Positions 1 to 64,000 of a DNA stretch of 64,000 nucleotides are shown one piece after another. Under the pieces are notes generated by a model that searched no databases, was not told the DNA's origin, and saw only the letters and a list, made by a program, of their open reading frames with translations. How positions within the stretch are numbered: position 1 is the stretch's first letter; each line of letters opens with the position of its first letter. Made by a program: the position numbers and the translations under genes. Source of the DNA: an uncultured Litoreibacter sp. (GTDB taxonomy: Bacteria; Pseudomonadota; Alphaproteobacteria; Rhodobacterales; Rhodobacteraceae); assembly GCA_947492995.1 (NCBI GenBank), contig CANLOU010000001.1, positions 1,125,001 through 1,189,000 on the forward strand, written 5' to 3'.

Positions 1-2
1 AC

Positions 3-440
3 CACAAGCTGGACCCCTATGACGCGGGGTTCGTGGTGGTTCTGATCTCCGTTTGGAAGCAGGTTAGCGTCAACTTCATCTTCTTTTTGTCGGGGCTGCA
101 GGGCATCCCCAAATCGGTGAACGAGGCGGCCTTGATGGACTGCAAAAGCCCGACGCGGCGGTTCTGGACCATCACCTTCCCGCTGCTGGCACCCACCACC
201 TTCTTTCTGATGGTCATCAACATCACCTACGCCTTCTTTGAAACCTTCGGCATCATCGACACCACCACCCAAGGGGCGCCGGGCGGCGCAACGACCACGC
301 TGGTGTTCAAGGTGTTCCAAGACGGATTCAGGGGGGCCGACATTGGCGGGTCCTCGGCGCAGTCGGTGGTGTTGATGCTGCTGGTTCTGGCGCTGACGGT
401 GATCCAATTCCGGTTCATTGAGAAGAAGGTGCATTACTGA
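3..440 (+). CDS. ugpA: sn-glycerol-3-phosphate ABC transporter permease UgpA (5'-truncated by window edge)
   Basis: This is the C-terminal part of an inner-membrane permease; the reading frame is open from base 3 and the start lies upstream of the window. It carries the EAA-type cytoplasmic loop ([11 protein letters not shown], then [11 protein letters not shown]) that docks on the ATPase. The tail ([15 protein letters not shown], then [13 protein letters not shown] and FIEKKVHY) matches UgpA as I know it from E. coli. Its stop overlaps the start of ugpE by one base (TGATG), so the two are translationally coupled. UgpA and UgpE form the membrane pore for glycerol-3-phosphate or glycerophosphodiesters in phosphate scavenging. 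The substrate is inferred from family; the binding protein (UgpB) is presumably upstream. Confidence 0.9.
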
Positions 441-1285
441 TGAACCGGTCTGCCATCTCCACCCATATCATTCTGATCTGCGGCGCATTGTTCATGACAC
501 TGCCGGTTTGGGTGGCCTTTGCCACCTCGACCCACGCGCCCGAAACCATCCTGCGCGAAGGGCTACAGATCTGGCCCGGCGGACATTTCCTTGAGACCTA
601 TAACGAGGTGCTGTTCGTCGAAGGCGGCGTGATGAAGAAGGTCACTGCCACCGCGATGCTGAAGAACAGCCTGATCCTTGGCGTGGGCTTTGCCGTGGGC
701 AAGGTCATCATCTCGATGCTGGCAGCCTACGCGATTGTGTATTTCCGGTTCCGGCTGGCCGTGCCGCTGTTCTGGGTCATCTTCATGACCCTGCTGCTGC
801 CATTGGAGGTGCGGATCATCCCGTCCTACAAAGTGGTGGCGGATCTGGGGATGCTGGACACCCATGCGGGGCTTATCATCCCGTTGATCGCGTCCGCGAC
901 GGGCACGTTCTTCTTCCGGCAATTCTTCCGCTCGGTTCCCGATGAATTGCTGGAGGCCGCAAGGCTCGACGGGGCGACAGCTTGGGGGTTCTTCATCGAC
1001 ATCCTCGTGCCGCTGTCCAAAACCATGATCGCCGCGATCCTGATTATCATGTTCGTGGTGGGCTGGAACCAGTACCTGTGGCCGCTGATTATGACCACCA
1101 AGGAAGAGAACTACACCTTGGTGATCGGCATCAAACAAATCTACCAAGTGCTGAACGAAGGCGGCGAGCTCCCGCAATTCCAAAAGGCCTTTGCGCTGAC
1201 CATTCTGGCGACCCTGCCCCCGGTACTGGTCGTGCTGATCTTCCAAAACTGGTTCGTTAAGGGCCTCGTAGAAAGCGAGAAATAA
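440..1285 (+). CDS. ugpE: sn-glycerol-3-phosphate ABC transporter permease UgpE
   Basis: This 281-residue inner-membrane protein has about six transmembrane segments and is the second pore subunit. The EAA loop reads [22 protein letters not shown], followed by the family segment [10 protein letters not shown]. The C-terminus LVESEK is nearly the same as that of E. coli UgpE (LVDSEK). The start overlaps the ugpA stop by one base and the stop overlaps the ugpC start by one base, so ugpA-ugpE-ugpC form one operon. A clear paralogue lies two genes downstream at 3140-3982. Confidence 0.92.
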
Positions 1286-2361
1286 TGTCGGGTGTTCACC
1301 TAAAATCCGTCCGCAAAACCTACCCCAACGGGGCGGAGGCCATTCGCGGCGTCGATATGGATATTCAATCCGGCGAGATGATCGTCTTTGTTGGCCCGTC
1401 GGGCTGCGGCAAGTCTACCTTGCTGCGCATGGTGGCGGGGCTGGAAAGCATCTCTGGCGGCGACATCTCGATCGGGGACCGGGTGATTAACGATGTGTCC
1501 CCGTCGGAACGCGACGTGGCGATGGTGTTTCAGAACTACGCGCTTTACCCGCATATGTCGGTGCGCGGGAACATGTCTTACGGGCTGAAGAACCGCAAAA
1601 TGGACAAGGCCGAGATCGACAAGCGCGTCAACGACGCGGCCAAGATGCTGAAGATCGACGCCTTCCTTGAGCGCCAGCCGAACCAGCTGTCCGGCGGGCA
1701 ACGGCAACGTGTTGCCATGGGCCGAGCGATTGTGCGCAACCCGCAGGTGTTCCTGTTTGACGAACCGCTGTCCAACCTTGACGCCAAGTTGCGCGTGCAG
1801 ATGCGCATCGAGATCAAGCGGCTGCAGCGGCGGATGAACGTGACCTCGATCTATGTGACCCATGACCAGACCGAGGCGATGACCTTGGCCGACCGCCTTG
1901 CGGTCATCAATGACGGGCTGGTCGAACAGATGGGCGCGCCCATGGAATTGTATAACGACCCCAAGACGCTGTTTGTGGCGTCTTTCATCGGGGCACCACA
2001 GATCAACCTGATCCCGGTCAAGTTTGACGGGACGACGCTTAGCAACGGCGCGCTCCAGCTGGCTGGCTTCAGTGGTTTGCCCGAAAATACCGACCTGGTG
2101 CTGGGCATCAGGCCAGACGTGTTGCGGGTCTCGGGCGACGGCCAATTCGAGATGCGCGTCGATCTGGTGGAACAGCATGGCGGCGAAAATCTGGTTTACG
2201 GTGCTTTGCTTGGGGCCACCAACAACGAGGGCGACGATCTGGAGGTTTGCTTGAAAGGCGACAAGGAAATGCTGCCTGATCTCGATGGAACCTTGAGGCT
2301 TGGGTTTGATAGCTCCACGGCATTTGTGTTCCGCAAAGACACGGGCGAGCGCCTGATATGA
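1285..2361 (+). CDS. ugpC: sn-glycerol-3-phosphate ABC transporter ATP-binding protein UgpC
   Basis: A 358-residue ABC ATPase of the MalK/UgpC class. Walker A is GPSGCGKST at about residues 37-45, the Q-loop is FQNYALYPH, the signature is LSGGQRQR and Walker B is VFLFDEP, followed by the H-loop THDQ. A C-terminal TOBE-type regulatory region of about 120 residues follows. It powers the UgpAE pore on the cytoplasmic side. It follows ugpE with a one-base overlap and overlaps the next gene by four bases (ATGA). MalK-type ATPases can be shared between importers, so it may also serve the second UgpE-like permease. Confidence 0.93.
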
Positions 2362-3143
2362 CCGCAGACAGGCTTGACGCGGCCAAGACCATCGCACGCG
2401 AGGCGGGGGCTCTGGCGCTGGCCTTCTTTCGCGACATATCGGGTTTGGACATCAAATCCAAAGGGGCGCAGGACATGGTGTCCAACGCCGACCTGGAGGT
2501 CGAAACCTTCGTGCGTGCCAAGCTGGCGGCTCAGTTTCCAGAGGATGGCATTGTCGGCGAAGAACACGCCAATGTTGCTTCGAAATCTGGTTGGACATGG
2601 GTCATTGACCCGATTGATGGAACCGCAAATTTTGTGCGCGGCATCCCGCAATGGTGCGTGATATTGGCCTGCGTGCAGGACGACACCACCAAGGTCGCGG
2701 CGATATTTGAACCCTGCACGGACGAGATGTTTTGGGGCGGGCTTGGCCAAGGCGCCTTTGTCAACGACGCCAAACTTACGGTGGCCAGCACGGAGGGGCT
2801 GCATGATGGCAGCGTTGGCGTGGGGATGAACGGGCGCACTGCTGCCCATATGGCGTCTGCCATGGTGGCTGACCTGTCCAACCGCGGTGGCATCTTCTTT
2901 CGAAATGCGTCGGGCGGGTTAATGCTGTCCTACGTCGCCGCTGGACGGCTGATTGGGTATACAGAGCCGCATATGAACGCCTGGGACTGCTTGGCCGGGC
3001 AATTGCTGATCTCTGAGGCGGGCGGCAAAATAGAACAGCAATCTGCCACCAAGATGCTGGCGGAGGGGGGGCGCGTCGTTGCGGCCTCGCCTGACATCTT
3101 CGACGAACTGCTTGCCATGTCGGAGGTCGCCTACAAGGCGTGA
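2358..3143 (+). CDS. Inositol-monophosphatase-family phosphatase
   Basis: A 261-residue soluble enzyme of the Mg-dependent, Li-sensitive IMPase superfamily. Its metal site is visible as GEE (67-69), DPIDGT (84-89) and the late Asp in AWD (208-210). Family members hydrolyse inositol phosphate, histidinol phosphate, fructose-1,6-bisphosphate or 3'(2'),5'-bisphosphonucleotides; sequence alone does not choose between them. It is coupled by ATGA to ugpC upstream and by GTGA to a permease downstream. That position suggests it dephosphorylates whatever phosphoester the transporter brings in, for example a glycerol- or sugar-phosphate. This role is inference. Confidence 0.85.
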
Positions 3144-3982
3144 CCAGCATGCTGAAACACCAGCTGCGCAGTGCGGGAAACCACGCCATCCTGCTGGCAG
3201 GCGTGGCCTTCATGATCCTGCCGATAGTGCTTGTTGTGGTTTCCTCCACGCATGAAACCGCGCTGTTGGGTGAGACCGGTTTGCAGCTTCTGCCGGGGGC
3301 GCAGATGGTTGAGAACTACACCAAGGTGCTGACGCTGGAAGCCGGGTTTACCGACCAGATCACCGCTCTGGATATGATGAAGAACTCGATGATTATTGCG
3401 GTGGGCGTTGCGGGGTTGACCACATTGGTGTCGCTGCTTGGGGCCTACGCTATGGTCTTTTTCCGATTGCCGCTGGCCGGATTTCTGTTCTGGCTGACTT
3501 TGGCGACGCTGCTGCTGCCGTTGGAAAGCAGGTTCATCAACACGTTTCTGGTCGCTGATGCGCTGGGGCTCATTAACACGCATCTGGGGATGATATTGCC
3601 CACCCTGACGGTCGCGCTGGGCACCTTGTTCTTCAGGCAGCTTTTTCTGGCCATGCCCAATGAGTATCTGGAGGCCGCCAAGCTGGACGGGGCCGGCCCA
3701 ATCCGGTTCTTCTTTGACTTCATTGTGCCGCTGTCGTGGAAGCGCGGAGGGGCGATTTTTGTCGTCACCTTCATGGTCGGGTGGAACCAGTATCTGTGGC
3801 CCCTGCTCATCAGCACGGATGAAAGCAAGTACACATTGGTGCGCGGCATTCGGCTTATTGGTCAGGAAAGCGGCCCGGGCATGGCGCTGATCGTGCTGTC
3901 GCTTCTGCCTCCGCTTATCCTGGTGCTGATTTTTCAGCGCTGGTTCTTCCAGGCGCTTGCGGACGAGAAAAATGCCTTTTGA
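3140..3982 (+). CDS. Second UgpE-like carbohydrate/glycerol-phosphate ABC permease
   Basis: A 280-residue polytopic permease clearly paralogous to UgpE at 440-1285. Shared landmarks are MKNS, LLLPLE, the EAA loop (EAAKLDGAGPIRFFFDFIVPLS) and GWNQYLWPL. The start is taken as the GTG overlapping the previous stop (GTGA); an ATG three codons later is an alternative. No second UgpA-type partner, ATPase or binding protein is visible, so it probably competes with or replaces UgpE in a complex using the same UgpC. Divergence is strongest in the N-terminal periplasmic segment and the C-terminal loop, as expected for altered specificity. Confidence 0.85.
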   Translation: MTSMLKHQLRSAGNHAILLAGVAFMILPIVLVVVSSTHETALLGETGLQLLPGAQMVENYTKVLTLEAGFTDQITALDMMKNSMIIAVGVAGLTTLVSLLGAYAMVFFRLPLAGFLFWLTLATLLLPLESRFINTFLVADALGLINTHLGMILPTLTVALGTLFFRQLFLAMPNEYLEAAKLDGAGPIRFFFDFIVPLSWKRGGAIFVVTFMVGWNQYLWPLLISTDESKYTLVRGIRLIGQESGPGMALIVLSLLPPLILVLIFQRWFFQALADEKNAF

Positions 3983-5150
3983 CGCGCCCCTGCCGCGACA
4001 GTCATTGGCGGCGCTGCTGCTCCTGCTGACGGGGGTGATCTGCAACGCGTCCGTTATCCCATATATGGGCGTCTACATCGTCGAAACGCTTGGCAAAGAG
4101 CCGTTGTTCATCAGCCTTTATGCGACGGTCACGTTGTCCCTCACCCTTTTGGTCAATCGCCAATACGGGGAATGGATCGACGCGGGGGTGCCTATATCTC
4201 CGTTGGTGTTGGCCTCGCTCTTGGCGTTTGGGGCGGCGGTGGCGTCAATCTTGATGTTTCCAAACATCTGGGTGCTGGTCCTGTTTGCCAGCCCATGTTT
4301 CGCGGTGTCGAATGCGGCGGTGTCGACCATGTACAGCTTTGGCCGGCTGCTGGCAGAGCGGGACGGGTTGGACATACCGCGCTACAATTCGTACCTGCGC
4401 GCGATGACCTCGCTGGGGTGGATGCTGGCGCCTGCGGCCAGTTTCTATATTGCCAGCCTTTCGGGGGCGTTTGCCGTCTTTTGGATGGGGCTGGTATTGG
4501 CTGGGGGTTGGGGCCTTCTTTGGTTGGCGGTCATGCCAAAGGGGTTCGCGTCGCCCCCACCCAAGGCCCACGAGGACCCCCTTGCCACCGGCCTCACCGG
4601 CGCCAACACCGGGCTATGGCTCGCGGCTGGTGTCTGCCTTGCTTTCGCTTTGGCGCATTCCATGTCGATGAGCGCGCTGCCTCTCTTCTACCTTCGGGAG
4701 GCCGGGCTGCCCGCTTACGCGCCGGGCGTGTCCTTGTCGGTGAAAACCTTTGTTGAAATCGTGGCGATTTTGGCGTCGCCGTGGATCATGGCCGTCATGG
4801 GGTCGCGCAACGCGCTGAAGAGCGCTGCGGTCATTGCCGTTGCGGCCTTCTTCGTTCTGGCGCGGGTCACGTCGCTGCCCCAACTTGTCCTCGGCGCTGG
4901 TTTGGAGGGGCTATATTACGGGCTGTTTGCGGCCGTCGGCCTGACTTACATGCAGGATTTCGCGAAGGGCAGAATGGCGCGAGCCACGTCGCTCTATATG
5001 AACAGCCTGTTTATGGGGGGGCTGATTGCCAGCCCCTTGATGGGGCTGACGGCGCAGTTTGTGAGCTTTGGGATGGCCGTTCAGGTGTCGACCATCTGGG
5101 CCGTGCTGGCGTTCGGCTTGCTGACCTATCTGGGACGCCGCAACACCTAA
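3972..5150 (+). CDS. Major facilitator superfamily transporter
   Basis: A hydrophobic protein of about 392 residues with around twelve predicted transmembrane stretches in two halves joined by a cytoplasmic loop (AVMPKGFASPPPKAHEDP). The arrangement resembles the SetA/SetB sugar-efflux branch of the MFS, but this is a weak impression and the substrate is unknown. I chose the ATG at 3972, which overlaps the upstream permease by 11 bases. An in-frame TTG at 3957 is possible. It appears to be the last gene of the ugp-like operon and overlaps the converging GT2 gene by four bases. Confidence 0.8.
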   Translation: MPFDAPLPRQSLAALLLLLTGVICNASVIPYMGVYIVETLGKEPLFISLYATVTLSLTLLVNRQYGEWIDAGVPISPLVLASLLAFGAAVASILMFPNIWVLVLFASPCFAVSNAAVSTMYSFGRLLAERDGLDIPRYNSYLRAMTSLGWMLAPAASFYIASLSGAFAVFWMGLVLAGGWGLLWLAVMPKGFASPPPKAHEDPLATGLTGANTGLWLAAGVCLAFALAHSMSMSALPLFYLREAGLPAYAPGVSLSVKTFVEIVAILASPWIMAVMGSRNALKSAAVIAVAAFFVLARVTSLPQLVLGAGLEGLYYGLFAAVGLTYMQDFAKGRMARATSLYMNSLFMGGLIASPLMGLTAQFVSFGMAVQVSTIWAVLAFGLLTYLGRRNT

Positions 5151-6232
5151 CCTGCTTTGAGCCAAGGCTTGCCACCGGCAAGGTCAATGGCATCTTCCGC
5201 CGGAACGGGGGGCGCCTGCTTGGACTTCAAAGCCGAAAGGCGTTGAACGCGCTTGTGGATTGCCAGCTTGGGGACGGAGGCGACATCATGTTGCAAGAAG
5301 CTCAGAAGCAGTTGGAACCCGATCAACAAGGGCACCGCGCTTAGCATGACTGTACCAGCCGTGGCGGGCGTGTCGGTTTGCGCGCTTTCCATCCAGGCCG
5401 TGATGCCGAAGATCAGGCCGAACAAGACCATTGGCACACCTGCCAACAGGCTGAGCGACGCGGCGGAAAACCCCCGCAGGATGTAGTTATAGACGATCCG
5501 CTTGAACAGATTGCGAGCATGTAGAAACGGGAAAGACAGCAGCGTCTTGATGGCGCTCATGTTGCTGACCTCGTCGCCGTAAATGGGCACCATGGGGACG
5601 TCCACGACGGATGCACGCACGGTCGACAGGCGGAACAGCAGGTCGGATTCGAAGAAATAGCGTTCATGCAATTTGCGCAGCGGCAGGACCCGCGCGACGT
5701 TTGCATGTATGGCGGTGAACCCGTTGGTTGGGTCGAACAGGTCCCAATACCCGGTCGTGAGCTTGGTGATAAGGGACAGCCCGGCATTGCCGACCAACCT
5801 GACGGTTGGCATGCAGCGCACTTCCTCCAGATCGAAAAAGCGGTTGCCCTTTGTATAGTCGGCCTTGCCATCCAGAATGGGGGCGATAAGCGGCGCGATG
5901 AAGTCGGGGTCCATCTGGCCGTCCGCGTCAATCTTGACCAGAATGTCTGCGCCTTCTTCCAATGCCCGAATGTAGCCGGTGACGGTTGCGCCGCCGACAC
6001 CCTTGTTGACGGTATGGGACACGGCCTTGACCCGCGCGTTATCGGCAGCCAATTGGTCCAGCACCTCAGCCATGTTGTCGTCTGAACAGTCGTTGACGCA
6101 GACAATCAGGCTTACAAAGTCCGGGACGGAGTCCACGACAGCCGCGATAGAGCCTGCGGCCCTGTAACAAGGAATAACAACGGCCACTTTGGCAGATACC
6201 TGAGGTATGACCTTATGTGCTTCGTGTTTCAT
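5147..6232 (-). CDS. Family 2 glycosyltransferase, polyprenyl-phosphate sugar synthase type
   Basis: A protein of about 361 residues. The N-terminal GT-A domain starts with VAVVIPCYRAAGSIA and has VNDCSDD and the nucleotide-sugar/metal DxD motif IDADGQMDP (DAD about 102-104). A conserved NRF segment and two C-terminal hydrophobic segments (about 265-290 and 305-325) follow. This matches dolichol/undecaprenyl-phosphate sugar synthases that load a sugar on a lipid carrier at the inner membrane. The ATG at 6232 is preferred over an in-frame ATG at 6319 because GGAG lies nine bases upstream. It is divergent from the GT-C-like gene, with about 150 bases of shared promoter region. Confidence 0.85.
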   Translation of the reverse strand: MKHEAHKVIPQVSAKVAVVIPCYRAAGSIAAVVDSVPDFVSLIVCVNDCSDDNMAEVLDQLAADNARVKAVSHTVNKGVGGATVTGYIRALEEGADILVKIDADGQMDPDFIAPLIAPILDGKADYTKGNRFFDLEEVRCMPTVRLVGNAGLSLITKLTTGYWDLFDPTNGFTAIHANVARVLPLRKLHERYFFESDLLFRLSTVRASVVDVPMVPIYGDEVSNMSAIKTLLSFPFLHARNLFKRIVYNYILRGFSAASLSLLAGVPMVLFGLIFGITAWMESAQTDTPATAGTVMLSAVPLLIGFQLLLSFLQHDVASVPKLAIHKRVQRLSALKSKQAPPVPAEDAIDLAGGKPWLKAG

Positions 6233-6385
6233 CAGCCGGGGCTCCGATTGCGTTTCGTTGCCCAAGGAGTAGCCGTCGTCTGTGGCCAATATATGACCAA
6301 TACAGTCGATGTTTGCCATACTGTTGCCAGAGTCATCCCTAATATCTGCGGAAACAAAAGGTCACGAATGTGGGGAATTGAGGGA

Positions 6386-8020
6386 ATGCAGTCAACAATC
6401 GCAGCAACCCGGTCAACGGGCGCGCCGGCACCAGTGTCACTACCAATGGTGGGGCGGATGTTGCCCGCAACCTACGCCTATTTAGCATTCGCGGCGGTGA
6501 TAATGGCAACCGCTATATATACTGCATTTAACCTATCTTCTGTCGTGTCCTACACGCGCGACATCTGGCATCACCTGTCTGTCTACCGCGAGCTGATGGC
6601 GTCCCCCCTTGAGGCGATGAACCCGCACGTGGCAACAGATGACCCCTCTCGATCCTATTCCCCGTGGACTATGTTCGTGGCGCTTCTGGCGCGGGCGATT
6701 GGGGCTGACCCGTTCGGGGCCATTGCAATCTCGGCGATTTTGTCGATGTTGTCGGTTGTCACCGGCATTTTCCTGTTTTCGCGCGAATACCTGCGGAACG
6801 CGTGGGCGCCTGCGCTGTTTCTATTGGTGTTCCTCGGCTCGTGGGGCGCGTATATCAACCACACCGGGTACCACACTGTCGCGACCTTTATGTATTCGGC
6901 GTCCTACCCGTTTGCCATCGTTCTGGGCATGGGCTTCGTGCTGTGGTGGATGGTGCTCAAGGCCCAGAAGGCAACCGGGCCTTCTTTTGTCTTGCTCCTG
7001 GGCCTGCTGGCGCTGCTTGGCGCGGCCCTGTTTATCACGCATCAGTTGCAGGGGCTCTTTGCGGTCGGCGCGGGCATTGGCTTTGCGCTCTTTGCGGGTC
7101 AGGCCTCGTTGGTCCGTCGCGTGATACTTGGCGTCGTTCTGCTGGGTGGCCTCTTCGTGTCGCAATACTGGTGGTATTTCGATCCAATCGCCTTCGTGCT
7201 CGACCCCGAGGTGCGCAAGGGCCATTCCGCCGTCAGACTGTTTGAATACTCGACCGACAACCTGTCGGAGATCTTTGCCAACCTTGGCATCGCATTGATC
7301 GGCATTGCCGGGCTTGTGAACGCCCGCACTGGCCGGTTCCGGCTGGAACTGGCCTTGCCGTTGCTCGTGCTGGTGTCGGGGTTCACCTATCTGCTGGTGA
7401 ACGGCAACTGGGTCAGCGTCCGCATCCTGCCCTTCGTGGCCCTGTTCCTGCAGATCGGCCTTGTCGCGTTCCTACTGAAGAAGACAGAGGCCGCGAACAC
7501 CGCAAGCGCCCTGCTGCGTGGCGGGATCATTGCCGCATTGGTCGCGGGGCTTGGCTACAACATCTACAAAGGCAATGAGAGCTATCAAAACTCCCGGACC
7601 TTCCTGGAAACCGGCTATATCGAGAAGCACTACATCACATGGAGCAGGGATATTCTTGCCGCCGCAGCCTACGCCGAAACATTGGCCCCCAGCGGTGCAA
7701 CGGTCATCGCGCATCGCGACACCGCCTTCCCGATGGAGGCGACGTCACTGGCTGTGGTCGCCATTCCCCGGCTCTTTGCCGAAGTGCCCGACATGCTGGA
7801 ACGCCAGGCCAACAACATCGCCTTTTTCGACGAGGCCACTTCGACAGAAACCCGTTGCAGCATTCTGGCGCAGTATGACGTCCAGATGATCGTCTACCGG
7901 CCCTATTGGTTGCCTGACGGGGTGGAACGGGACCTGCGGGCCTTCGGGTCAGTTCTGCCCAAAGGTGATCTGATGTTCATCCCCGCGCAAGACGGGGTGT
8001 TTGAGGCCTGCCCGTCATGA
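6386..8020 (+). CDS. Polytopic membrane protein, probably GT-C-fold glycosyltransferase
   Basis: A protein of about 544 residues with roughly ten or more hydrophobic segments. The first long loop after segment one contains RDIWHHLSVYRELM and later NPH and SPW. This placement of acidic and histidine residues resembles the catalytic first periplasmic loop of GT-C enzymes, which use polyprenyl-phosphate sugars. The C-terminal about 150 residues are soluble. The assignment is by pattern only. The start is taken at the ATG at 6386 behind a purine-rich GGGGAATTGAGGGA; an ATG at 6368 is also possible. The stop overlaps the next gene by four bases (ATGA). Confidence 0.65.
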   Translation: MQSTIAATRSTGAPAPVSLPMVGRMLPATYAYLAFAAVIMATAIYTAFNLSSVVSYTRDIWHHLSVYRELMASPLEAMNPHVATDDPSRSYSPWTMFVALLARAIGADPFGAIAISAILSMLSVVTGIFLFSREYLRNAWAPALFLLVFLGSWGAYINHTGYHTVATFMYSASYPFAIVLGMGFVLWWMVLKAQKATGPSFVLLLGLLALLGAALFITHQLQGLFAVGAGIGFALFAGQASLVRRVILGVVLLGGLFVSQYWWYFDPIAFVLDPEVRKGHSAVRLFEYSTDNLSEIFANLGIALIGIAGLVNARTGRFRLELALPLLVLVSGFTYLLVNGNWVSVRILPFVALFLQIGLVAFLLKKTEAANTASALLRGGIIAALVAGLGYNIYKGNESYQNSRTFLETGYIEKHYITWSRDILAAAAYAETLAPSGATVIAHRDTAFPMEATSLAVVAIPRLFAEVPDMLERQANNIAFFDEATSTETRCSILAQYDVQMIVYRPYWLPDGVERDLRAFGSVLPKGDLMFIPAQDGVFEACPS

Positions 8021-8775
8021 CGGATACACCCTCCCCGCACCTGTATATCTTGTCGGCCGGGCGGACCGGAACGGTCTTCCTTGAGAAGTTGCTAAGCGTT
8101 TACGCGCCCCGTGCAACGGCGCAACATGAACCGGCCCCGACCCGCGAGCAAATGATGCTCGCCAACCTGCGCAATGACTTTGGCATTGGTGGCGGGGTGT
8201 TGCGGCGGTGGTTCCAAAAGGCCCGCGCCAAACGGGTCGGCGCGGCGTCGGGTCCCTATATCGAGATCAACCCGTTCCTGTGCGCCATGACCGACTTGCT
8301 GTGCGATGGCCCTCGGCCCGCACGGATTGTGCATGTCACCCGTGAGCCTGAAAGCTGGGCGCGGTCGATGACGGTTTTCAAAGCCTCGACCAAGTTCCGT
8401 TGGTTCATCGACTACATCCCATTCGCCAAACCCTATCCCAGCCCGCGCCCGAAGGGCTGGTCACGCTGGTCCTTCTACGAGCGAAACCTAGCGCGCTGGG
8501 TCTGGTGCAATTCCAGAATTCGGGCCTTGGCGGACACGGCGCAGGCCTACACTCATCTGCGCTACGAGGACCTGTTCAACGAAGACCAGCAGGTCCGGGA
8601 AACGGCGGTGATGCAGGTGTTCGACACCCTCGGGCTGGAGCGGCCAAAGCAGATCGACTGGGCGCTGTTTCAGACCCGCGCCAACCCCGCGCCAGCGTCG
8701 CAAGCGCAGTTTGCCAAGACCGGTGCGGAACAGATCCTGCGCCCGCTTGCCTACGAGTTGGGCTATGACGTTTGA
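8017..8775 (+). CDS. Sulfotransferase-like protein
   Basis: A 252-residue protein whose N-terminus ILSAGRTGTVFLEKLL has the look of the 5'-phosphosulfate-binding loop of PAPS-dependent sulfotransferases. A later strand-turn, IVHVTREPESWARSM, fits the 3'-phosphate-binding segment (Arg then Ser). LRYEDLF near residue 185 is also common in the family. Coupled to the upstream GT-C-like gene (ATGA) and overlapping the flippase-like gene, it most likely modifies the same glycan or lipid. Activity and acceptor are unknown; a kinase- or glycosyltransferase-related P-loop protein is the main alternative. Confidence 0.6.
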   Translation: MTDTPSPHLYILSAGRTGTVFLEKLLSVYAPRATAQHEPAPTREQMMLANLRNDFGIGGGVLRRWFQKARAKRVGAASGPYIEINPFLCAMTDLLCDGPRPARIVHVTREPESWARSMTVFKASTKFRWFIDYIPFAKPYPSPRPKGWSRWSFYERNLARWVWCNSRIRALADTAQAYTHLRYEDLFNEDQQVRETAVMQVFDTLGLERPKQIDWALFQTRANPAPASQAQFAKTGAEQILRPLAYELGYDV

Positions 8776-9682
8776 CCTGAAACGCATCGCATTGGGCGTC
8801 GCGGTCGCGGCGTTGCTTATGGCCGTGTTGGCCAAGCTGTCGGGCGTGGGCCTGTCGGATTTCGCCAACATATCGCCGGCCTATGCGGTCATGGCGCTGC
8901 TCTTCTCAATGGCGACCATTGCGCTGCGCGCCGCAAATTACCGGGCCATCGGCAATCAATATGTCGCGGCGTCGTTGCGCGGGTGGCTGCAGGTCAGCCT
9001 GCGCCATCAGTTTCTGTTCACGGCCGTGCCGTCGGGTCTGGGCGATATCGGGTTTCCGGTGCTGGCGCGTCAGTATGTCGGTCTCGACCTCAAACAAGGG
9101 GCGGCAACCATCGCCATGGCGCGGCTGCGCGACCTGTGCTTTCTGCCGGCGCTGGGATGCGGGGGCTTGGCGGTGCTGGGCTACGCACCCGTGTTGTCAT
9201 CGCTTGCGGCGCTTGCGCTGGGCGCGGCGGGCCTGATGGCCGAACAATTGGTCGGGCTTCTGCGCCGGTCGTTTCAACGCCTCAGGGCGAAGGTTCCACC
9301 TTCGCAAGATGTGGGGCAGCAGACCTTCACGTCGCAGCTGATCCGCAGCGCGCTGACCATCGGCAGCTGGACCAGCGCGGCGCTGGCCCTGTGGTGCGCC
9401 TATGCGTCGGCTGGCTTTGTGCTGGACCCGGCCGCAAGTTTTGTGATGTTGGCGGGGCTGAATGCCATCGGCATCATCGCCATTTCTGTCGGCGGGCTGG
9501 GCGTGGCGGAGGCCGGAAGCACTGGCGTTCTGACATTCCTCGCTGTTCCGCTGGAACAGGCGGCGCAGGTCTCGCTGGTCGCCCGTCCGGTCTTTTTGGT
9601 TGCGGTGCTCGCGGCCTGCGCCGTTTTGTGGGCGGCAAGCAGGCTGACAGACAAATCACACGCGCCAGCCCCCCAAAGCTGA
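8765..9682 (+). CDS. Lysylphosphatidylglycerol-synthase-type flippase-like membrane protein
   Basis: A 305-residue protein with about eight transmembrane segments of the UPF0104/LPG_synthase_TM family (related to the YbhN and AglD type). Characteristic stretches are ALRAANYRAIGNQY, the FTAVPSGLGDIGFPVLARQY region and the late GGLGVAEAGSTGVL turn. Members act as lipid flippases or as membrane parts of MprF. The cytoplasmic aminoacyltransferase domain of MprF is absent here, so only the membrane part exists. The ATG at 8765 overlaps the sulfotransferase-like gene by 11 bases. It is the last gene of the cassette and converges on the alcohol dehydrogenase gene. Confidence 0.75.
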   Translation: MTFDLKRIALGVAVAALLMAVLAKLSGVGLSDFANISPAYAVMALLFSMATIALRAANYRAIGNQYVAASLRGWLQVSLRHQFLFTAVPSGLGDIGFPVLARQYVGLDLKQGAATIAMARLRDLCFLPALGCGGLAVLGYAPVLSSLAALALGAAGLMAEQLVGLLRRSFQRLRAKVPPSQDVGQQTFTSQLIRSALTIGSWTSAALALWCAYASAGFVLDPAASFVMLAGLNAIGIIAISVGGLGVAEAGSTGVLTFLAVPLEQAAQVSLVARPVFLVAVLAACAVLWAASRLTDKSHAPAPQS

Positions 9683-9689
9683 CCCCGCC

Positions 9690-10835
9690 TTACACGATCT
9701 CCAGCAGTAGGGCGCGGGTGTTCTGTGCGGTCATCTTGACCGGGTTGCCGCCGGTGCTGGGGTCGCTCAGCGCGCCCTCGACAATGCGGTCGATATCCGG
9801 GGTCTCAATGCCAAGGCCTCGCAGGTTTTTGGGGATACCAAGCTGGGCGTTCAACCCGTCCACGTAACCGCAAAAGCCGTCAAACCCGCCCTCAATGCCA
9901 AGATAGTCGGCGGCGCGGCCAAGGACGTGCTCCACCGCCGGTTTGTTGAATTGCAGCACCGCGGGCATGCACACGGCGTTCGTGGTGCCGTGATGTGTGT
10001 GGTAGATCGCGCCAATAGGATGGGAGAGCGCATGGATCGCCCCCAACCCCTTTTGGAACGCCGTGGCCCCCATCGCCGCTGCCGACATCATATGCGCGCG
10101 GGCCTCCAGGTCGGTGCCATCCGCGTAGGCGCGGGGCAGGTAGTCTTTCACCAGCCGCATGCCCTCCAGCGCCATGCCTTGGCTCATGGGGTGGTAGTGG
10201 GGCGAACAGAACGCCTCCACACAATGCGCGAAGGCGTCAAGCCCGGTGCCCGCGGTTATCACCTGCGGCATCCCGACCGTCAGTTCAGGGTCGCAGATCA
10301 CGACGGAGGGCAGGAATTTGGGGTGAAAGATAATCTTCTTCTGCGCGGTCTGCGAATTGGTGATGACCGAGGCGCGCCCCACCTCTGACCCGGTTCCGGC
10401 GGTCGTTGGTACGGCCACAATCGGGGCGATGGCATCGGCATCCGCCCGCGTCCACCAGTCGCCAATGTCCTCAAAATCCCACAAAGGCCGCGTCTGCCCC
10501 GCCAAGAAAGCCACCAGCTTGCCAAGGTCCAAACCGGACCCGCCGCCAAAGGCTATCACTCCGTCATGCCCGCCGTCCTTGAACGCCCGCACGCCCGCTG
10601 CAGCGTTCTTCTCGTTCGGGTTGGGGTCCACATCGGCAAAGATCGCGCGGCCAAGTCCCGCCTCTTCCAGCAGGTCCAGGGTGCGGGTGGTGATCTCCAT
10701 CTCCGCCAGCCCCCGGTCGGTCACCAGCAGCGGCTTCTTGATCCCCGCCGCCGCGCAGGCGTCGGCAATTTCAGCGATGCGCCCCGCGCCGAAGCGGATG
10801 GCGGTGGGGTAGGACCAGTTGGCGGTGATGGTCAT
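9690..10835 (-). CDS. Iron-containing alcohol dehydrogenase
   Basis: A 381-residue type III alcohol dehydrogenase. The NAD-binding segment GGGSGLDLGK (around residue 96) and TTAGTGSE (around 144) are present. The metal-binding region has GLDAFAHCVE and the histidine-rich GAIHALSHPIGAIYHTHHG. Such enzymes interconvert primary alcohols and aldehydes, in the cytoplasm. It lies three bases downstream of a glutamine-synthetase-family gene on the same strand. This suggests oxidation of a hydroxy-amine derivative after gamma-glutamylation, though substrate is inferred only. Confidence 0.9.
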   Translation of the reverse strand: MTITANWSYPTAIRFGAGRIAEIADACAAAGIKKPLLVTDRGLAEMEITTRTLDLLEEAGLGRAIFADVDPNPNEKNAAAGVRAFKDGGHDGVIAFGGGSGLDLGKLVAFLAGQTRPLWDFEDIGDWWTRADADAIAPIVAVPTTAGTGSEVGRASVITNSQTAQKKIIFHPKFLPSVVICDPELTVGMPQVITAGTGLDAFAHCVEAFCSPHYHPMSQGMALEGMRLVKDYLPRAYADGTDLEARAHMMSAAAMGATAFQKGLGAIHALSHPIGAIYHTHHGTTNAVCMPAVLQFNKPAVEHVLGRAADYLGIEGGFDGFCGYVDGLNAQLGIPKNLRGLGIETPDIDRIVEGALSDPSTGGNPVKMTAQNTRALLLEIV

Positions 10836-10838
10836 GGT

Positions 10839-12204
10839 CTAAGCCCTTTCAAAGCCGCGCGCGATTTCCCAGTCGGTGACCGCGCGGTCAAATTCTTCCT
10901 GCTCCCATTCGGCGGCGCGGGTGTAGTGGTCCACCACCTCGTCCCCCATCGCGCCGCGCAAAAACGCGGAGCTCCGCAAGGTTTCGGTCGCGGCCCGCAG
11001 CGTTTGCGGGATGTCTTGCGCCTGCGCGTCCTCGTAGACATCGCCCGAGGTCGCGGGGGCCAATTCCATGTTGTCTTCGATGCCCTTGATGCCTGCGGCC
11101 AGCATGGCGGCCTGCGCCAGATAGGGGTTCAGGTCCGACCCCCCGATGCGGCATTCCACGCGGATGCCTTTGGTGCCGTCGCCGCACAGCCGGAACCCGG
11201 CGGTGCGGTTGTCCACGGACCAGACCGTTTTGGTCGGGGCGAAGGTGCCTTTCGCGAAGCGTTTGTAGCTGTTCACGTAGGGTGCCAGAAAATAGGTGTA
11301 GTCCGGCGCGTAGGCGATCAGCCCGGCCATGTAGTGCTCCATCACTTCCGACATTCCCAATTCCGCGTTTTCGTCGAAAAATGCGGGCGCGCCGTCGTGC
11401 CACAAGGATTGATGCACGTGGCTGGAGCTGCCAACCTTGTCCTTATGCCATTTCGGCAGGAACGAGGCCGCATGCCCCGCGCCCCAGGCGATCTCCTTTA
11501 CGGCATGTTTCGCGATCGTGTGGTGATCGGCGCAGTCCAGCGCGGCGCTGTAGCGAATGTTGAGCTCTTCCTGCCCCGTCTCAGCCTCTCCCTTGGAGTT
11601 TTCAACGGGGATGCCTGCCGCAAACAGGTGGTTGCGGATCGGGCGCATGACCGCCTCCTCGCGCGAGGTTTGGAGGATGTTGTAATCCTCGTTGTAGCCG
11701 CTGATGGGGGCCAGGTCGCGGAAGCCTGATTTGCGGATCTCGTCGAAGCTTTTCTCGAACAGGAAGAATTCCAGCTCGGTCGCCATCATGGCGGTGAATC
11801 CCAACGCCCCCAGCCGCGCAATTTGCCGCTTCAATACGGCGCGCGGGGCGTGGGGGACCTCTTGATGGGTGTGGTGATCCAGAATGTCGCACAGCACCAT
11901 CACGGTGCCCTCAAGCCATGGGAAGGGGGCGGATCGTCGTCAGGTCCGGCTTCATGACATAGTCGCCATACCCCTTTTCCCAGCTTGATGCGGCGTAGCC
12001 GTCGGGCGTCGCCATCTCCAGGTCGGTGGCCAGCAGGTAGTTGCAACAATGGGTTTCTGCATATGATGTCTCGACAAAGTTGGCCGCGTGGAATCGCTTG
12101 CCCATCAGCCGCCCCTGCATGTCCACAAAGCACGCCAGAACCGTGTCGATGGACCCGTCCGCCACTTGGGTTTTCAGGCTGTCAAAGCTCAAAAGTCCTG
12201 TCAT
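10839..12204 (-). pseudogene. Glutamine-synthetase-family ligase, interrupted by a one-base frameshift
   Basis: Two reading frames together encode one protein of the GS/gamma-glutamylamide-synthetase family. The N-terminal part (11911-12204) starts MTGLLSFDSLK behind GGAG. The C-terminal part (10839-about 11918) carries the GS core with GSSSHVHQSLW, ECRIGGSDLNPYLAQAAM and the FAPTKTVW loop. At 11919 the minus strand has an extra A: CCC ATG GCT TGA replaces CCC TGG CTT GAG. Removing it restores IRPLPWLEG running into TVMVLCD, giving a 454-residue protein, the normal length. It is either a recent pseudogene or a sequencing error. The closest functional models are PuuA-like amine glutamylases, not ammonia-assimilating GlnA. 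Confidence 0.85.
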
Positions 12205-12396
12205 GTTGTCTCCGCCCATGGGTCTGTCATGGTAGCCTATAGCAGGCTCGCGCGGCTGTCTTATGGAAACATCACGCACGGGTGTTGGCTCGTAGGCGGC
12301 TGTTCACAGATCCGCGGGGCGCTTTTGCCTTTGTCCCAAAAACTGGACTTGTTGCCAGAAAAGGCAGCAGCCGATTGACTCAAAAAACCTCCTGCC

Positions 12397-12410
12397 ATAC
12401 TAGTATACCA
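12397..12410. promoter_or_regulatory. Putative GntR/UxuR-type operator upstream of dctP
   Basis: The sequence ATACTAGTATACCA includes the core TAGTATACCA, of the form TNGTATACNA. The same 14-mer occurs in reverse orientation at 31289-31302, and a 10-base core recurs at 16261. A candidate -35 box TTGACT lies at 12375-12380, so a bound repressor would cover the -10 region. About 85 bases separate it from the dctP start. The likely regulator is the GntR protein at 32680-33363 (inference). Confidence 0.7.
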
Positions 12411-12493
12411 ATTGGTGAGAGTCGCGATGAATGCGCTTTCTCGCCAAGAGGCCACAAAGAGCCACGTTATTTCACACCGATCGGGAGGATCGC

Positions 12494-13477
12494 ATGACTT
12501 ACAACTTCACCCTCAAAGCTACGTTTGCTGCTGGCGCATTGGCGCTTGCCGCCACCACCGCGCAGGCCGCAGAGCTGCGCGCTTGGAATATCCATGTTGA
12601 GGATTACCCAAACTCTATCGCGCTGGAATCCTTCGCGGCTGAGGTCGCCGAAAAGACCGGTGGCGAGATCACGATGAAGATCTTCCACAACGGCGTTCTG
12701 GGCAGCCAGCCCGACGCGATTGAGCAGGTCCGCCTTGGCGCGCTTGATGTGGCCAACTTCAACCTCGGCCCAATGGGCACGTCTGTGCCGGAAACCAATG
12801 TGGTGTCCTTGCCATTCATCTTCCCGTCCATCCCCGCGATGTACAAGCTGATGGACGGCGAGGCCGGCGACGCAATCTCCGCCGGTATGGAGAAGAAGGG
12901 CATCAAGGCGCTCGCATGGTACGATTCCGGTGCGCGGTCCTTCTACAACTCGATCCGCCCGATCAACTCGCCCGCTGACGTCGAAGGCCTGAAGCTGCGC
13001 GTAATGAATAACGACCTGTTCGTCGGCATGGTCGAGGCGCTGGACGGCAACGCGACGCCAATGGCGTTCGGCGAGGTCTACCAGTCGATCAAAACCGGAG
13101 TTGTGGACGGTGCGGAAAACAACCCGCCATCCTACGAATCTGTCAGCCACTACGAGGTTGCTCAGTTCTACTCCCTGACAGAGCACCTGATTATTCCTGA
13201 ATGCGTGTGCATCTCCACCAAGGCGTGGGGCGCGATGACACCTGAGCAGCAGGAGATCGTGAAAACCGCCGCCCGCAATTCCGCGGAACAGCAGCGTGAA
13301 CTGTGGCAGGCCCGCGAGGCGTCCGCTTTGGAAGCTGTGAAAGCCGGTGGCGTGACAGTGAACACCATCGCTGACAAAGGTCCGTTCCAGGAACGTATGA
13401 GCGCGGTCTATGATGGCTTCCTTGAGGCGAACCCTGACCTTGCTGATCTGGTAAATCTGATCCGCAACGCTGAATAA
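12494..13477 (+). CDS. dctP: TRAP transporter substrate-binding protein DctP (hexuronate-type)
   Basis: A 327-residue periplasmic binding protein with a signal peptide ending near TTAQA/AELR. The DctP fold is recognisable in EIFHN-type and QVRLGALD segments, the PINSPADVEGLKLRVM region (family Arg for the carboxylate) and the AMTPEQQEIV helix. It delivers an acidic substrate to DctQM. The start is set at 12494 behind GGGAGG. Its neighbours KdgK, KdgF, KduI and KduD point to a uronate or unsaturated uronate as ligand. A hairpin separates it from dctQ, which would leave DctP in excess over the membrane subunits. Confidence 0.9.
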   Translation: MTYNFTLKATFAAGALALAATTAQAAELRAWNIHVEDYPNSIALESFAAEVAEKTGGEITMKIFHNGVLGSQPDAIEQVRLGALDVANFNLGPMGTSVPETNVVSLPFIFPSIPAMYKLMDGEAGDAISAGMEKKGIKALAWYDSGARSFYNSIRPINSPADVEGLKLRVMNNDLFVGMVEALDGNATPMAFGEVYQSIKTGVVDGAENNPPSYESVSHYEVAQFYSLTEHLIIPECVCISTKAWGAMTPEQQEIVKTAARNSAEQQRELWQAREASALEAVKAGGVTVNTIADKGPFQERMSAVYDGFLEANPDLADLVNLIRNAE

Positions 13478-13493
13478 AGCGTGCTATGAAACG

Positions 13494-13533
13494 CCGCCCG
13501 TGCCTTACTGAAAGGTGCGGGCGGTCACTTTTT
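13494..13533 (+). terminator. Intra-operon hairpin/terminator between dctP and dctQ
   Basis: CCGCCCGTGCC (13494-13504) pairs with GGTGCGGGCGG (13514-13524), with two G-U pairs, and TCACTTTTT follows. It ends 30 bases before dctQ. The likely effect is partial termination, raising dctP over dctQM. Confidence 0.75.
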
Positions 13534-13563
13534 GGGGGCCCGCAAGTCAGGGCAGGGGGCGGC

Positions 13564-14076
13564 ATGATCGCAACATTGGAATCGGCGCTGGAGTGGGTCT
13601 CGAAGATTTGCATTCTGGTGGCCTCGGTCGCGCTGGTGGTGCTGGTCGCAACCTTCGGTTGGCTGGTCTTTGGTCGCTACGTCCTGAACGTCACCCCGAC
13701 ATGGGTGGAACAGCTGGCGCTGGTCCTCATCTGCTACATCGCGTTTCTTGGCGCCGCGTCCGGCGTGCGCGAGAACACGCATCTTGGCGTCACCCTTTTT
13801 CGGGACCTGCTCCCCGAGGGGCCGCAAAAAGTCATCATGATCGGCATCGACATTGTTCTTGCGGGCTTCGGCATCGTCATGCTGATCGCGGGCATCGAGC
13901 TGGTGAAATTCGGGTGGGGCAGCTACCTGCCTATGCTTAACATCCCTGAGAGCTTTCGGACCCTCGCCATCACGTCATGCGGCGGGCTGGTGTTCCTCTT
14001 CTCGGGGCTGCGCGGGTTGATCCGTATCCTTACGTTCTCGCAATGGCGGCCAATGCCGCAAATTCAGGAAAGCTGA
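13564..14076 (+). CDS. dctQ: TRAP transporter small permease DctQ
   Basis: A 170-residue inner-membrane protein with four hydrophobic segments. It has the DctQ landmarks FGRYVLNVTPTWVEQLALVLICYIAFLGAA and VRENTHLGVTLF. It forms the membrane complex with DctM that takes ligand from DctP using a sodium gradient. The start at 13564 is chosen because AGGGGGC precedes it; an upstream ATG at 13486 would overlap the hairpin. It ends three bases before dctM. Confidence 0.9.
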   Translation: MIATLESALEWVSKICILVASVALVVLVATFGWLVFGRYVLNVTPTWVEQLALVLICYIAFLGAASGVRENTHLGVTLFRDLLPEGPQKVIMIGIDIVLAGFGIVMLIAGIELVKFGWGSYLPMLNIPESFRTLAITSCGGLVFLFSGLRGLIRILTFSQWRPMPQIQES

Positions 14077-14079
14077 CCT

Positions 14080-15360
14080 ATGGGCCTGACTATTCTCCTG
14101 CTGGTCTTCGGCATCATGGTTGTCGTGGGCATGCCCGTTGCCTTCGCAATGGGCCTCGCCGCCGCCGCCGCCTTCTGGTGGGAGGGCTTCCCGATGCTCA
14201 TCACCTTCCAGCGTGCCACATCAGGCGTGTCGGTCTTTTCCCTGCTGGCCATCCCCTTCTTCGTCTTCGCGGGGGAGCTCATGCTCCATGGCGGAATCGC
14301 CGTCAGGCTGGTGAAACTCGCCTCCGCCCTTGTCGGCCACCTCAAGGGTGGCCTCGCTATGGTCAACATTTTCTCGTCGATGCTCTTTGGCGGCATCTCC
14401 GGCTCCGCCATCGCGGACATCTCCGCGCTTGGCTCCCTGCTGATCCCGGTGATGAAGGAACGCGGCTACCGCCCGGACTTCGCGGTCAACGTCACGGTGA
14501 CGTCCTCCATCGCGGGTATCGTGATCCCGCCCAGCCACAACATGATTATCTTCGCGGTCGCCGCTGGCGGCGGGCTGTCGGTCTCCGGTCTGTTCCTTGC
14601 GGGCGTCATCCCCGGGATCATCATGTGCGTCAGCCTCGCCATTGCGGCCTACATCTTGTCGGTCAAACACAACTACCCGTCGGAGCCCTTCCCAGGTTGG
14701 CCCACCGTCGCCCGCACCGCCGCCGACGCGATCCCCGGGTTCTTCACCGCCGTTATCATTGTGGGCGGCACGCTGTCGGGCGTCTTCACGGTCACTGAAT
14801 CCGGTGCGTTCGGTGCGATCTACGCGCTGCTGCTGACCAAGTTCTACTACAAGTCCCTCAGCTGGGACTCCTTCGTGCTGGCCGTCACAGGTGCCGTGCG
14901 CACTACCGCCATGGTGATGATCCTCATCGCCTTCGCGTCGTCCTTTGCGTATCTGCTGGCGCTCTATCAGGTGCCCGGAAAGCTGTCTGACCTGCTGGTC
15001 ACCATCTCCGATAACCCGCTGATTATCCTGCTGATGATTAACATCATCCTGCTGCTCTTGGGCATGATTATGGACATGGCCGCGCTGATTCTGATCTGCA
15101 CGCCAATCTTCCTGCCCATCGCCAAGGGGCTGGGCATGGACCCGACGCAGTTCGGCATCATGATGCTGATTAATCTCGGGCTGGGCCTGTGTACGCCACC
15201 CGTCGGCACCTGCCTGTTTGTGGGCTGCGCGGTCGGCAAGATTAAAATCGAGTCCGCGCTGAAAACGATCTGGCCGTTCTACATCGCCATTTTCGCGGCG
15301 CTGATGCTGGTCACCTACGTGCCAGCCGTGTCGCTGTGGTTGCCCTCAATGCTCGACTAA
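14080..15360 (+). CDS. dctM: TRAP transporter large permease DctM
   Basis: A 426-residue polytopic permease with about twelve to thirteen membrane segments, the usual DctM size. Family regions include IPFFVFAGELM, the GGISGSAIADISALGSLLIPVM block and IPPSHNMIIFAVAAGGG, with the repeat counterpart GLGLCTPPVGTCLFVGCAVGK near the end. It is the ion-coupled channel of the TRAP system. It converges with kdgK and the two genes overlap by about 15 bases at their 3' ends. Confidence 0.93.
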   Translation: MGLTILLLVFGIMVVVGMPVAFAMGLAAAAAFWWEGFPMLITFQRATSGVSVFSLLAIPFFVFAGELMLHGGIAVRLVKLASALVGHLKGGLAMVNIFSSMLFGGISGSAIADISALGSLLIPVMKERGYRPDFAVNVTVTSSIAGIVIPPSHNMIIFAVAAGGGLSVSGLFLAGVIPGIIMCVSLAIAAYILSVKHNYPSEPFPGWPTVARTAADAIPGFFTAVIIVGGTLSGVFTVTESGAFGAIYALLLTKFYYKSLSWDSFVLAVTGAVRTTAMVMILIAFASSFAYLLALYQVPGKLSDLLVTISDNPLIILLMINIILLLLGMIMDMAALILICTPIFLPIAKGLGMDPTQFGIMMLINLGLGLCTPPVGTCLFVGCAVGKIKIESALKTIWPFYIAIFAALMLVTYVPAVSLWLPSMLD

Positions 15361-16236
15361 AGCGCCGCGCGCGCCAATGACCTTCGCCGACAAGGCGCAG
15401 GCCGCCGCCACGGCGGGCGCGATGCCTTGATCCAGTGCCGCAAAGAACCCCGCGTTGAAGCTGTCGCCGGCGGCGGTGCTGTCAACGACCTGCGCGACAG
15501 CGTCAGGCCGATGGACCCTCGTCTCGGCGCCCTCGGAAAACAGCACGTCCCCTGCGCCGTTCTTCACCACGACCATCGACGCGCCCGCGTCTTGGTAGCG
15601 CGCCAAGGTCGCCGCCGGGTCGGCGTCGCCAAAAAACGTTGCCTCGTCCTCATGGGAGGGCAAAACCAGATCGCTTGCCGCCGCCGCGTTCATGATGGCG
15701 GCGCACATCTCGGCCTCGTCGGCCCACAGTTTGGGCCGCAGGTTCGGGTCAAACGCCACCAAGGCTCCCGCCGCCCGCGCCTCGCGCATGACGCTCAGCA
15801 GGTTGCCCCGGCCTGCGCCTTCCAGCACGGCCAGGGTGATGCCTGAGAAATACACAATATCCGCACCCGCCACGGCTGCCCGCAGGGCCGCAACATCCGC
15901 CGCCAACGCTTTCGCCGCCGACTGGCCGCGCCAATATGAAAAGCTCCGCTCCCCGTCCTGCAGCTCGATCATGTACAAGCCCACGGTCCGCCCCGGCACG
16001 CGCTGGACGTGGTCCACCCCGATCCCATGCGCGGTCATGAACTCCAGCATCTGCGCCGAGGCCGCGTCGTCGCCAGCCCCCGTCACATACTCCACCGCCC
16101 ATTCAGGCCGCAGCCGTTTGGCGTACCAGGCGGTGTTGAAGCTGTCCCCGGCAAAGGCCCGTCGAAACGTCGCCTCCGCCCCGGTGGGCGCAAGTTCCAG
16201 CATGCATTCGCCGATGCAGACAAGGCGTTTGGTCAT
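15346..16236 (-). CDS. kdgK: 2-keto-3-deoxygluconate kinase (PfkB family)
   Basis: A protein of about 296 residues in the ribokinase/PfkB family. It has the N-terminal CIGECMLEL and GDSFNTAWYAKRL sugar-binding region and the C-terminal DSTAAGDSFNAGF motif that holds the anion hole and catalytic Asp. KdgK phosphorylates 2-keto-3-deoxygluconate to KDPG in the cytoplasm. The ATG at 16236 follows AAAGGAAACTTC. It is divergent from kdgF-kduI-kduD with a shared operator between them, and follows the pathway order expected downstream of KduD. The matching KDPG aldolase is not in the window. Confidence 0.88.
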   Translation of the reverse strand: MTKRLVCIGECMLELAPTGAEATFRRAFAGDSFNTAWYAKRLRPEWAVEYVTGAGDDAASAQMLEFMTAHGIGVDHVQRVPGRTVGLYMIELQDGERSFSYWRGQSAAKALAADVAALRAAVAGADIVYFSGITLAVLEGAGRGNLLSVMREARAAGALVAFDPNLRPKLWADEAEMCAAIMNAAAASDLVLPSHEDEATFFGDADPAATLARYQDAGASMVVVKNGAGDVLFSEGAETRVHRPDAVAQVVDSTAAGDSFNAGFFAALDQGIAPAVAAACALSAKVIGARGALVEH

Positions 16237-16260
16237 GAAGTTTCCTTTGATTGACACAGC

Positions 16261-16278
16261 TGGTATACTAACATACCA
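16261..16278. promoter_or_regulatory. Putative operator between kdgK and kdgF
   Basis: TGGTATACTAACATACCA is an inverted repeat, TGGTAT-N6-ATACCA. Its first ten bases equal those at 31289-31298. A perfect -35-like TTGACA is at 16251-16256, directed towards kdgF. The site can control both divergent genes. Confidence 0.72.
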
Positions 16279-16316
16279 CTTGTGAGCCAACTCATTTTGA
16301 ACGGGGATACGCCATC

Positions 16317-16625
16317 ATGTCCGATTACCCAATAGTGGACGCCGATCCCGGGGTCACCCGCCAGGTTCTGGCCGATCACCCCGACCTCATGGTCGTGGCC
16401 TTCCGCTTCCAAAAAGGCGCTGAGGGCAAGCTGCACAATCACCCGCATGTGCAATCCACGCATGTCAAAACAGGCCGCTTCCGCTTCCAGATGGACGGGG
16501 TCGAAACCGAATACGGTCCCGGCGACACGTTCGTCATCCCCTCCAACGCGGTCCATGGCTGCGTTTGCTTGGAACCCGGCACGCTGGTCGACTGTTTCAC
16601 GCCCCGCCGCGACGATTTCCTCTAA
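16317..16625 (+). CDS. kdgF: Cupin protein KdgF, unsaturated uronate linearisation
   Basis: A 102-residue single-domain cupin. The metal-binding pattern is H40-N-H42-P-H-V-Q46 in the first cupin motif and H80 in the second (PSNAVHGC), as in KdgF proteins. KdgF opens the ring of 4,5-unsaturated galacturonate or related lyase products to the linear keto form used by KduI or DEH reductase. The gene directly precedes kduI (15 bases) and is divergent from kdgK. The assignment rests on size, motif and pathway context. Confidence 0.82.
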   Translation: MSDYPIVDADPGVTRQVLADHPDLMVVAFRFQKGAEGKLHNHPHVQSTHVKTGRFRFQMDGVETEYGPGDTFVIPSNAVHGCVCLEPGTLVDCFTPRRDDFL

Positions 16626-16639
16626 CCCAAGGCCTGCAA

Positions 16640-17467
16640 ATGATGCTCAAAACCGAAACCCGCTACGCCATTGATCCCGCCTCTGCCAAGGCGCTCGACA
16701 CCGACGCCCTGCGCGCGCATTTTCAGGTCAGCGACCTGTTTGCCGAGGGCGAGATCCGCCTCGTATACAGCCATTATGACCGCCTGATCCTTGGCTCTGT
16801 GGTCCCCGTTGGCAAGACCCTGACCATCGACCGTGTTGAAGAAACCGGCACCGCCACCTTCCTTGAACGCCGCGAGATGGGCATCCTAAACATCGGAGAC
16901 GCAGGCCAAGTCACCGTCTCCGGCGACACCCACACCTTGGAAAAAGGCGAGGTGCTTTATATCGGCGTCGGCGCAGGCGCGATCGACTTCTCCGGCGCGG
17001 GCCGCTTCTACGTGCTCTCCGCGCCTGCCCACCGCACATGCCCCACGAAACTCATCAAACTGGCCGATGCCAAACGCGTGGAGCTTGGCTCCCGCGACAC
17101 CGCGAACGAGCGGGTTATCATTCAATTCGTCCACCCCGACGTCTGCGAAAGCTGCCAGCTGGTCATGGGCTATACCCAGTTCCAACCCGGCTCCGTCTGG
17201 AACACCATGCCCGCCCACCTGCACGACCGCCGGATGGAGGCGTATCTCTATTTCGACATCGACCCCGACCAACGCGTCTTCCATTTCATGGGCGAGCCGT
17301 CTGAAACCCGCCACATCGTCATGGCGAACGAGCAGGCTGTGATCTCGCCCCCTTGGTCCATCCATTGTGGCGCGGGCACAGGGTCCTACACGTTCTGCTG
17401 GGCCATGGCGGGCGACAATATCGACTTCACCGATATGGACATGGTGGATATGGGCGACCTGCGATGA
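16640..17467 (+). CDS. kduI: 5-keto-4-deoxyuronate isomerase KduI
   Basis: A 275-residue bicupin, close to the usual 278. The zinc site is visible as H193-x-H195 in PAHLHDRRMEAYLYFD, then E200 and H242, a constant offset of three from the E. coli ligands as I remember them. It isomerises 5-keto-4-deoxyuronate (DKI) to 2,5-diketo-3-deoxygluconate. The ATG at 16640 is preferred over an ATG at 16565 that lies inside kdgF. Its stop overlaps kduD (ATGA). Confidence 0.93.
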   Translation: MMLKTETRYAIDPASAKALDTDALRAHFQVSDLFAEGEIRLVYSHYDRLILGSVVPVGKTLTIDRVEETGTATFLERREMGILNIGDAGQVTVSGDTHTLEKGEVLYIGVGAGAIDFSGAGRFYVLSAPAHRTCPTKLIKLADAKRVELGSRDTANERVIIQFVHPDVCESCQLVMGYTQFQPGSVWNTMPAHLHDRRMEAYLYFDIDPDQRVFHFMGEPSETRHIVMANEQAVISPPWSIHCGAGTGSYTFCWAMAGDNIDFTDMDMVDMGDLR

Positions 17468-18192
17468 CGGCATTCAGTCTTGAGGGCAAAACCGCCCTCG
17501 TCACCGGCGCCAATACCGGCATCGGGCAGGCGATTGCCGTGGCCATGGGCCGCGCCGGGGCCCACGTGATCTGCGCGGGCCGTTCCGCAACGGCGGACAC
17601 GGTCGCCATGATCGACAGCGCCGAGGAACTGACCCTCGACTTCGCGGACCCAATGGCCGCGCAAGACACGTTCCAAACCCACAAGACAGACATCCTTGTG
17701 AACAACGCAGGCATCATCCGCCGAAACGACAGCACCGAATTCACGGAGGCCGACTGGGACGCCGTCATGGACGTCAATCTCAAGGCGCTGTTCTTCACCT
17801 CTCAGGCCTTTGCCAAAGCCGCGCTGAACGACAACCGGGAGGCCCGCATCGTCAACATCGCGTCGCTCCTGTCCTTCCAGGGCGGCATCCGCGTCCCCAG
17901 CTACACGGCGTCAAAACACGGTGTGGCGGGCCTGACAAAGCTGCTGGCAAACGAGTGGGCGGCCAAAGGCATCAACGTCAACGCCATCGCGCCCGGCTAC
18001 ATCGAGACCAACAACACCGAGGCCCTGCGCGCGGACCCAGACCGCAACAAGGCCATCCTCGACCGTATCCCTGCGGGCCGTTGGGGGCAGGCCGATGATA
18101 TCGCCGAAACTGCGGTCTTTCTATCCGCGCCCGCGTCCAAATACATCCACGGGGCCATCCTCAATGTTGATGGTGGGTGGTTGGCCCGGTAG
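17464..18192 (+). CDS. kduD: 2-deoxy-D-gluconate 3-dehydrogenase / diketodeoxygluconate reductase KduD
   Basis: A 242-residue classical short-chain dehydrogenase. It has TGANTGIGQA for the nucleotide, NNAG, the catalytic Ser near NIASLLSF and the YTASKHG motif (Tyr-x3-Lys). KduD reduces 2,5-diketo-3-deoxygluconate to 2-keto-3-deoxygluconate. Translational coupling with kduI and the presence of kdgF and kdgK make this assignment firm. It ends the operon; the next gene is convergent. Confidence 0.9.
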   Translation: MTAFSLEGKTALVTGANTGIGQAIAVAMGRAGAHVICAGRSATADTVAMIDSAEELTLDFADPMAAQDTFQTHKTDILVNNAGIIRRNDSTEFTEADWDAVMDVNLKALFFTSQAFAKAALNDNREARIVNIASLLSFQGGIRVPSYTASKHGVAGLTKLLANEWAAKGINVNAIAPGYIETNNTEALRADPDRNKAILDRIPAGRWGQADDIAETAVFLSAPASKYIHGAILNVDGGWLAR

Positions 18193-18227
18193 GCCAAACC
18201 CGCGCCGCTGCAAAATGGTAGGACCTG

Positions 18228-19118
18228 CTATTCGCTGCCAGCCCCGGCCAGTGCCGACACGGCATCCGCAAACGCCTCGATATAGCTGCTGCCATCCACG
18301 CCATGCGCAAGCGGGGGGAAGACCACGTTGCGCAGTCCAAGCGCGCCGGTCATGTCGAACGCGGCGGCGGATGGCTGCGCTTCCCAAATCAGGACCTGTG
18401 CGCCCTTGTCCTCAATGATGGCGCGCAGGGCGGCAAGCCCGGCCTCATCGGGCGTGGCACCCGCCTCCCATTCCAGCGCCGTCACGGAAAGGCCGTAGCG
18501 GCGGGCCAGATATTCGTACCGGGGGTGGGTGGTGATGATGGCGATGTTGGCAACGCCTGCCAATGCGCCCGCTGTCTCGGCGTCCAGCGCCTCAAGATCC
18601 CTCCGCAACGCGGCCAGCCGGGCGTCGACGTCCTCGGCTGATGCCAAATCACGCGCGGTGATTGCCACCGCAACAGCCTCTGCCTGTGCGATGGCCAACG
18701 CCGGATCAAGCCATGTGTAAGACGCAAGCCCTTCATGGGAATGCTCGCCGCCGTCGCCATGGCTGTGGGTGATGCTTTCCGTTACGATGAACTGGTCTTC
18801 GATGGCGGCGGTGGTGTTGACCAGCTTCGAGCGCGGCAGCGACACGCGGTCAACCCAGGTCGCAAAGCCCGCGCCGTTCAACAAGATCAGGTCGGCGGAC
18901 TGGATCATGCTGATGTCGGCAATGGCGGGTCGCCAAAACGACGGGTCCACCCCTGCGGGAACCGGGAACACCACATCGGCGTCATCGCCCAACAGGCGCT
19001 CCGCAAAATACTGCAACGGGTGGTTTACGGCCACGACGCGGGGTTGCTCCTGCGCCGTTGCGCCAGCCGTGGCAAAAAGGAACAGCCAGACGGCCAGCAA
19101 GTGTTTCAAGACGGGCAT
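18228..19118 (-). CDS. Zn/Mn-family metal ABC transporter substrate-binding protein (ZnuA-like)
   Basis: A 296-residue periplasmic protein with a signal peptide (residues 1-22, ending TAQ). The cluster A-I metal-binding fold is indicated by VVAVNHPLQYFAERL, then a His-rich loop HSHGDGGEHSHEG (about 118-130), then ITTHPRYEYLARRYG and IWEAQPSAAAFD (His and Glu ligands). The loop resembles the zinc-sensing loop of ZnuA. No ABC-3-type permease (ZnuB) is nearby. Instead the operon holds a FtsX-type pair, which is unusual. It is the last gene of the six-gene operon. Confidence 0.85.
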   Translation of the reverse strand: MPVLKHLLAVWLFLFATAGATAQEQPRVVAVNHPLQYFAERLLGDDADVVFPVPAGVDPSFWRPAIADISMIQSADLILLNGAGFATWVDRVSLPRSKLVNTTAAIEDQFIVTESITHSHGDGGEHSHEGLASYTWLDPALAIAQAEAVAVAITARDLASAEDVDARLAALRRDLEALDAETAGALAGVANIAIITTHPRYEYLARRYGLSVTALEWEAGATPDEAGLAALRAIIEDKGAQVLIWEAQPSAAAFDMTGALGLRNVVFPPLAHGVDGSSYIEAFADAVSALAGAGSE

Positions 19119-19123
19119 AACGG

Positions 19124-19459
19124 TCAGCTTTGGCAGTTTCGGGCAATGTCGTCGGGGGTCACGATCCAGTAATTGTCGTGGCTGCCGGTATCGACCTCAA
19201 TCGACAGCCCGCCGGAATGGTCGACGCTGTCAAGCGGCACCGCGACGGTGCCGTCTTCGCCAATGGGCAGGGTCAGCATCAGGGTGTTTTGGCCATCCAG
19301 CACTCTGACGTCGCCCTGCTGCACGGCGTTTCCGTTGGAAAACTTGGCCTCCACCAGCACCGCCTCGCAGTCCACCGATGCGAACACCGTCAGCTGATGG
19401 GCGGCGGCCCCCGATGGGGCAAGCGCGCAGGCGCACGCAAGGGCTATGGCGCGGGTCAC
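19124..19459 (-). CDS. Small periplasmic protein, possibly NikL-like
   Basis: A 111-residue protein with a signal peptide (about 1-20, cut near AAAHQ). After cleavage it would begin with His, a feature of copper- or nickel-handling periplasmic proteins. The mature part is a short beta-rich domain with two cysteines, C29 in DCEAVLVEAKF and one near the C-terminus (ARNCQS). It resembles the small accessory protein of nickel ECF transporters (NikL), though I cannot confirm this. It overlaps the upstream DUF4198 gene by four bases. Confidence 0.6.
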   Translation of the reverse strand: MTRAIALACACALAPSGAAAHQLTVFASVDCEAVLVEAKFSNGNAVQQGDVRVLDGQNTLMLTLPIGEDGTVAVPLDSVDHSGGLSIEVDTGSHDNYWIVTPDDIARNCQS

Positions 19460-20232
19460 TGGCCGGTCCAGTCTTCGAAATGCACCCAGATCACGGCCCC
19501 CAGCTCAACCGCCTTGTCCTCGCCCGAGCCCGCGTCGGTCAGCGTGTAGTCCGCCGTGTTCAGCGCGGCAAAGCCCCACCAGCCATCCGACGGAGGGGCG
19601 TAGGTGAAGACGCCGTTGGCGTCGGCCTTGACGGTCTGGGTAATCATCAGGTCGTCCGGCACGGTGGCGCTTGCGCCCTCATTGAAGAACTCGACCTCAA
19701 CCTCGGCATAGGGGACGGCTTGCCCGTCCAGTTTGACGATGCCTTGGAACACGTTGTGTTCCCACAGGCCGAAGGGTTTTGACAGCGGCACAATTTCGGT
19801 CTTCAGGCCCAGTTCGGTGTCCCATCCCTCGTCGTCGCCGTAGGCGGTGACATAGGTCTTGGTGTAGTGGATGATGAACGCGTCCTCGGCGGGTTCCCAA
19901 TAGGGCTGCGGCTCCATCGCGAAGACGTAGGTGCCGGGGCGGTCCAGCGGGTATTGCAGGGTGTACCCCTGCTCGTCCATAACCGTGCCGTCCTGCAATT
20001 GGCCCAGCAGGTCCGTGGTCGCGCCTTCATGGGTGACCGAGAAGGCCACTGGCGTCTCCAGCGGCATGCCGGCCAGTTCGAACGGGTGCGAGAACGACAT
20101 GGTCAGCCCGACGCTGCGCCCGTCTTCTTGGCTAATCATCGGGTCGTCGGGGATAATCATCCCGTAGTGCGACAGGGCGGGGGTTGCGGCGATGAGGCCG
20201 GCGATGGATGCGGTGATAAGATGACGCGTCAT
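19456..20232 (-). CDS. DUF4198 (NikK-like) periplasmic protein
   Basis: A 258-residue secreted protein; the signal peptide is followed by SHYGMIIPDDPM. It has a beta-sandwich pattern with SFSHPFELAGM, TYVFAMEPQPYWEPAEDAFIIHYTKTYVTAYG and a second Ig-like domain around KLDGQAVPYAEVEVEFFN. This is the DUF4198 layout, known from additional periplasmic components of nickel/cobalt uptake. It has His at the mature N-terminus region and is coupled to the 111-residue protein. Its role in metal binding is inferred from the operon. Confidence 0.78.
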   Translation of the reverse strand: MTRHLITASIAGLIAATPALSHYGMIIPDDPMISQEDGRSVGLTMSFSHPFELAGMPLETPVAFSVTHEGATTDLLGQLQDGTVMDEQGYTLQYPLDRPGTYVFAMEPQPYWEPAEDAFIIHYTKTYVTAYGDDEGWDTELGLKTEIVPLSKPFGLWEHNVFQGIVKLDGQAVPYAEVEVEFFNEGASATVPDDLMITQTVKADANGVFTYAPPSDGWWGFAALNTADYTLTDAGSGEDKAVELGAVIWVHFEDWTGQ

Positions 20233-20247
20233 GAAATCTCCTGCTGG

Positions 20248-21417
20248 TTAGGCGCCAAGCGCGAGCAGCCAGCCCACCCAGCTTTCGGCATTTTGTGAAA
20301 CGATCGCGGCGCCTATGGCGGCGATAGCGGCTGACAGGGATAGTAATGTGATTGTCTCCGCGGACAAGAGCCGCAGGACCATGCCGCGCCGCGCGCCCAG
20401 CTTGACGGCCGTGGCGATTTCGCGGGCGCGCAGGCGGTAGCTCAGGAACACGGCCAGCCCGATGGCGGCCAGCGCCGCCACGGCGATGATGGTGGTGACC
20501 ACGTCCAGCAGCGATTTGATGCGGAAAATGCGGTCGACCAGCCCTTGGATCACGCCTGCGGGCGCGATCAGCTGGCTCGGGTTTTCGCCGTCCAGATACC
20601 GGCCTTTCAGGATGGTGCTGGCGCGGGCGTCGTTGGGCACGACGACCACGGCGGTGGTCGGGAAGTCGTCTTGGCTGCCATGGAAATGGAAGCTGTCGAT
20701 GTTGTCGTCGGTGATGCGCTGGTACTGCACGACGGCGGCGTTGGACACGGAGGCGCTGCCTGCGGCAACCTCGGCGGCGGTGACCACGTCTTCGTGGCCA
20801 TGGCCAATGCCTTGGATGACCCATGCGGTCTTGATGTCGACAAAAACCGCGCCGTCATCGGGGGAGTTGGTCGGGGCCAGAACGCCGACAATGGGCATCT
20901 CCAGCGGGTAGACGCCGTCCAGGTCGAACAGGTTTTCGGGCGAGGACACCAATGTGTCGCCGACCCCTTTGCCCAGCGTCTGGGCAACCTCCGCGCCGAT
21001 GACCGCGTCGCCAAGGATGGACAGGCCCCGCCCGTCGGACACGGTCAGGTCGCGGAAGTCGAAATAATCCAGCGTGGTGCCAACGATCCGGTGCCCGGCG
21101 GTGGAGAACGCCGAATGCAGCGGGATCGGCACGGCCAGCCCGCTGTCCCAGATCGCCTCGACCTCGCGCATCGCAACCGGCTCGGGCCGCTCGTCGGAAA
21201 AGTACAGCGCTGACATCGTCAGATCCAGCTGCGAGCCACGGCTGCCCAGCAGCAGGGGCGTGGCGTCGCCCCGCGCCACAAGGGCGCGCTCGCTGGTCGA
21301 CAGCAGGATCTGGGTGGCAATCGGCACCAACAGGATCAGGGCCGCCACCAGCGTCAGCACAAGGCTGCGCGCCCAGTGGTAGCGCAAATACGCAAAGGCT
21401 AGGTACAGCGCGTTCAT
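20248..21417 (-). CDS. FtsX/MacB-type ABC transporter permease with His-rich periplasmic domain
   Basis: A 389-residue protein. The N-terminal membrane helix (about 18-40) is followed by a large periplasmic domain and three C-terminal helices (from about 305), the topology of the MacB/LolC/FtsX class. The C-terminal block SYRLRAREIATAVKLGARRG is typical. The periplasmic domain has two histidine pairs, HGH at 206-208 (GIGHGHEDV) and HFH at 244-246 (FHFHGSQDDF), suggesting metal contact. It overlaps the ATPase gene by four bases. Importer or exporter direction cannot be read from the sequence. Confidence 0.85.
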   Translation of the reverse strand: MNALYLAFAYLRYHWARSLVLTLVAALILLVPIATQILLSTSERALVARGDATPLLLGSRGSQLDLTMSALYFSDERPEPVAMREVEAIWDSGLAVPIPLHSAFSTAGHRIVGTTLDYFDFRDLTVSDGRGLSILGDAVIGAEVAQTLGKGVGDTLVSSPENLFDLDGVYPLEMPIVGVLAPTNSPDDGAVFVDIKTAWVIQGIGHGHEDVVTAAEVAAGSASVSNAAVVQYQRITDDNIDSFHFHGSQDDFPTTAVVVVPNDARASTILKGRYLDGENPSQLIAPAGVIQGLVDRIFRIKSLLDVVTTIIAVAALAAIGLAVFLSYRLRAREIATAVKLGARRGMVLRLLSAETITLLSLSAAIAAIGAAIVSQNAESWVGWLLALGA

Positions 21418-22082
21418 GCGTCAGCCCCTTGGCGGAACTGCGCAAAATCCAGCACCCGCTCAAAGCGGGGCAGCAGCTCGTGGTCATGGGTGACGGCCAG
21501 AACGGCGGCGCCCGCCTCGCTTGCTTGCTCAAACAGCAGGTCAAGGATGCGGGCCTTGCTTTCGGGGTCAAGGTTGCCGGTCGCCTCGTCCGACAGGATC
21601 AGCTTGGGCTGGGTCACAAGGGCACGGCAAATGGCCACGCGCTGCTGTTCGCCTTGGCTCAGGGCGGTGGGGTGGCGGTCCAGCTTGTCGCCGATGCCGC
21701 AGGCGGCGGCCAGCGCCTCGGCGCGGTCGCGGGCCTCGGCGTTCAGGGTCAGGGCGGGGGTGATGCGGTAAGGGTAAAGGATGTTCTGGCGGGCCGATAG
21801 GTAGTCCAGAAGCGCGAAATCCTGAAACACGAAGCCGATGGTGCTGGCGCGGAACCGCCGCCGCTGCACATCCGACAAACTCGCCACGTCCGTGCCGGCC
21901 ACGTCGATGCGGCCGGCCTCCGGTGTCAGGATGCCCGCGATCAGGTTCAGCAGGGTGGTCTTGCCGCTGCCGCTTGGCCCGACAATGGCCACCCGTTCAT
22001 GGTCGCCCAGCGTGAACGCGGGCACATGCAGCCGGAAGCTGGTCGCGCTGTAGCGAAACGAAAGGTTCTCAACAGAAATCAT
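21414..22082 (-). CDS. ABC transporter ATP-binding protein (LolD/MacB type)
   Basis: A 222-residue ATPase. Walker A is GPSGSGKTT, the Q-loop is FVFQDFALLDY, the signature is LSQGEQQR and Walker B is LILSDEAT. The last is the D-E-A-T variant common in LolD/MacB partners. A longer upstream frame exists, but ATG at 22082 begins the normal MISVENLSFRY start and overlaps the previous gene by one base. It pairs with the FtsX-type permease at 20248. Confidence 0.9.
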   Translation of the reverse strand: MISVENLSFRYSATSFRLHVPAFTLGDHERVAIVGPSGSGKTTLLNLIAGILTPEAGRIDVAGTDVASLSDVQRRRFRASTIGFVFQDFALLDYLSARQNILYPYRITPALTLNAEARDRAEALAAACGIGDKLDRHPTALSQGEQQRVAICRALVTQPKLILSDEATGNLDPESKARILDLLFEQASEAGAAVLAVTHDHELLPRFERVLDFAQFRQGADA

Positions 22083-22660
22083 CAGTTGGTCTGCGGCGCC
22101 GGAAAGGTCTCCCCCGCCTCGTCTCGGTTGACGTCCAGCAGGGTGAAGTCGGTGATCCGCCACGCGCCTTGAACGGGCGCGACCAGAAGGTCGGCGCTGT
22201 AGGTGTTGCCGCGCACATGCAAGTGCTCGGCATGGCCGACGGTGCCCACGACCTGCCACGAGGCATCAATCGCCAGCGCCGCGCCGTCGCGGGTCACCTG
22301 CGTGTTGAGAAGTTTGATCTCGTGGATGGTCTGGTCCGCTTCCTCCAGCCCGCCGCCTGCCATGGCGCCAACGCGCTCAAGGTAAAGGTATTCCAGCGCG
22401 TCCCCGTCCGTGACGCTGGCGAGGGTGTCATAGATGGCGTCTTCTTCCGTCAGGCCGAAGGCGTCGTAGACCACCAGCAAAAGGGCGGGCGTCAGGCGCC
22501 AGAATTCGACGCGGGCCTCTTCGATTGTCATCGGCTCAAGGCCGGGGGCCGCAAAGGCGTCGGTCTCGGAAATCCTGTCTGGAGATGGCCAAAGAAACAG
22601 CGCCGACACGGCGACGGCGCCCACAAGGGCAAGACCGGCAAGCAAAGGTATTCGGTTCAT
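22082..22660 (-). CDS. Uncharacterised membrane-anchored protein of the metal operon
   Basis: A protein of about 192 residues with one N-terminal hydrophobic helix (residues 5-23) and a soluble, probably periplasmic domain. I do not recognise the family. A histidine group near TVGHAEHLHVRGN (H143, H146, H148) echoes the His motifs in the permease and binding protein, and suggests metal contact. It is the first gene of the six-gene operon. An in-frame TTG at 22684 gives an eight-residue longer form, but neither start has a strong ribosome site. Confidence 0.6.
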   Translation of the reverse strand: MNRIPLLAGLALVGAVAVSALFLWPSPDRISETDAFAAPGLEPMTIEEARVEFWRLTPALLLVVYDAFGLTEEDAIYDTLASVTDGDALEYLYLERVGAMAGGGLEEADQTIHEIKLLNTQVTRDGAALAIDASWQVVGTVGHAEHLHVRGNTYSADLLVAPVQGAWRITDFTLLDVNRDEAGETFPAPQTN

Positions 22661-22839
22661 CGGCACTGCCGTATCCACAAGCAAGAGTTACAACACGCGC
22701 CAACTTGTTACAGACAGGCAGGGGCCGCAAGGGCGCGGGGGCGTCACCTTGTGGTGATGTTGGCCGCCTTGCTCCGATAGCACCGCCGGGGCGCTGTCTT
22801 CAAACGCAATTTAACGAAAGTTGTGACGGTGCTCAGCGC

Positions 22840-23358
22840 CTAGACCATGCCCCTTGCGGGGCGGTTGTGGGCAATGTTGAAGATCATCCCGTCCAGCAGT
22901 TCCGCCAGGTCTGGCCGCGCCGCAGGCCCGTTCGACAGGCACACCACTTGGATCACCCCGTCGGGGCGCACACAGAACACGGCGGGTTCGGCAAAGCGAC
23001 GGTCGGTTTCCTCCGGCGATAACGGGTCCGAGATATACACGCCCAGGGCCAGCATCTGCTCTTCGCGCATGTCGTAGCCGATGTCGAAGCTCCAGCCGAA
23101 CTCCGCGACATCCGCCTGCGCTTTTTCCTCCGGGTCGGCTGACACGACGACAATGTCGAAACCGGCCTCCTCCCACGCGGGCAGCATGCCTTCCAAGCCG
23201 TTGAGGTAGCGCTTGCACCGGCCACAATGTTTGCCGCGATAAACAACAAACAAGGTGTGCCGGTCGCGCGCGCCGCCAACGCTCAAAACACCTCCGCCAA
23301 GCTTGGGAAAGGTTAACTCTGGCAGCAAGCCACCGGCGTCGGGTTTGGTTGGTGTCAT
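22840..23358 (-). CDS. Peroxiredoxin-like (AhpC/TSA, thioredoxin-fold) protein
   Basis: A 172-residue cytoplasmic protein with a thioredoxin-fold start LFVVYRGKHCGRCKRYL. The redox motif is C45-GR-C48, not the usual peroxiredoxin T-x-x-C. Downstream VVSADPEEKAQADVAEFG and AVFCVRPDGVIQVVCLS match the redoxin layout. It may reduce peroxides or disulphides. It sits between the metal operon and the alginate operon, on the same strand as both but with gaps of 179 and 70 bases, so probably independent. Confidence 0.75.
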   Translation of the reverse strand: MTPTKPDAGGLLPELTFPKLGGGVLSVGGARDRHTLFVVYRGKHCGRCKRYLNGLEGMLPAWEEAGFDIVVVSADPEEKAQADVAEFGWSFDIGYDMREEQMLALGVYISDPLSPEETDRRFAEPAVFCVRPDGVIQVVCLSNGPAARPDLAELLDGMIFNIAHNRPARGMV

Positions 23359-23384
23359 TGGACCCTCTCAATTCATGCGCATGG

Positions 23385-23415
23385 AATACATATCAAATAC
23401 ACCTGAAATACATAT
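23385..23415. repeat. Two direct AATACATAT repeats upstream of the peroxiredoxin-like gene
   Basis: AATACATAT occurs at 23385-23393 and 23407-23415, 22 bases apart (about two helical turns). It lies in the AT-rich gap between the SDR stop and the peroxiredoxin-like start, where that gene's promoter should be. A regulator-binding site is possible; no known motif was recognised. Confidence 0.45.
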
Positions 23416-23428
23416 TTGCGAAATCGGC

Positions 23429-24172
23429 TTAGCTGAACAGCATGCCGCCGTTAATATCTACGTTGACACCTGTCAGGAACGCGGACTGATCGGTCGCCAG
23501 ATAGGCCACCAGATTGGCCACATCCACTGGCAGACCTTCGCGCTTCAGGGGCGTGTTGCCAGCCACGATTTTGCGCACTTCGTCCTTGGTGAAGTTGTTG
23601 TGGAAGTCGGTGTCGATCATCCCCGGGCAGATCGCGTTTACCCTGATGTCAGGCCCAAATTCCTTTGCCAATCCACGGGTTAGCGTCATCACCGCCCCTT
23701 TGGAGGCCGCATAGGCTGCCGCCCCCGGCCCGCCGCCGTCACGACCCGCCTGCGAGGCCAGATTGATGATCGCGCCCGACGTCATGTGCTGCGCTGCGGC
23801 CTTCACCAGCAAGAAGGTCGAGGTCAGGTTCAGGTCCATCACATTGTTCCAATGCTCCAGCGACATCTCCTTTATCGGCACCCGCTTAATCAGCCCGCCC
23901 GCGTTGTTAACCAGCACGTGTATGCCGCCCAATTCCGACGCCGCCCGGTCAACCAGCGCGTTCACCTCCGCCTCGCTCGTCAGGTCGCCCTGCATCGCGA
24001 AGGCTTTGCCGCCCATCGCTTCGATCTCTTTGACCGCGCTGTCGGCCCCGTCCGAGGACGAGTGGTAGTTGATCGCGACATTTGCGCCTTCTTCGGCCAG
24101 GCGCATCACGCAGGCCCGTCCAATGTCACGTCCGCCACCGGTTACAATCGCGGTTTTTCCTTTAAGCATCAT
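23429..24172 (-). CDS. SDR oxidoreductase, probable 4-deoxy-5-hexoseulose-uronate (DEH) reductase
   Basis: A 247-residue short-chain dehydrogenase. It has [10 protein letters not shown] for the nucleotide, NNAG, the catalytic Ser in NLASQAG and YAASKGA (Tyr-x3-Lys). Position in the operon matches the Agrobacterium locus, where a PL15 lyase (Atu3025) is followed by a DEH reductase (Atu3026). DEH is the unsaturated monomer from alginate; reduction yields 2-keto-3-deoxygluconate for KdgK. The start is set at ATG 24172 behind AGGATAAG. An alternative is a general sugar dehydrogenase. Confidence 0.78.
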
Positions 24173-24193
24173 GGTCTTATCCTTCATCTTATT

Positions 24194-26527
24194 TTATCGC
24201 CCAACGTCAAATGTCTTGGGCACGGTGACTTTGAAACTGCGTTCCTCTGCGTCTGTAAAATACAGATCGCAGTCATATCCTTGGTCGTCGAGGAAACTGA
24301 AAACCCGCTTTGGTGCGTCCATCGCGTAGGGCACCAGCAGCGTCGCAATGCGGTGCCGCGTGGCCTTTGGAAACTTGGCATGCAGGCAGGTGCTGACCGG
24401 CAAACCCTCGTATTCAGACGGGTCCACATCCGGGAATCCGGTCTCTTGCGTTAACTGTCCTGCGCCCGCCTCGGACCACAAAAACTGGCCGTAAAACCCG
24501 GCCTTTTCGCCCGTATAGCGGAATGTCGTGCCACCCAGTTTCATCGGCGCGTTCGCGTGCAGCAGCCAGTCAATATCCACCGGCTCATCCGCGTCCACCG
24601 CGTCTACGATCACAAAGTAACTATCGTTAACGAAATAGACGTCCCGCAACGCCTGCGTGACGCTTGGCGTTAACGATTTGTAGGCCTGCGTGGCGTCGCC
24701 CTGCATGAAGATATGGTCGCCCCGATCCTCGGCCACCAGCAGCTTGCCGGTCGACTTCATCGCCGCCGCTTTGTCCTTGCCCGCGTATTGCCCGCTCCCA
24801 TCAATCAAGATCGCATTCTTGGACCGCGTCTGCCGCCGCCAATTCTGGTGCATCGTGGAATTGAAAGCCACGTAATGCCCTGATTGAATTGCTAAATCTT
24901 CGCCAAACCCGGACAAACAAAACGCGTTCTGGTCGCCGTGGCTATGGCTGACCGACCCAAAGGGCGACGATTTGAAAACAAACTGAATATGCTCTTTCGG
25001 GTTGTCCATCTTGTGCTGAATCGCGGCCCATCCAACACCCTTGAACCACCGCAGTTTCGGCAGCTTGGAAGGCGAGGTCGCCTCCACAATTCCGAAATCA
25101 TGTTGGTAAACCATCTCGTCAAAATTGAAGTCCCACCAACCCCAATTGTAGAACTCCATTTCGGTGCCTTGGTCGTTGCGCTTCACCTCGTCGTAATACC
25201 AGGTATAGGCCCCGTTCCCCGTCACGCCCGCATATTGGCGCAGGTTGTAGCCGATCTTCAGACAGGGCAAATCGCCCATGGTGCTGTCATCGCCAAAGGT
25301 CCCGCGCCGCGTGTCAGGCGCCTTGGTGTAAAGCGGGAAATCACCGGTCGCCTGAAAGAACGGGCGTTCATAAAGGTTAATGCCGGAGAAGCTCTTGAGC
25401 ATGTTCGCCGCATCAATCAGATAGGCCATTCCGGTCATCCAATAATGCGGCCCCTCGGCCCAACCGCCATCAGTGTCACCCCACGGCGAATAGACCGTGG
25501 ACAGGAACTCAACCGAGTAATCCAGCCACTCCCGCGCCTCCGGTTCTTCGTCCAGCATCGCGATGCTGGACGGGATCAAAACCGCCGACACCGCGCGCAC
25601 AGCGTGGCTGTCAAACGGGAACAAGTGGATGTTGGCATGTTTGATAATATGGTCCGCCGTTTCGCGGGTTCGGGCCAGCAAGGCGCTGCGCACTGTCGCC
25701 GCTTCCTCGTCGGACAATTGGTCATGCAGCCAGTCATAGCCCCACGCCAAAGCAAGGTTAACGCGGAAGGCCCATTCGTCGGTATAGCTGCGCGATGTGG
25801 TCCCTGCGGGGTTCCATGATGCGGCTGCCATCAGCCATTCCTTCGCCCGCGCGACCATCGCGTCATCACCGGCAATCTTGCCGCCGATCGCCAGGTGCCG
25901 GATCGCATAAAGCAGCTCCTGACAGGCGATATATGTCGCCCGCCAGATCGGCGCGGTGCGCTGATGTCCGGGGTACCCTGCGGGTTCCTCCATGATCTCG
26001 CGGTCCATCCATGGGGCCACGGATTTGTCGAAAAACACGTCCCACGCGCAATGCGCGGGATCCTTGGCGATGTCCTTCTTGAAGGCGGTCAATTGCTTGG
26101 AATTCAGCCACAGCCGGGGGTGGGTCATATCTGCTTTGGCGTAGCGATCCAGCCGCGACGGCAAAGGCGCCTCTGTCGCGTTTTCTAGTATAGAAAACGA
26201 ACGGGTGTCGCTCCAATCTGATGCCACGGCGTCCCCCTCCCACACGGCGTAGCGCCAGTGGTAGGTCCCCGCGGGGAACGCGGTATGGGGGGTGAAAAAG
26301 TTAAGCTCTAGTCCGGTGAATTCATGCCGGTTCCCCGCAGGGAACTCCGCATCTGGCGACAGCTGCACCACATATTGCGCCTCGTCTTCGATGACGGGCA
26401 ACCACGTGAATCTGGGAGGGGTCTCAACCAGTTTTTCACCTTCGGCCGGTGCATATTGAATGTTAAGACGTCCGGCCCTTGGCTGGTCCAGTGGGACAAG
26501 TGCAGCGGATGTTTTGGCGGACGGCAT
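24194..26527 (-). CDS. PL15-type exo-oligoalginate lyase (heparinase II/III-like, DUF4962)
   Basis: A 777-residue protein. Its N-terminal beta domain (about 1-120) is followed by an alpha/alpha-toroid with DUF4962 and a C-terminal heparinase II/III-like beta-sandwich (FGSVSHSHGDQNAF). Residues I remember as the active site of Agrobacterium Atu3025 (Arg199, His311, Tyr365, His531) have counterparts at R196 (TAPIWRATY), H308 (DSHAV), Y362 (EGPHYW) and H528, all at an offset of three. No signal peptide is seen, which fits cytoplasmic cleavage of imported oligomers to monouronates. The start at 26527 follows AAGGA. Confidence 0.88.
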   Translation of the reverse strand: MPSAKTSAALVPLDQPRAGRLNIQYAPAEGEKLVETPPRFTWLPVIEDEAQYVVQLSPDAEFPAGNRHEFTGLELNFFTPHTAFPAGTYHWRYAVWEGDAVASDWSDTRSFSILENATEAPLPSRLDRYAKADMTHPRLWLNSKQLTAFKKDIAKDPAHCAWDVFFDKSVAPWMDREIMEEPAGYPGHQRTAPIWRATYIACQELLYAIRHLAIGGKIAGDDAMVARAKEWLMAAASWNPAGTTSRSYTDEWAFRVNLALAWGYDWLHDQLSDEEAATVRSALLARTRETADHIIKHANIHLFPFDSHAVRAVSAVLIPSSIAMLDEEPEAREWLDYSVEFLSTVYSPWGDTDGGWAEGPHYWMTGMAYLIDAANMLKSFSGINLYERPFFQATGDFPLYTKAPDTRRGTFGDDSTMGDLPCLKIGYNLRQYAGVTGNGAYTWYYDEVKRNDQGTEMEFYNWGWWDFNFDEMVYQHDFGIVEATSPSKLPKLRWFKGVGWAAIQHKMDNPKEHIQFVFKSSPFGSVSHSHGDQNAFCLSGFGEDLAIQSGHYVAFNSTMHQNWRRQTRSKNAILIDGSGQYAGKDKAAAMKSTGKLLVAEDRGDHIFMQGDATQAYKSLTPSVTQALRDVYFVNDSYFVIVDAVDADEPVDIDWLLHANAPMKLGGTTFRYTGEKAGFYGQFLWSEAGAGQLTQETGFPDVDPSEYEGLPVSTCLHAKFPKATRHRIATLLVPYAMDAPKRVFSFLDDQGYDCDLYFTDAEERSFKVTVPKTFDVGR

Positions 26528-26606
26528 GGTGATGTTTTCCTTAGAGGGTGGCGAGATAGAAAGGGGCGCAGCAAAGCCTGCCGCGCCCCCTCCAGGGAGA
26601 TTGGAT

Positions 26607-28175
26607 TTAGCCGCCGTATTGGCGCTCATAGGCGGATTGCATCACGCCAAGAACGTCCTGCAGGCCCATTTGGTTCAGGGTCGCCATGTAGTCGTCCCAA
26701 TCGGCTTCAACGTCGCCTGTGCCCAAAATCCACGCTTGCTGGCGCTCCAGCATATAGTCGCGGATCGAGCCCCAGCTTTTGTCGTAAACCTTCTGCTCGT
26801 CGGTGTTGAACGCGACGCCCAGGAACTGGTCGATCAGGTAGTCGCCTTCGTCATACAAAGCGATGCCTTCCAGCGCGAACTTGTTCGACCACTGCTTCTC
26901 GTATTCGTAGTCTTGGAAGTAACCACGTGCCTGAAGCTGTGCCCCGATGCCGTACAATTGGTTGTTAACGGGTTGGTCGCTGTTCAGCACCTCATCGGTG
27001 AAAACAGGGGCCCCATCAACCATCGTGTAGTGCTCGCCTTCGACGCCAAAGTTGGCCAGGCGGCGGCCTTCTTCGGTGAACCAGAAGTCAAAGTACTTGA
27101 TGGTCTCAACAGGGTGCTCGTTGGTGTGGCCAATGGCCCAGCCGTCGGGCTTGATCGGGATGCGGCGGTGCTCTTCCATCCGCACGCCAGAGATCGACGC
27201 AGGGGGCGCAAACGCCTTGAATGCGAAGCCATCAACCTTGTCGGCAAGCGACGTGTTGTAGCCGGAAGTCGAGGCGAACCAGTCATGCGTGGCGCCGCCC
27301 AAATTCTCCGACAACAGGTAGTCGCGGGATGAACTGCCGCGGGTGAACACCTCGGCATCAATTAACCCCATCTCGTACCAACGGGCCAAATTCTTAATAC
27401 CTTCGCGGTAGCCTTCACCTGCGTAAGGGTGTTTCAACTGGCCGTCATCGACGTAGAAGTCGTGGTATGTGTCGGATCCCGAAGACCGGCCATCCCATAG
27501 GGTCACCAGCCGGATCATTTCGGGCCATTGGCGCGCGAAATAAGGAATTTCGTCCTTCAGCCCGTTGCCATTCGGATCGCCGTCGCGGAAAGCAACAAGC
27601 ACATCTTCATATTCCTGAACGGTTTGCGGCACCTCCAGCCCCAGCTTGTCCAGCCAGTCATAGCGGATGAAGAACGCCCGACCGTATTTGCCGTCCGGCA
27701 GATAGGGGATGTAATACATGTTGCCGTCAGCCGCAGAAATCGCGTTGGCAATCTCGGGGCGGCTCTCAAAGAACGCCTTCAGGTTCGGCGCATGCTCGTC
27801 GATCAGGTCGTTGAGCGGGATGAACGCACCTTCGGGGCCAAACTGGTTCACGAAGTCTTTCAGACGCGAGGACCCAACAATGTCCGGGATCGCACCCGAG
27901 GCCAGCATCAGGTTCAGCGCCTCGGTTTTGCCGGTGTTTTCCTGATCCGACGTGATGTTCGCGCCCACGGTTGCGTCCTGCAGCGAAATGCCGGTCATGG
28001 CGCGCGCCGCCTGTTCCACCGGCCAGTCTTCCTGATAGGTCGGGTAGCGTTTGTGGTTCATCTGAATGGTCAGCGTCAGCGGTTCATCTACAATTTGCAG
28101 ATGCCCGTCAGACAGGGCGGGGGCGGCTAGACCGGTGGTCAGCAAGAGCCCTGATAGAAGTGATAGTTTCCGCAT
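26607..28175 (-). CDS. Alginate-type oligosaccharide-binding protein (AlgQ-like)
   Basis: A 522-residue binding protein with a signal peptide (cut after about residue 22, ALSDG). A calcium-loop-like segment DGDPNGNGLKDE (residues 198-209) corresponds to the EF-hand-like site of Sphingomonas AlgQ1/AlgQ2. The region MYYIPYLPDGKYGRAFFIRYDWLDKLGL is typical of this binding-protein family. It feeds the permease pair at 28205-30080. ATG 28175 is preceded by GGGAGGAA. It lies between the permeases and the PL15 lyase gene, so it probably binds short alginate oligomers; pectic oligomers are the alternative. Confidence 0.85.
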   Translation of the reverse strand: MRKLSLLSGLLLTTGLAAPALSDGHLQIVDEPLTLTIQMNHKRYPTYQEDWPVEQAARAMTGISLQDATVGANITSDQENTGKTEALNLMLASGAIPDIVGSSRLKDFVNQFGPEGAFIPLNDLIDEHAPNLKAFFESRPEIANAISAADGNMYYIPYLPDGKYGRAFFIRYDWLDKLGLEVPQTVQEYEDVLVAFRDGDPNGNGLKDEIPYFARQWPEMIRLVTLWDGRSSGSDTYHDFYVDDGQLKHPYAGEGYREGIKNLARWYEMGLIDAEVFTRGSSSRDYLLSENLGGATHDWFASTSGYNTSLADKVDGFAFKAFAPPASISGVRMEEHRRIPIKPDGWAIGHTNEHPVETIKYFDFWFTEEGRRLANFGVEGEHYTMVDGAPVFTDEVLNSDQPVNNQLYGIGAQLQARGYFQDYEYEKQWSNKFALEGIALYDEGDYLIDQFLGVAFNTDEQKVYDKSWGSIRDYMLERQQAWILGTGDVEADWDDYMATLNQMGLQDVLGVMQSAYERQYGG

Positions 28176-28204
28176 AGTGTTCCTCCCTTTATGCAGTTTT
28201 GAGA

Positions 28205-29086
28205 TCATTCCTTCACACCACCTAACATGATGCCTTTATTGAAGTATTTTTGCAGGAATGGGTAAACCAGCAGCACTGGTATGATGGAGCAGACGATGAT
28301 CGCCGCCGTTACGGTTTCCACCGAATAAGGGGCGTCGATCAGGGTCACGCTGAACTCTTGGTCGTCGGATAGTTTTGCGATTGTGTGGCGCAGGTAGACC
28401 TGCAGCGGCACCTTTTCCTGGTCCTGCAGCAGCACCATTGCCCAGAAGAACCCGTTCCAGCGCGACACGATGCAGAACAGTGCAATCGTGGCAATCGCGG
28501 GCTTGGCCAGCGGCATGTAAACCTTCCACAGCACCTGAAATTCGTTGGCCCCGTCCATGCGCGCGGCCTCTTCAAAGCTGGAGGGCACCCCCTCGAAGAA
28601 GTTGCGCATCAAGATGACGTTGAAGCCGTTCACGGCGAAGCCGATGATGATGCCGAAATAGCTGTCCAGCAGCCCAAGGTCGCGCATGTTCAGGAAGAAC
28701 GGGATCAATCCGGCGTTGAACCACATGGTGAACGCCACCATCAGGTTCCAGAAGCGGCGGCCATAAAGCTGCGGCCGCGACAGCGCGTAGGCGCCCGGAA
28801 TGATGAAGGCCAAAGACATTAACGTCCCGCCGATTGTGTAAATGAAAGTGTTAAGATAGCTGCGCCAGAACGCAGGCTCTGACAGCACCTGTTTGTAGGC
28901 CGCGATGGTTGCGTCCACCGGCGTCAGTACCACATTGCCGGCGCGTGCCTCAAAGCCCGAGCTGAAGGACAACGCCGCGATGTAGATGAACGGGTACAGC
29001 GTCGACAGGGTGAACACGCCCACAAGGAACATGTTCAGATAGACGAACATTTTGTCGTTGCGCGAATAGAGGTTCATGTTTGTCAT
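28205..29086 (-). CDS. Oligouronate ABC transporter permease (AlgM2/LplC-like)
   Basis: A 293-residue permease with six membrane segments, an early FVYLNMFLVGVFTLSTLYPF helix and an EAA loop EEAARMDGANEFQVLWKVYMPLAKP. It belongs to the CUT1 LplC/YtcP branch that also contains AlgM2. The start ATG at 29086 has a strong ribosome site (GGGAGGCAGACAG). It follows the sister permease by 13 bases, in an operon with a binding protein, PL15 lyase and SDR downstream. Confidence 0.88.
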   Translation of the reverse strand: MTNMNLYSRNDKMFVYLNMFLVGVFTLSTLYPFIYIAALSFSSGFEARAGNVVLTPVDATIAAYKQVLSEPAFWRSYLNTFIYTIGGTLMSLAFIIPGAYALSRPQLYGRRFWNLMVAFTMWFNAGLIPFFLNMRDLGLLDSYFGIIIGFAVNGFNVILMRNFFEGVPSSFEEAARMDGANEFQVLWKVYMPLAKPAIATIALFCIVSRWNGFFWAMVLLQDQEKVPLQVYLRHTIAKLSDDQEFSVTLIDAPYSVETVTAAIIVCSIIPVLLVYPFLQKYFNKGIMLGGVKE

Positions 29087-29099
29087 CTGTCTGCCTCCC

Positions 29100-30080
29100 T
29101 CACCACAACGACGTTCTGGAATAGCGCCGCGACAGCGCGTTGGCAGAGATCACCAACACAAACGCAATCACCGCGTTGAACAGCCCCGCCGCAGCGGCGA
29201 AATCATACTGCCCGGCCTGCAGGCCCTGGCGGTAGATGAATGTATTCACCACATCCGCCGTCTCGTAGGTGGCGGGCTGGTAGAGCAGGATAATCATCTC
29301 GAAGCTGACTTCGAGGATGTTGCCGATGCGGATAATCAGCATGATGATGATCGTGGTCATGATCGACGGGATGGTGATCTTCCACATCATCTGCCAGCGG
29401 CTTGCGCCGTCCACGACCGCACTTTCATAAAGCGTGGGCGACACGCCCGCGATGGCGGCCAGATAGACGATGGATTGGAAACCCGCCTCCTGCCAGATGC
29501 CGGTGCCGACAAAGATCGGCCTGAACCATTCGGCCTTGGTCAGGAAGTAGATCGGTTCGACCCCGAACCAACCCAGGAAGGTGTTCACGATCCCCGCGCT
29601 GGGCGAAAACGCCGTGATGACGATGCCCGCAATGATAACAGAGGAGATAAAGTGCGGCAGATACACGATGGTCTGCGACCATTTCTTGTATGTCGCGTTC
29701 AGAATTTCGTTGAACATCAACGCCAGCAAAATAGGGACGGGGAAGCCTATGACCAACGTCCAGAAGCTGATTATGACCGTGTTTCGGATCGCGCGGATGA
29801 ACTGGTCATTGCCGAACAAGGTCTCGAAATGCTCGAACCCGATCCACGGGCTGTTGGCGACGCCTTTGAAGATCGAATAGTCCTTAAACGCGACCTGAAG
29901 GCCGTACATCGGCTTATAAAGAAACAGCAAAAGCCAGATAATCAGCGGCAGCAGCATCACGTAAAGCTGCCATTCGCGTTTCAGATGATCGACGACGCGA
30001 TCCATGCCCTTTGGCGGGGCGTAGGGGTCCTCGACCGGCACAGGCTCCACGATGGGGGCGTTATGCGGGCTCATCGTCAT
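29100..30080 (-). CDS. Oligouronate ABC transporter permease (AlgM1/LplB-like)
   Basis: A 326-residue permease with a proline-rich cytoplasmic N-terminal extension of about 35 residues, then helix LYVMLLPLIIWLLLFLY. The EAA loop is ESAVVDGASRWQMMWKITIPSI. The LplB/AlgM1 group typically has this longer N-terminus. Its start overlaps the ATPase stop by four bases (ATGA), so the two are coupled. Confidence 0.88.
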   Translation of the reverse strand: MTMSPHNAPIVEPVPVEDPYAPPKGMDRVVDHLKREWQLYVMLLPLIIWLLLFLYKPMYGLQVAFKDYSIFKGVANSPWIGFEHFETLFGNDQFIRAIRNTVIISFWTLVIGFPVPILLALMFNEILNATYKKWSQTIVYLPHFISSVIIAGIVITAFSPSAGIVNTFLGWFGVEPIYFLTKAEWFRPIFVGTGIWQEAGFQSIVYLAAIAGVSPTLYESAVVDGASRWQMMWKITIPSIMTTIIIMLIIRIGNILEVSFEMIILLYQPATYETADVVNTFIYRQGLQAGQYDFAAAAGLFNAVIAFVLVISANALSRRYSRTSLW

Positions 30081-31180
30081 ACCGCGCGGTCCTGACCGGG
30101 CAGGGCGTCGCCCGTTTCGCCGTCAAAGACGCGGATCAGGTCGGGGTCGATGGTGAAGCCCGTCACCGCATCCAGCTTGGAGATCTGGCCGATGGTTTCC
30201 GATTTGATGACAAACGGTACGCCGTCCAGCAGGGCATGCAGCAATGCCTCGGACCCCAGCGTTTCGACCAGATCAATTTCCAGCGGCACTTGGTTTTTGT
30301 CGCCTTTCGTCGCGATGGTCACATATTCGGGCCGGATGCCCAGCACCAGCTTGCGGCCTTCGTCATTTTGCAGCGCATCCAGCTTGGGCAGGTCAATCAC
30401 CGTGCCGCCAACCAAGGCCTGCGGGCCGTTCGCGCCCTTTGCCAAGACCGCTTGCACTTGGTTCATCGGCGGTGAGCCAAGGAAGCCCGCCACAAAGGTG
30501 TTCACCGGGTTCACGAACAATTCCATGGGCGTGCCCGATTGCTCAATCCGCCCGTCATTCATCACCACGATGCGGTCGGCCAGCGTCATCGCCTCCACCT
30601 GATCGTGGGTCACGTAAATCGAGGTCACGCCAAGGCGTTTGTGCAGCCGCTTGATCTCGGCGCGCATCTGGGTGCGCAGCTTGGCGTCAAGGTTGGAAAG
30701 GGGCTCGTCAAACAGGAAGACCTTTGGCCGCCGCACAATCGCGCGGCCCATGGCGACGCGTTGGCGCTGCCCGCCGGACAGATCAGCCGGGCGGCGCTCC
30801 AGATAGTCGGTAAGGCCCAAAATTCCCGCGACCTCATCGACTGAAGACGCAATCGCTTCCTTGCTTTCGCGCCGGATGCGCAGGCCGAAGGCAATGTTTT
30901 CGGACACGTTCAGATGCGGGTACAGCGCGTAGTTCTGGAACACCATCGCCACGTCGCGGTCCTTGGGCGCGGTGCGGTTCATGACGCGGTCGTCAATCGT
31001 CAGCTTTCCGTCCGAGATTTCCTCAAGCCCTGCAATCATGCGCAGTGTCGTGGATTTTCCGCAGCCCGAGGGGCCAACCAGCACCACAAATTCTTGGCTC
31101 TGTACCTCCAGGTCGATGCTATGCACCACCTGCACCGCGCCGTATCTTTTGGTAATGCTTTCTAAATTTACCCCGGTCAT
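30077..31180 (-). CDS. Oligouronate ABC transporter ATP-binding protein (AlgS/UgpC-like)
   Basis: A 367-residue MalK-type ATPase. Walker A is GPSGCGKST, the signature is LSGGQRQR and Walker B is VFLFDEP, followed by THDQ and a TOBE-type C-terminus (GIRPEYVTI). The start at 31180 is chosen because GGGAGGACGC lies directly upstream; a longer start at 31222 lacks one. First gene of the six-gene alginate operon, divergent from the glucarate-dehydratase-like gene, and expected to be controlled by the operator at 31289. Confidence 0.9.
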   Translation of the reverse strand: MTGVNLESITKRYGAVQVVHSIDLEVQSQEFVVLVGPSGCGKSTTLRMIAGLEEISDGKLTIDDRVMNRTAPKDRDVAMVFQNYALYPHLNVSENIAFGLRIRRESKEAIASSVDEVAGILGLTDYLERRPADLSGGQRQRVAMGRAIVRRPKVFLFDEPLSNLDAKLRTQMRAEIKRLHKRLGVTSIYVTHDQVEAMTLADRIVVMNDGRIEQSGTPMELFVNPVNTFVAGFLGSPPMNQVQAVLAKGANGPQALVGGTVIDLPKLDALQNDEGRKLVLGIRPEYVTIATKGDKNQVPLEIDLVETLGSEALLHALLDGVPFVIKSETIGQISKLDAVTGFTIDPDLIRVFDGETGDALPGQDRAV

Positions 31181-31288
31181 GCGTCCTCCCAGACGTCGCA
31201 TTTCGCAAATTGGGGTAGGCATCGTTTGATACGATTCTGCCTTATTTGTCTGGCCTCGCGGCCGTCCAAGTCCCTTGCTTTATAAAAC

Positions 31289-31302
31289 TGGTATACTAGT
31301 AT
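31289..31302. promoter_or_regulatory. Putative GntR/UxuR-type operator between the alginate operon and the dehydratase gene
   Basis: TGGTATACTAGTAT is the exact reverse complement of the site at 12397-12410. A plausible promoter towards the dehydratase is TTGCTT (31275-31280), 16 bases, TAGTAT (31297-31302), so the site covers the -10. It may act on both divergent operons. Confidence 0.72.
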
Positions 31303-31349
31303 CTGAGAATCGGCAAATGAAATTTGCGCATAGTCTGGGAGGGCAACGC

Positions 31350-32600
31350 ATGAAAGTCGCCAACGTCAAAATCACGCCGATTGCGATCCCTGATGTGCCG
31401 TTGGTCAACACCAAGGGTGTCCACCCGCATGTCTTCCTGCGTGCCATCATCGAGGTGGAAACCGACACCGGGCTTGTGGGCCTTGGGGAAGCCTATGGTG
31501 CCAAACGCACCCTCACCGGGTTGCAAAAAGTGGCCCCCACGCTTGACGGCCTCGACCCTTACAACCTGCGCGATTTGCGCGCCCGCGTGGAACAGGCGTT
31601 GCCCGGTAGCGGCGGCGTCAACGCGCCCACCGCGCTTGCCGATCACAAGGTGATCGACGTGGTCTATTCCGCGTTCGAAATCGCCTGCCTCGACCTGCGC
31701 GGCAAGGAAGTCGACCGCCCGCTTTACGATCTTTTGGGCGGCGCGGTCCGCAAAGACATCCCCTTCGGCGGGTACCTGTTTTACAAATTTGCCAAGCTGC
31801 CCGGTGCCGTTGGTCCCGACATTTTCGGCGAGGTCATGACCCCCGATGCCATGGTCGAAGAAGCCCGCGAGCTGATCGGCGCGCATGGCTACAAATCCCT
31901 CAAACTCAAAGGCGGCGTGCTGCATCCCGACGAAGAGGTCGAGACGATGCTCAAGCTGCGCGAGGCCTTCCCCGACCACGGATTGCGCATCGACCCGATG
32001 GGCGCGTGGACCGTGCCGACGGCCAAGAAGGTCGTCGATCAACTGGACGGTGTGCTCGAATATCTCGAAGACCCCTGCCGGGGCATGGACGCCATGGCCG
32101 AACTGTCCGCGCTGATCGACATGCCGCTGGCCACCAATCTTGTCGTCGTCGAGTTCGAAGAGGTGATCGAGGCCGTCAAGAAGGACGCGGTGCAGATCAT
32201 CCTGTCCGATCACCACTACTGGCGCGGGGCCACTGGCGCGATCCATCTGGGCGAGATGTGCCGCGCCGCGGGGCTTGGCGTGTCGATGCATTCCAACTCC
32301 CATCTTGGCATCAGCCTCGCCGCGATGTGCCACGTCGCCGCCGCCACGCCCAACCTGACCTATGACTGCGACACGCATTACCCGTGGTACACCAAGGAGA
32401 TCATCAAGGGCGGCCGCGTCACCTTTAAGGACGGCATGCTGCGGGTGCCCGAGGGTCCGGGCCTTGGCGTCGAATTGGACCACGAGGCCGTGGCCGAGCT
32501 GCACACGCTTTACAAGGAACAAATGGTCGTCGACCGCGACGACACTGACGAAATGCTGAAATACATTCCCGACTATGTTCGAAAGGTGCCGCGCTGGTAG
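31350..32600 (+). CDS. Glucarate-dehydratase-like enolase-superfamily enzyme
   Basis: A 416-residue enzyme of the mandelate racemase/GlucD branch. The catalytic KxK is K185-L-K187. Metal ligands read as D215, E240 and N263, and the second base pair is D287 with H314 in MHSNSHLGISLAAM, the GlucD signature. Glucarate dehydratases turn glucarate or idarate into 5-keto-4-deoxyglucarate. In this regulon it may instead act on another aldarate produced from uronates. ATG 31350 follows GGGAGGG; an operator and promoter lie just upstream, and the GntR gene follows 79 bases later. Confidence 0.85.
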   Translation: MKVANVKITPIAIPDVPLVNTKGVHPHVFLRAIIEVETDTGLVGLGEAYGAKRTLTGLQKVAPTLDGLDPYNLRDLRARVEQALPGSGGVNAPTALADHKVIDVVYSAFEIACLDLRGKEVDRPLYDLLGGAVRKDIPFGGYLFYKFAKLPGAVGPDIFGEVMTPDAMVEEARELIGAHGYKSLKLKGGVLHPDEEVETMLKLREAFPDHGLRIDPMGAWTVPTAKKVVDQLDGVLEYLEDPCRGMDAMAELSALIDMPLATNLVVVEFEEVIEAVKKDAVQIILSDHHYWRGATGAIHLGEMCRAAGLGVSMHSNSHLGISLAAMCHVAAATPNLTYDCDTHYPWYTKEIIKGGRVTFKDGMLRVPEGPGLGVELDHEAVAELHTLYKEQMVVDRDDTDEMLKYIPDYVRKVPRW

Positions 32601-32679
32601 ACCGACATCAGCGACCACAGGGGATAGCTTTTCGCAAAGATTTCCCCTAAGGAACGCTGCAATTCAGGAGAGAAGACAC

Positions 32680-33363
32680 ATGCAACATCTCGCAGAGGTT
32701 CAGGAACGCCGCACCAGCGCCGACGTTGTGTTTGACTATTTGTACGAACAAATCTCCTCCCTCGACCTCATGCCCGGCGACAAAATTTCCGAAGCCGAGA
32801 TTGCGTCAAAATTCGGGGTCTCCCGCCAGCCCGTGCGCGACGCGTTCAGCCGTTTGGGCAATCTCGATCTGCTGCTGATCCGGCCCCAAAAGGCGACCGT
32901 CGTTAAGAAGTTCTCGCTCGACGCGATCATGTCCGCCCGCTTCGTGCGTTTGTCTGTGGAGCTTGAGGTTTTGCAGCGCGCGCTGGACGCGTGGGACGGC
33001 TCGCTTCTGTCAAAATTCGAAGATAGTCTGGCGCTGCAGCACAAGGCCTACAAGGCCGAGGATGTCGACGAATTCCATGCGCAGGATTACCAGTTTCACA
33101 AGCTTTTGTGCCGCGCCGCCAATTCGGATTTCGCTTTCGGGATCATCCAGAAAAACAAGGCGGTTGTGGACCGGCTCTGCGTGCTCAGCCTAACGGCCGA
33201 TGACGGGATGCAGGCCCTCATCAAGGACCACGAGACGCTGATCGAGCAGATGAAAAGCGGCGATTGCGAAGGCCTGCGTGCCACCATCCGCCAGCACTTG
33301 TCACGCCTCGATGGGACCATCGACGACATCTACAAAAAGCACGCCGAGTTTTTCGAATCCTAA
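32680..33363 (+). CDS. GntR-family (FCD-type) transcriptional regulator, probable uronate regulon repressor
   Basis: A 227-residue regulator. The winged helix spans about residues 15-75 (LMPGDKISEAEIASKFGVSRQPVRDAF), followed by a helical FCD effector domain containing D, H and H positions (AQDYQFHKLLC and RQHLSRLD). FadR/UxuR-type proteins with this layout bind palindromes like those at 12397, 16261 and 31289. Its own gene follows the dehydratase under that operator, suggesting autoregulation. The ligand is probably a uronate pathway intermediate. ATG 32680 is preceded by AGGAGAGAAG. Confidence 0.85.
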   Translation: MQHLAEVQERRTSADVVFDYLYEQISSLDLMPGDKISEAEIASKFGVSRQPVRDAFSRLGNLDLLLIRPQKATVVKKFSLDAIMSARFVRLSVELEVLQRALDAWDGSLLSKFEDSLALQHKAYKAEDVDEFHAQDYQFHKLLCRAANSDFAFGIIQKNKAVVDRLCVLSLTADDGMQALIKDHETLIEQMKSGDCEGLRATIRQHLSRLDGTIDDIYKKHAEFFES

Positions 33364-34550
33364 CGCAGCACCGCGTTTGTATTCAGCAGGTATTGCGAGA
33401 AAATCGGGCTGCATGCGGCGCCCACTTCGCGGGCCGTGCCGCCGACGCTGCCCGCCTCAATCACCGGTGCGATCAACCCACGCGTGTCCTGGTTCGAGAT
33501 GTAGCGCTGCGTGCGTTTTACCAGCGTGTCTTTCACGTCCTGCGGCATGGCCCCGTCGATCAGGATCGCCTCAAAATCAATGACCGAACAGGTGGACAGG
33601 CTGGCCTTGGCCAGCTCCTGTGCGGTCTGTCTGATCCACGGCTCGACGTAGCGCGCATATTGGGACCAGTCGTCGTTGGTCCACAGCCCGCTCGGGTCCA
33701 TGCCAACCTCTTGCAATCGCGCCTCCAACAAGTGGATCGACGCAATATCAACCAGCTGCCGGCTTTCGCCATTTGGCCCCACGCTGCGCAGTGAGCCCAA
33801 TGCGCCCGCGTTGCCTTGGTGGCCCTCATAAACGGAATGGTTCAACACGATCCCGCCGCCCACAAAAGCCGCCAGAAAGAAGTAGGCGTAGTCGCGAAAT
33901 TCCTTGCCGCGCCCGTATACATGTTCCGCGCGGCAGGCGGCGGTGGCGTCATTCACCACAAAGACCGGAAGGTCCGAGAATTCGGCAATGCGGTCCTCGA
34001 AACTGGTGTCCTTCCACAGCTTGAAATCATCAGCGGGGGCGCCCACCAGTTCGTGCCAGTTCCACAGCTCAAACGGGGCGGCCACGCCGATCCCGCAAAG
34101 CCGCTCGCGCTGGGTGTCATTCAATGTGCCCGACAGTTGCGCCACGGCCTCCTCAAGAAACGTGAACACGGCGGCGGGCATCGGGTAGGCATACCGCGTC
34201 TGCATCTCGCCGCGCACCTCGCCGGTGAAATCCATCAGCACAATTTTGGCGCTGCGCCGCCCGATATTTGCGCCCAACGAGAACACGCCGTCCGGGGCCA
34301 GCCCCATCGGCACCGACGGTTTGCCCACCTTGCCGCGCACTGGCTTGCCACGGGCCAAAAGCCCGTCCTTTTCCAGCTTGCGCAAGATCACCGAAACCGT
34401 CTGCGGGGACAGCCCCGCACGACGTGCCAGATCACTGCCGGGCATCGCGCCGTTGCGCTGCAACATGGAAAGAAGCAGGCGCTCGTTATAGTCGCGCAAA
34501 CCGCTCTGGTTTGCGCCGCCACTTAGCGATCTGATCTTCGTTCCATCCAT
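33360..34550 (-). CDS. ROK-family transcriptional regulator, FrcR-like
   Basis: A 396-residue protein. The N-terminal helix-turn-helix (LARRAGLSPQTVSVILRKLEKDGLL, about 40-65) is joined to a ROK sugar-kinase-like domain with GVAAPFE, VVNDATAACRAEH and GGGIVLNHSVYEGHQGNAGALG. The usual ROK zinc motif CxCGxxGCxE does not follow; the equivalent stretch has no cysteine. It is divergent from frcB, as is a ROK-type repressor gene in related frc loci, and an AATAAA inverted repeat lies between them. Likely a fructose/ribose/mannose-responsive repressor of frcBCAK. It overlaps the GntR gene end by four bases. Confidence 0.82.
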   Translation of the reverse strand: MDGTKIRSLSGGANQSGLRDYNERLLLSMLQRNGAMPGSDLARRAGLSPQTVSVILRKLEKDGLLARGKPVRGKVGKPSVPMGLAPDGVFSLGANIGRRSAKIVLMDFTGEVRGEMQTRYAYPMPAAVFTFLEEAVAQLSGTLNDTQRERLCGIGVAAPFELWNWHELVGAPADDFKLWKDTSFEDRIAEFSDLPVFVVNDATAACRAEHVYGRGKEFRDYAYFFLAAFVGGGIVLNHSVYEGHQGNAGALGSLRSVGPNGESRQLVDIASIHLLEARLQEVGMDPSGLWTNDDWSQYARYVEPWIRQTAQELAKASLSTCSVIDFEAILIDGAMPQDVKDTLVKRTQRYISNQDTRGLIAPVIEAGSVGGTAREVGAACSPIFSQYLLNTNAVLR

Positions 34551-34604
34551 GCAGGGTTACCTATCTGCAATACGGGGATGGGGAAAGGTGGCACGAGTCT
34601 AATT

Positions 34605-34621
34605 AATAAATCAAGTTTATT
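34605..34621. promoter_or_regulatory. Possible ROK operator upstream of frcB
   Basis: AATAAA-N5-TTTATT in an AT-rich patch with a further TTTATTTATT. A TTGACG (-35-like) follows at 34628. The shape fits AT-rich inverted repeats used by NagC/Mlc-type regulators; the match is suggestive only. Confidence 0.5.
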
Positions 34622-34706
34622 TATTTATTGACGCCCGCCGCGAATCCTGTTTCCCTAAGGGCAGCTTACCAATCGGTGGGCGCAAAATTCGTCTTGGGAG
34701 GACTCT

Positions 34707-35726
34707 ATGAAGAAGCTACTTATCAGCACCGCCGTGGCCGCAACTGCAATGACCGGGGCCGCATTCGCTGACGGTCACTCCGTCACCGCTTGCCTGATTA
34801 CAAAAACCGACACCAACCCGTTCTTTGTGAAAATGAAGGAAGGTGCGACCGCCAAGGCTGAAGAACTCGGCATGACGCTGAAATCTTTCGCGGGCAAGGT
34901 GGATGGCGACCACGAAACACAGGTCGCCGCGATTGAAACCTGCATCGCCGACGGCGCAAAGGGCATCCTGCTAACCGCGTCGGACACGTCCTCCATCGTG
35001 TCCTCGGTCCAGCAAGCGCGTGACGCGGGCCTCCTTGTGATCGCGCTCGACACGCCGCTGTCGCCGATTGATGCGGCTGACGCAACCTTCGCAACCGACA
35101 ACTTTCTGGCGGGCGAGCTGATCGGCCAATGGGCCGCTGCGTCGCTCGGTGACGAGGCCGCCAACGCCAAAATCGCCATGCTCGATCTGGCCGTATCCCA
35201 GCCCACCGTGGGCGTGCTGCGTGACCAGGGCTTCCTGCAAGGCTTCGGCATCGACCTCAACGATCCCAACGTGAACGGCGACGAAGATGATCCACGGATC
35301 GTCGGCAACGACGTCACCCAGGGCAACGAGGAAGGCGGCCGCCGCGCGATGGAAAATCTGCTGGCCAAAGACTCCGGCATCAACGTTGTCTACACCATCA
35401 ACGAGCCTGCCGCGGCTGGCGCATATGAGGCGCTGAAGGCGTTTGGTCGTGAAAACGACGTGCTGATCGTGTCCGTCGATGGCGGCTGCCCCGGCGTGCA
35501 GAACGTCAAGGACGGCGTCATCGGGGCCACGTCGCAGCAATACCCGCTGCTGATGGCTTCCAAAGGCGTCGAGGCGATTGCCGCCTGGGCCAAAGACGGC
35601 ACCAAGCCCGCCACAACGCCCGGCAAGGACTTCTTTGACACCGGCGTTGCTTTGGTCACCGACCAGCCGGCCGAAGGCGTCGACAGCATCGACACCGACG
35701 AGGGCACCAATCTCTGCTGGGGCTAA
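34707..35726 (+). CDS. frcB: Fructose/ribose/mannose ABC substrate-binding protein FrcB
   Basis: A 339-residue periplasmic binding protein with a signal peptide (to about AAFADG). The mature start [19 protein letters not shown] is nearly identical to Sinorhizobium FrcB as I recall it. Further matches include [44 protein letters not shown] and the C-terminal CWG. It binds a monosaccharide for FrcCA. A hairpin follows before frcC, which would keep FrcB in excess. SD is GGGAGG. Confidence 0.93.
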
Positions 35727-35758
35727 TCGCACCCAACTCAGCTAAGCTCACTTCTGAA

Positions 35759-35784
35759 GGGGGCGGATTCGTCCGCCCCCTTTT
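35759..35784 (+). terminator. Hairpin/partial terminator between frcB and frcC
   Basis: GGGGGCGGA (35759-35767), loop TTCG, TCCGCCCCC (35772-35780), then TTTT. It lies 33 bases after the frcB stop and 32 before frcC, giving a strong stem with a UUCG-type loop. Partial read-through would supply frcCAK. Confidence 0.85.
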
Positions 35785-35816
35785 CACTACCGCAACTCAA
35801 TTCGGGGGAGGGACCA

Positions 35817-36854
35817 ATGTCCGCAGCAGACACATCAGACGGCGTCGCAAAATTCGAGGATCCGCAACGCGGCCTGCTCGGCACCATCCAGCACTGGCTC
35901 CACGTCAATCCCGCGCTGGTGCCGCTGATCGTTCTGGTCGCCTCCATCATGGTGTTTGGGCTGCTTTTGGGCTCGAAATTCTTCTCCCCCTTCGCGCTGA
36001 CGCTGATCTTGCAACAGGTGCAGATCGTGGGCATCGTGGCCGCCGCGCAGTCGCTCGTCATCCTCACCGCTGGCATCGACCTTAGCGTCGGGGCCATCGC
36101 CGTGATTTCGTCGGTGGTCATGGGGCAATTCACCTTCCGCTACGGCCTGCCCGTCGAGGTCGCCATCGTCTGCGGCCTGATCTTCGGCACCGCCATCGGC
36201 TACGTAAACGGCTGGCTCGTCGCCGTCATGAAGCTGCCGCCCTTCATCGTGACGCTGGGCATGTGGCAAATCGTGCTGGCCGCGAATTTCCTCTATTCCG
36301 CCAACGAAACCATCCGAAGTCAGGACATCGCGGAAAACGCCGCTGCCCTGCAGTTCCTTGGCGCGAAATTCAACATCGGCGGCGCCATCTTCACCGTCGG
36401 CGTGCTGTTCATGGTGCTCCTCGTCATCATTCTCGCCTATATCCTGCGCCACACCGCATGGGGCCGCCATGTCTATGCCGTCGGCGACGATCCCGAAGCC
36501 GCCGAGCTGTCCGGCGTCAATGTCAAACGTACCATCATCTCCGTCTACGCCGTCGCGGGTCTGATCTGCGGCATCGCGGGCTGGGCGCTTATCGGCCGCA
36601 TCGGGTCGGTCTCGCCGACCTCTGGCCAGCTTCTCAATATCGAAAGCATCACCGCCGTGGTGATCGGTGGCATCTCGCTGTTTGGCGGTCGCGGCTCGAT
36701 CCTCGGCACGTTCTTCGGCGCGCTTATCGTCGGCGTCTTCACCCTCGGCCTGCGCCTGATGGGCGCGGACGCACAATGGACCTACCTCCTTATCGGGGTG
36801 CTCATCATCGCCGCTGTTGCGGTGGATCAATGGATTAGAAAGGTGGCCGCATAA
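35817..36854 (+). CDS. frcC: Fructose-type ABC transporter permease FrcC
   Basis: A 345-residue RbsC-type permease with about ten membrane segments. Family landmarks are ILTAGIDLSVGAI (about 85-97), YGLPVEVAIVCG, the ATPase-contact region AVGDDPEAAELSGVNV and IGRIGSVSPTSGQ with GGISLFGGRGSI near the end. It has an N-terminal cytoplasmic extension of about 40 residues. Together with FrcB and FrcA it imports sugars. Its stop overlaps frcA by one base. Confidence 0.92.
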   Translation: MSAADTSDGVAKFEDPQRGLLGTIQHWLHVNPALVPLIVLVASIMVFGLLLGSKFFSPFALTLILQQVQIVGIVAAAQSLVILTAGIDLSVGAIAVISSVVMGQFTFRYGLPVEVAIVCGLIFGTAIGYVNGWLVAVMKLPPFIVTLGMWQIVLAANFLYSANETIRSQDIAENAAALQFLGAKFNIGGAIFTVGVLFMVLLVIILAYILRHTAWGRHVYAVGDDPEAAELSGVNVKRTIISVYAVAGLICGIAGWALIGRIGSVSPTSGQLLNIESITAVVIGGISLFGGRGSILGTFFGALIVGVFTLGLRLMGADAQWTYLLIGVLIIAAVAVDQWIRKVAA

Positions 36855-37630
36855 TGGAACCCATTCTCAAAGCCCGCAATCTGGTGAAACGCTACGGCAA
36901 AGTTACGGCGCTGGACCACTGCGATTTCGACCTCTATCCCGGCGAAATTCTCGCCGTCATTGGCGACAACGGGGCTGGCAAATCCTCCCTCATCAAAGCC
37001 GTTTCCGGCGCGGTCATTCCGGATGAAGGGGAGGTCTTCCTTGAAGGCAAACCCATCAGCTTCAAATCCCCCATTCAGGCGCGCGAGGCCGGGATCGAAA
37101 CTGTCTACCAAACGCTGGCCATGTCGCCCGCGCTGTCGATTGCCGACAACATGTTCATGGGCCGCGAAATCCGCAAGCCTGGGATCATGGGCAAATGGTT
37201 CCGCCAGCTTGACCGTGCCAAAATGGAACAGCTGGCCCGCGATAAAATGACCGAGCTTGGGCTGATGACGATCCAGAACATCAACCAGGCGGTCGAGACG
37301 CTGTCAGGCGGCCAACGCCAAGGCGTCGCCGTCGCCCGCGCGGCGGCCTTCGGGTCCAAGGTCATCATCCTTGATGAACCGACCGCAGCCCTTGGCGTCA
37401 AAGAATCGCGCAAGGTTCTGGAACTGATCCAGGACGTCAAATCGCGCGGCATCCCGATCATCCTTATCAGCCACAACATGCCCCATGTGTTCGAGGTTGC
37501 CGACCGCATTCATATCCACCGCCTTGGCAAACGGCTTTGCGTCATCAACCCCAAGGACTACACCATGTCCGACGCCGTGGCCTTCATGACCGGCGCAAAA
37601 GAAGCCCCGGCCGAGGCCGTGCCCGCGTGA
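36854..37630 (+). CDS. frcA: Fructose-type ABC transporter ATP-binding protein FrcA
   Basis: A 258-residue single-domain ABC ATPase. Walker A is GDNGAGKSS, the Q-loop is QTLAMSP, the signature is LSGGQRQ and Walker B is VIILDEPTAALG. Most ribose-type systems use a duplicated ATPase; the single-domain form is the known FrcA type. The stop overlaps the start of the kinase gene (GTGA), so all three structural genes and the kinase are coupled. Confidence 0.92.
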   Translation: MEPILKARNLVKRYGKVTALDHCDFDLYPGEILAVIGDNGAGKSSLIKAVSGAVIPDEGEVFLEGKPISFKSPIQAREAGIETVYQTLAMSPALSIADNMFMGREIRKPGIMGKWFRQLDRAKMEQLARDKMTELGLMTIQNINQAVETLSGGQRQGVAVARAAAFGSKVIILDEPTAALGVKESRKVLELIQDVKSRGIPIILISHNMPHVFEVADRIHIHRLGKRLCVINPKDYTMSDAVAFMTGAKEAPAEAVPA

Positions 37631-38247
37631 AAGACCTCCTCGACCGAATTGCGCAGGTGCCCCGCAAAAGGCATCGCCGCGTGATTGCAATTGCCGGACC
37701 GCCCGCCAGCGGAAAGACAACACTTGCCCGGGATTTGGCCGCACAAATCCCCAAGGCAGCCGTCTTGCCCATGGACGGGTTCCACCTTGATAATGACGTG
37801 TTAGACGCGCGCGGGTTAAGGGCACGTAAAGGCGCGCCGGAAACTTTCGATGCGGTGGGGTTCGTGGCGCTGGTGCGCAGCCTTCAAACCCCCGGCGTCA
37901 TCAAAATCCCGACCTTTGATCGCAGCAAAGATGCGACCGTCCCAAACGGCGCGGAACTCGCCGCCGATTGCGACACGGTTTTGGTCGAAGGCAATTACCT
38001 ACTACTAGGTAGAAAACCGTGGGACCAGCTTCGCGAGGAGTGGGATTTTTCCGTCTCCCTGGACGTCCCGATGCCGGTTTTGCGGGAAAGATTGGTGAAC
38101 AGGTGGTTAAATCACGGTCTCACCCATGAAGATGCGGTTAAACGGGCCGAAGGCAACGACATTCCCAACGCAGAAAATATTGTACAAAATGGGTTTGAGG
38201 CCGATTTTTCTTACCCCAATTTGTACAAAACTCCGTACAAAACCTAA
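37627..38247 (+). CDS. frcK: P-loop sugar/nucleoside kinase FrcK-like
   Basis: A 206-residue P-loop kinase. Walker A is GPPASGKTT (about residues 25-33), followed by LPMDGFHLDN, and a basic RWLNHG lid. Such uridine-kinase-like proteins are encoded in frc loci as FrcK. It probably phosphorylates the sugar imported by FrcBCA; whether it acts on sugar or nucleoside is unproven. It starts with GTG overlapping the frcA stop. The last about 20 codons carry three ACAAA-rich repeats and end at a convergent DUF4387 gene, overlapping by four bases. Confidence 0.82.
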   Translation: MKDLLDRIAQVPRKRHRRVIAIAGPPASGKTTLARDLAAQIPKAAVLPMDGFHLDNDVLDARGLRARKGAPETFDAVGFVALVRSLQTPGVIKIPTFDRSKDATVPNGAELAADCDTVLVEGNYLLLGRKPWDQLREEWDFSVSLDVPMPVLRERLVNRWLNHGLTHEDAVKRAEGNDIPNAENIVQNGFEADFSYPNLYKTPYKT

Positions 38248-38549
38248 ATTTCGACCTCCGCCAGCAGCGCCGCCCAGGACGCGCCATGCATGTCCCGGTC
38301 GTAAATTGAGCCCTGTATTGTGGGTCTGGGCAGGCTGAATTTCACCACGTTCAAATCCGCAATATCGAAGCGTTTCAGGGTCTGTTCCGGCGTATCAAAG
38401 CAGCGTGCAACTTGTGCTGATGTCAGTTTTTCTACAATGATTTCATAGGCTTCCGGTGTTCCGCAGAAGATGTCAATCGTCAACCAGAACGGTCCGGCAT
38501 TCTTGCTGCGCACCTTATGGGCCACGTCCTTCAACCTAGGCAAACTCAT
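38244..38549 (-). CDS. DUF4387 protein
   Basis: A protein of about 101 residues beginning MSLPRLKDVAHKVRSKNAGPFWLTIDIFC. It matches the small DUF4387 family, normally found next to a DUF1446 protein. Its start overlaps the DUF1446 stop by 14 bases. No catalytic motif is recognised; it may be the small subunit of a two-part enzyme. The reaction is unknown. Confidence 0.75.
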   Translation of the reverse strand: MSLPRLKDVAHKVRSKNAGPFWLTIDIFCGTPEAYEIIVEKLTSAQVARCFDTPEQTLKRFDIADLNVVKFSLPRPTIQGSIYDRDMHGASWAALLAEVEI

Positions 38550-39891
38550 GCACCTCCAGCGTGAACGCATCCATCGGATCATCAAGCGTAAGTGTATGAT
38601 TTAAAACAAATTCATACGTCGCCCCACGCGGCATTTCCGCGGGCGAGAACAGAAAAGCGAAGGTCGGAACCTCTTCTTCCACCGTCAACGGATGATGTAA
38701 AAGGTATGGATTCAACAGCTTAGCGATCTCATTGGACAATGCCTCGGTCTTTGCGGTCACGATCCCTGTCGCTCCAATCTCGGTCGGCAAGATGTGGTTG
38801 GTCTCCAACTCGCCAAAGCTCGCATTTTGCCCTATCAGTCTGATTTGTAAGGAAAAATCGTCTTCTGAAAGACCCAAGCGATCCCGCGCCTTGGCCGAAC
38901 ATTTGGCGATAATATCATCCGCCCAGACCTGCGCATGTGCCACGTAATGCTGGTCGCGCAAAAGCGCCATCACAACGGTCTGATACCCCGCCACCCGCGC
39001 CCCTTCCAGCTTGACCGTGTAGCGGTCTGACGGCACCCATTTCGATCCGGTGACGCGGACGGAAATGTCGTCTAACGCCTTGTATTTGCTGGATGTTACA
39101 TCCAAATATCCGCCCGGCTCATACAGGATAAACGGGTCGGAATTCTCGTATAACATATGCGCTGAAACGGTGTGTGGCGTCGCCTTCGCGTCGTCGGCCA
39201 TCGGTGTGATGGTGAACCCTTCGGCGTCGAAATCAATCAAGATCACCCCCGACTGAGGGTTCGTCGCGCACAGCGCCCCGCATTCCCCAATCTTGGCTCC
39301 ATGCCACGCCCCACCAGTGTTAAGTCCTTGATTTAATGGCAAAGCTGCGATGATAGCCGTGTCCGTTGTGCGTCCCGCAATGACAATATCTGCGCCGGTC
39401 TCCAGCGCCTTTGTGATCTGCTCTGCGCCCGCAAGGGCCACGATATTGGTGCAGCTCGTGATGGTATCCACGTCGATCTCGGGCGCATTTGGCAAGGGCG
39501 TGACCTTGTTGGAGCGAAAGGATTTCGCAATGAAGTCAGCATCTTGCGAGCTGCGCAGCACCGCGATTTTTACGGGCCTGCCTTGCTCCGCCGCGATCTC
39601 GCGGGTGATGTCCAACATCCAATCCACTGCGGAATCCGTGCCACATGTCCCGGCCGTGCCAATCACCAATGGGCACCCGGCCTCCGCCCGCGCCTCCATC
39701 AATCCCGCCCATTCAATCTTGGTCGAAGACCGCGCATATTTCGACACGCCCCGCCCAAGATACGAGGGCCCACTATCCGTGGACCCCCCATCAATGGCGA
39801 TGATGTCAGGCTTGGCTAAGATACCACGCTGCAACGCTTTTTTGTCGTAGTTCAGGCCAAGCGCACCGGAGGGCACAAGAACTTTTACCAT
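38536..39891 (-). CDS. DUF1446 (acyclic terpene utilisation AtuA-like) protein
   Basis: A 451-residue cytoplasmic protein with the DUF1446 start VKVLVPSGALGLNYDKKAL and conserved AIDGGSTDSGPSYLGRG. Other features are IGTAGTCGTDSAVDW, GRTTDTAIIAAL and the C-terminal SPAEMPRGATYEFVLNH. AtuA itself acts in acyclic terpene breakdown, but here the partners are a tripartite carboxylate transporter and DUF4387, so terpenes are unlikely. It probably converts the imported carboxylate or its CoA derivative, though that is inference. The start ATG overlaps the tctA stop (ATGA); the stop overlaps DUF4387. Confidence 0.82.
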   Translation of the reverse strand: MVKVLVPSGALGLNYDKKALQRGILAKPDIIAIDGGSTDSGPSYLGRGVSKYARSSTKIEWAGLMEARAEAGCPLVIGTAGTCGTDSAVDWMLDITREIAAEQGRPVKIAVLRSSQDADFIAKSFRSNKVTPLPNAPEIDVDTITSCTNIVALAGAEQITKALETGADIVIAGRTTDTAIIAALPLNQGLNTGGAWHGAKIGECGALCATNPQSGVILIDFDAEGFTITPMADDAKATPHTVSAHMLYENSDPFILYEPGGYLDVTSSKYKALDDISVRVTGSKWVPSDRYTVKLEGARVAGYQTVVMALLRDQHYVAHAQVWADDIIAKCSAKARDRLGLSEDDFSLQIRLIGQNASFGELETNHILPTEIGATGIVTAKTEALSNEIAKLLNPYLLHHPLTVEEEVPTFAFLFSPAEMPRGATYEFVLNHTLTLDDPMDAFTLEVHEFA

Positions 39892-41396
39892 CAATCCACA
39901 TGCCCTTCGGGCTTCTTCAAAATGCCCCGCAGGAACATCGGTGCCACGAAGCCCAGGATCGCAGCAACCCAGAACCCGATCGCGATCCAGCTGGAAAACA
40001 GATAGGTCGGGTCGCCGTCAGACAGGGTCATGGCGCGCCGCAACGCGTCCTCCATATTGCCACCCAGCAAGATGCCAAGGATCACCGGAACGGTCGGCAC
40101 GTCAAGTTTCCTGAGGAAATAGCCCAAAACGCCGAAGCCCACCAACATCAGCAGGTCGAAATAGCTGCCCGTCAGCGCAAAAATACCAGTGGTCGAAATC
40201 ATCGTAACGCCCGGCAAAAGGATCCACGCAGGAACCGACAGGATCTTCACGAAGATCTTCACCATCGGCACGTTCATCACCAACAAAACAACGTTCGCGA
40301 TAAGCAGCGAGGCGATCAAACCCCAGACCACATCCGGGTTGTCACGGAACAAAGTTGGCCCTGGCGTGATGTTCAACGTCATCAGCAAAGCCAGCAAAAC
40401 GGCTGTGGTGCCTGACCCCGGAACACCCAGTGTCAGCATGGGCACCAACGCCCCTCCGGCGGCGGAGTTGTTGCCAGCCTCGGGCGCTGCGATGCCCTTG
40501 GGAACACCCGTGCCGAAGCCTCCCTTTTCACCAGCGATGGACTTCTCGGTCATGTAGGCAAGGAACGACCCAAGCGACGCACCGGCACCGGGCAACACCC
40601 CTGCCACAAAGCCCACGCCAGAGGCGCGCAGCATGGTTGGCATCGTTTGTTTTATATATTTCCAAGGGATCGAAACCTTGTCCAATACCACCCCGATGGA
40701 GGACCCTTTGCCATGGCTTTCGATGAAAAAGAACAGCTCGGCGATGGCGAACAAACCAACGATGGCGACAAGGAAATCGACGCCGTCATAGAGGTGCAAA
40801 TTGCCTCCCGTCAGGCGCGGCAAGCCGGAGGAGGAGTCGACCCCGATCATCGCAATGCCAAGCCCGATGCAAGCCGCGATAGCGGACTTGGCTTGGTTGT
40901 TGGAGGCCATGCCGCCAAGGGTGCAGAAGGCCAGAAGGTACAGCGCGAAATACTCGGCCGGACCGAACAGGAAGGCCACTCGCGCCAGCACCGGGGCCAA
41001 CAAGATCAGCCCGATCGTGGCCAGCAACGCCCCCACGAAAGAGGCCACGCCAGAGAGCACCAGCGCATTGCCGGCCTCGCCTCGTTTCGCCATTGGGTAG
41101 CCGTCGAGGGTGGTCATCAGCGCGGGCTCGTCGCCCGGGATGTTCAGCAGGATCGAACTGATCCGCCCGCCATACATCGCGCCATAATAGACAGAGGTCA
41201 TCAGCACCAGCGCGGCCGTGGCATCAAGGCCCAGCGCGAAGGAGATGGGGATCAGGATGGCGACGCCGTTCGACGGACCTAAGCCCGGCAGCGCGCCGAT
41301 GATGGTGCCGATGAAGCAGCCAACCACCGCCAGCAGCAACGTGTAGGGCGACAGCGCAACCGAGAAGCCGAGCGCCAGGTTTGCAAGGGTTTCCAT
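39891..41396 (-). CDS. tctA: Tripartite tricarboxylate transporter large permease TctA
   Basis: A 501-residue permease with about eleven to twelve membrane segments, as usual for TctA. The N-terminal GALPGLGPSNGVAILIP and the second related motif VLPGAGASLGSFLAYMTEK are present. YYGAMYGGRISSILLNIPGDEPAL also matches. It works with TctB and the periplasmic TctC, using an ion gradient to import carboxylates. TctB ends three bases upstream of its start. Confidence 0.92.
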   Translation of the reverse strand: METLANLALGFSVALSPYTLLLAVVGCFIGTIIGALPGLGPSNGVAILIPISFALGLDATAALVLMTSVYYGAMYGGRISSILLNIPGDEPALMTTLDGYPMAKRGEAGNALVLSGVASFVGALLATIGLILLAPVLARVAFLFGPAEYFALYLLAFCTLGGMASNNQAKSAIAACIGLGIAMIGVDSSSGLPRLTGGNLHLYDGVDFLVAIVGLFAIAELFFFIESHGKGSSIGVVLDKVSIPWKYIKQTMPTMLRASGVGFVAGVLPGAGASLGSFLAYMTEKSIAGEKGGFGTGVPKGIAAPEAGNNSAAGGALVPMLTLGVPGSGTTAVLLALLMTLNITPGPTLFRDNPDVVWGLIASLLIANVVLLVMNVPMVKIFVKILSVPAWILLPGVTMISTTGIFALTGSYFDLLMLVGFGVLGYFLRKLDVPTVPVILGILLGGNMEDALRRAMTLSDGDPTYLFSSWIAIGFWVAAILGFVAPMFLRGILKKPEGHVD

Positions 41397-41399
41397 GGT

Positions 41400-41888
41400 C
41401 TAATGCCCTACGAATGGAATGAGAATTGAGATCGCGTCCCACAGCTTCGCGGGCGTCGGGATGCGGTAGGCCACGACGTTGCCCAGCATCAGGACGAACT
41501 TGAAAACTACGAACAGCCCGAGGGACAGGCCTAAGCCTGCCAGCACTGCCTGTCGTGCGTTTGGCGAGATTTGGTAGCTCAGGATCATGGCCGCGATTGC
41601 CGTCGGCAAGATGAACCCCAGCGGCGAAATCAGCACCGAATAGAACGCCAGCACCACCACGGCGACGGCCAAGTTCCCCCATGTGCGGGCCATGGGCCAA
41701 TCGGGGTCGGGGTCCGGTTTGAAAATCAAAACCAGCGAGGACAAAGCCGCAACAGCCCCGATTATCAACGGGAACAGCTTGGGCAGGTATTCGCCCGAGA
41801 AAAAGTTCGTCTGGATTTGCGTGGCGGCCGCGATATACGCGACCGCCGTTATAAGCGTGACCAGACCGAAAATCCGGTCAGATGCCAT
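41400..41888 (-). CDS. tctB: Tripartite tricarboxylate transporter small permease TctB
   Basis: A 162-residue protein with four membrane helices, typical of TctB. Start MASDRIFGLVTLITAVAYIAAATQI is at 41888, overlapping the TctC stop by one base (TAATG). The frame continues upstream, but only inside tctC. Confidence 0.88.
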   Translation of the reverse strand: MASDRIFGLVTLITAVAYIAAATQIQTNFFSGEYLPKLFPLIIGAVAALSSLVLIFKPDPDPDWPMARTWGNLAVAVVVLAFYSVLISPLGFILPTAIAAMILSYQISPNARQAVLAGLGLSLGLFVVFKFVLMLGNVVAYRIPTPAKLWDAISILIPFVGH

Positions 41889-42868
41889 TACTGGGTGACT
41901 CCCAGCTCTTTGGACATTGTTGCAATGTCTGCAACCAGCCCATCGACATAGGATTGGAAGTCGCCACCAACTTTGGTGAACGGCGCCAAGCCGTTGTCTT
42001 TCATGGCCTGCGCCCACTCGTCGCTGTCCGCGACTTGCTGCAGCTTGCCGGCCCACTCGTCGAACTTCTCGTCAGAGATGCCCTTGGGGACGTAAAGCCC
42101 GCGCCAGTTCACCGCGACCACGTCGAAGCCTTGCTCCTTGGCGGTTGGGATGTCGTCAAAGCCCGGAACGCGCTCTTCGGTCAGAACCGCGATGACGCGG
42201 ATGTCGCCGTTGGCCAAGAAGGACACAACCTCGGACATGTCGCCGGTCATGGCTTGCGTGAAGCCACCCACGGTTTGCGTGATTGCGTCTGCGCCGCCAT
42301 CAACACCGATGTATTTCACCTTCGTGATGTCGGTGAAGCCGGCCTTTTGCAGAACCATCAGCGGCTTCATGTGGTCGAAGCCACCCACCGCGGACCCGCC
42401 AGCGAAAGCAACCGAACCTGCGTCCGCTTTAATCATGTCGACCAATTGGCCAAGGTCTTTGATGTCGCTGTCAGCAGCCACAGCAATGATGCCCGGATCG
42501 GCACCGATGGCACCGACAAAGCGCACTTGGTCGGCGGTCATGCCTGCATAGGCGTTTTGCGCCAGACGTGTGGTTGTGGCCGACGACGCCGCAACGATCA
42601 GGTCAGCGTCATCGCCGCGTTCGTTGACGACCGTGCCGTAGGCCAAGCCGCCACCGGCGCCGGGCATGTTGGTGACCTGCACGGGCTTGTCGACCGCGCC
42701 GATGTCGAACATGATTTTGCCGATTTGACGGCAGGTGAAGTCCCAGCCGCCGCCGGGGTTTGCTGGTGCGATACACTCAGCGGCCGAGGCCGCGCCGGTT
42801 GTGACACCTGTGGCCGAAACAGCCACTACGGCACTCGTCATGAGCGCCTTCAAAAGCGTTTTTGTCAT
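41888..42868 (-). CDS. tctC: Tripartite tricarboxylate transporter substrate-binding protein TctC
   Basis: A 326-residue binding protein with a signal peptide (to about GAASA/AECI). TctC/Bug-family patterns are present: APANPGGGWDFTCRQIG, NMPGAGGGLAYG, ADPGIIAVAADS, ALTEERVP-type VPGFDDIPTAKEQGFD and NWRGLYVPKG. It binds a carboxylate whose identity is not evident. ATG 42868 follows TGGGAGGAACC. It is divergent from the two-component system, which probably controls it. Confidence 0.9.
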   Translation of the reverse strand: MTKTLLKALMTSAVVAVSATGVTTGAASAAECIAPANPGGGWDFTCRQIGKIMFDIGAVDKPVQVTNMPGAGGGLAYGTVVNERGDDADLIVAASSATTTRLAQNAYAGMTADQVRFVGAIGADPGIIAVAADSDIKDLGQLVDMIKADAGSVAFAGGSAVGGFDHMKPLMVLQKAGFTDITKVKYIGVDGGADAITQTVGGFTQAMTGDMSEVVSFLANGDIRVIAVLTEERVPGFDDIPTAKEQGFDVVAVNWRGLYVPKGISDEKFDEWAGKLQQVADSDEWAQAMKDNGLAPFTKVGGDFQSYVDGLVADIATMSKELGVTQ

Positions 42869-42969
42869 TGGTTCCTCCCATTTGACAGACGCGGTTTTAT
42901 CCGCGCATGTGACGAACAAAGGCTAACAACCTGACACCAACCTGTCACGCGTGGGGGACTTTGGGCGCG

Positions 42970-43638
42970 ATGCGATATCTGCTGGTCGAGGACAATCAAA
43001 AGCTGGCCAAGGCTTTGTGCGACCGCTTTGCGCTGGAAGGCCACGTGGTCGACCATGTCGAGACCTTGGCGGACGCCGATGTCAGTGTGCGGACCGTGGC
43101 TTACGACATGATTTTGTTGGATATTATGTTGCCCGACGGGGATGGCCGAGAGTTCCTGCGCGGGCATCGCGGCAAGGATGATCCGACCCCTGTGATCGTG
43201 TTGACGGCCCGGTCCGAAGTGTCTGACCGGGTCGGGTTATTGGACCTTGGGGCGGATGATTACATCACCAAACCCTTCGACTTCTCCGAGCTTCAGGCGC
43301 GGGTCAGGGCCGTTATGCGGCGTTTGGGAGGGACCGCGAACAACGCCAAGACCTATGGCGACGTGGTATTTGATTCGACCACCGGCGAGGTCGTGGTGGC
43401 TGGCGTGACCGAACAATTGCGCAACCGCGAGATGCGATTGCTAGAAGTGTTCTTTGGCGCCCCGGGTCAGATATTTTCGAAAACGTATCTGATGGACCGC
43501 CTGTTTTCATTCAGTGACGACGTCTCGGAAAACGCGATTGAGGTTTATGTCGGGCGGTTGCGGCGCAAGTTGGAACCCTCGCAGGCCAGCATCGAGACGG
43601 TGCGTGGCTTGGGCTACCGGATGGTGCTGTCGTCGTGA
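42970..43638 (+). CDS. tctD: Two-component response regulator, TctD-like
   Basis: A 222-residue OmpR-family regulator. The receiver domain has phosphoacceptor D51 (LLDIMLPDGDG), ED near residue 7-8 and K103 (TKPF). It ends in a winged-helix DNA-binding domain (VYVGRLRRKLEPSQA). It is divergent from tctC and coupled to the kinase, so it likely activates tctCBA-DUF1446-DUF4387. A TTG at 42961 is an alternative start. Confidence 0.88.
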   Translation: MRYLLVEDNQKLAKALCDRFALEGHVVDHVETLADADVSVRTVAYDMILLDIMLPDGDGREFLRGHRGKDDPTPVIVLTARSEVSDRVGLLDLGADDYITKPFDFSELQARVRAVMRRLGGTANNAKTYGDVVFDSTTGEVVVAGVTEQLRNREMRLLEVFFGAPGQIFSKTYLMDRLFSFSDDVSENAIEVYVGRLRRKLEPSQASIETVRGLGYRMVLSS

Positions 43639-45014
43639 AGCTGCGCAACCCCACGGGGTCGATCCGGCGGCGGCTGGTGGCGCAATTGGCGCTGATCGCG
43701 GCGCTGCTGTCGGTGGCGTTCTTCTTCACCGTGCGCGTGGTGGCGGAGCAGGCGGCGACGGACACGCAGGACAACATATTGGCAGCCTCTGCCACATCCA
43801 TTGCGGACGCAGTCTATTCCGAAAGCGGTGTGGTGCGGTTGGAATTACCTTATTCCGCTATCTCCATGCTCAGCACAATCAGCGAGGACCGGGTGTTCTA
43901 CCGCGTGCTGGTCGATGGACAGACGGTGACGGGGTATGACGACCTGCCGCTGCCTGTAGCGCGGCAACCGGGACGGGCAGTTTTTGAGACCTACCCGTAT
44001 CGCGGCGACGATCTGCGGTCGGTTCTGGTGTCGCGGGCGCTGAGCGTCGGCAACCAAGCGCGGCAGGTCGAAGTGATCGTGGGGCAGACACGCTTGGGGC
44101 TCGCCGCGATTTCATCGAAGATTACGGCAACTGCCGTGGCGATTGGTGTGGTGTTCTTCATTGTGGCGACGGCGCTCAGCTTTCTGGCCGCGCAAAACGC
44201 GATGCAGCCCTTGGACCGATTGGCCGCATCCGTGGCGCGGCGTGGGCCAAATGATTTGCGGCCCGTGACAGCCGCAACGCCCGCGGAATTGGTGCCGTTG
44301 GTGGGCGGGTTGAACAGTTTCATGGCCCGGCTGCGGTCTGCGCTGACGCGGTCGGAGGATTTGATTGCGGAGGCGGCGCATCGGGTCCGAACGCCCTTGG
44401 CGACTGTTCGGACGCAAGCCGAGGTTATTCACCGGCAGATGGAGCGGCCCCAAAACAAAAAGGCACTACGGGAGATGATCCGCGCGGTGGACGAAAGCTC
44501 GCGTTCGGCCGGACAGCTGCTGGACCACGCGATGGTGACGTTCAGGTCAGATCAGTTAGAGACCGAAGACATTAATGCGGCCGACTTGCTGCGCGATGTT
44601 GTTGACCGGCTGGGGCCGACGGCGGAACTGAAGGACATCAGCGTTCACCTGACCCTACCAAGTGGTAGATGCGTGGTGCGCGGCGACATGATCCTGCTGC
44701 AAAACGCGGTGCGCAATGTGTTGGATAATGCGATCAAATACTCTCCGGCGGATACCGATATTGTGGTGCAGCTGACGAATGACGGTGCGTGCCGCATGGC
44801 CTTTATGGATCAGGGCAGGGGGTTTGGTGAGGCGGATTTGGCCAGCCTGACCCAGCGCTTTTCGCGCGGGGCGAATGTGGATGACGTTGTGGGCTCGGGC
44901 CTTGGGTTGACCATTGCCGACGACGTGGCGCGCGCGCATGGCGGCGCATTGGAGATCACCTCGAACACGGAAGGAGCGGGCGCATGCGTCACTTTGGTTT
45001 TGCCCTTGGCTTGA
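43635..45014 (+). CDS. tctE: Sensor histidine kinase, TctE-like
   Basis: A 459-residue kinase with two membrane helices (about 15-35 and 170-190) flanking a periplasmic sensor domain, then a HAMP-like linker. The H-box is EAAHRVRTPLATVRTQ, the N-box is NAVRNVLDNAIKYSP, followed by DQGRGF and GSGLGLTIADD. GTG start overlaps the tctD stop. The downstream SBP gene overlaps its end by 31 bases, which suggests a binding protein that feeds the sensor. Confidence 0.9.
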   Translation: MKLRNPTGSIRRRLVAQLALIAALLSVAFFFTVRVVAEQAATDTQDNILAASATSIADAVYSESGVVRLELPYSAISMLSTISEDRVFYRVLVDGQTVTGYDDLPLPVARQPGRAVFETYPYRGDDLRSVLVSRALSVGNQARQVEVIVGQTRLGLAAISSKITATAVAIGVVFFIVATALSFLAAQNAMQPLDRLAASVARRGPNDLRPVTAATPAELVPLVGGLNSFMARLRSALTRSEDLIAEAAHRVRTPLATVRTQAEVIHRQMERPQNKKALREMIRAVDESSRSAGQLLDHAMVTFRSDQLETEDINAADLLRDVVDRLGPTAELKDISVHLTLPSGRCVVRGDMILLQNAVRNVLDNAIKYSPADTDIVVQLTNDGACRMAFMDQGRGFGEADLASLTQRFSRGANVDDVVGSGLGLTIADDVARAHGGALEITSNTEGAGACVTLVLPLA

Positions 45015-46006
45015 GCCTTTTGGCGTCCGGTGCAGGGGCGTTGGAGCTGGAGGAAAGCCGCACCTACCAAGTGGCAGGCGCGCGCGCCGAGCTGCGGATT
45101 TTGTCCACCGCTGATGTCGAGGTCTTTGAGCCGATCCTGCTGGCGTTCCAGCAGCAGCATGGCGACGTGTCGATCCAATATGACGTGGCCAGCAGCGCGC
45201 AGCTGATGCGGGCGCTTTACGACGAGGGTGCGGAATACGATCTGGCGATCTCATCAGCGATGGATTTGCAGACCAAGCTGGCCAATGACGGGTTCACACT
45301 TAGCTTCCGTTCTGACGCGACCGCCAACCTGCCGGATTGGGCGGCGTGGCGCGATCAGGTGTTTGCCTTCACACAGGAACCTGCGGTTTTGGTTGTGTCG
45401 GAAGCGGCCTTTGAGGGCCTGCCAATGCCTACCAATCGCGAAGGGTTGATTGATCTGCTGCGCACGCAGCCGGAGGTGTTTGAGGGCCGCGTCGGGACCT
45501 ATGACGTGCGGACGTCAGGGCTTGGGTATTTGTTCGCCACGCAGGACTCGCGCAACACCGAAAGTTTCTGGCAACTGACCGAAGTGATGGGGCGGCTGGA
45601 CGCGCAGCTTTATTGCTGCTCCGGCCAGATGATCCGCGACGTGGCGGAGGGCAAGTTGGCCATCGCCTACAACGTGCTGGGCAGCTACGCGCAATTGGCG
45701 AACACGCCGGGGATACGGACCATCGAGATGGATGATTTCGTCAGCGTCATGCTGCGGACCGCCGTGATCCCTCAGACGGCGCGATCCGTTGCCGATAGCG
45801 GGTTGATGATTGATTTCTTGGCAGGGCTAAGTGAGCGGCCTGAACTGGCATTGCAAACGGGGCTGCCGCCCGTTGAGGCACAGCGCGATGACACCGCCAC
45901 AGCGCGACGCCCAATCCGGTTGGGACCGGGCTTGTTGGTGTTTTTAGACACGATGCGGCGGGAGACTTTCCTACGCAGTTGGGTCAGCTCGATGGAGCAG
46001 CCTTAG
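44984..46006 (+). CDS. Periplasmic solute-binding protein of the Tct-type two-component locus
   Basis: A 340-residue extracellular binding protein with a signal peptide (to about GAGALELEE). It resembles iron/ABC type II binding proteins (LRILSTADVEVFEPILLAF and VSIQYDVASSAQLMRAL). No ABC permease accompanies it. The 31-base overlap with the kinase gene suggests a sensing role (ligand delivery to TctE) rather than transport. Cys-Cys at YCCSGQM is unusual in the mature chain. Confidence 0.8.
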   Translation: MRHFGFALGLSLLASGAGALELEESRTYQVAGARAELRILSTADVEVFEPILLAFQQQHGDVSIQYDVASSAQLMRALYDEGAEYDLAISSAMDLQTKLANDGFTLSFRSDATANLPDWAAWRDQVFAFTQEPAVLVVSEAAFEGLPMPTNREGLIDLLRTQPEVFEGRVGTYDVRTSGLGYLFATQDSRNTESFWQLTEVMGRLDAQLYCCSGQMIRDVAEGKLAIAYNVLGSYAQLANTPGIRTIEMDDFVSVMLRTAVIPQTARSVADSGLMIDFLAGLSERPELALQTGLPPVEAQRDDTATARRPIRLGPGLLVFLDTMRRETFLRSWVSSMEQP

Positions 46007-47052
46007 CTGGCGCGCCGGACCATACCAAACAGATCGCGCGGGTCATCAGGGTCGGCCAACATATCGAGCAACTTGAAGTGGCCAGTGCCGTCCAGCTGGT
46101 CGCGGATGTAGCGCAGGGCGGAGAAATCCTCCGTCGCGAAGCCGACGCTGTCGAATAGCGTGATTTGCGACGCGGATGTGCGGCCTGCGGTTTTGCCCGC
46201 GATGACCTTCCATATTTCGGTGACGGGGTGGTCCGCAGCCAGCTGCTGGATTTCGCCTTCAACGCGGGTTTGGGGTGGGTATTCCACGAAGATGTCGGAC
46301 CGCAGCAAAATGTCTTTGTGCAGTTCCGTCTTCCCCGGACAGTCACCCCCGATGGCGTTGATGTGCTGGCCGCTGCCGACCATGTTGTCGGTCAGGATGG
46401 TCGCGTATTGCTTGTCGGCGGTGCAGGTTGTGATGATGTCGGCGCCGGTCACAGCTTCCTGCGCGGTCTTGCAGGGGATGATGGTGAGACCCGTTTCCGC
46501 AAGATTGCGTGCAGCTTTTGCTGTGGCTTCGGGGTCGATGTCGTATAGGCGCACCGTGTCGATGCCGATGACCTGTTGGAAGGCCAGCGCCTGAAATTCG
46601 CATTGTGCGCCATTGCCGATCATCGCCATTGTTTTGGAGCCTTTGGGCGCCAGATGTTTGGCGGCTACGGCTGAGGTTGCGGCGGTGCGCAGGGCCGTAA
46701 GAACAGTCATCTCGGACAAAAGCACCGGGTAGCCATTGTCGACGCGGGCCAGCACGCCGAAGGCCGTCACAGTTTGAAACCCCCGCGCCATGTTGGCGGG
46801 GTGGCCGTTAACGTATTTGAAGCCGTAGGTCTCGCCGTCCGAGGTTGGCATCAGCTCGATCACGCCCTCGTCGGAATGCGCCGCGACGCGCGGGGTTTTG
46901 TCGAACTGTTCCCAGCGCAGGAAGTCGGCTTCGATATAGTCCGCAATGTCTGCGATGATTTTGGCGGGACCGATGGTATTCACGATCTTCATCATGTCAT
47001 CCACGCTGACGAAGGGCACCATAGCCAGTTTAGACGGTGTTGGCTTTATCAT
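46003..47052 (-). CDS. Ornithine cyclodeaminase
   Basis: A 349-residue member of the OCD/mu-crystallin family. It has TVLTALRTAATSAVAAKHL, the NAD-binding AMIGNGAQCEFQAL and the DIDPEATAKAARNLA segment after it. The enzyme converts ornithine to proline plus ammonia. The start overlaps the arginase stop by one base. Together they carry arginine to ornithine to proline. It converges with the SBP gene, overlapping by four bases. Confidence 0.9.
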   Translation of the reverse strand: MIKPTPSKLAMVPFVSVDDMMKIVNTIGPAKIIADIADYIEADFLRWEQFDKTPRVAAHSDEGVIELMPTSDGETYGFKYVNGHPANMARGFQTVTAFGVLARVDNGYPVLLSEMTVLTALRTAATSAVAAKHLAPKGSKTMAMIGNGAQCEFQALAFQQVIGIDTVRLYDIDPEATAKAARNLAETGLTIIPCKTAQEAVTGADIITTCTADKQYATILTDNMVGSGQHINAIGGDCPGKTELHKDILLRSDIFVEYPPQTRVEGEIQQLAADHPVTEIWKVIAGKTAGRTSASQITLFDSVGFATEDFSALRYIRDQLDGTGHFKLLDMLADPDDPRDLFGMVRRAS

Positions 47053-47984
47053 CAGAAGCTCCGTGTTTTGCGATCAAGAACTTGGCGGCCTAGCAGGCTG
47101 GCGCAAAGGTCGACCATCAGCTTGGCCGTGCGGCCGCGCTCATCAAGGAAAGGGTTCAGCTCGACCATGTCGAGGGAGGTCACAAGCCCGCTGTCACAGA
47201 GCAGTTCCATGACCAGATGCGCCTCCCGGAAGGTGGCCCCGCCGGGGACGGTTGTGCCAACAGCGGGGGCAATATCCGGGTCGAGGAAATCAACATCAAG
47301 GCTGACATGAAGCGCGCCGTTTGCATCCTGAACGCGTTTGAGGAATGCCTTCAGCGGCTTGCCGATACCGTGCTCGTCAATCGCGCGCATATCGTGCACA
47401 TCGACGCCGGTCTGCTGGATCGCTTCACGTTCAGCGGGATCAACGGACCGGATGCCCAACATACAGACATTCTGCGGGCTCACCGAGGCCGCAAGCGGTG
47501 GATAAACGCCCTCGAAGCCGGGCTGACCCGTGAAATATGACACCGGGGTGCCATGCAGGTTGCCGCTTTCAGTGGAGTTCAATGTATGGATGTCGGGATG
47601 TGCGTCCAGCCACAACACGAACTGAGGGCGGTTTTGGTCCTGCGCAAGTCTGGTGACCCCGGGAATCGTTCCAATGGACAAACTGTGGTCGCCGCCCAAA
47701 AAGATCGGCAGGTCTGAGTTTTGTGCCGCCTCATAAGCGGCGTCTGTTAGGGCCTCCGCCCAAGCAATGGTCTCCGCAAGATCGTGGATTGCGGGGTTTG
47801 GATGGTCGCGCGACACCAGAGACGGAAGCGATACATTGCCGAGATCTTTGACCTGATGACCAAGCGCGCGCAGCGTCTCGCCAAGACCTGCGGTCCGAAA
47901 AGCGTCTGGCCCCATGATGCAGCCAGGCTGGCTTGCACCCGATTGAACAGGTGCGCCGATAAGTGTGCAGGATAAAGACTTCAT
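47052..47984 (-). CDS. Arginase
   Basis: A 310-residue manganese enzyme of the ureohydrolase family. The metal-binding motifs GGDHS, DAHPDIHT and SLDVDFLDPDIAPAVGT are all present, the last with the arginase-type DVDxLDP. It hydrolyses arginine to ornithine and urea. It is divergent from the Lrp/AsnC gene with a 122-base promoter region carrying a repeated motif. Agmatinase-type substrates are less likely given the coupled cyclodeaminase. Confidence 0.92.
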   Translation of the reverse strand: MKSLSCTLIGAPVQSGASQPGCIMGPDAFRTAGLGETLRALGHQVKDLGNVSLPSLVSRDHPNPAIHDLAETIAWAEALTDAAYEAAQNSDLPIFLGGDHSLSIGTIPGVTRLAQDQNRPQFVLWLDAHPDIHTLNSTESGNLHGTPVSYFTGQPGFEGVYPPLAASVSPQNVCMLGIRSVDPAEREAIQQTGVDVHDMRAIDEHGIGKPLKAFLKRVQDANGALHVSLDVDFLDPDIAPAVGTTVPGGATFREAHLVMELLCDSGLVTSLDMVELNPFLDERGRTAKLMVDLCASLLGRQVLDRKTRSF

Positions 47985-48024
47985 AGGGACCTCATTGTGT
48001 TTTCCCTAAGTTATTTTCAAATCG

Positions 48025-48101
48025 TGCATATTGAGAGACCAATTTTTGTACGATATGTGTAAATAATTGTGCACTATGACTGAGCTTTTATGCATATTGA
48101 G
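48025..48101. repeat. Two TGCATATTGAG direct repeats in the arginase / Lrp promoter region
   Basis: The 11-mer occurs at 48025-48035 and 48091-48101, 66 bases apart start to start. The second copy covers the Lrp ribosome site; the first lies in front of arginase. AT-rich TGTAC/GTGCAC elements lie between. Good candidates for Lrp-type operators. Confidence 0.55.
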
Positions 48102-48107
48102 GGTCGT

Positions 48108-48533
48108 ATGGATGTTCTCGACAAGACAGACCGCGCATTGATCTCTGCGCTCACCGCCGATAGCAGAGCCTCGGTCACCACTTTGGCGTCCTCGTTAGGA
48201 GTGACCCGTGCCACGGTTCAAAGCCGCATGGATCGCCTCAAGCAGGATGGCATTATCCGACGGTTTACCGTCGAGCTGGGGGCTGTTGCGCAGCCCGATG
48301 TTGTGAAAGCGGTTATGCTGATCGAGTTACAAGGTAACCTTGCGCGTCAAGTGACTGCCGCTTTGCGCCGCAAACCCGAAGTTGTCGACCTTCACAGCAC
48401 AAACGGTACTTGGGATTTGGTCGCACAGATCGACACCACCAGCCTTGCCGAGTTCGACCGCATCCTGCGCGAAGTGCGGGAGATAAATGGCGTTTTGAAC
48501 AGTGAGACCTGTTTACTGCTCAACCGCGCCTGA
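48108..48533 (+). CDS. Lrp/AsnC-family transcriptional regulator of arginine catabolism
   Basis: A 141-residue regulator. The N-terminal helix-turn-helix (LASSLGVTRATVQSRMDRLKQDGII, about 25-50) is followed by a RAM effector domain (VHSTNGTWDLVAQIDT-type). Divergent from arginase, in the arrangement seen for arginine-responsive activators in alphaproteobacteria. The start at 48108 is preceded by GAGGGTCGT, inside the second repeat; an ATG at 48090 is an alternative start. Confidence 0.85.
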   Translation: MDVLDKTDRALISALTADSRASVTTLASSLGVTRATVQSRMDRLKQDGIIRRFTVELGAVAQPDVVKAVMLIELQGNLARQVTAALRRKPEVVDLHSTNGTWDLVAQIDTTSLAEFDRILREVREINGVLNSETCLLLNRA

Positions 48534-48608
48534 CCGCAAAGTTTGCCAGTGTTAAGCCAGATTTCATAAAGACGCGCGTATGAGGGGCCCAATTGCAAAG
48601 GTGCCCAC

Positions 48609-49436
48609 ATGTCTGACGAAGTTCGCCCCATAATCATCAAACGCAAGAAAGTCGTGGCCAATGCCGGACATCATGGCGGTGCTTGGAAAGTGGCATATGC
48701 CGACTTTGTAACTGCCATGATGGCATTTTTCATGCTAATGTGGCTGCTCAACGCGACGACGGAAAAGCAGCGCAAGGGGCTGGCGGATTACTTCAGCCCA
48801 ACGATCGCCATTGCGCGGGTGTCTGGCGGCGGTGACGGCGCTTTTGGTGGTGACAGCCTGATGTCTCAGGAAACCTTGGCGAAAACGGGCACAGGCGGAG
48901 CGGCGGATCTGCCGCCAATGGGCCTAAGCGAAAGCGGTCGAGACAGTATAGAGGGCGCCCGGGCGCTGACAGAACTGGAAGACGTTCAGATGAGCATTGT
49001 CGGGCGTGGCGGAGACAGTCTTATTCAAGAGCTGGCCAAACAGCACATTCGCACCCGCCTGTCCGATGAAGGACTGGTCATTGAAATTTTTGACCTTGAG
49101 GGTGCGCCGTTGTTCGAGCCGGGGACTGCGTCTCCGACCTCCGTGATGGAAGCGATTGCCGACATTTTGAAAGATGCTTTTGAGCTGGTAACAAACCCGG
49201 TCAGCGTTGCGGCCCACAGTCAGACCTACAGTCCTTTGCAGTTGAACAATCCAGCTTGGCCGCTCACGACGGATCGGGCTCAGACGACCCGCATGTTGCT
49301 GGAAAGGTCCGGATTTCCGAGCGAACGGGTTGCGCGTGTGACAGGCCATGGTCAGCAAAAACCGCTTATCGACAACCCTATGGCTGCCCGCAACAACCGA
49401 CTGGAGGTCACCCTGCTGCGCGGCGATCTGAACTAG
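48609..49436 (+). CDS. motB: Flagellar motor stator protein MotB
   Basis: A 275-residue stator protein with a cytoplasmic basic N-terminus, a single membrane helix with the proton-binding D32 (WKVAYADFVTAMMAFFMLMWLLN) and a C-terminal OmpA-like peptidoglycan-binding domain (about 140-275, ending NPMAARNNRLEVTLLRG). D32 fits the position of the essential Asp. MotA is at the other end of the flagellar cluster (61044), so the stator genes are separated. Confidence 0.92.
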   Translation: MSDEVRPIIIKRKKVVANAGHHGGAWKVAYADFVTAMMAFFMLMWLLNATTEKQRKGLADYFSPTIAIARVSGGGDGAFGGDSLMSQETLAKTGTGGAADLPPMGLSESGRDSIEGARALTELEDVQMSIVGRGGDSLIQELAKQHIRTRLSDEGLVIEIFDLEGAPLFEPGTASPTSVMEAIADILKDAFELVTNPVSVAAHSQTYSPLQLNNPAWPLTTDRAQTTRMLLERSGFPSERVARVTGHGQQKPLIDNPMAARNNRLEVTLLRGDLN

Positions 49437-49527
49437 GAACTTACTTACGATTTTATCTGTTAGGGCAGAATTAACATACGCCGTTGATAGTCCGCCCAAC
49501 TGATGGCTGCTTTTGAAAGGCGCAACT

Positions 49528-50832
49528 ATGACAATTTCATCTTCTCTTAATGCAGGTGTTGCTGGGTTGGCAGCTAACGCGAGCCGTCTTGCAACAATCT
49601 CTGATAACATCGCGAACTCGAACACGTTCGGGTATAAACGTGCCGAGACCGGTTTTCATTCCATGGTCATTTCCAACGGAACTGGCACGTATTCAGCGGG
49701 CGGGGTGCGCGTTACGTCACAACGGCTGATCGACCAGGCGGGATCTTTGGTCACTACGGCAAACTCAACTGACTTGGCAGTGCGAGGCCGCGGATTTCTG
49801 CCAGTGACGACCGCAAACTCAGTGGGCGATTCCAACGACACCGAATTCCCGATGCGCTTGTCCACCACGGGGTCATTCCGGACCGACTCACAAGGGTATC
49901 TTGTGACAGAAACGGGCATGGTGCTATTGGGCTGGCCAGCTTCAGCAGACGGGACCGTCCCAACATTTCCACGAGATACAGTGGACGGCCTTGAACCCAT
50001 TCAGGTGAACGTAAACCAATTTGCGGGCGAGCCGACAACCCGTATGAATTTGGGGGTAAACCTTCCTGCCACTGAGACAGAGGCAGGTGCCGACGGTACG
50101 CCACTAGAGCTATCGGTCGAGTACTACGACAATCTTGGGACTTCCCAAAATGTCATGGTGTCATTTACGCCAACGGTGCCTGGCACGGGCAGTTCGAATG
50201 AATGGACCATGACGCTTCGCGACTCCGCCAGCGGTGGCGCAGTCATTGGTGAATATACCATGGTTTTTGACGATTCCCGGGCTAGTGGCGGAACATTGCA
50301 AAGCATAACTGCCGTCTCAGGAGGGCCATATGATCCAGCTACCGGCGCTTTCAACGTTAACGTTGCGGGCGGGCCAATTGAAATCAGCGTTGGGGGGCTA
50401 TCGGAAGGCACTGGAATTACCCAGCTATCTGATAGCTTTGCGCCAACGCAGATTACCAAAGATGGATCACCTGTTGGCAACATGATCTCTGTTGATGTTG
50501 ACCAAAACGGATTTGTGCAAGCGACGTTCGACATCGGAATTACCCGGACGATCTACCAGATACCGCTTGTCGATTTGCCAAACGCAAATGGGTTGCGCGC
50601 GATGGATAACCAGACTTACCAAACGACCAGAGAGAGCGGTTCATTCTTCTTGTGGGATGCGGGTGACGGGCCGACCGGTGATATCGTTGGGTTTGCCCTG
50701 GAGGAATCCGCAACCGATGTTGCTGGAGAACTTACCCAATTGATCCAAACGCAGCGCGCCTACTCCTCCAATGCAAAAGTCATCCAGACCGTTGACGAGA
50801 TGCTGCAGGAAACAACGAACATCAAACGATAA
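49528..50832 (+). CDS. flgE: Flagellar hook protein FlgE
   Basis: A 434-residue axial protein. The N-terminal rod/hook motif is SSSLNAGVAGLAANASRLATISDNIANSNTFGYKR and the C-terminal heptad is YSSNAKVIQTVDEMLQETTNIKR, both characteristic. Between them lies a large variable domain. The start at 49528 follows AAAGG. Hook protein, exported by the flagellar type III system. Confidence 0.9.
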   Translation: MTISSSLNAGVAGLAANASRLATISDNIANSNTFGYKRAETGFHSMVISNGTGTYSAGGVRVTSQRLIDQAGSLVTTANSTDLAVRGRGFLPVTTANSVGDSNDTEFPMRLSTTGSFRTDSQGYLVTETGMVLLGWPASADGTVPTFPRDTVDGLEPIQVNVNQFAGEPTTRMNLGVNLPATETEAGADGTPLELSVEYYDNLGTSQNVMVSFTPTVPGTGSSNEWTMTLRDSASGGAVIGEYTMVFDDSRASGGTLQSITAVSGGPYDPATGAFNVNVAGGPIEISVGGLSEGTGITQLSDSFAPTQITKDGSPVGNMISVDVDQNGFVQATFDIGITRTIYQIPLVDLPNANGLRAMDNQTYQTTRESGSFFLWDAGDGPTGDIVGFALEESATDVAGELTQLIQTQRAYSSNAKVIQTVDEMLQETTNIKR

Positions 50833-50856
50833 GAAAACAAGGACCTAGGTGTTTCC

Positions 50857-52290
50857 ATGAGTATTTCCGGCGCACTCTCGGCTGCTACGTCTGGTTTGAG
50901 CGCCGCTGCGCGCTCTGCGGAATTGGTTTCGTCAAACGTTGCCAATGCCCTGGCCCCTGGATATGGCCGCCGCGAAATCATCCTTGGCTCCTCAGTAATC
51001 GGCGGCGTGGGAACCGGTGTCCAAGTGGCGGGCATAGAACGTGTGACGGACACGATTGCAATTGGTCAACGCCGGTTTGCGGATGCAGCTTTCGGCGAAG
51101 TGCAGCACTACGCCGACTTCTACCGAAGCTTGCAGACGACATTAGGCACGCCCGACAGCCCTAGCTCTTTGACCGGTCGAATTGCTGCGCTGGAAGCGGC
51201 GCTTGTGTCCGCCACGGGAGCCCCGGAAAGTGAGGCGCAACTTGGGGTGGCCGTGAATGCGGCAGGTGACCTCGTGAGGCTTATCAATTCGGCATCGGCA
51301 TCTGTACAGCAGGCACGTGCGTCCGCTGACCAACAGATCGCCTCACAGGTAAGAACAATTAATACAAATTTGTCTGGCATTTCTGACCTGAACGACCAAG
51401 TCAAAGCGGCCATGATATCAGGCAGTGACCCATCTAGCCTTATGGACCAACGCCAACGCCTGATCGATCAAATTAGCGATTTGGTCCCGTTGCAAGAAAT
51501 CCCTCGTGATGATGGCCGCATCACATTGCTGACGGCGAATGGCACGATGCTGGTTGGCCAGCATGCGGCCAGATTTGAGTTTGAACCAACCGGCACAATA
51601 GTTCCAGAAATGACCGTTGCTTCGGGGGCTTTGTCAGGGTTGCAGATTGTAAACGCTGAGAGCGTTGCGGGAACTCCACTACAAGCTATCGAGGGAGGAT
51701 CGCTTGCGGCAAACTTTGAAATTCGTGATGTCCTCGCAATTGATGCACAGGGTCAACTCGACCAGTTGGCTCAGGAGCTGATTGTACGGACTGGTGATCC
51801 GGCTGTGGATCCAACTCTGTCTGGTGGGCCGGGCCTGTTTACTGACGCGGGAAATGTTTTTGACGCTGCAAATAAAATTGGCTTGGCGTCGAGGCTTTCG
51901 TTAAATTCGCAAGTCGATCCAAATCAGGGTGGCGCGGTCTTGCGGCTCCGAGACGGCATCGGCGCAACATCTTTGGGCGCGGTAGCAAACACTTCTATAC
52001 TAAACGCACTCTCCGGGACTTTAACCGGTGAAGTTGGGCCAGTGCGTGATGGCCTAGCTGGAATTGCCTCTTCAGTCGTTTCGAGTATTGGAACGTCGCG
52101 GAACACGTTTGAGACACGTGAAGCCTTTGTCGGGGCACAAGTCACCGTGTTTCAAGATCAAGAAGCCAGAGGGGGTGTGGATACCGATCAAGAACTACAG
52201 AAACTATTGGTGATCGAGCAAAGCTACGCCGCAAATGCGAAGATGATCGAAGCTATCGATCAAATGATGCAATCGTTGTTGAGGATATAA
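50857..52290 (+). CDS. flgK: Flagellar hook-filament junction protein FlgK
   Basis: A 477-residue protein with an N-terminal SGLSAAARSAELVSSNVANALAPGYGRR motif and a C-terminal QSYAANAKMIEAIDQMMQSLLRI helix, typical of FlgK (HAP1). Its length is at the short end for FlgK. It links hook and filament, and is followed one base later by flgL. Confidence 0.88.
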   Translation: MSISGALSAATSGLSAAARSAELVSSNVANALAPGYGRREIILGSSVIGGVGTGVQVAGIERVTDTIAIGQRRFADAAFGEVQHYADFYRSLQTTLGTPDSPSSLTGRIAALEAALVSATGAPESEAQLGVAVNAAGDLVRLINSASASVQQARASADQQIASQVRTINTNLSGISDLNDQVKAAMISGSDPSSLMDQRQRLIDQISDLVPLQEIPRDDGRITLLTANGTMLVGQHAARFEFEPTGTIVPEMTVASGALSGLQIVNAESVAGTPLQAIEGGSLAANFEIRDVLAIDAQGQLDQLAQELIVRTGDPAVDPTLSGGPGLFTDAGNVFDAANKIGLASRLSLNSQVDPNQGGAVLRLRDGIGATSLGAVANTSILNALSGTLTGEVGPVRDGLAGIASSVVSSIGTSRNTFETREAFVGAQVTVFQDQEARGGVDTDQELQKLLVIEQSYAANAKMIEAIDQMMQSLLRI

Positions 52291-52291
52291 T

Positions 52292-53296
52292 ATGCTGAAC
52301 TTGGGTGTAGGGGATCTGGCCTCAAGCTTAATAAGCAGGCGCAGCAACGGCAGCCTAAAAACTGAATTGGTAAAGTTAAGTCAAGAGCTTGGTAGCGGCC
52401 GAGTAAGCGATATATCTGCCTCAACGAAAGGAAACCTTGCACCGCTTGCATCAATTGAGCGTTCTTTAGTGTTGAATAATGCGTTTTCAGTTTCAGCGTC
52501 ACAGGTCAACATCAAGCTCAATTATCAACAAGCCGCGATTAGTAGGTTGCATGATGATGTTTCACAATTTGGGCCCCAGCTTTTGACCGCAAGTGAAGGA
52601 GGGCGCCAGTCAATTGAGCCTATAATATCACAAGCAGCTCAGTTATTTCATTCGGCCGTTTCAGGGTTGTCGACAAACATTGGTGGTGTCTACGTTTTTT
52701 CTGGAGTTTCTGCTGACACTGCACCTCTGCAGAGTTCGACAGACTTGCTTTCTGCGCTCAGATCTTCAGTGACGGGCATAACAACGGCAGAGGGTTTTTT
52801 TCAACAGGTTGATGATTGGTTTACGTCAGCCGGCGGTTTCGGCACGGTTGGTTATACTGGTGGTCCGGCGGGGATCTCAGGCACCCAAATCGGTGAATCT
52901 GATGAAATTCGTCTGCCTTTGACTGCCAACACAGAAGAAATCCGGAACGCACTTAGAGATTTGGCTGTCGTGGCTCTGATGGGGGCGGGAGATTTCTTGG
53001 GCCCAGATGCTGAATATTTAGAACTTGGGCAGAAGGTAGGGGCTGCTTCTGTCGAAAGTGCTGATGGGCTTGTCCAGACAGAAGCCCAGATTGGCTTGTT
53101 GCAGCAACGCGTTGAACAGATAACGGCTCAAAGCGCGGCCCAACGAGTTTCGCTTACGCTTGCTAAGAACGAGTTGTCCGTAGCTGACCCTTTTGAGACG
53201 GCGACCAAACTTGAGGAAGTTCAATTTCAACTTGAAAGCCTGTACCTCGTGACTGCAAAGACCGCTCGCTTGAGCCTAACGGAGTACCTGAGATGA
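52292..53296 (+). CDS. flgL: Flagellar hook-filament junction protein FlgL
   Basis: A 334-residue flagellin-like protein; the N-terminal helix region is LASSLISRRSNGSLKTELVKLSQELGSGRV and the C-terminal is EVQFQLESLYLVTAKTARLSLTEYLR. It is HAP3, downstream of FlgK as usual. It overlaps flgI by four bases. Confidence 0.82.
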   Translation: MLNLGVGDLASSLISRRSNGSLKTELVKLSQELGSGRVSDISASTKGNLAPLASIERSLVLNNAFSVSASQVNIKLNYQQAAISRLHDDVSQFGPQLLTASEGGRQSIEPIISQAAQLFHSAVSGLSTNIGGVYVFSGVSADTAPLQSSTDLLSALRSSVTGITTAEGFFQQVDDWFTSAGGFGTVGYTGGPAGISGTQIGESDEIRLPLTANTEEIRNALRDLAVVALMGAGDFLGPDAEYLELGQKVGAASVESADGLVQTEAQIGLLQQRVEQITAQSAAQRVSLTLAKNELSVADPFETATKLEEVQFQLESLYLVTAKTARLSLTEYLR

Positions 53297-54396
53297 AACA
53301 GTTCTGTGCGTTTCTCGTTTTCCTATTGGTGTTGCCGAGCATCGCCTTCGGCTCTCCTGTTCGGTTGAAGGACCTTGTCGAATTCGATGGCGTTCGAGGG
53401 AATGACTTGGTGGGTTATGGCTTGGTTGTTGGACTTAATGGCACTGGCGATGGCATCAGAAATGCACCCTTCACTGAAGAAATGATGGCCCTAATCTTGG
53501 AGCGACTGGGTATCAACGTTTCAGGAGAGCAGTTTCGTCCTAAGAATGTTGCGGCCGTTTTGGTAACTGGCGTGCTGCCATCATTTGCCCGCGCAGGTGG
53601 CCGTATCGATGTTACTGTTTCAACAATTGGGGATGCAAAAAGCCTTTTGGGTGGAACGCTGGTTATGACTCCGCTGAGTGGTGCGGATGGGGAAGTATAC
53701 GCTGTTGCGCAAGGAACGGTCATAGCGGGAGGAGTGAGTTCGGACGGTGATGCTGCGAGAGTGATCCACGGTGTCCCCACCAGCGGGACGCTCATTTCTG
53801 GCGGGCGAGTAGAGAAAGAAATAGATTTCGATTTTGGTGCCCTTACGACCATGCGCTTGGCGCTGCGGTACCCAGACTTTTCGACCGCCGAGAGCATTGA
53901 GCGGGTTATCAACAGAGCATTTGGACGAGGAGTTGCGGTAATGCTTGATGCCGGTACCGTTCAATTAGATATGGAGGCGACGCAGCTCAGATCGCCAGCC
54001 CACGTGTTGAGTCGGATCGAGAACTTGACTGTTGAGCCTGAGATGCGCGCGCGGGTCGTTGTGGATCAGCGATCGGGAACGATTGTCATGGGAGACGACG
54101 TACGGATATCAAAAGTCGCGGTGGCTCAAGGAAACCTGACTCTATCTGTAACCGAGACACCAGTTCTCGTTCAGCCAAGCCCGTTCACCGAAGGCGAAAC
54201 CATCATACTGCCAAGGACAAGCGTTGATATCGAGGAGGCGGCTGGAACTGGTCTTGCTGAAGTAGACGGTGGAGCATCCTTATCGGAAGTGATAGCAGGT
54301 CTTAATGCTCTGGGGGTTTCACCGTTAGATATGATTGATATTCTGAAGAGCATAAAGGCCGCTGGCGCGATGCATGCAGATTTTGTCGTTCAGTAG
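53293..54396 (+). CDS. flgI: Flagellar P-ring protein FlgI
   Basis: A 367-residue periplasmic protein with signal peptide (to about AFGSP). Typical regions are RLKDLVEFDGVRGNDLVGYGLVVGLNGTGDG, NVAAVLVTGVLPSFARAGGRIDVTVSTIGDAKSLLGGTLV and the C-terminal LNALGVSPLDMIDILKSIKAAGAMHADFVVQ. It builds the ring around the rod in the peptidoglycan layer. It is the last gene before the IS remnant. Confidence 0.93.
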   Translation: MKQFCAFLVFLLVLPSIAFGSPVRLKDLVEFDGVRGNDLVGYGLVVGLNGTGDGIRNAPFTEEMMALILERLGINVSGEQFRPKNVAAVLVTGVLPSFARAGGRIDVTVSTIGDAKSLLGGTLVMTPLSGADGEVYAVAQGTVIAGGVSSDGDAARVIHGVPTSGTLISGGRVEKEIDFDFGALTTMRLALRYPDFSTAESIERVINRAFGRGVAVMLDAGTVQLDMEATQLRSPAHVLSRIENLTVEPEMRARVVVDQRSGTIVMGDDVRISKVAVAQGNLTLSVTETPVLVQPSPFTEGETIILPRTSVDIEEAAGTGLAEVDGGASLSEVIAGLNALGVSPLDMIDILKSIKAAGAMHADFVVQ

Positions 54397-54698
54397 TTTT
54401 ACCTCGCAAGAGTGTACTGCATCAAAAGGTACGAAAATATATAAATGACCGGAAAACCATCTTTCTAAAAGGATAGTAATTCCTTCAGGCAAATTTATGT
54501 CAAGAATTGAATGTCACACTCTCTATTTCGGGCTTCATGATTAGCATCCAGTTGAGCCGTAGAAAAAATTAACTATACTTTTCAATCCACTAAATAGATA
54601 AAGGCGGACATTTCTTCCTCTGATCGTATTGGACTTTTTGGCATTCAATGCCGCTCCTTTGATAGTATTTACTGCAGCACGGGAGATGAACTCTGGGA
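54397..54698. other. AT-rich gap between flgI and the IS remnant
   Basis: About 300 bases without a recognised gene. No clear terminator hairpin or conserved motif was found. It may be part of the decayed element or the original spacer. Confidence 0.4.
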
Positions 54699-55640
54699 TT
54701 GAAACGGACGGACAAATTCTGCAAAGATAACGTGCGGATTGCACTGACCGGTGGCCTAATGCGTAAGCGGGTTGCGGATGATTTTGGCGCCGGCATGTCC
54801 GCGCTGAATAAATGGATCACAGCGCATTGAGATGCTGATGTGGTGTCGAGAAAAAATTTAGGCCTCGCGCGAGAGAATGACCGGCTTCGACATGAGAACA
54901 GCTTTCTTAAGGAAGAGGGAGAATCCAAAAAAATGGCCTAACCGTCTGTGCGATATCGTTTGCGTCAGCGCACGCGGTCTACGTGCGTTCCGCAGACGCC
55001 CTGCCTATCGCAGACCGCGGTTTGATCTGGTGACGCTGGCACATATCAAAGAACAATCGCGTCTCAGCTTGGGCCGCTATGGCAGGCCACGCATGACTGA
55101 AGGGTTGAAGGCGATCGGCCTGAACGTGAGGCGCCGCGGCGTTGGTGATTGATGCGTCAGAACGGCATGATAGTCATCAGGACACGCAAACACCAGATGA
55201 CGACGGGCAGTCATCACAAGTTCAACATTGCAACGAACTTGCTGGATCGAAACCTCACCGCCGAGGCGCCAAACCAAAAGTGGGCTGAAGAAAGCAGCTA
55301 TCTGTGGACCCGCGAAGGCTGGCCGTACCGTACCGTGATCCTTGATCCGCATTCACGGTGTGTGATTGGCCGGGCCGGAAATAACCGGATGAAGCGTGAT
55401 CTCGCGATTCAGGCGTTGAAGATGGCCCTAGTGTTCCGTGCGCCGCTCAAAGGCTGCATTCACCAAACGGATCATGGGTCGTAATATCGCGCTCATGAAT
55501 GTCAGAAAATTCCGCGCCAACATGGCGTCTTGGTTTCAATGTCGGGCACAGGCAATTGCTATGATAATGCGGCAACGGGTAGAGATGACAGTCTCCAAAT
55601 AGATCAACGGCTTCGCCAACCCGCGACGCCGTTACTAATC
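54699..55640 (+). mobile_element. Decayed IS3-family insertion sequence (orfA and orfB remnants)
   Basis: Broken IS3-type transposase. OrfA (54699-54941) reads KRTDKFCKDNVRIALTGG, then NKWITAH with a TGA stop replacing Arg, then LARENDRLRHENSFLKEEG (leucine zipper-like). OrfB resumes NRLCDIVCVSARGLRAF, then LVTLAHIKEQSRLSLG. It is frameshifted near 55149 and has a TAA stop in place of Gln after HQTDHGS. A deletion follows GNCYDNA, with INGFANPRRRY left at 55600-55637. The first catalytic Asp is replaced by Glu (KWAEES) and the final Glu is deleted, so it cannot transpose. Flanking inverted repeats were not identified. Confidence 0.85.
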
Positions 55641-55668
55641 CTATCCCCTAGTTTGTAAGATCCTAAGT

Positions 55669-56199
55669 TTAACCGTCAAGCATTAATAGCCTCACGATTC
55701 TTGCGGTGGAACCTGGCAGATCTGACAAGATTTCTGAACCGATTTCAATCTGGTTGGATCGAATAGTATCAAGAATTACGGCTGGATGTTGCTCTGTTGG
55801 CTTGGACATCATGCAGTTGTATTGGTAGTTGTTGCCTAGAAGAGCGCTTTTTGGAGAATCTATTGACACTACAGCGGATGGCATCTTCGTATTTTCCAAG
55901 CTGCCCTTTTCAGCTAACTTGGATTTGCCAGTGGGTAAAGGCTCGTAACTTTCTGCATCTTTCTTGCGTGAAACGGTTTGCGACAGGCTTTTGAGTATCA
56001 ATTTATACTCTGCATTGGGGAGCGTTGGGCTACTTCCAGCTATTTTGATGAGATCGTCCACAAAGGCACTGGAAGCATTCGCTAGCACTTCGTTGTCGAG
56101 GATTCCAAGTAGAAATCTTGCTTTCTTCGATTTTGCTTCGTTTGAGTTGAGGTGGGATAAACTTTGTAGTTGGCTGGCTCTTCGCCTGTCTTCAATCAT
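55669..56199 (-). CDS. Uncharacterised protein coupled to fliP
   Basis: A 176-residue, charged, probably cytoplasmic protein (MIEDRRRASQLQSL). No known family is recognised. The ATG at 56199 overlaps the fliP stop by four bases (ATGA), so I chose it over an ATG at 56241. Coupling suggests a flagellar role. Lower GC, like its neighbours. It adjoins the IS remnant, so its C-terminus could have been altered by it. Confidence 0.65.
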   Translation of the reverse strand: MIEDRRRASQLQSLSHLNSNEAKSKKARFLLGILDNEVLANASSAFVDDLIKIAGSSPTLPNAEYKLILKSLSQTVSRKKDAESYEPLPTGKSKLAEKGSLENTKMPSAVVSIDSPKSALLGNNYQYNCMMSKPTEQHPAVILDTIRSNQIEIGSEILSDLPGSTARIVRLLMLDG

Positions 56200-56930
56200 T
56201 CGAAATAGCTCCGTACTAACGCCGTAGAGATCAGACTCCAACCATCAGCTACGGCAAAGAATGCTAGTTTAAATGGGAGCGATATAACGGCGGGTGGAAC
56301 CATCATCATACCCATGGACATAAGTACTGCAGCGACCACAAGATCGATAATCAAGAACGGAAGGAAAATTAGGAAACCAATTTGAAATGCGCGCTCAATT
56401 TCGCTGAGCATAAAGCTGGGAACCAAAAGAGATAGAGGAGATTGATCTGGGCTGATGGGGTCTGTGAATGAGCGTAGTTCGGCCAAGGTTTGAAATGTCT
56501 CTAGGTCAAGCCTTGCAGCCATAAATGTGCGAAATGGGTCAATCGTTTTTGGAAACGCTTCAGCAATCTCAATGCTCCCTGCTGTCAGAGGTTCTAGCCC
56601 TTGGGTCCAAGCTTCTTGAAAGACGGGTTCCATTACAAAGTAGGTGAGAAAGAGAGCGAGTGAAACAATCAACATGTTTGGCGGAGCTTGCTGTAATCCG
56701 ATCGCTTGTCTCAGAATTGAAAGCACAGTCACTATGAATGGAAAACAAGTGACCATAATTGCGAGCCCGGGCGCTATGCTGAGCAAAGTAATTGCAGCAA
56801 TGAGTTGGACCGCTGTGGTGCTCAGCGTAGATTGATCTCCGACATCTATGGATATGCTTTGCGCAAGACTCGGGTGAGAAAATGCGGAGAGGGCGATCCC
56901 TGCACCCAAGAGAAGCGACCAGTTTCTCAA
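56196..56930 (-). CDS. fliP: Flagellar type III export protein FliP
   Basis: A 244-residue inner-membrane export protein with a signal-like N-terminus. FliP motifs: LSIAPGLAIMVTCFPFIVTVLSILRQAIGLQQAPPNMLIVSLALFLTYFVM, then PSFMLSEIERAFQIGFLIFLPFLIIDLVVAAVLMSMGMMM. Part of the FliPQR export gate. Overlaps fliN and the downstream unknown gene by four bases each. Confidence 0.95.
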   Translation of the reverse strand: MRNWSLLLGAGIALSAFSHPSLAQSISIDVGDQSTLSTTAVQLIAAITLLSIAPGLAIMVTCFPFIVTVLSILRQAIGLQQAPPNMLIVSLALFLTYFVMEPVFQEAWTQGLEPLTAGSIEIAEAFPKTIDPFRTFMAARLDLETFQTLAELRSFTDPISPDQSPLSLLVPSFMLSEIERAFQIGFLIFLPFLIIDLVVAAVLMSMGMMMVPPAVISLPFKLAFFAVADGWSLISTALVRSYFE

Positions 56931-57214
56931 GCCTGACCCTTTCGCCGTTGAAGGACATTAGTAACCCGAACGCCAAGTGCGGTCCCGGCGTCTTCCTCCA
57001 GTTCTTCAAGGACGCCTTTGGCAATCAATCGTTGACCAATATACAGAGAGACGGGATCATCTAAGTTGCTGCCTAAGCTTAGGACATCATCGATTGCTAG
57101 TTTGCTGAGCTCGGCCATTGTCGCTCGGCTATGGCCCAGGCAAACACTGATCTCGATCTGGACCTCATCAAGGACCAGATCTGCGGATGACACTGTTGGG
57201 TTCGCTTCAACCAT
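56927..57214 (-). CDS. fliN: Flagellar motor switch protein FliN
   Basis: A 95-residue SpoA-domain protein (VQIEISVCLGHSRATMAELSKLAIDDVLSLGS, then PVSLYIGQRLIAKGVLEELEEDAGVRVTN-type). It is the short form, without the extended N-terminus of E. coli FliN. Part of the C-ring that binds CheY. It overlaps fliH by eight bases. Confidence 0.9.
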   Translation of the reverse strand: MVEANPTVSSADLVLDEVQIEISVCLGHSRATMAELSKLAIDDVLSLGSNLDDPVSLYIGQRLIAKGVLEELEEDAGTALGVRVTNVLQRRKGQA

Positions 57215-57803
57215 GCATCAATCGCTCCGGCTGTGGGGGAGCAAAGAAATCCGCTATCGCGATCTCAATGCGTTTGATCGCAGCATCAGCATCGAGCGCT
57301 GTGAAACCGTCCGCATAACAGAGCTTGATTTGCGAGCCGGCCAAAGTTTCCTCTGCGTGAACTTCGATCGGTGTCGAGCCATTTGTCGCTACGAGTGCTG
57401 ATAACTGATCGTGGTTTTCCGGCGCGCAAAGAATTCGAATGGGTGGCTCAACAAGCTCCGCCAAGTTTTTGAGTTCTTCCTGCACAAACTCGACCAAAGA
57501 GGCGCTGGACGCATGGGGTAGCACCGACTTGAGCATCGTTTCGAGTAGCGGTTTAAATGATCCCATGATGTGTTGGCGGGCTTCAAAATAAGTAAACCCA
57601 AGCTCCTGCAGTGCCGTCGCGATGTTATTCTGAACGGCGCTTTCTTCACTGCGCGCCTCTTTGACTGCATCGTTCCAACCGTCTCGGTAACCCTCGTCGA
57701 AGGCTTCTCTTTGGGCATGCTTGTTTTCTGCATTTGGCTGTACCTCGTGCGATGTATTCTGAGGGTCGGAAAAGTCCTCCAAGCTTAACAGGGTTGCTAT
57801 CAT
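57207..57803 (-). CDS. fliH: Flagellar assembly protein FliH
   Basis: A protein of about 198 residues with an N-terminal charged region, YRDGWNDAVKEARSEE and a C-terminal E-set (AEETLAGSQIKLCYADGFTALDADAAIKRIEIAI). It regulates the FliI ATPase. Start ATG 57803 overlaps the fliF stop (ATGA). Identification relies on position between fliF and fliN as well as sequence. Confidence 0.78.
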   Translation of the reverse strand: MIATLLSLEDFSDPQNTSHEVQPNAENKHAQREAFDEGYRDGWNDAVKEARSEESAVQNNIATALQELGFTYFEARQHIMGSFKPLLETMLKSVLPHASSASLVEFVQEELKNLAELVEPPIRILCAPENHDQLSALVATNGSTPIEVHAEETLAGSQIKLCYADGFTALDADAAIKRIEIAIADFFAPPQPERLMHG

Positions 57804-59410
57804 GTGGTTTCCTCTGGAGCTTCTATCCAACCCCGCAAAATTTCGACCGTCTCGTCTTGGCGTTCTTCAATGAGCGTTTTCAGGCGTTGGACTGGATCAG
57901 CAGTCACGTCGGTGGATGGCAATGATCGGGCATCTGATTTGGCAACGTTTTCGATACCTGCCATTGGAGATGGAGGGTTTTGGACCTCCCCATTCAGCGC
58001 ATTTTGTTCGAGCAAATTATTGTCGACTGCTGAAGCCGAGCCGGGCGGCAAAGCCGGTGCAGCCGCGGCAACAATGATCGGACGGATAACGAATAATCCG
58101 AGGACCATGACGACCAGACCGGTGACACCAAGCTCTGCGAATTTGAGAACATCAAGTGATCTAGATGAGGCCCAACCTTCGGCTTCCAAAGTGCCGCTAT
58201 CGGCTGTTGCTGCTGGAAGTTCCATTGACCTGATTGTTACGGTATCGCCGCGCGCCTCGTCATAGCCGACAGCGGATTTCACCAAGTCTTCGAGCATTTC
58301 TAGTTCTTCTGCAGGCCGAGGGAGCCAAGTCGGCGACCCAGTAGATTGGGAATTTTCAATTCCATCGACCAACACAGCAACACTGATGCGTTTGACCGAC
58401 CCTGGAAGCTTTCTTAGCTCCCGCGTTGTTTCTGATAATTCATAATTGATAGTTTCTTGTGTCTCAGAGTCTTGGCTGTTGGCCTCATCGCCGCCTGCGG
58501 CAGCTTCGCCATCGGGTAAATTTGATGCAACCGTGACTGCGCCACCGTCAGAATTTTGGCTGTTACTACTGGTCTCTTGGGTTTGAGTGCTCACCACAAC
58601 GCGACCATCCGGATCGAAGCGACGTTCGACGATCCTTTCGTCATCTGTCAAAGTTTCCACATTCACTTCGACGATAGCCTTGCCGATACCAGTTCGTGCT
58701 TCGATAAGCCTTTCGACATTTTGTTTCAGCAGCGCTGCGCGGTCCAAGCCAACCTGATGCGGGCTGCCGCCGCTTTCATGTGCGATAACGGTGCCCAAAT
58801 CCGCGTTGATAATGGACACATCCTGAGGATTAAGGCCGGACACTGCCGAGGCGACAAGATACCGAATGGCCTGAGCGGCCTCTGCAGAAATCCCGCTTGT
58901 TCCGCCTCTTATTGATACCGATGCGGTGGGAGCCGTCGCTTTTCGAAACGGTGAGGAGCCGCTTTGAGCTATGTGAACTCTGGCAGCCGTAATCTTGGGA
59001 TTGGCCAGAATGGTTCTGGCAAGTTCACCTTCTTTGGCCCTGAGGTAAGCGACATCGAACATTTGTGACGTTGTGCCAAACCCAGAAAGTGTGTCGAGCA
59101 GCTCGTAACCATTTACGTCGCCAGAAGGTAAGCCTTCTGCGGCTAAAGTAAGCCGAAGTGCATCCCGGCTGGAGGCATCCACGTATATGGCGGAATTACG
59201 AACGTCGTAAGTGACGCCTTGGCCATCAAGTGCGGCCAAGACCTCGCCAGATGCCTTTGGGCTTAACCCGCTATAAAGCAGGGCGTAATTCGTTTGTGCC
59301 GCCATTCGAGTGAGGGCCAGTACACCGACAAACATAATTGCTGTCGCTGCAATTACGATCAGACGGCGACGCGTATCGAGTTGATTCCAGATATTGAAGA
59401 GTTGCTGCAC
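57800..59410 (-). CDS. fliF: Flagellar MS-ring protein FliF
   Basis: A 536-residue ring protein with a membrane helix near residues 17-35, the YscJ/FliF-type domain (TNYALLYSGLSPKASGEVLAALDGQGVTYDV) and a long central part. The C-terminal helix is near 440, followed by a cytoplasmic tail for FliG. The start of the fliF-fliH-fliN-fliP operon, divergent from fliL, with a CtrA-like site between. Confidence 0.93.
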   Translation of the reverse strand: MQQLFNIWNQLDTRRRLIVIAATAIMFVGVLALTRMAAQTNYALLYSGLSPKASGEVLAALDGQGVTYDVRNSAIYVDASSRDALRLTLAAEGLPSGDVNGYELLDTLSGFGTTSQMFDVAYLRAKEGELARTILANPKITAARVHIAQSGSSPFRKATAPTASVSIRGGTSGISAEAAQAIRYLVASAVSGLNPQDVSIINADLGTVIAHESGGSPHQVGLDRAALLKQNVERLIEARTGIGKAIVEVNVETLTDDERIVERRFDPDGRVVVSTQTQETSSNSQNSDGGAVTVASNLPDGEAAAGGDEANSQDSETQETINYELSETTRELRKLPGSVKRISVAVLVDGIENSQSTGSPTWLPRPAEELEMLEDLVKSAVGYDEARGDTVTIRSMELPAATADSGTLEAEGWASSRSLDVLKFAELGVTGLVVMVLGLFVIRPIIVAAAAPALPPGSASAVDNNLLEQNALNGEVQNPPSPMAGIENVAKSDARSLPSTDVTADPVQRLKTLIEERQDETVEILRGWIEAPEETT

Positions 59411-59473
59411 TGCTTTGCCTCTGATTCTGATGGGCCGTTCTGGTCCAACTGACTCAAATTAGATCGATCAGGC

Positions 59474-59488
59474 TTAACAATCGGTTAG
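59474..59488. promoter_or_regulatory. CtrA-like site between fliF and fliL
   Basis: TTAA-CAATCGG-TTAG fits the TTAA-N7-TTAA consensus with one mismatch. It lies in the 125-base gap that must hold both fliF and fliL promoters. CtrA controls flagellar genes in Rhodobacterales. Confidence 0.6.
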
Positions 59489-59535
59489 CCAGTTGCGCGC
59501 TATAGGACAAAAAGTGAACTTCGAAAGAGATTCGT

Positions 59536-60015
59536 ATGTCTGATGTGCAAGAAGCCGAACACGAGGCCTCGCCCAAGAAAAGTAGGAAGGGGCTGTTGGT
59601 CGCTCTAATTGTCGCGACCGCCGCCGGCGGAGCTGCGTTTTATGCAGTCTCTTCTGGAATGATACTTGGGACATCGCGGGCGGAGGCCCAGAAAGGGCCA
59701 ATTACTGAGAATACTGAACTGGCGACTTTTGTGCCGCTTACCCCGGTCGTCGTATCATTGGGTCAGCGATCTAATTACCAATTGCGTTTCAATGCGCAAC
59801 TCGAAGTTGAGCCCTCGCGCAAAGGCGATGTTGAAAACCTCATGCCGCGTATTTTGGACGTTCTCAATGGATATCTGAGAGCAGTCGATATCTCCGATCT
59901 TCAAGACCCAACTGCGCTTGTAAGGCTGCGCGCACAAATGCTGCGTCGCGTACAACTTGTCACTGGCAAGGGGCATGTCCGTGACCTTCTTATAACGGAG
60001 TTCGTTCTAACATGA
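59536..60015 (+). CDS. fliL: Flagellar basal-body-associated protein FliL
   Basis: A 159-residue protein with a cytoplasmic basic N-terminus, one helix (LLVALIVATAAGGAAFYAV) and a periplasmic stomatin-like domain ending LLITEFVLT. It stabilises the stator around the motor. The stop overlaps the next gene by four bases. Confidence 0.9.
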   Translation: MSDVQEAEHEASPKKSRKGLLVALIVATAAGGAAFYAVSSGMILGTSRAEAQKGPITENTELATFVPLTPVVVSLGQRSNYQLRFNAQLEVEPSRKGDVENLMPRILDVLNGYLRAVDISDLQDPTALVRLRAQMLRRVQLVTGKGHVRDLLITEFVLT

Positions 60016-60422
60016 TTGAGACGGGCTTGACCTACTTCTCTGATATACTTCTAGGCATAGGCGCTTTGGCCGCAGCGCTTTATTGCGTTGTCCTTTCGCG
60101 GAAGCTCAACGGCTTGACCGATTTAGATCAAGAGCTGGGGAGCGCGATTGCTCTTCTATCCCAACAAGTCGACGAAATGACTGCTGCGCTGGATGGAGCA
60201 CAGCAATCCGCAACGCGATCACAGTCTGAGCTAGCCGCAACAATTGTGCAGGCACAGAAAATCGAACGAGACCTGAAAGGCCTTAGTGCATTGGCCCCAG
60301 AAAAAGCTGTCGATCACTCTCTTCGCCCTGGTTCTGGTGCATCGTATGAAGCCGATTCCGGCGGACTGAAGGACGGTGCAACGTCGCTGTTTCTGCGACA
60401 CAAAAAGAGGGTGATATCGTGA
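60012..60422 (+). CDS. Small membrane-anchored coiled-coil protein (DUF6468-like) of the flagellar operon
   Basis: A 136-residue protein with one N-terminal helix (DILLGIGALAAALYCVVLSRKL), then a coiled-coil region about residues 40-95. This layout matches DUF6468, found next to fliL in Rhodobacterales. Function is unknown; a scaffold or stator accessory role is possible. Coupled to both neighbours. Confidence 0.7.
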   Translation: MIETGLTYFSDILLGIGALAAALYCVVLSRKLNGLTDLDQELGSAIALLSQQVDEMTAALDGAQQSATRSQSELAATIVQAQKIERDLKGLSALAPEKAVDHSLRPGSGASYEADSGGLKDGATSLFLRHKKRVIS

Positions 60423-61000
60423 GAAACGGAACCAAAAAGCCAAGCCCCAATTGTGTTCTGCTTATGATTGTCAGCTTATTCCTAATCTCGGGTGCCTTAA
60501 GGTTCGGTGGCATGGGATTCGCGGTTGCCAATGAGGCCAACCCATCAGCCAAGGCGACGCAGGCTGCCGTCGACGACGCCCCAAAAACAGCCCAGCACAC
60601 CGAGACGCTCCTTCAAATAATCGCGACCAGAACCGCGGAGTTAGATAAAAAAGAACAAGAACTTCTGGAGCGATCACTTTCGCTAAATGCAGCGGAAGTT
60701 TTGATCGAGCAGAACCTCGTTCGTATGGCAGAGGCCGAAAAAGCTCTGGCAGAAACGATCTCCAGAGTAGATGGAGCAGCTGAAGGCGACCTAGACCGGC
60801 TTACTTCAGTATATGAATCTATGAAGCCAAAGGTTGCGGCCTCCCTTTTTGAACAAATGACCCCAGATTTTGCCGCGGGCTTTCTTAGCCGAATGTCACC
60901 GCAGTCGGCGGCGAATATTATGTCAGGGCTTTCGGCAGAAGCGGGTTATGCAATCAGTGTTGTGCTCGCGGGGCGGCACGTAAATACGCCTACTCGGTAG
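60419..61000 (+). CDS. MotE-like flagellar protein
   Basis: A 193-residue protein with a signal or anchor helix, then a coiled coil (LDKKEQELLERSLSLN to about 115) and a C-terminal MgtE-N-like domain (YESMKPKVAASLFEQMTPDFAAGFLSRMSPQSAANIMSGL). This is the MotE layout; Rhizobium MotE is a MotC-dedicated chaperone. GTG start overlaps the previous stop. MotA follows after 43 bases. Confidence 0.8.
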   Translation: MRNGTKKPSPNCVLLMIVSLFLISGALRFGGMGFAVANEANPSAKATQAAVDDAPKTAQHTETLLQIIATRTAELDKKEQELLERSLSLNAAEVLIEQNLVRMAEAEKALAETISRVDGAAEGDLDRLTSVYESMKPKVAASLFEQMTPDFAAGFLSRMSPQSAANIMSGLSAEAGYAISVVLAGRHVNTPTR

Positions 61001-61043
61001 GCATCCAGACGTCCGAGAATATGTTGTTGGAGAGATACCCTAG

Positions 61044-61913
61044 ATGATCGGAATTGTAGGCATTGTCATTGTGTTTGTCATGGTATTCGGCGGCTATCTG
61101 GCCGCTGGTGGCAAGATGGGAATCATCCTTAAATCGCTACCCTTCGAAATGACTATGATTGGTGGGGCCGCACTTGGCGCTTTTGTCATCGCTAATGATA
61201 TGGCAGGGATCAAGCATACTGCAAAGGATATTGCAAAAGTCTTCAAGGGGCCGAAATGGGTTCACTCTGATTATCAAGATCTGCTCTGCCTTCTTTTTGA
61301 GTTGATTAGATTAGCGCGGAAAAATCCCGTTGAACTGGAGCCGCATATCGAGATCCCGGAAGAGTCAGCAATTTTTTCTAGATATCCAAAAATCCAAAGT
61401 GACAAGGAGTCTGTCGAGCTTATCTGTGACACATTACGATCAGCTGGGATGAATTACGATGACCCACATCAAGTTGAGGAAGTGCTTGAAAAACGGCTAG
61501 AGGCGAATTTGCATCACGCTTTGCATTCAAGCCACGCTCTTCAGACCGTCGCGGATGGGCTGCCCGCTTTGGGTATCGTAGCCGCGGTCTTGGGGGTTAT
61601 TAAGACGATGGGCTCGATTGACCAACCTCCTGAAGTCTTGGGAAAATTGATTGGCGGTGCGCTGGTTGGAACGTTCCTAGGCGTTTTCTTGGCTTACGGT
61701 TTCTTTGGTCCGTTTGCTGGGAAAGTGAAAACAATCACTGAACAAGATGGGCAATTTCATCTTCTGATCCGAGAAGTATTGGTCGCCAATCTGCATAACC
61801 ATGCAGTTAATATTTGCATCGAAGTCGGCCGCCAAAACACCCCTGGGCACTTGAGGCCTAGTTTCTCTGACCTTGAACTGGCGCTGAAAGCGGTCAAGCA
61901 GGTTAGTGCGTGA
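61044..61913 (+). CDS. motA: Flagellar motor stator protein MotA
   Basis: A 289-residue protein with four membrane helices. The usual ALPALGIVAAVLGVIKTMGSIDQPPEVLGKLIGGALVGTFLGVFLAYGF region (helices 3-4) and the cytoplasmic loop with charged residues are both present. With MotB (48609) it forms the proton channel. Stop overlaps the start of the next gene by four bases. Confidence 0.94.
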   Translation: MIGIVGIVIVFVMVFGGYLAAGGKMGIILKSLPFEMTMIGGAALGAFVIANDMAGIKHTAKDIAKVFKGPKWVHSDYQDLLCLLFELIRLARKNPVELEPHIEIPEESAIFSRYPKIQSDKESVELICDTLRSAGMNYDDPHQVEEVLEKRLEANLHHALHSSHALQTVADGLPALGIVAAVLGVIKTMGSIDQPPEVLGKLIGGALVGTFLGVFLAYGFFGPFAGKVKTITEQDGQFHLLIREVLVANLHNHAVNICIEVGRQNTPGHLRPSFSDLELALKAVKQVSA

Positions 61914-64000
61914 AACTCGTTTTTCTTATACTTTTCTTTGTAGCTTGGTCGGAGGCGATCCTTGCGCAATCCAAGGGGAAGGTGCGATCTGGTGAGCATG
62001 AAAATTTCAGCCGCTTAGTCGTATATCTGTCGCCAGAGCAGACATGGAAACTGGAGAAGAAGAGTGAAGACTATGTGCTGATCGTGCCTGGTTGGGACGA
62101 AGGGTTTGATGTGTCATCAGTATTTGAACGAATGCCTAAAAACCGAATTGTGGACTTAACTTCGGACGGTGCCTCGTTGACAATAAAATTGGGATGTACA
62201 TGTCGAGCAATAGCTCAGCCTTTTGGATCGGAGGCTGTCATAATCGACGTAGCTACGAACGAGAGTCAATCGGAAACGGCGGTAGTCCGATTGCCTGTTC
62301 CTCAATCACCAAATTGGCAAAGCGACGTCTCCATGCTTGATAGATTACAGAAAAATGTAAGTGAGCATCCGGACTTAGGGTCACTACGCGCTTCCATTAT
62401 CGAAGCGCTAGGGCAAACTGCATCGCTTTCTCTTTTGCAGGTTGCCACGCCATCTGATGTGTTTCCTGCTCAGGAGGCTGCCCAGCAGGAGTTTCGGCCT
62501 GCGCCTCGCATCATGGAACGCTTGCAGTTGAAAAACGCATTGGATCTGGCTCGGCCAGATACGCAAATACACCGTCCGTTGGAGGATAATCACGTATGTC
62601 CAGATCCAGAGTATTTTGATGTTATCAGTTGGGGGGGCGACGTTTCCTTTGTCGAACAGATCTCAGTTCTAAGACAATCCCTGTTTGGTGAATTTGACGA
62701 AACGAAGCGACCTCAGGCTGTTTCTTTGGCACGAGCCTATTTGTATTTTGGCCTGGAATTTGAGGCGGCAATGGTTGTCGCGAGTCTAAAGCTAGATGGT
62801 CCAGATATCCAAGGTCTTCTGAAGCTTGCAGAGTTGTTGGCAGACGATCTGGACGCGGATCAAGAAGCTGCCTTTCATTTGGACGGTTGCGACGAAGCTT
62901 TAGTGCCTTGGAAGCTACTGGGCCGGCAGGTAGGTGCGGTGGTGTCTATGGCAGATGCGGACTCTTTGTTGGCTCAGTTTCCAGCTTGGCCTAAGCATCT
63001 TCAGGAGCTACTTGGTTATAGATTTGTTTCTCGTTTGGCGCGTGGTGGACAGAAAACCTCTGCTCAAGTGCTGGAAAATATGGTCACCCGTGGTGATAAG
63101 GTCCGACCGGGTGAACTTACTATTCTTTCGGCCCAAACTGGTGATATGGCCAAAGGATCGCTCAGCGAGCTTTTGAAAGTGGTTGAAGCTGATGGAGAAA
63201 ACGCGCCACAGGCACTTGTCATGTTTTTGCGTGGACAAATGTCAGCTGGTAACAGCATCGACTCTTCTTATCTTGACCTTTCTGAAGCGTACGAAAAAGA
63301 ACTGAGTACAAAAGCAATCAGTAAGCAGCTTCTAGAAACCCGGATCAAGGCGTTAGCCTATAGTGGAGAAACAGGATCGGCATTGTCCCTTCTAACGTCA
63401 GAAGCTCAACCCGGTTGGATTCCGAGCGATGAACTTGTTGAAGCGATGGTAGGCTTCATTAGTTCTGGGGAATCGATTGTGTCAAAAGCTGAGGTGGCAA
63501 TATGGGCATCTGAGAACGGCCGTGTCAGAGGCATTGACCGTCGTCTTATAGAGCAACTTATTGAAGCCCTAAGAGTATCAGGGTTACCAGGCATCTCTGC
63601 GAGGCTTCTTGAGCAGGTAGAGTTCCGTGAAGACTTGACGAAGATGAAAGCCGACATCGCTATCACGCGAGGTGAATATGATGAGGCTGAAGGAATTTTG
63701 CAAAAAATGCTCAGCCCAGAAGCGGATTCATTGCGGGCCGATGTAATGATTTTGAATAATAGATCGGCTCATGCTTGGGATCAGTTTTCTGCTGAATTGC
63801 CGGAAGCGGCGCGTGCAGACCTGGCTTGGGCTGCTTCCCGGTGGGACGCAGTGCCTCGCGATGGTCGAAGGGGAAAGGTTGCATCTTTAATAGCGTTTGA
63901 TCCGTCAGAACTGAGTAGTAATGAACAAATTGCATCTGCGCGATCAATAGGTAGGGTTAGCAGAGAAAGTCGAGTAGCCATTACTAACCTTATAAAAGCT
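61910..64000 (+). CDS. Large secreted protein with possible TPR-like repeats, coupled to motA (3'-truncated)
   Basis: An open frame from GTG 61910 (GTGA overlap with motA) to the window end, at least 697 residues. It has a signal peptide (KLVFLILFFVAWSEAILAQ). After it, HENFSRLVVYLSPEQTWKLE through KLGCTCRAIAQPFG resembles an AMIN-like beta domain. From about residue 240 the chain is helical with TPR-like pairs (AYLYFGLEFEAAMVVASL and DIAITRGEYDEAEGILQKML). I do not recognise a specific family; the Rhizobium MotC (a periplasmic motor protein encoded after motB) is a positional analogy only. It is likely periplasmic and motor-linked. Confidence 0.72.
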   Translation, partial: MKLVFLILFFVAWSEAILAQSKGKVRSGEHENFSRLVVYLSPEQTWKLEKKSEDYVLIVPGWDEGFDVSSVFERMPKNRIVDLTSDGASLTIKLGCTCRAIAQPFGSEAVIIDVATNESQSETAVVRLPVPQSPNWQSDVSMLDRLQKNVSEHPDLGSLRASIIEALGQTASLSLLQVATPSDVFPAQEAAQQEFRPAPRIMERLQLKNALDLARPDTQIHRPLEDNHVCPDPEYFDVISWGGDVSFVEQISVLRQSLFGEFDETKRPQAVSLARAYLYFGLEFEAAMVVASLKLDGPDIQGLLKLAELLADDLDADQEAAFHLDGCDEALVPWKLLGRQVGAVVSMADADSLLAQFPAWPKHLQELLGYRFVSRLARGGQKTSAQVLENMVTRGDKVRPGELTILSAQTGDMAKGSLSELLKVVEADGENAPQALVMFLRGQMSAGNSIDSSYLDLSEAYEKELSTKAISKQLLETRIKALAYSGETGSALSLLTSEAQPGWIPSDELVEAMVGFISSGESIVSKAEVAIWASENGRVRGIDRRLIEQLIEALRVSGLPGISARLLEQVEFREDLTKMKADIAITRGEYDEAEGILQKMLSPEADSLRADVMILNNRSAHAWDQFSAELPEAARADLAWAASRWDAVPRDGRRGKVASLIAFDPSELSSNEQIASARSIGRVSRESRVAITNLIKA

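Follow-up and report, generated by a model that had tools for sequence, protein, structure and literature searches.

ZnuA-family proteins are known as the binding partners of ABC-3 importers. Which machine does such a protein serve when its operon encodes an ABC pair of another type? The question is raised by a 64,000-nucleotide stretch of DNA from an uncultured Litoreibacter sp. (the window), in which six tightly packed open reading frames lie on the minus strand at positions 18228–22660. An ORF check found all six open where the original prediction placed them, from the first ATG at 22660 to the last stop, which ends at 18228. Genes 1 and 2 overlap by 1 base, genes 2 and 3 by 4 bases, and genes 4 and 5 by 4 bases; genes 3 and 4 are 15 bases apart and genes 5 and 6 are 5 bases apart. 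The non-canonical composition that had been proposed was upheld by Pfam: the sole ABC pair is an FtsX/MacB-type permease with a LolD-type ATPase, and no ABC-3 permease is encoded within the six genes. All features described below are on the minus strand.

The operon was compared across 93 de-duplicated loci, the window included. The core, consisting of the anchored protein, the ATPase, the permease and the ZnuA-like protein, was complete in 76/93 loci from several phyla. All six genes occurred together in 43/93; the conserved part is these four. The operon of six genes is thus genuine, with a histidine-marked ABC core of four genes at its centre. Among the 93 loci, the ZnuA-like gene was not detected in 9, the anchor in 11 and the ATPase in 1; some incomplete loci stop at a contig end and others do not. 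The anchor was not detected at a Desulfofustis locus (L122). The module ranges from marine alphaproteobacteria to planctomycetes, where the permease profile matched in 61 of 246 genomes, about one quarter of the sample. One profile search gave seven matches, of which the two at 102 and 96 bits probably belong to generic permeases. Left out before counting were L080–L082 (generic FtsX), L063–L069 (from the same genomes as the genome_contigs loci) and L123 (which shares its genome with L216). Nor do the 93 loci count as independent; many are closely related Rhodobacterales. Our literature searches found no description of the module.

Gene 3 (20248..21417) encodes a permease of 389 aa. It matched MacB_PCD (PF12704) with 34.7 bits against a cut-off of 27, and its FtsX match in Pfam fell below the cut-off. 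In a structure search with the predicted model, MacB was the top fold match, and LolC/LolE, HrtB and YbbAP types also matched; TM-scores were low (TMq 0.28–0.46 among matches with E ≤ 0.001). The permease carries two histidine motifs, GHGH at residues 205–208 (20794..20805) and FHFH at residues 243–246 (20680..20691). The His pairs 206/208 and 244/246 had been correctly placed, and all four residues are invariant in 93/93 loci. The model is of low confidence at loop 208–231, which weakens any argument from the mutual closeness of these histidines. The ATPase, encoded by gene 2 (21414..22082), matched ABC_tran with 116.5 bits. Among the best 25 of 219 NCBIfam models it was closest to FtsE and LolD, yet under every cut-off.

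Gene 6 (18228..19118) encodes the ZnuA-like protein, which matched PF01297 with 138.7 bits (cut-off 29). Its canonical ligands are altered. In the window, Ser60 and Tyr134 occupy the positions of the first and second canonical His ligands. The first is absent from nearly all ZnuA-like proteins of the module, with Ser or Ala there in 63/84 loci; the second is His in 21/84 loci and lost in 63/84. An HxHG...HxH loop at residues 118–128 (18735..18767) is conserved in the locus alignment: H118 and H120 are invariant (84/84 loci), and H126 and H128 are present in 82/84 and 81/84. We also considered an ABC-3 permease elsewhere in the genome as the partner of this protein and rejected it, since the three ABC-3 permeases of the genome lie away from the operon and adjoin two other PF01297 proteins.

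The product of gene 1 (22082..22660; 192 aa) is an inner-membrane-anchored protein with zero Pfam or NCBIfam matches. Its model has a pLDDT of 89, and a structure search gave NTF2-like matches. The His group attributed to this protein is present, and the model places it within the NTF2-like domain as an HxxHxH motif (22217..22234). H143 and H148 are conserved in 82/82 loci and H146 in 81/82, and the motif is invariant in set A2. The remaining two genes are accessory; outside Rhodobacterales loci they turned up in a single contig, titled Granulosicoccus. Gene 4 (19456..20232) encodes a periplasmic DUF4198 protein (PF10670, 184.8 bits). By eye, it has a His at its mature N-terminus; H22 is conserved in 43/43 loci with a letter at that position, of 44. 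Gene 5 (19124..19459), with a GTG start, encodes a periplasmic protein resembling the NikL family (NF058648, E 7.9e-14; 52 bits, short of the cut-off of 100), and its H21 and H94 are conserved in 43/43 loci. Metal-binding hints had been claimed for at least five products, and conserved His residues are indeed found in five.

The module resembles several known systems in part. The Vibrio Zrg system (ZrgABCDE) and Pseudomonas PA4063–PA4066 likewise combine a separate ATPase and a MacB-type permease with periplasmic metal-binding proteins. These Zrg-type cases have been read oppositely: ZrgABC as a zinc importer (PMC9820375), and PA4063–PA4066 as an exporter, argued from mutants and metal content and involving pyochelin-cobalt (PMC11481552). 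The relation to Zrg was predicted to be loose at most, and our results agree. Module permeases form a single clade (SH-aLRT 100) that excludes the Zrg permeases, which are intermixed with generic FtsX rows in the tree. Six Zrg permeases were found in seven regions, the seventh yielding none; they reach 75–98 bits on the module permease profile and lack both GHGH and FHFH. ZrgA (PF10986) has no match in the window's genome. No Pfam match to DUF3299, the family of ZrgE/PA4066, was found among the six products. In place of the Zrg partners, the module has ZnuA-like and NTF2-like proteins.

With ZnuABC/TroABCD the module shares a PF01297 binding protein (cluster A-I), but it is without their ABC-3 permease and has mostly lost the canonical His ligands. 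The adjoining DUF4198 and NikL-like proteins recall the nickel ECF transporter NikKMLQO; however, CbiM/NikM is missing from the genome, the NikL-like match is under the cut-off, and the ABC type is different. The predicted permease fold is that of the type VII ABC proteins MacB, LolCDE, HrtBA and YbbAP, from which the module differs in its four invariant His, its ZnuA-like protein and the lack, by Pfam, of a MacA-type adaptor among the six products. Going by description alone, Pseudomonas FpvCDEF is also similar: it pairs the periplasmic metal-binding FpvC with ABC proteins in the release of iron from pyoverdine (PMC6954188).

The probable role of the module is the handling of a periplasmic metal, for example nickel or zinc. 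We consider it quite possible, if a little short of likely, that it is a dedicated type VII ABC module for periplasmic transition-metal transfer that serves acquisition. This reading draws on the core shared over several phyla, the invariant His of the permease, ZnuA-like protein and anchor, the MacB/LolC/HrtB fold, the metal-uptake genes adjoining some loci, and the missing adaptor. By analogy with the MacB family, ATPase and permease would act as a mechanotransmitter, in which the cytoplasmic cycle of ATP binding and hydrolysis drives motion of the permease's periplasmic domain. The four invariant permease His belong to this domain and may make up a metal site or flank one. With its His site rebuilt, the ZnuA-like protein would bring or receive metal, and the tethered NTF2-like domain could be the hand-over partner. 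In Rhodobacterales, the DUF4198 and NikL-like proteins, both apparently His-starting, would join as further periplasmic proteins. Metal need not pass the membrane at the module, which would strip, load or pass on metal for a separate importer that does the uptake.

Nickel is our tentative first choice of metal, followed by zinc or cobalt, because NikR lies near the module in two lineages and because DUF4198 and NikL-like genes have been added in Rhodobacterales. NikR was found near 2 of the 104 loci scanned, duplicates included (L071 and L136). Both proteins pass NF002815 (126.8 and 186.3 bits, cut-off 83) and fall under the TIGR02793 cut-off. The L071 protein appears by eye to miss most nickel ligands; the L136 gene is about 3 kb beyond the module, with two genes in between. 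Within the family, the association with nickel traits is weak. Urease alpha was found in 15/15 module carriers versus 108/134 others (one-sided p 0.048, with kinship ignored and some of the 108 marginal). NikR occurs in 6/149 family genomes, once directly upstream of the module (G083), and CbiM in 53/139, at least five module carriers included.

Several neighbourhood results count against the preferred reading of periplasmic metal transfer. NikR is rare, and the window's genome has neither NikR nor CbiM/NikM (no PF01891 match). ZIP genes adjoin two loci (L077 and L078), both from one genus. CopC, near L136 and L214 only, points to copper too. In the neighbour Pfam scan, which covered 116 of the 165 ORFs of set A, the majority were not metal genes, and the most frequent families had 2 or 3 members (25 commonest of 116). 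Clustering of neighbours found none widely common to the loci outside the six genes. Counting for the preferred reading, together with the ZIP genes, are the ABC-3 genes that adjoin L070, L090 and L121, the TonB receptor genes that adjoin L136 and L214, and the other ZnuA-family genes that adjoin some loci.

The module could instead be a MacB-type exporter of metal or of a metal-chelator complex, with the ZnuA-like protein as loader. We find this unlikely, while giving it real weight: MacB is the best fold match and the mutants and metal content reported in PMC11481552 offer a precedent, but the products include no MacA-type adaptor and the neighbours noted are uptake genes, efflux genes lying outside that name search. 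The ZnuA-family protein in the operon would also suit a genuine Zrg-like importer, in which the MacB-type permease itself accepts zinc or another metal from the ZnuA-like protein and carries it through the inner membrane. MacB-type permeases are not known to act as ion channels. The importer interpretation of Vibrio ZrgABC (PMC9820375) speaks for such a route; the altered ligands of the binding protein and the missing GHGH/FHFH in Zrg permeases make it rather improbable here.

A machine for metal insertion or copper handling, loading metal into periplasmic enzymes, seems doubtful. In its favor are CopC and additional conserved proteins in the neighbourhood of L136 and L214, and an M28 peptidase gene adjoining 10 of 35 retrieved planctomycete loci, but no enzyme is common to the loci and CopC is confined to two. 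LolCDE-like lipoprotein release, unrelated to metal, is very improbable. The ATPase is near the LolD and FtsE models and LolC/LolE are among the fold matches, but the ATPase scores 170.7 bits against the LolD equivalog cut-off of 307.75, and the operon has invariant His and a ZnuA-family protein. A characterization of this operon as a lipoprotein exporter, which would speak against a metal role, was not found in the literature. Overall, the original interpretation, a non-canonical metal importer or periplasmic metal-release machine, is partly supported.

The periplasmic metal-transfer reading can be extended. The module may represent a widespread, unrecognized type VII ABC class for periplasmic metal transfer, probably of nickel, in which a ZnuA-type protein minus its canonical site was re-tooled to work with a MacB-type mechanotransmitter lined with His and with a tethered metal protein of the NTF2-like type; we regard this broader claim as on the unlikely side. 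If true, such a class would supply a context for the orphan NikK/NikL proteins, noted in PMC2667541 as having no known role. Here the association of a ZnuA-family protein with a MacB-type pair extends across phyla, and the four invariant His lie in the permease itself, offering a cleaner test of MacB-type ABC action on metals than the oppositely read Zrg-type cases.

A Zur/Fur site had been suggested upstream of the operon. We searched 50 upstream regions, with approximate gene starts, for seven operator patterns, including a single Zur consensus, against mononucleotide-shuffle controls. No common operator was clearly above the shuffles, which also counts against the preferred reading, and no Zur-like box exceeded them. 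The exception is L070, where one perfect Fur-type palindrome lies in the stretch separating the module from a divergent gene for a binding protein. The recurrent upstream words CTTGCAGT/CTTGAAGT resemble a -35 element by eye.

On the minus strand, between 22660 (start) and 18228 (end), the six-gene operon encodes in turn the anchor, the ATPase, the permease and the DUF4198, NikL-like and ZnuA-like proteins. At three of the five junctions the genes overlap (by 1, 4 and 4 bases), and at the other two they are separated by 15 and 5 bases. We conclude that it is a real, conserved metal-type ABC module, and we infer that its function is metal handling. No published account of the operon was found in the open-licence literature searched.

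The permease carries the most distinctive feature. H206 and H208 (GHGH) and H244 and H246 (FHFH) are each present in 93/93 loci. Both motifs are missing from the six Zrg permeases examined, which came from seven fetched regions. Of 57 permeases placed in a quick tree (32 module, 6 Zrg and 19 generic), the module ones formed one side of a branch with an SH-aLRT of 100, and the Zrg rows were intermixed with the generic ones. The permease model (pLDDT 80) matched MacB, LolCDE, HrtB and YbbAP with E-values down to 4e-11 and low TM-scores. Five further loci (L038, L044, L051, L053 and L061) encode generic FtsX-type permeases whose periplasmic part has long HD-repeat loops.

Permease matches above 280 bits were found in 15 of 149 genomes of the family, the window's own included, and in 3 additional genomes among 240 of the class. 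Searching named genomes with the window permease yielded 41 loci. Among these, the nearest permease is that of Loktanella sp. PT4BL (92%), in a set that may omit records very near the window's genome. Wider genome sets were scanned with profile A1, built from 15 permeases. It matched 7/398 genomes across the phylum (5 strong, 2 weak), 6/274 in the class of the L118 genome (titled Granulosicoccus), itself counted, and 61/246 in the phylum of the L123 genome (Planctomycetota, going by its title Pirellulaceae). Among 72,556 plasmid records, 2 carry a module permease.

After de-duplication, 76 of 93 loci have the whole four-gene core: 43 with the complete six-gene set, 32 without accessory genes and one with the NikL-like gene added. 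In Paracoccus liaowanqingii the DUF4198/NikL-like pair is placed after the ZnuA-like gene, which fits an accessory role. Judged by eye, both accessory proteins have His at the mature N-terminus in 43/43 loci with a letter there. Their pairing resembles NikKMLQO; however, neither NikM/CbiM nor NikR was found in the window's genome (3.84 Mb). Orphan NikK/NikL are described without a role in Zhang et al. 2009 (PMC2667541).

In the numbering of the window protein, the ZnuA-like protein keeps H118 (84/84), H120 (84/84), H126 (82/84), H128 (81/84) and H198 (78/84). In alignments to solved relatives, Ser60 and Tyr134 of the window protein align with canonical His, and the two other binding proteins of the same genome retain both. 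The first canonical position is Ser or Ala in 63/84, with His absent among the residues listed, which cover 82/84; the second is His in 21/84. When 23 binding proteins were placed in a quick tree, the 16 module rows separated from the 7 canonical rows, with a long-branch warning on L203.

The anchor conserves H143, H148 and R150 (each 82/82) and H146 (81/82). Its model (pLDDT 89) has an NTF2-like fold. The top matches were the ARC6 intermembrane-space domain (TM-scores about 0.4-0.6); folds of the VirB8, CaMKII and ketosteroid-isomerase types ranked next. The same domain sits at the end of a protein of about 500-630 aa in outgroups, and the N-terminal part of that protein gave no family match.

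MacB-type systems pass ATP-driven motion on to the periplasm (PMC11481552). We infer that the ZnuA-like protein and the tethered NTF2-like domain exchange metal by way of the periplasmic His-bearing permease domain. The module may work in either direction, and the Zrg-type precedents disagree: the Vibrio system is presented as an importer in PMC9820375, and Pseudomonas PA4063-PA4066 as an exporter in PMC11481552.

Nickel is the leading, though tentative, candidate for the metal. In L071 a NikR gene shares the module's strand and sits directly upstream of it; in L136 one is found about 3 kb beyond the module. Both NikR proteins pass NF002815 and fall below the TIGR02793 cut-off; compared by eye with the expected ligand positions, the L071 protein appears to be missing most nickel ligands. 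Other neighbours include CopC (L136 and L214), ZIP (L077 and L078, both from one genus) and ABC-3 genes (L070, L090 and L121).

Several surroundings were also recorded. Upstream of the core in L136 (2877-5144) and L214 (11742-14111) lie CopC and an unknown protein of ~230 aa (P0014), with a TonB receptor downstream; the L136 region also encodes a BNR-repeat protein. An M28 peptidase gene adjoins the module in 10/35 planctomycete loci fetched (L193, L198-L201, L204-L207 and L210). At about 7180-7330 in L070, a perfect Fur-type palindrome lies between the module and a divergently oriented ZnuA-family gene that belongs to an ABC-3 set. Elsewhere in the window's genome (G000:C3, 359203-364464), ~2 kb separates a urease-alpha match from genes for an ABC-3 permease and a ZnuA-family protein. 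By eye, the operon is flanked by sugar-acid genes (KDG-kinase-, KduI- and KduD-like) at 15346-18192, and by a second KduD-like gene and an 811-aa heparinase/alginate-lyase-like ORF at 23429-26629. At 48001-64000 of the window the GC fraction drops to 0.49-0.54, from about 0.58-0.61, perhaps marking an acquired region.
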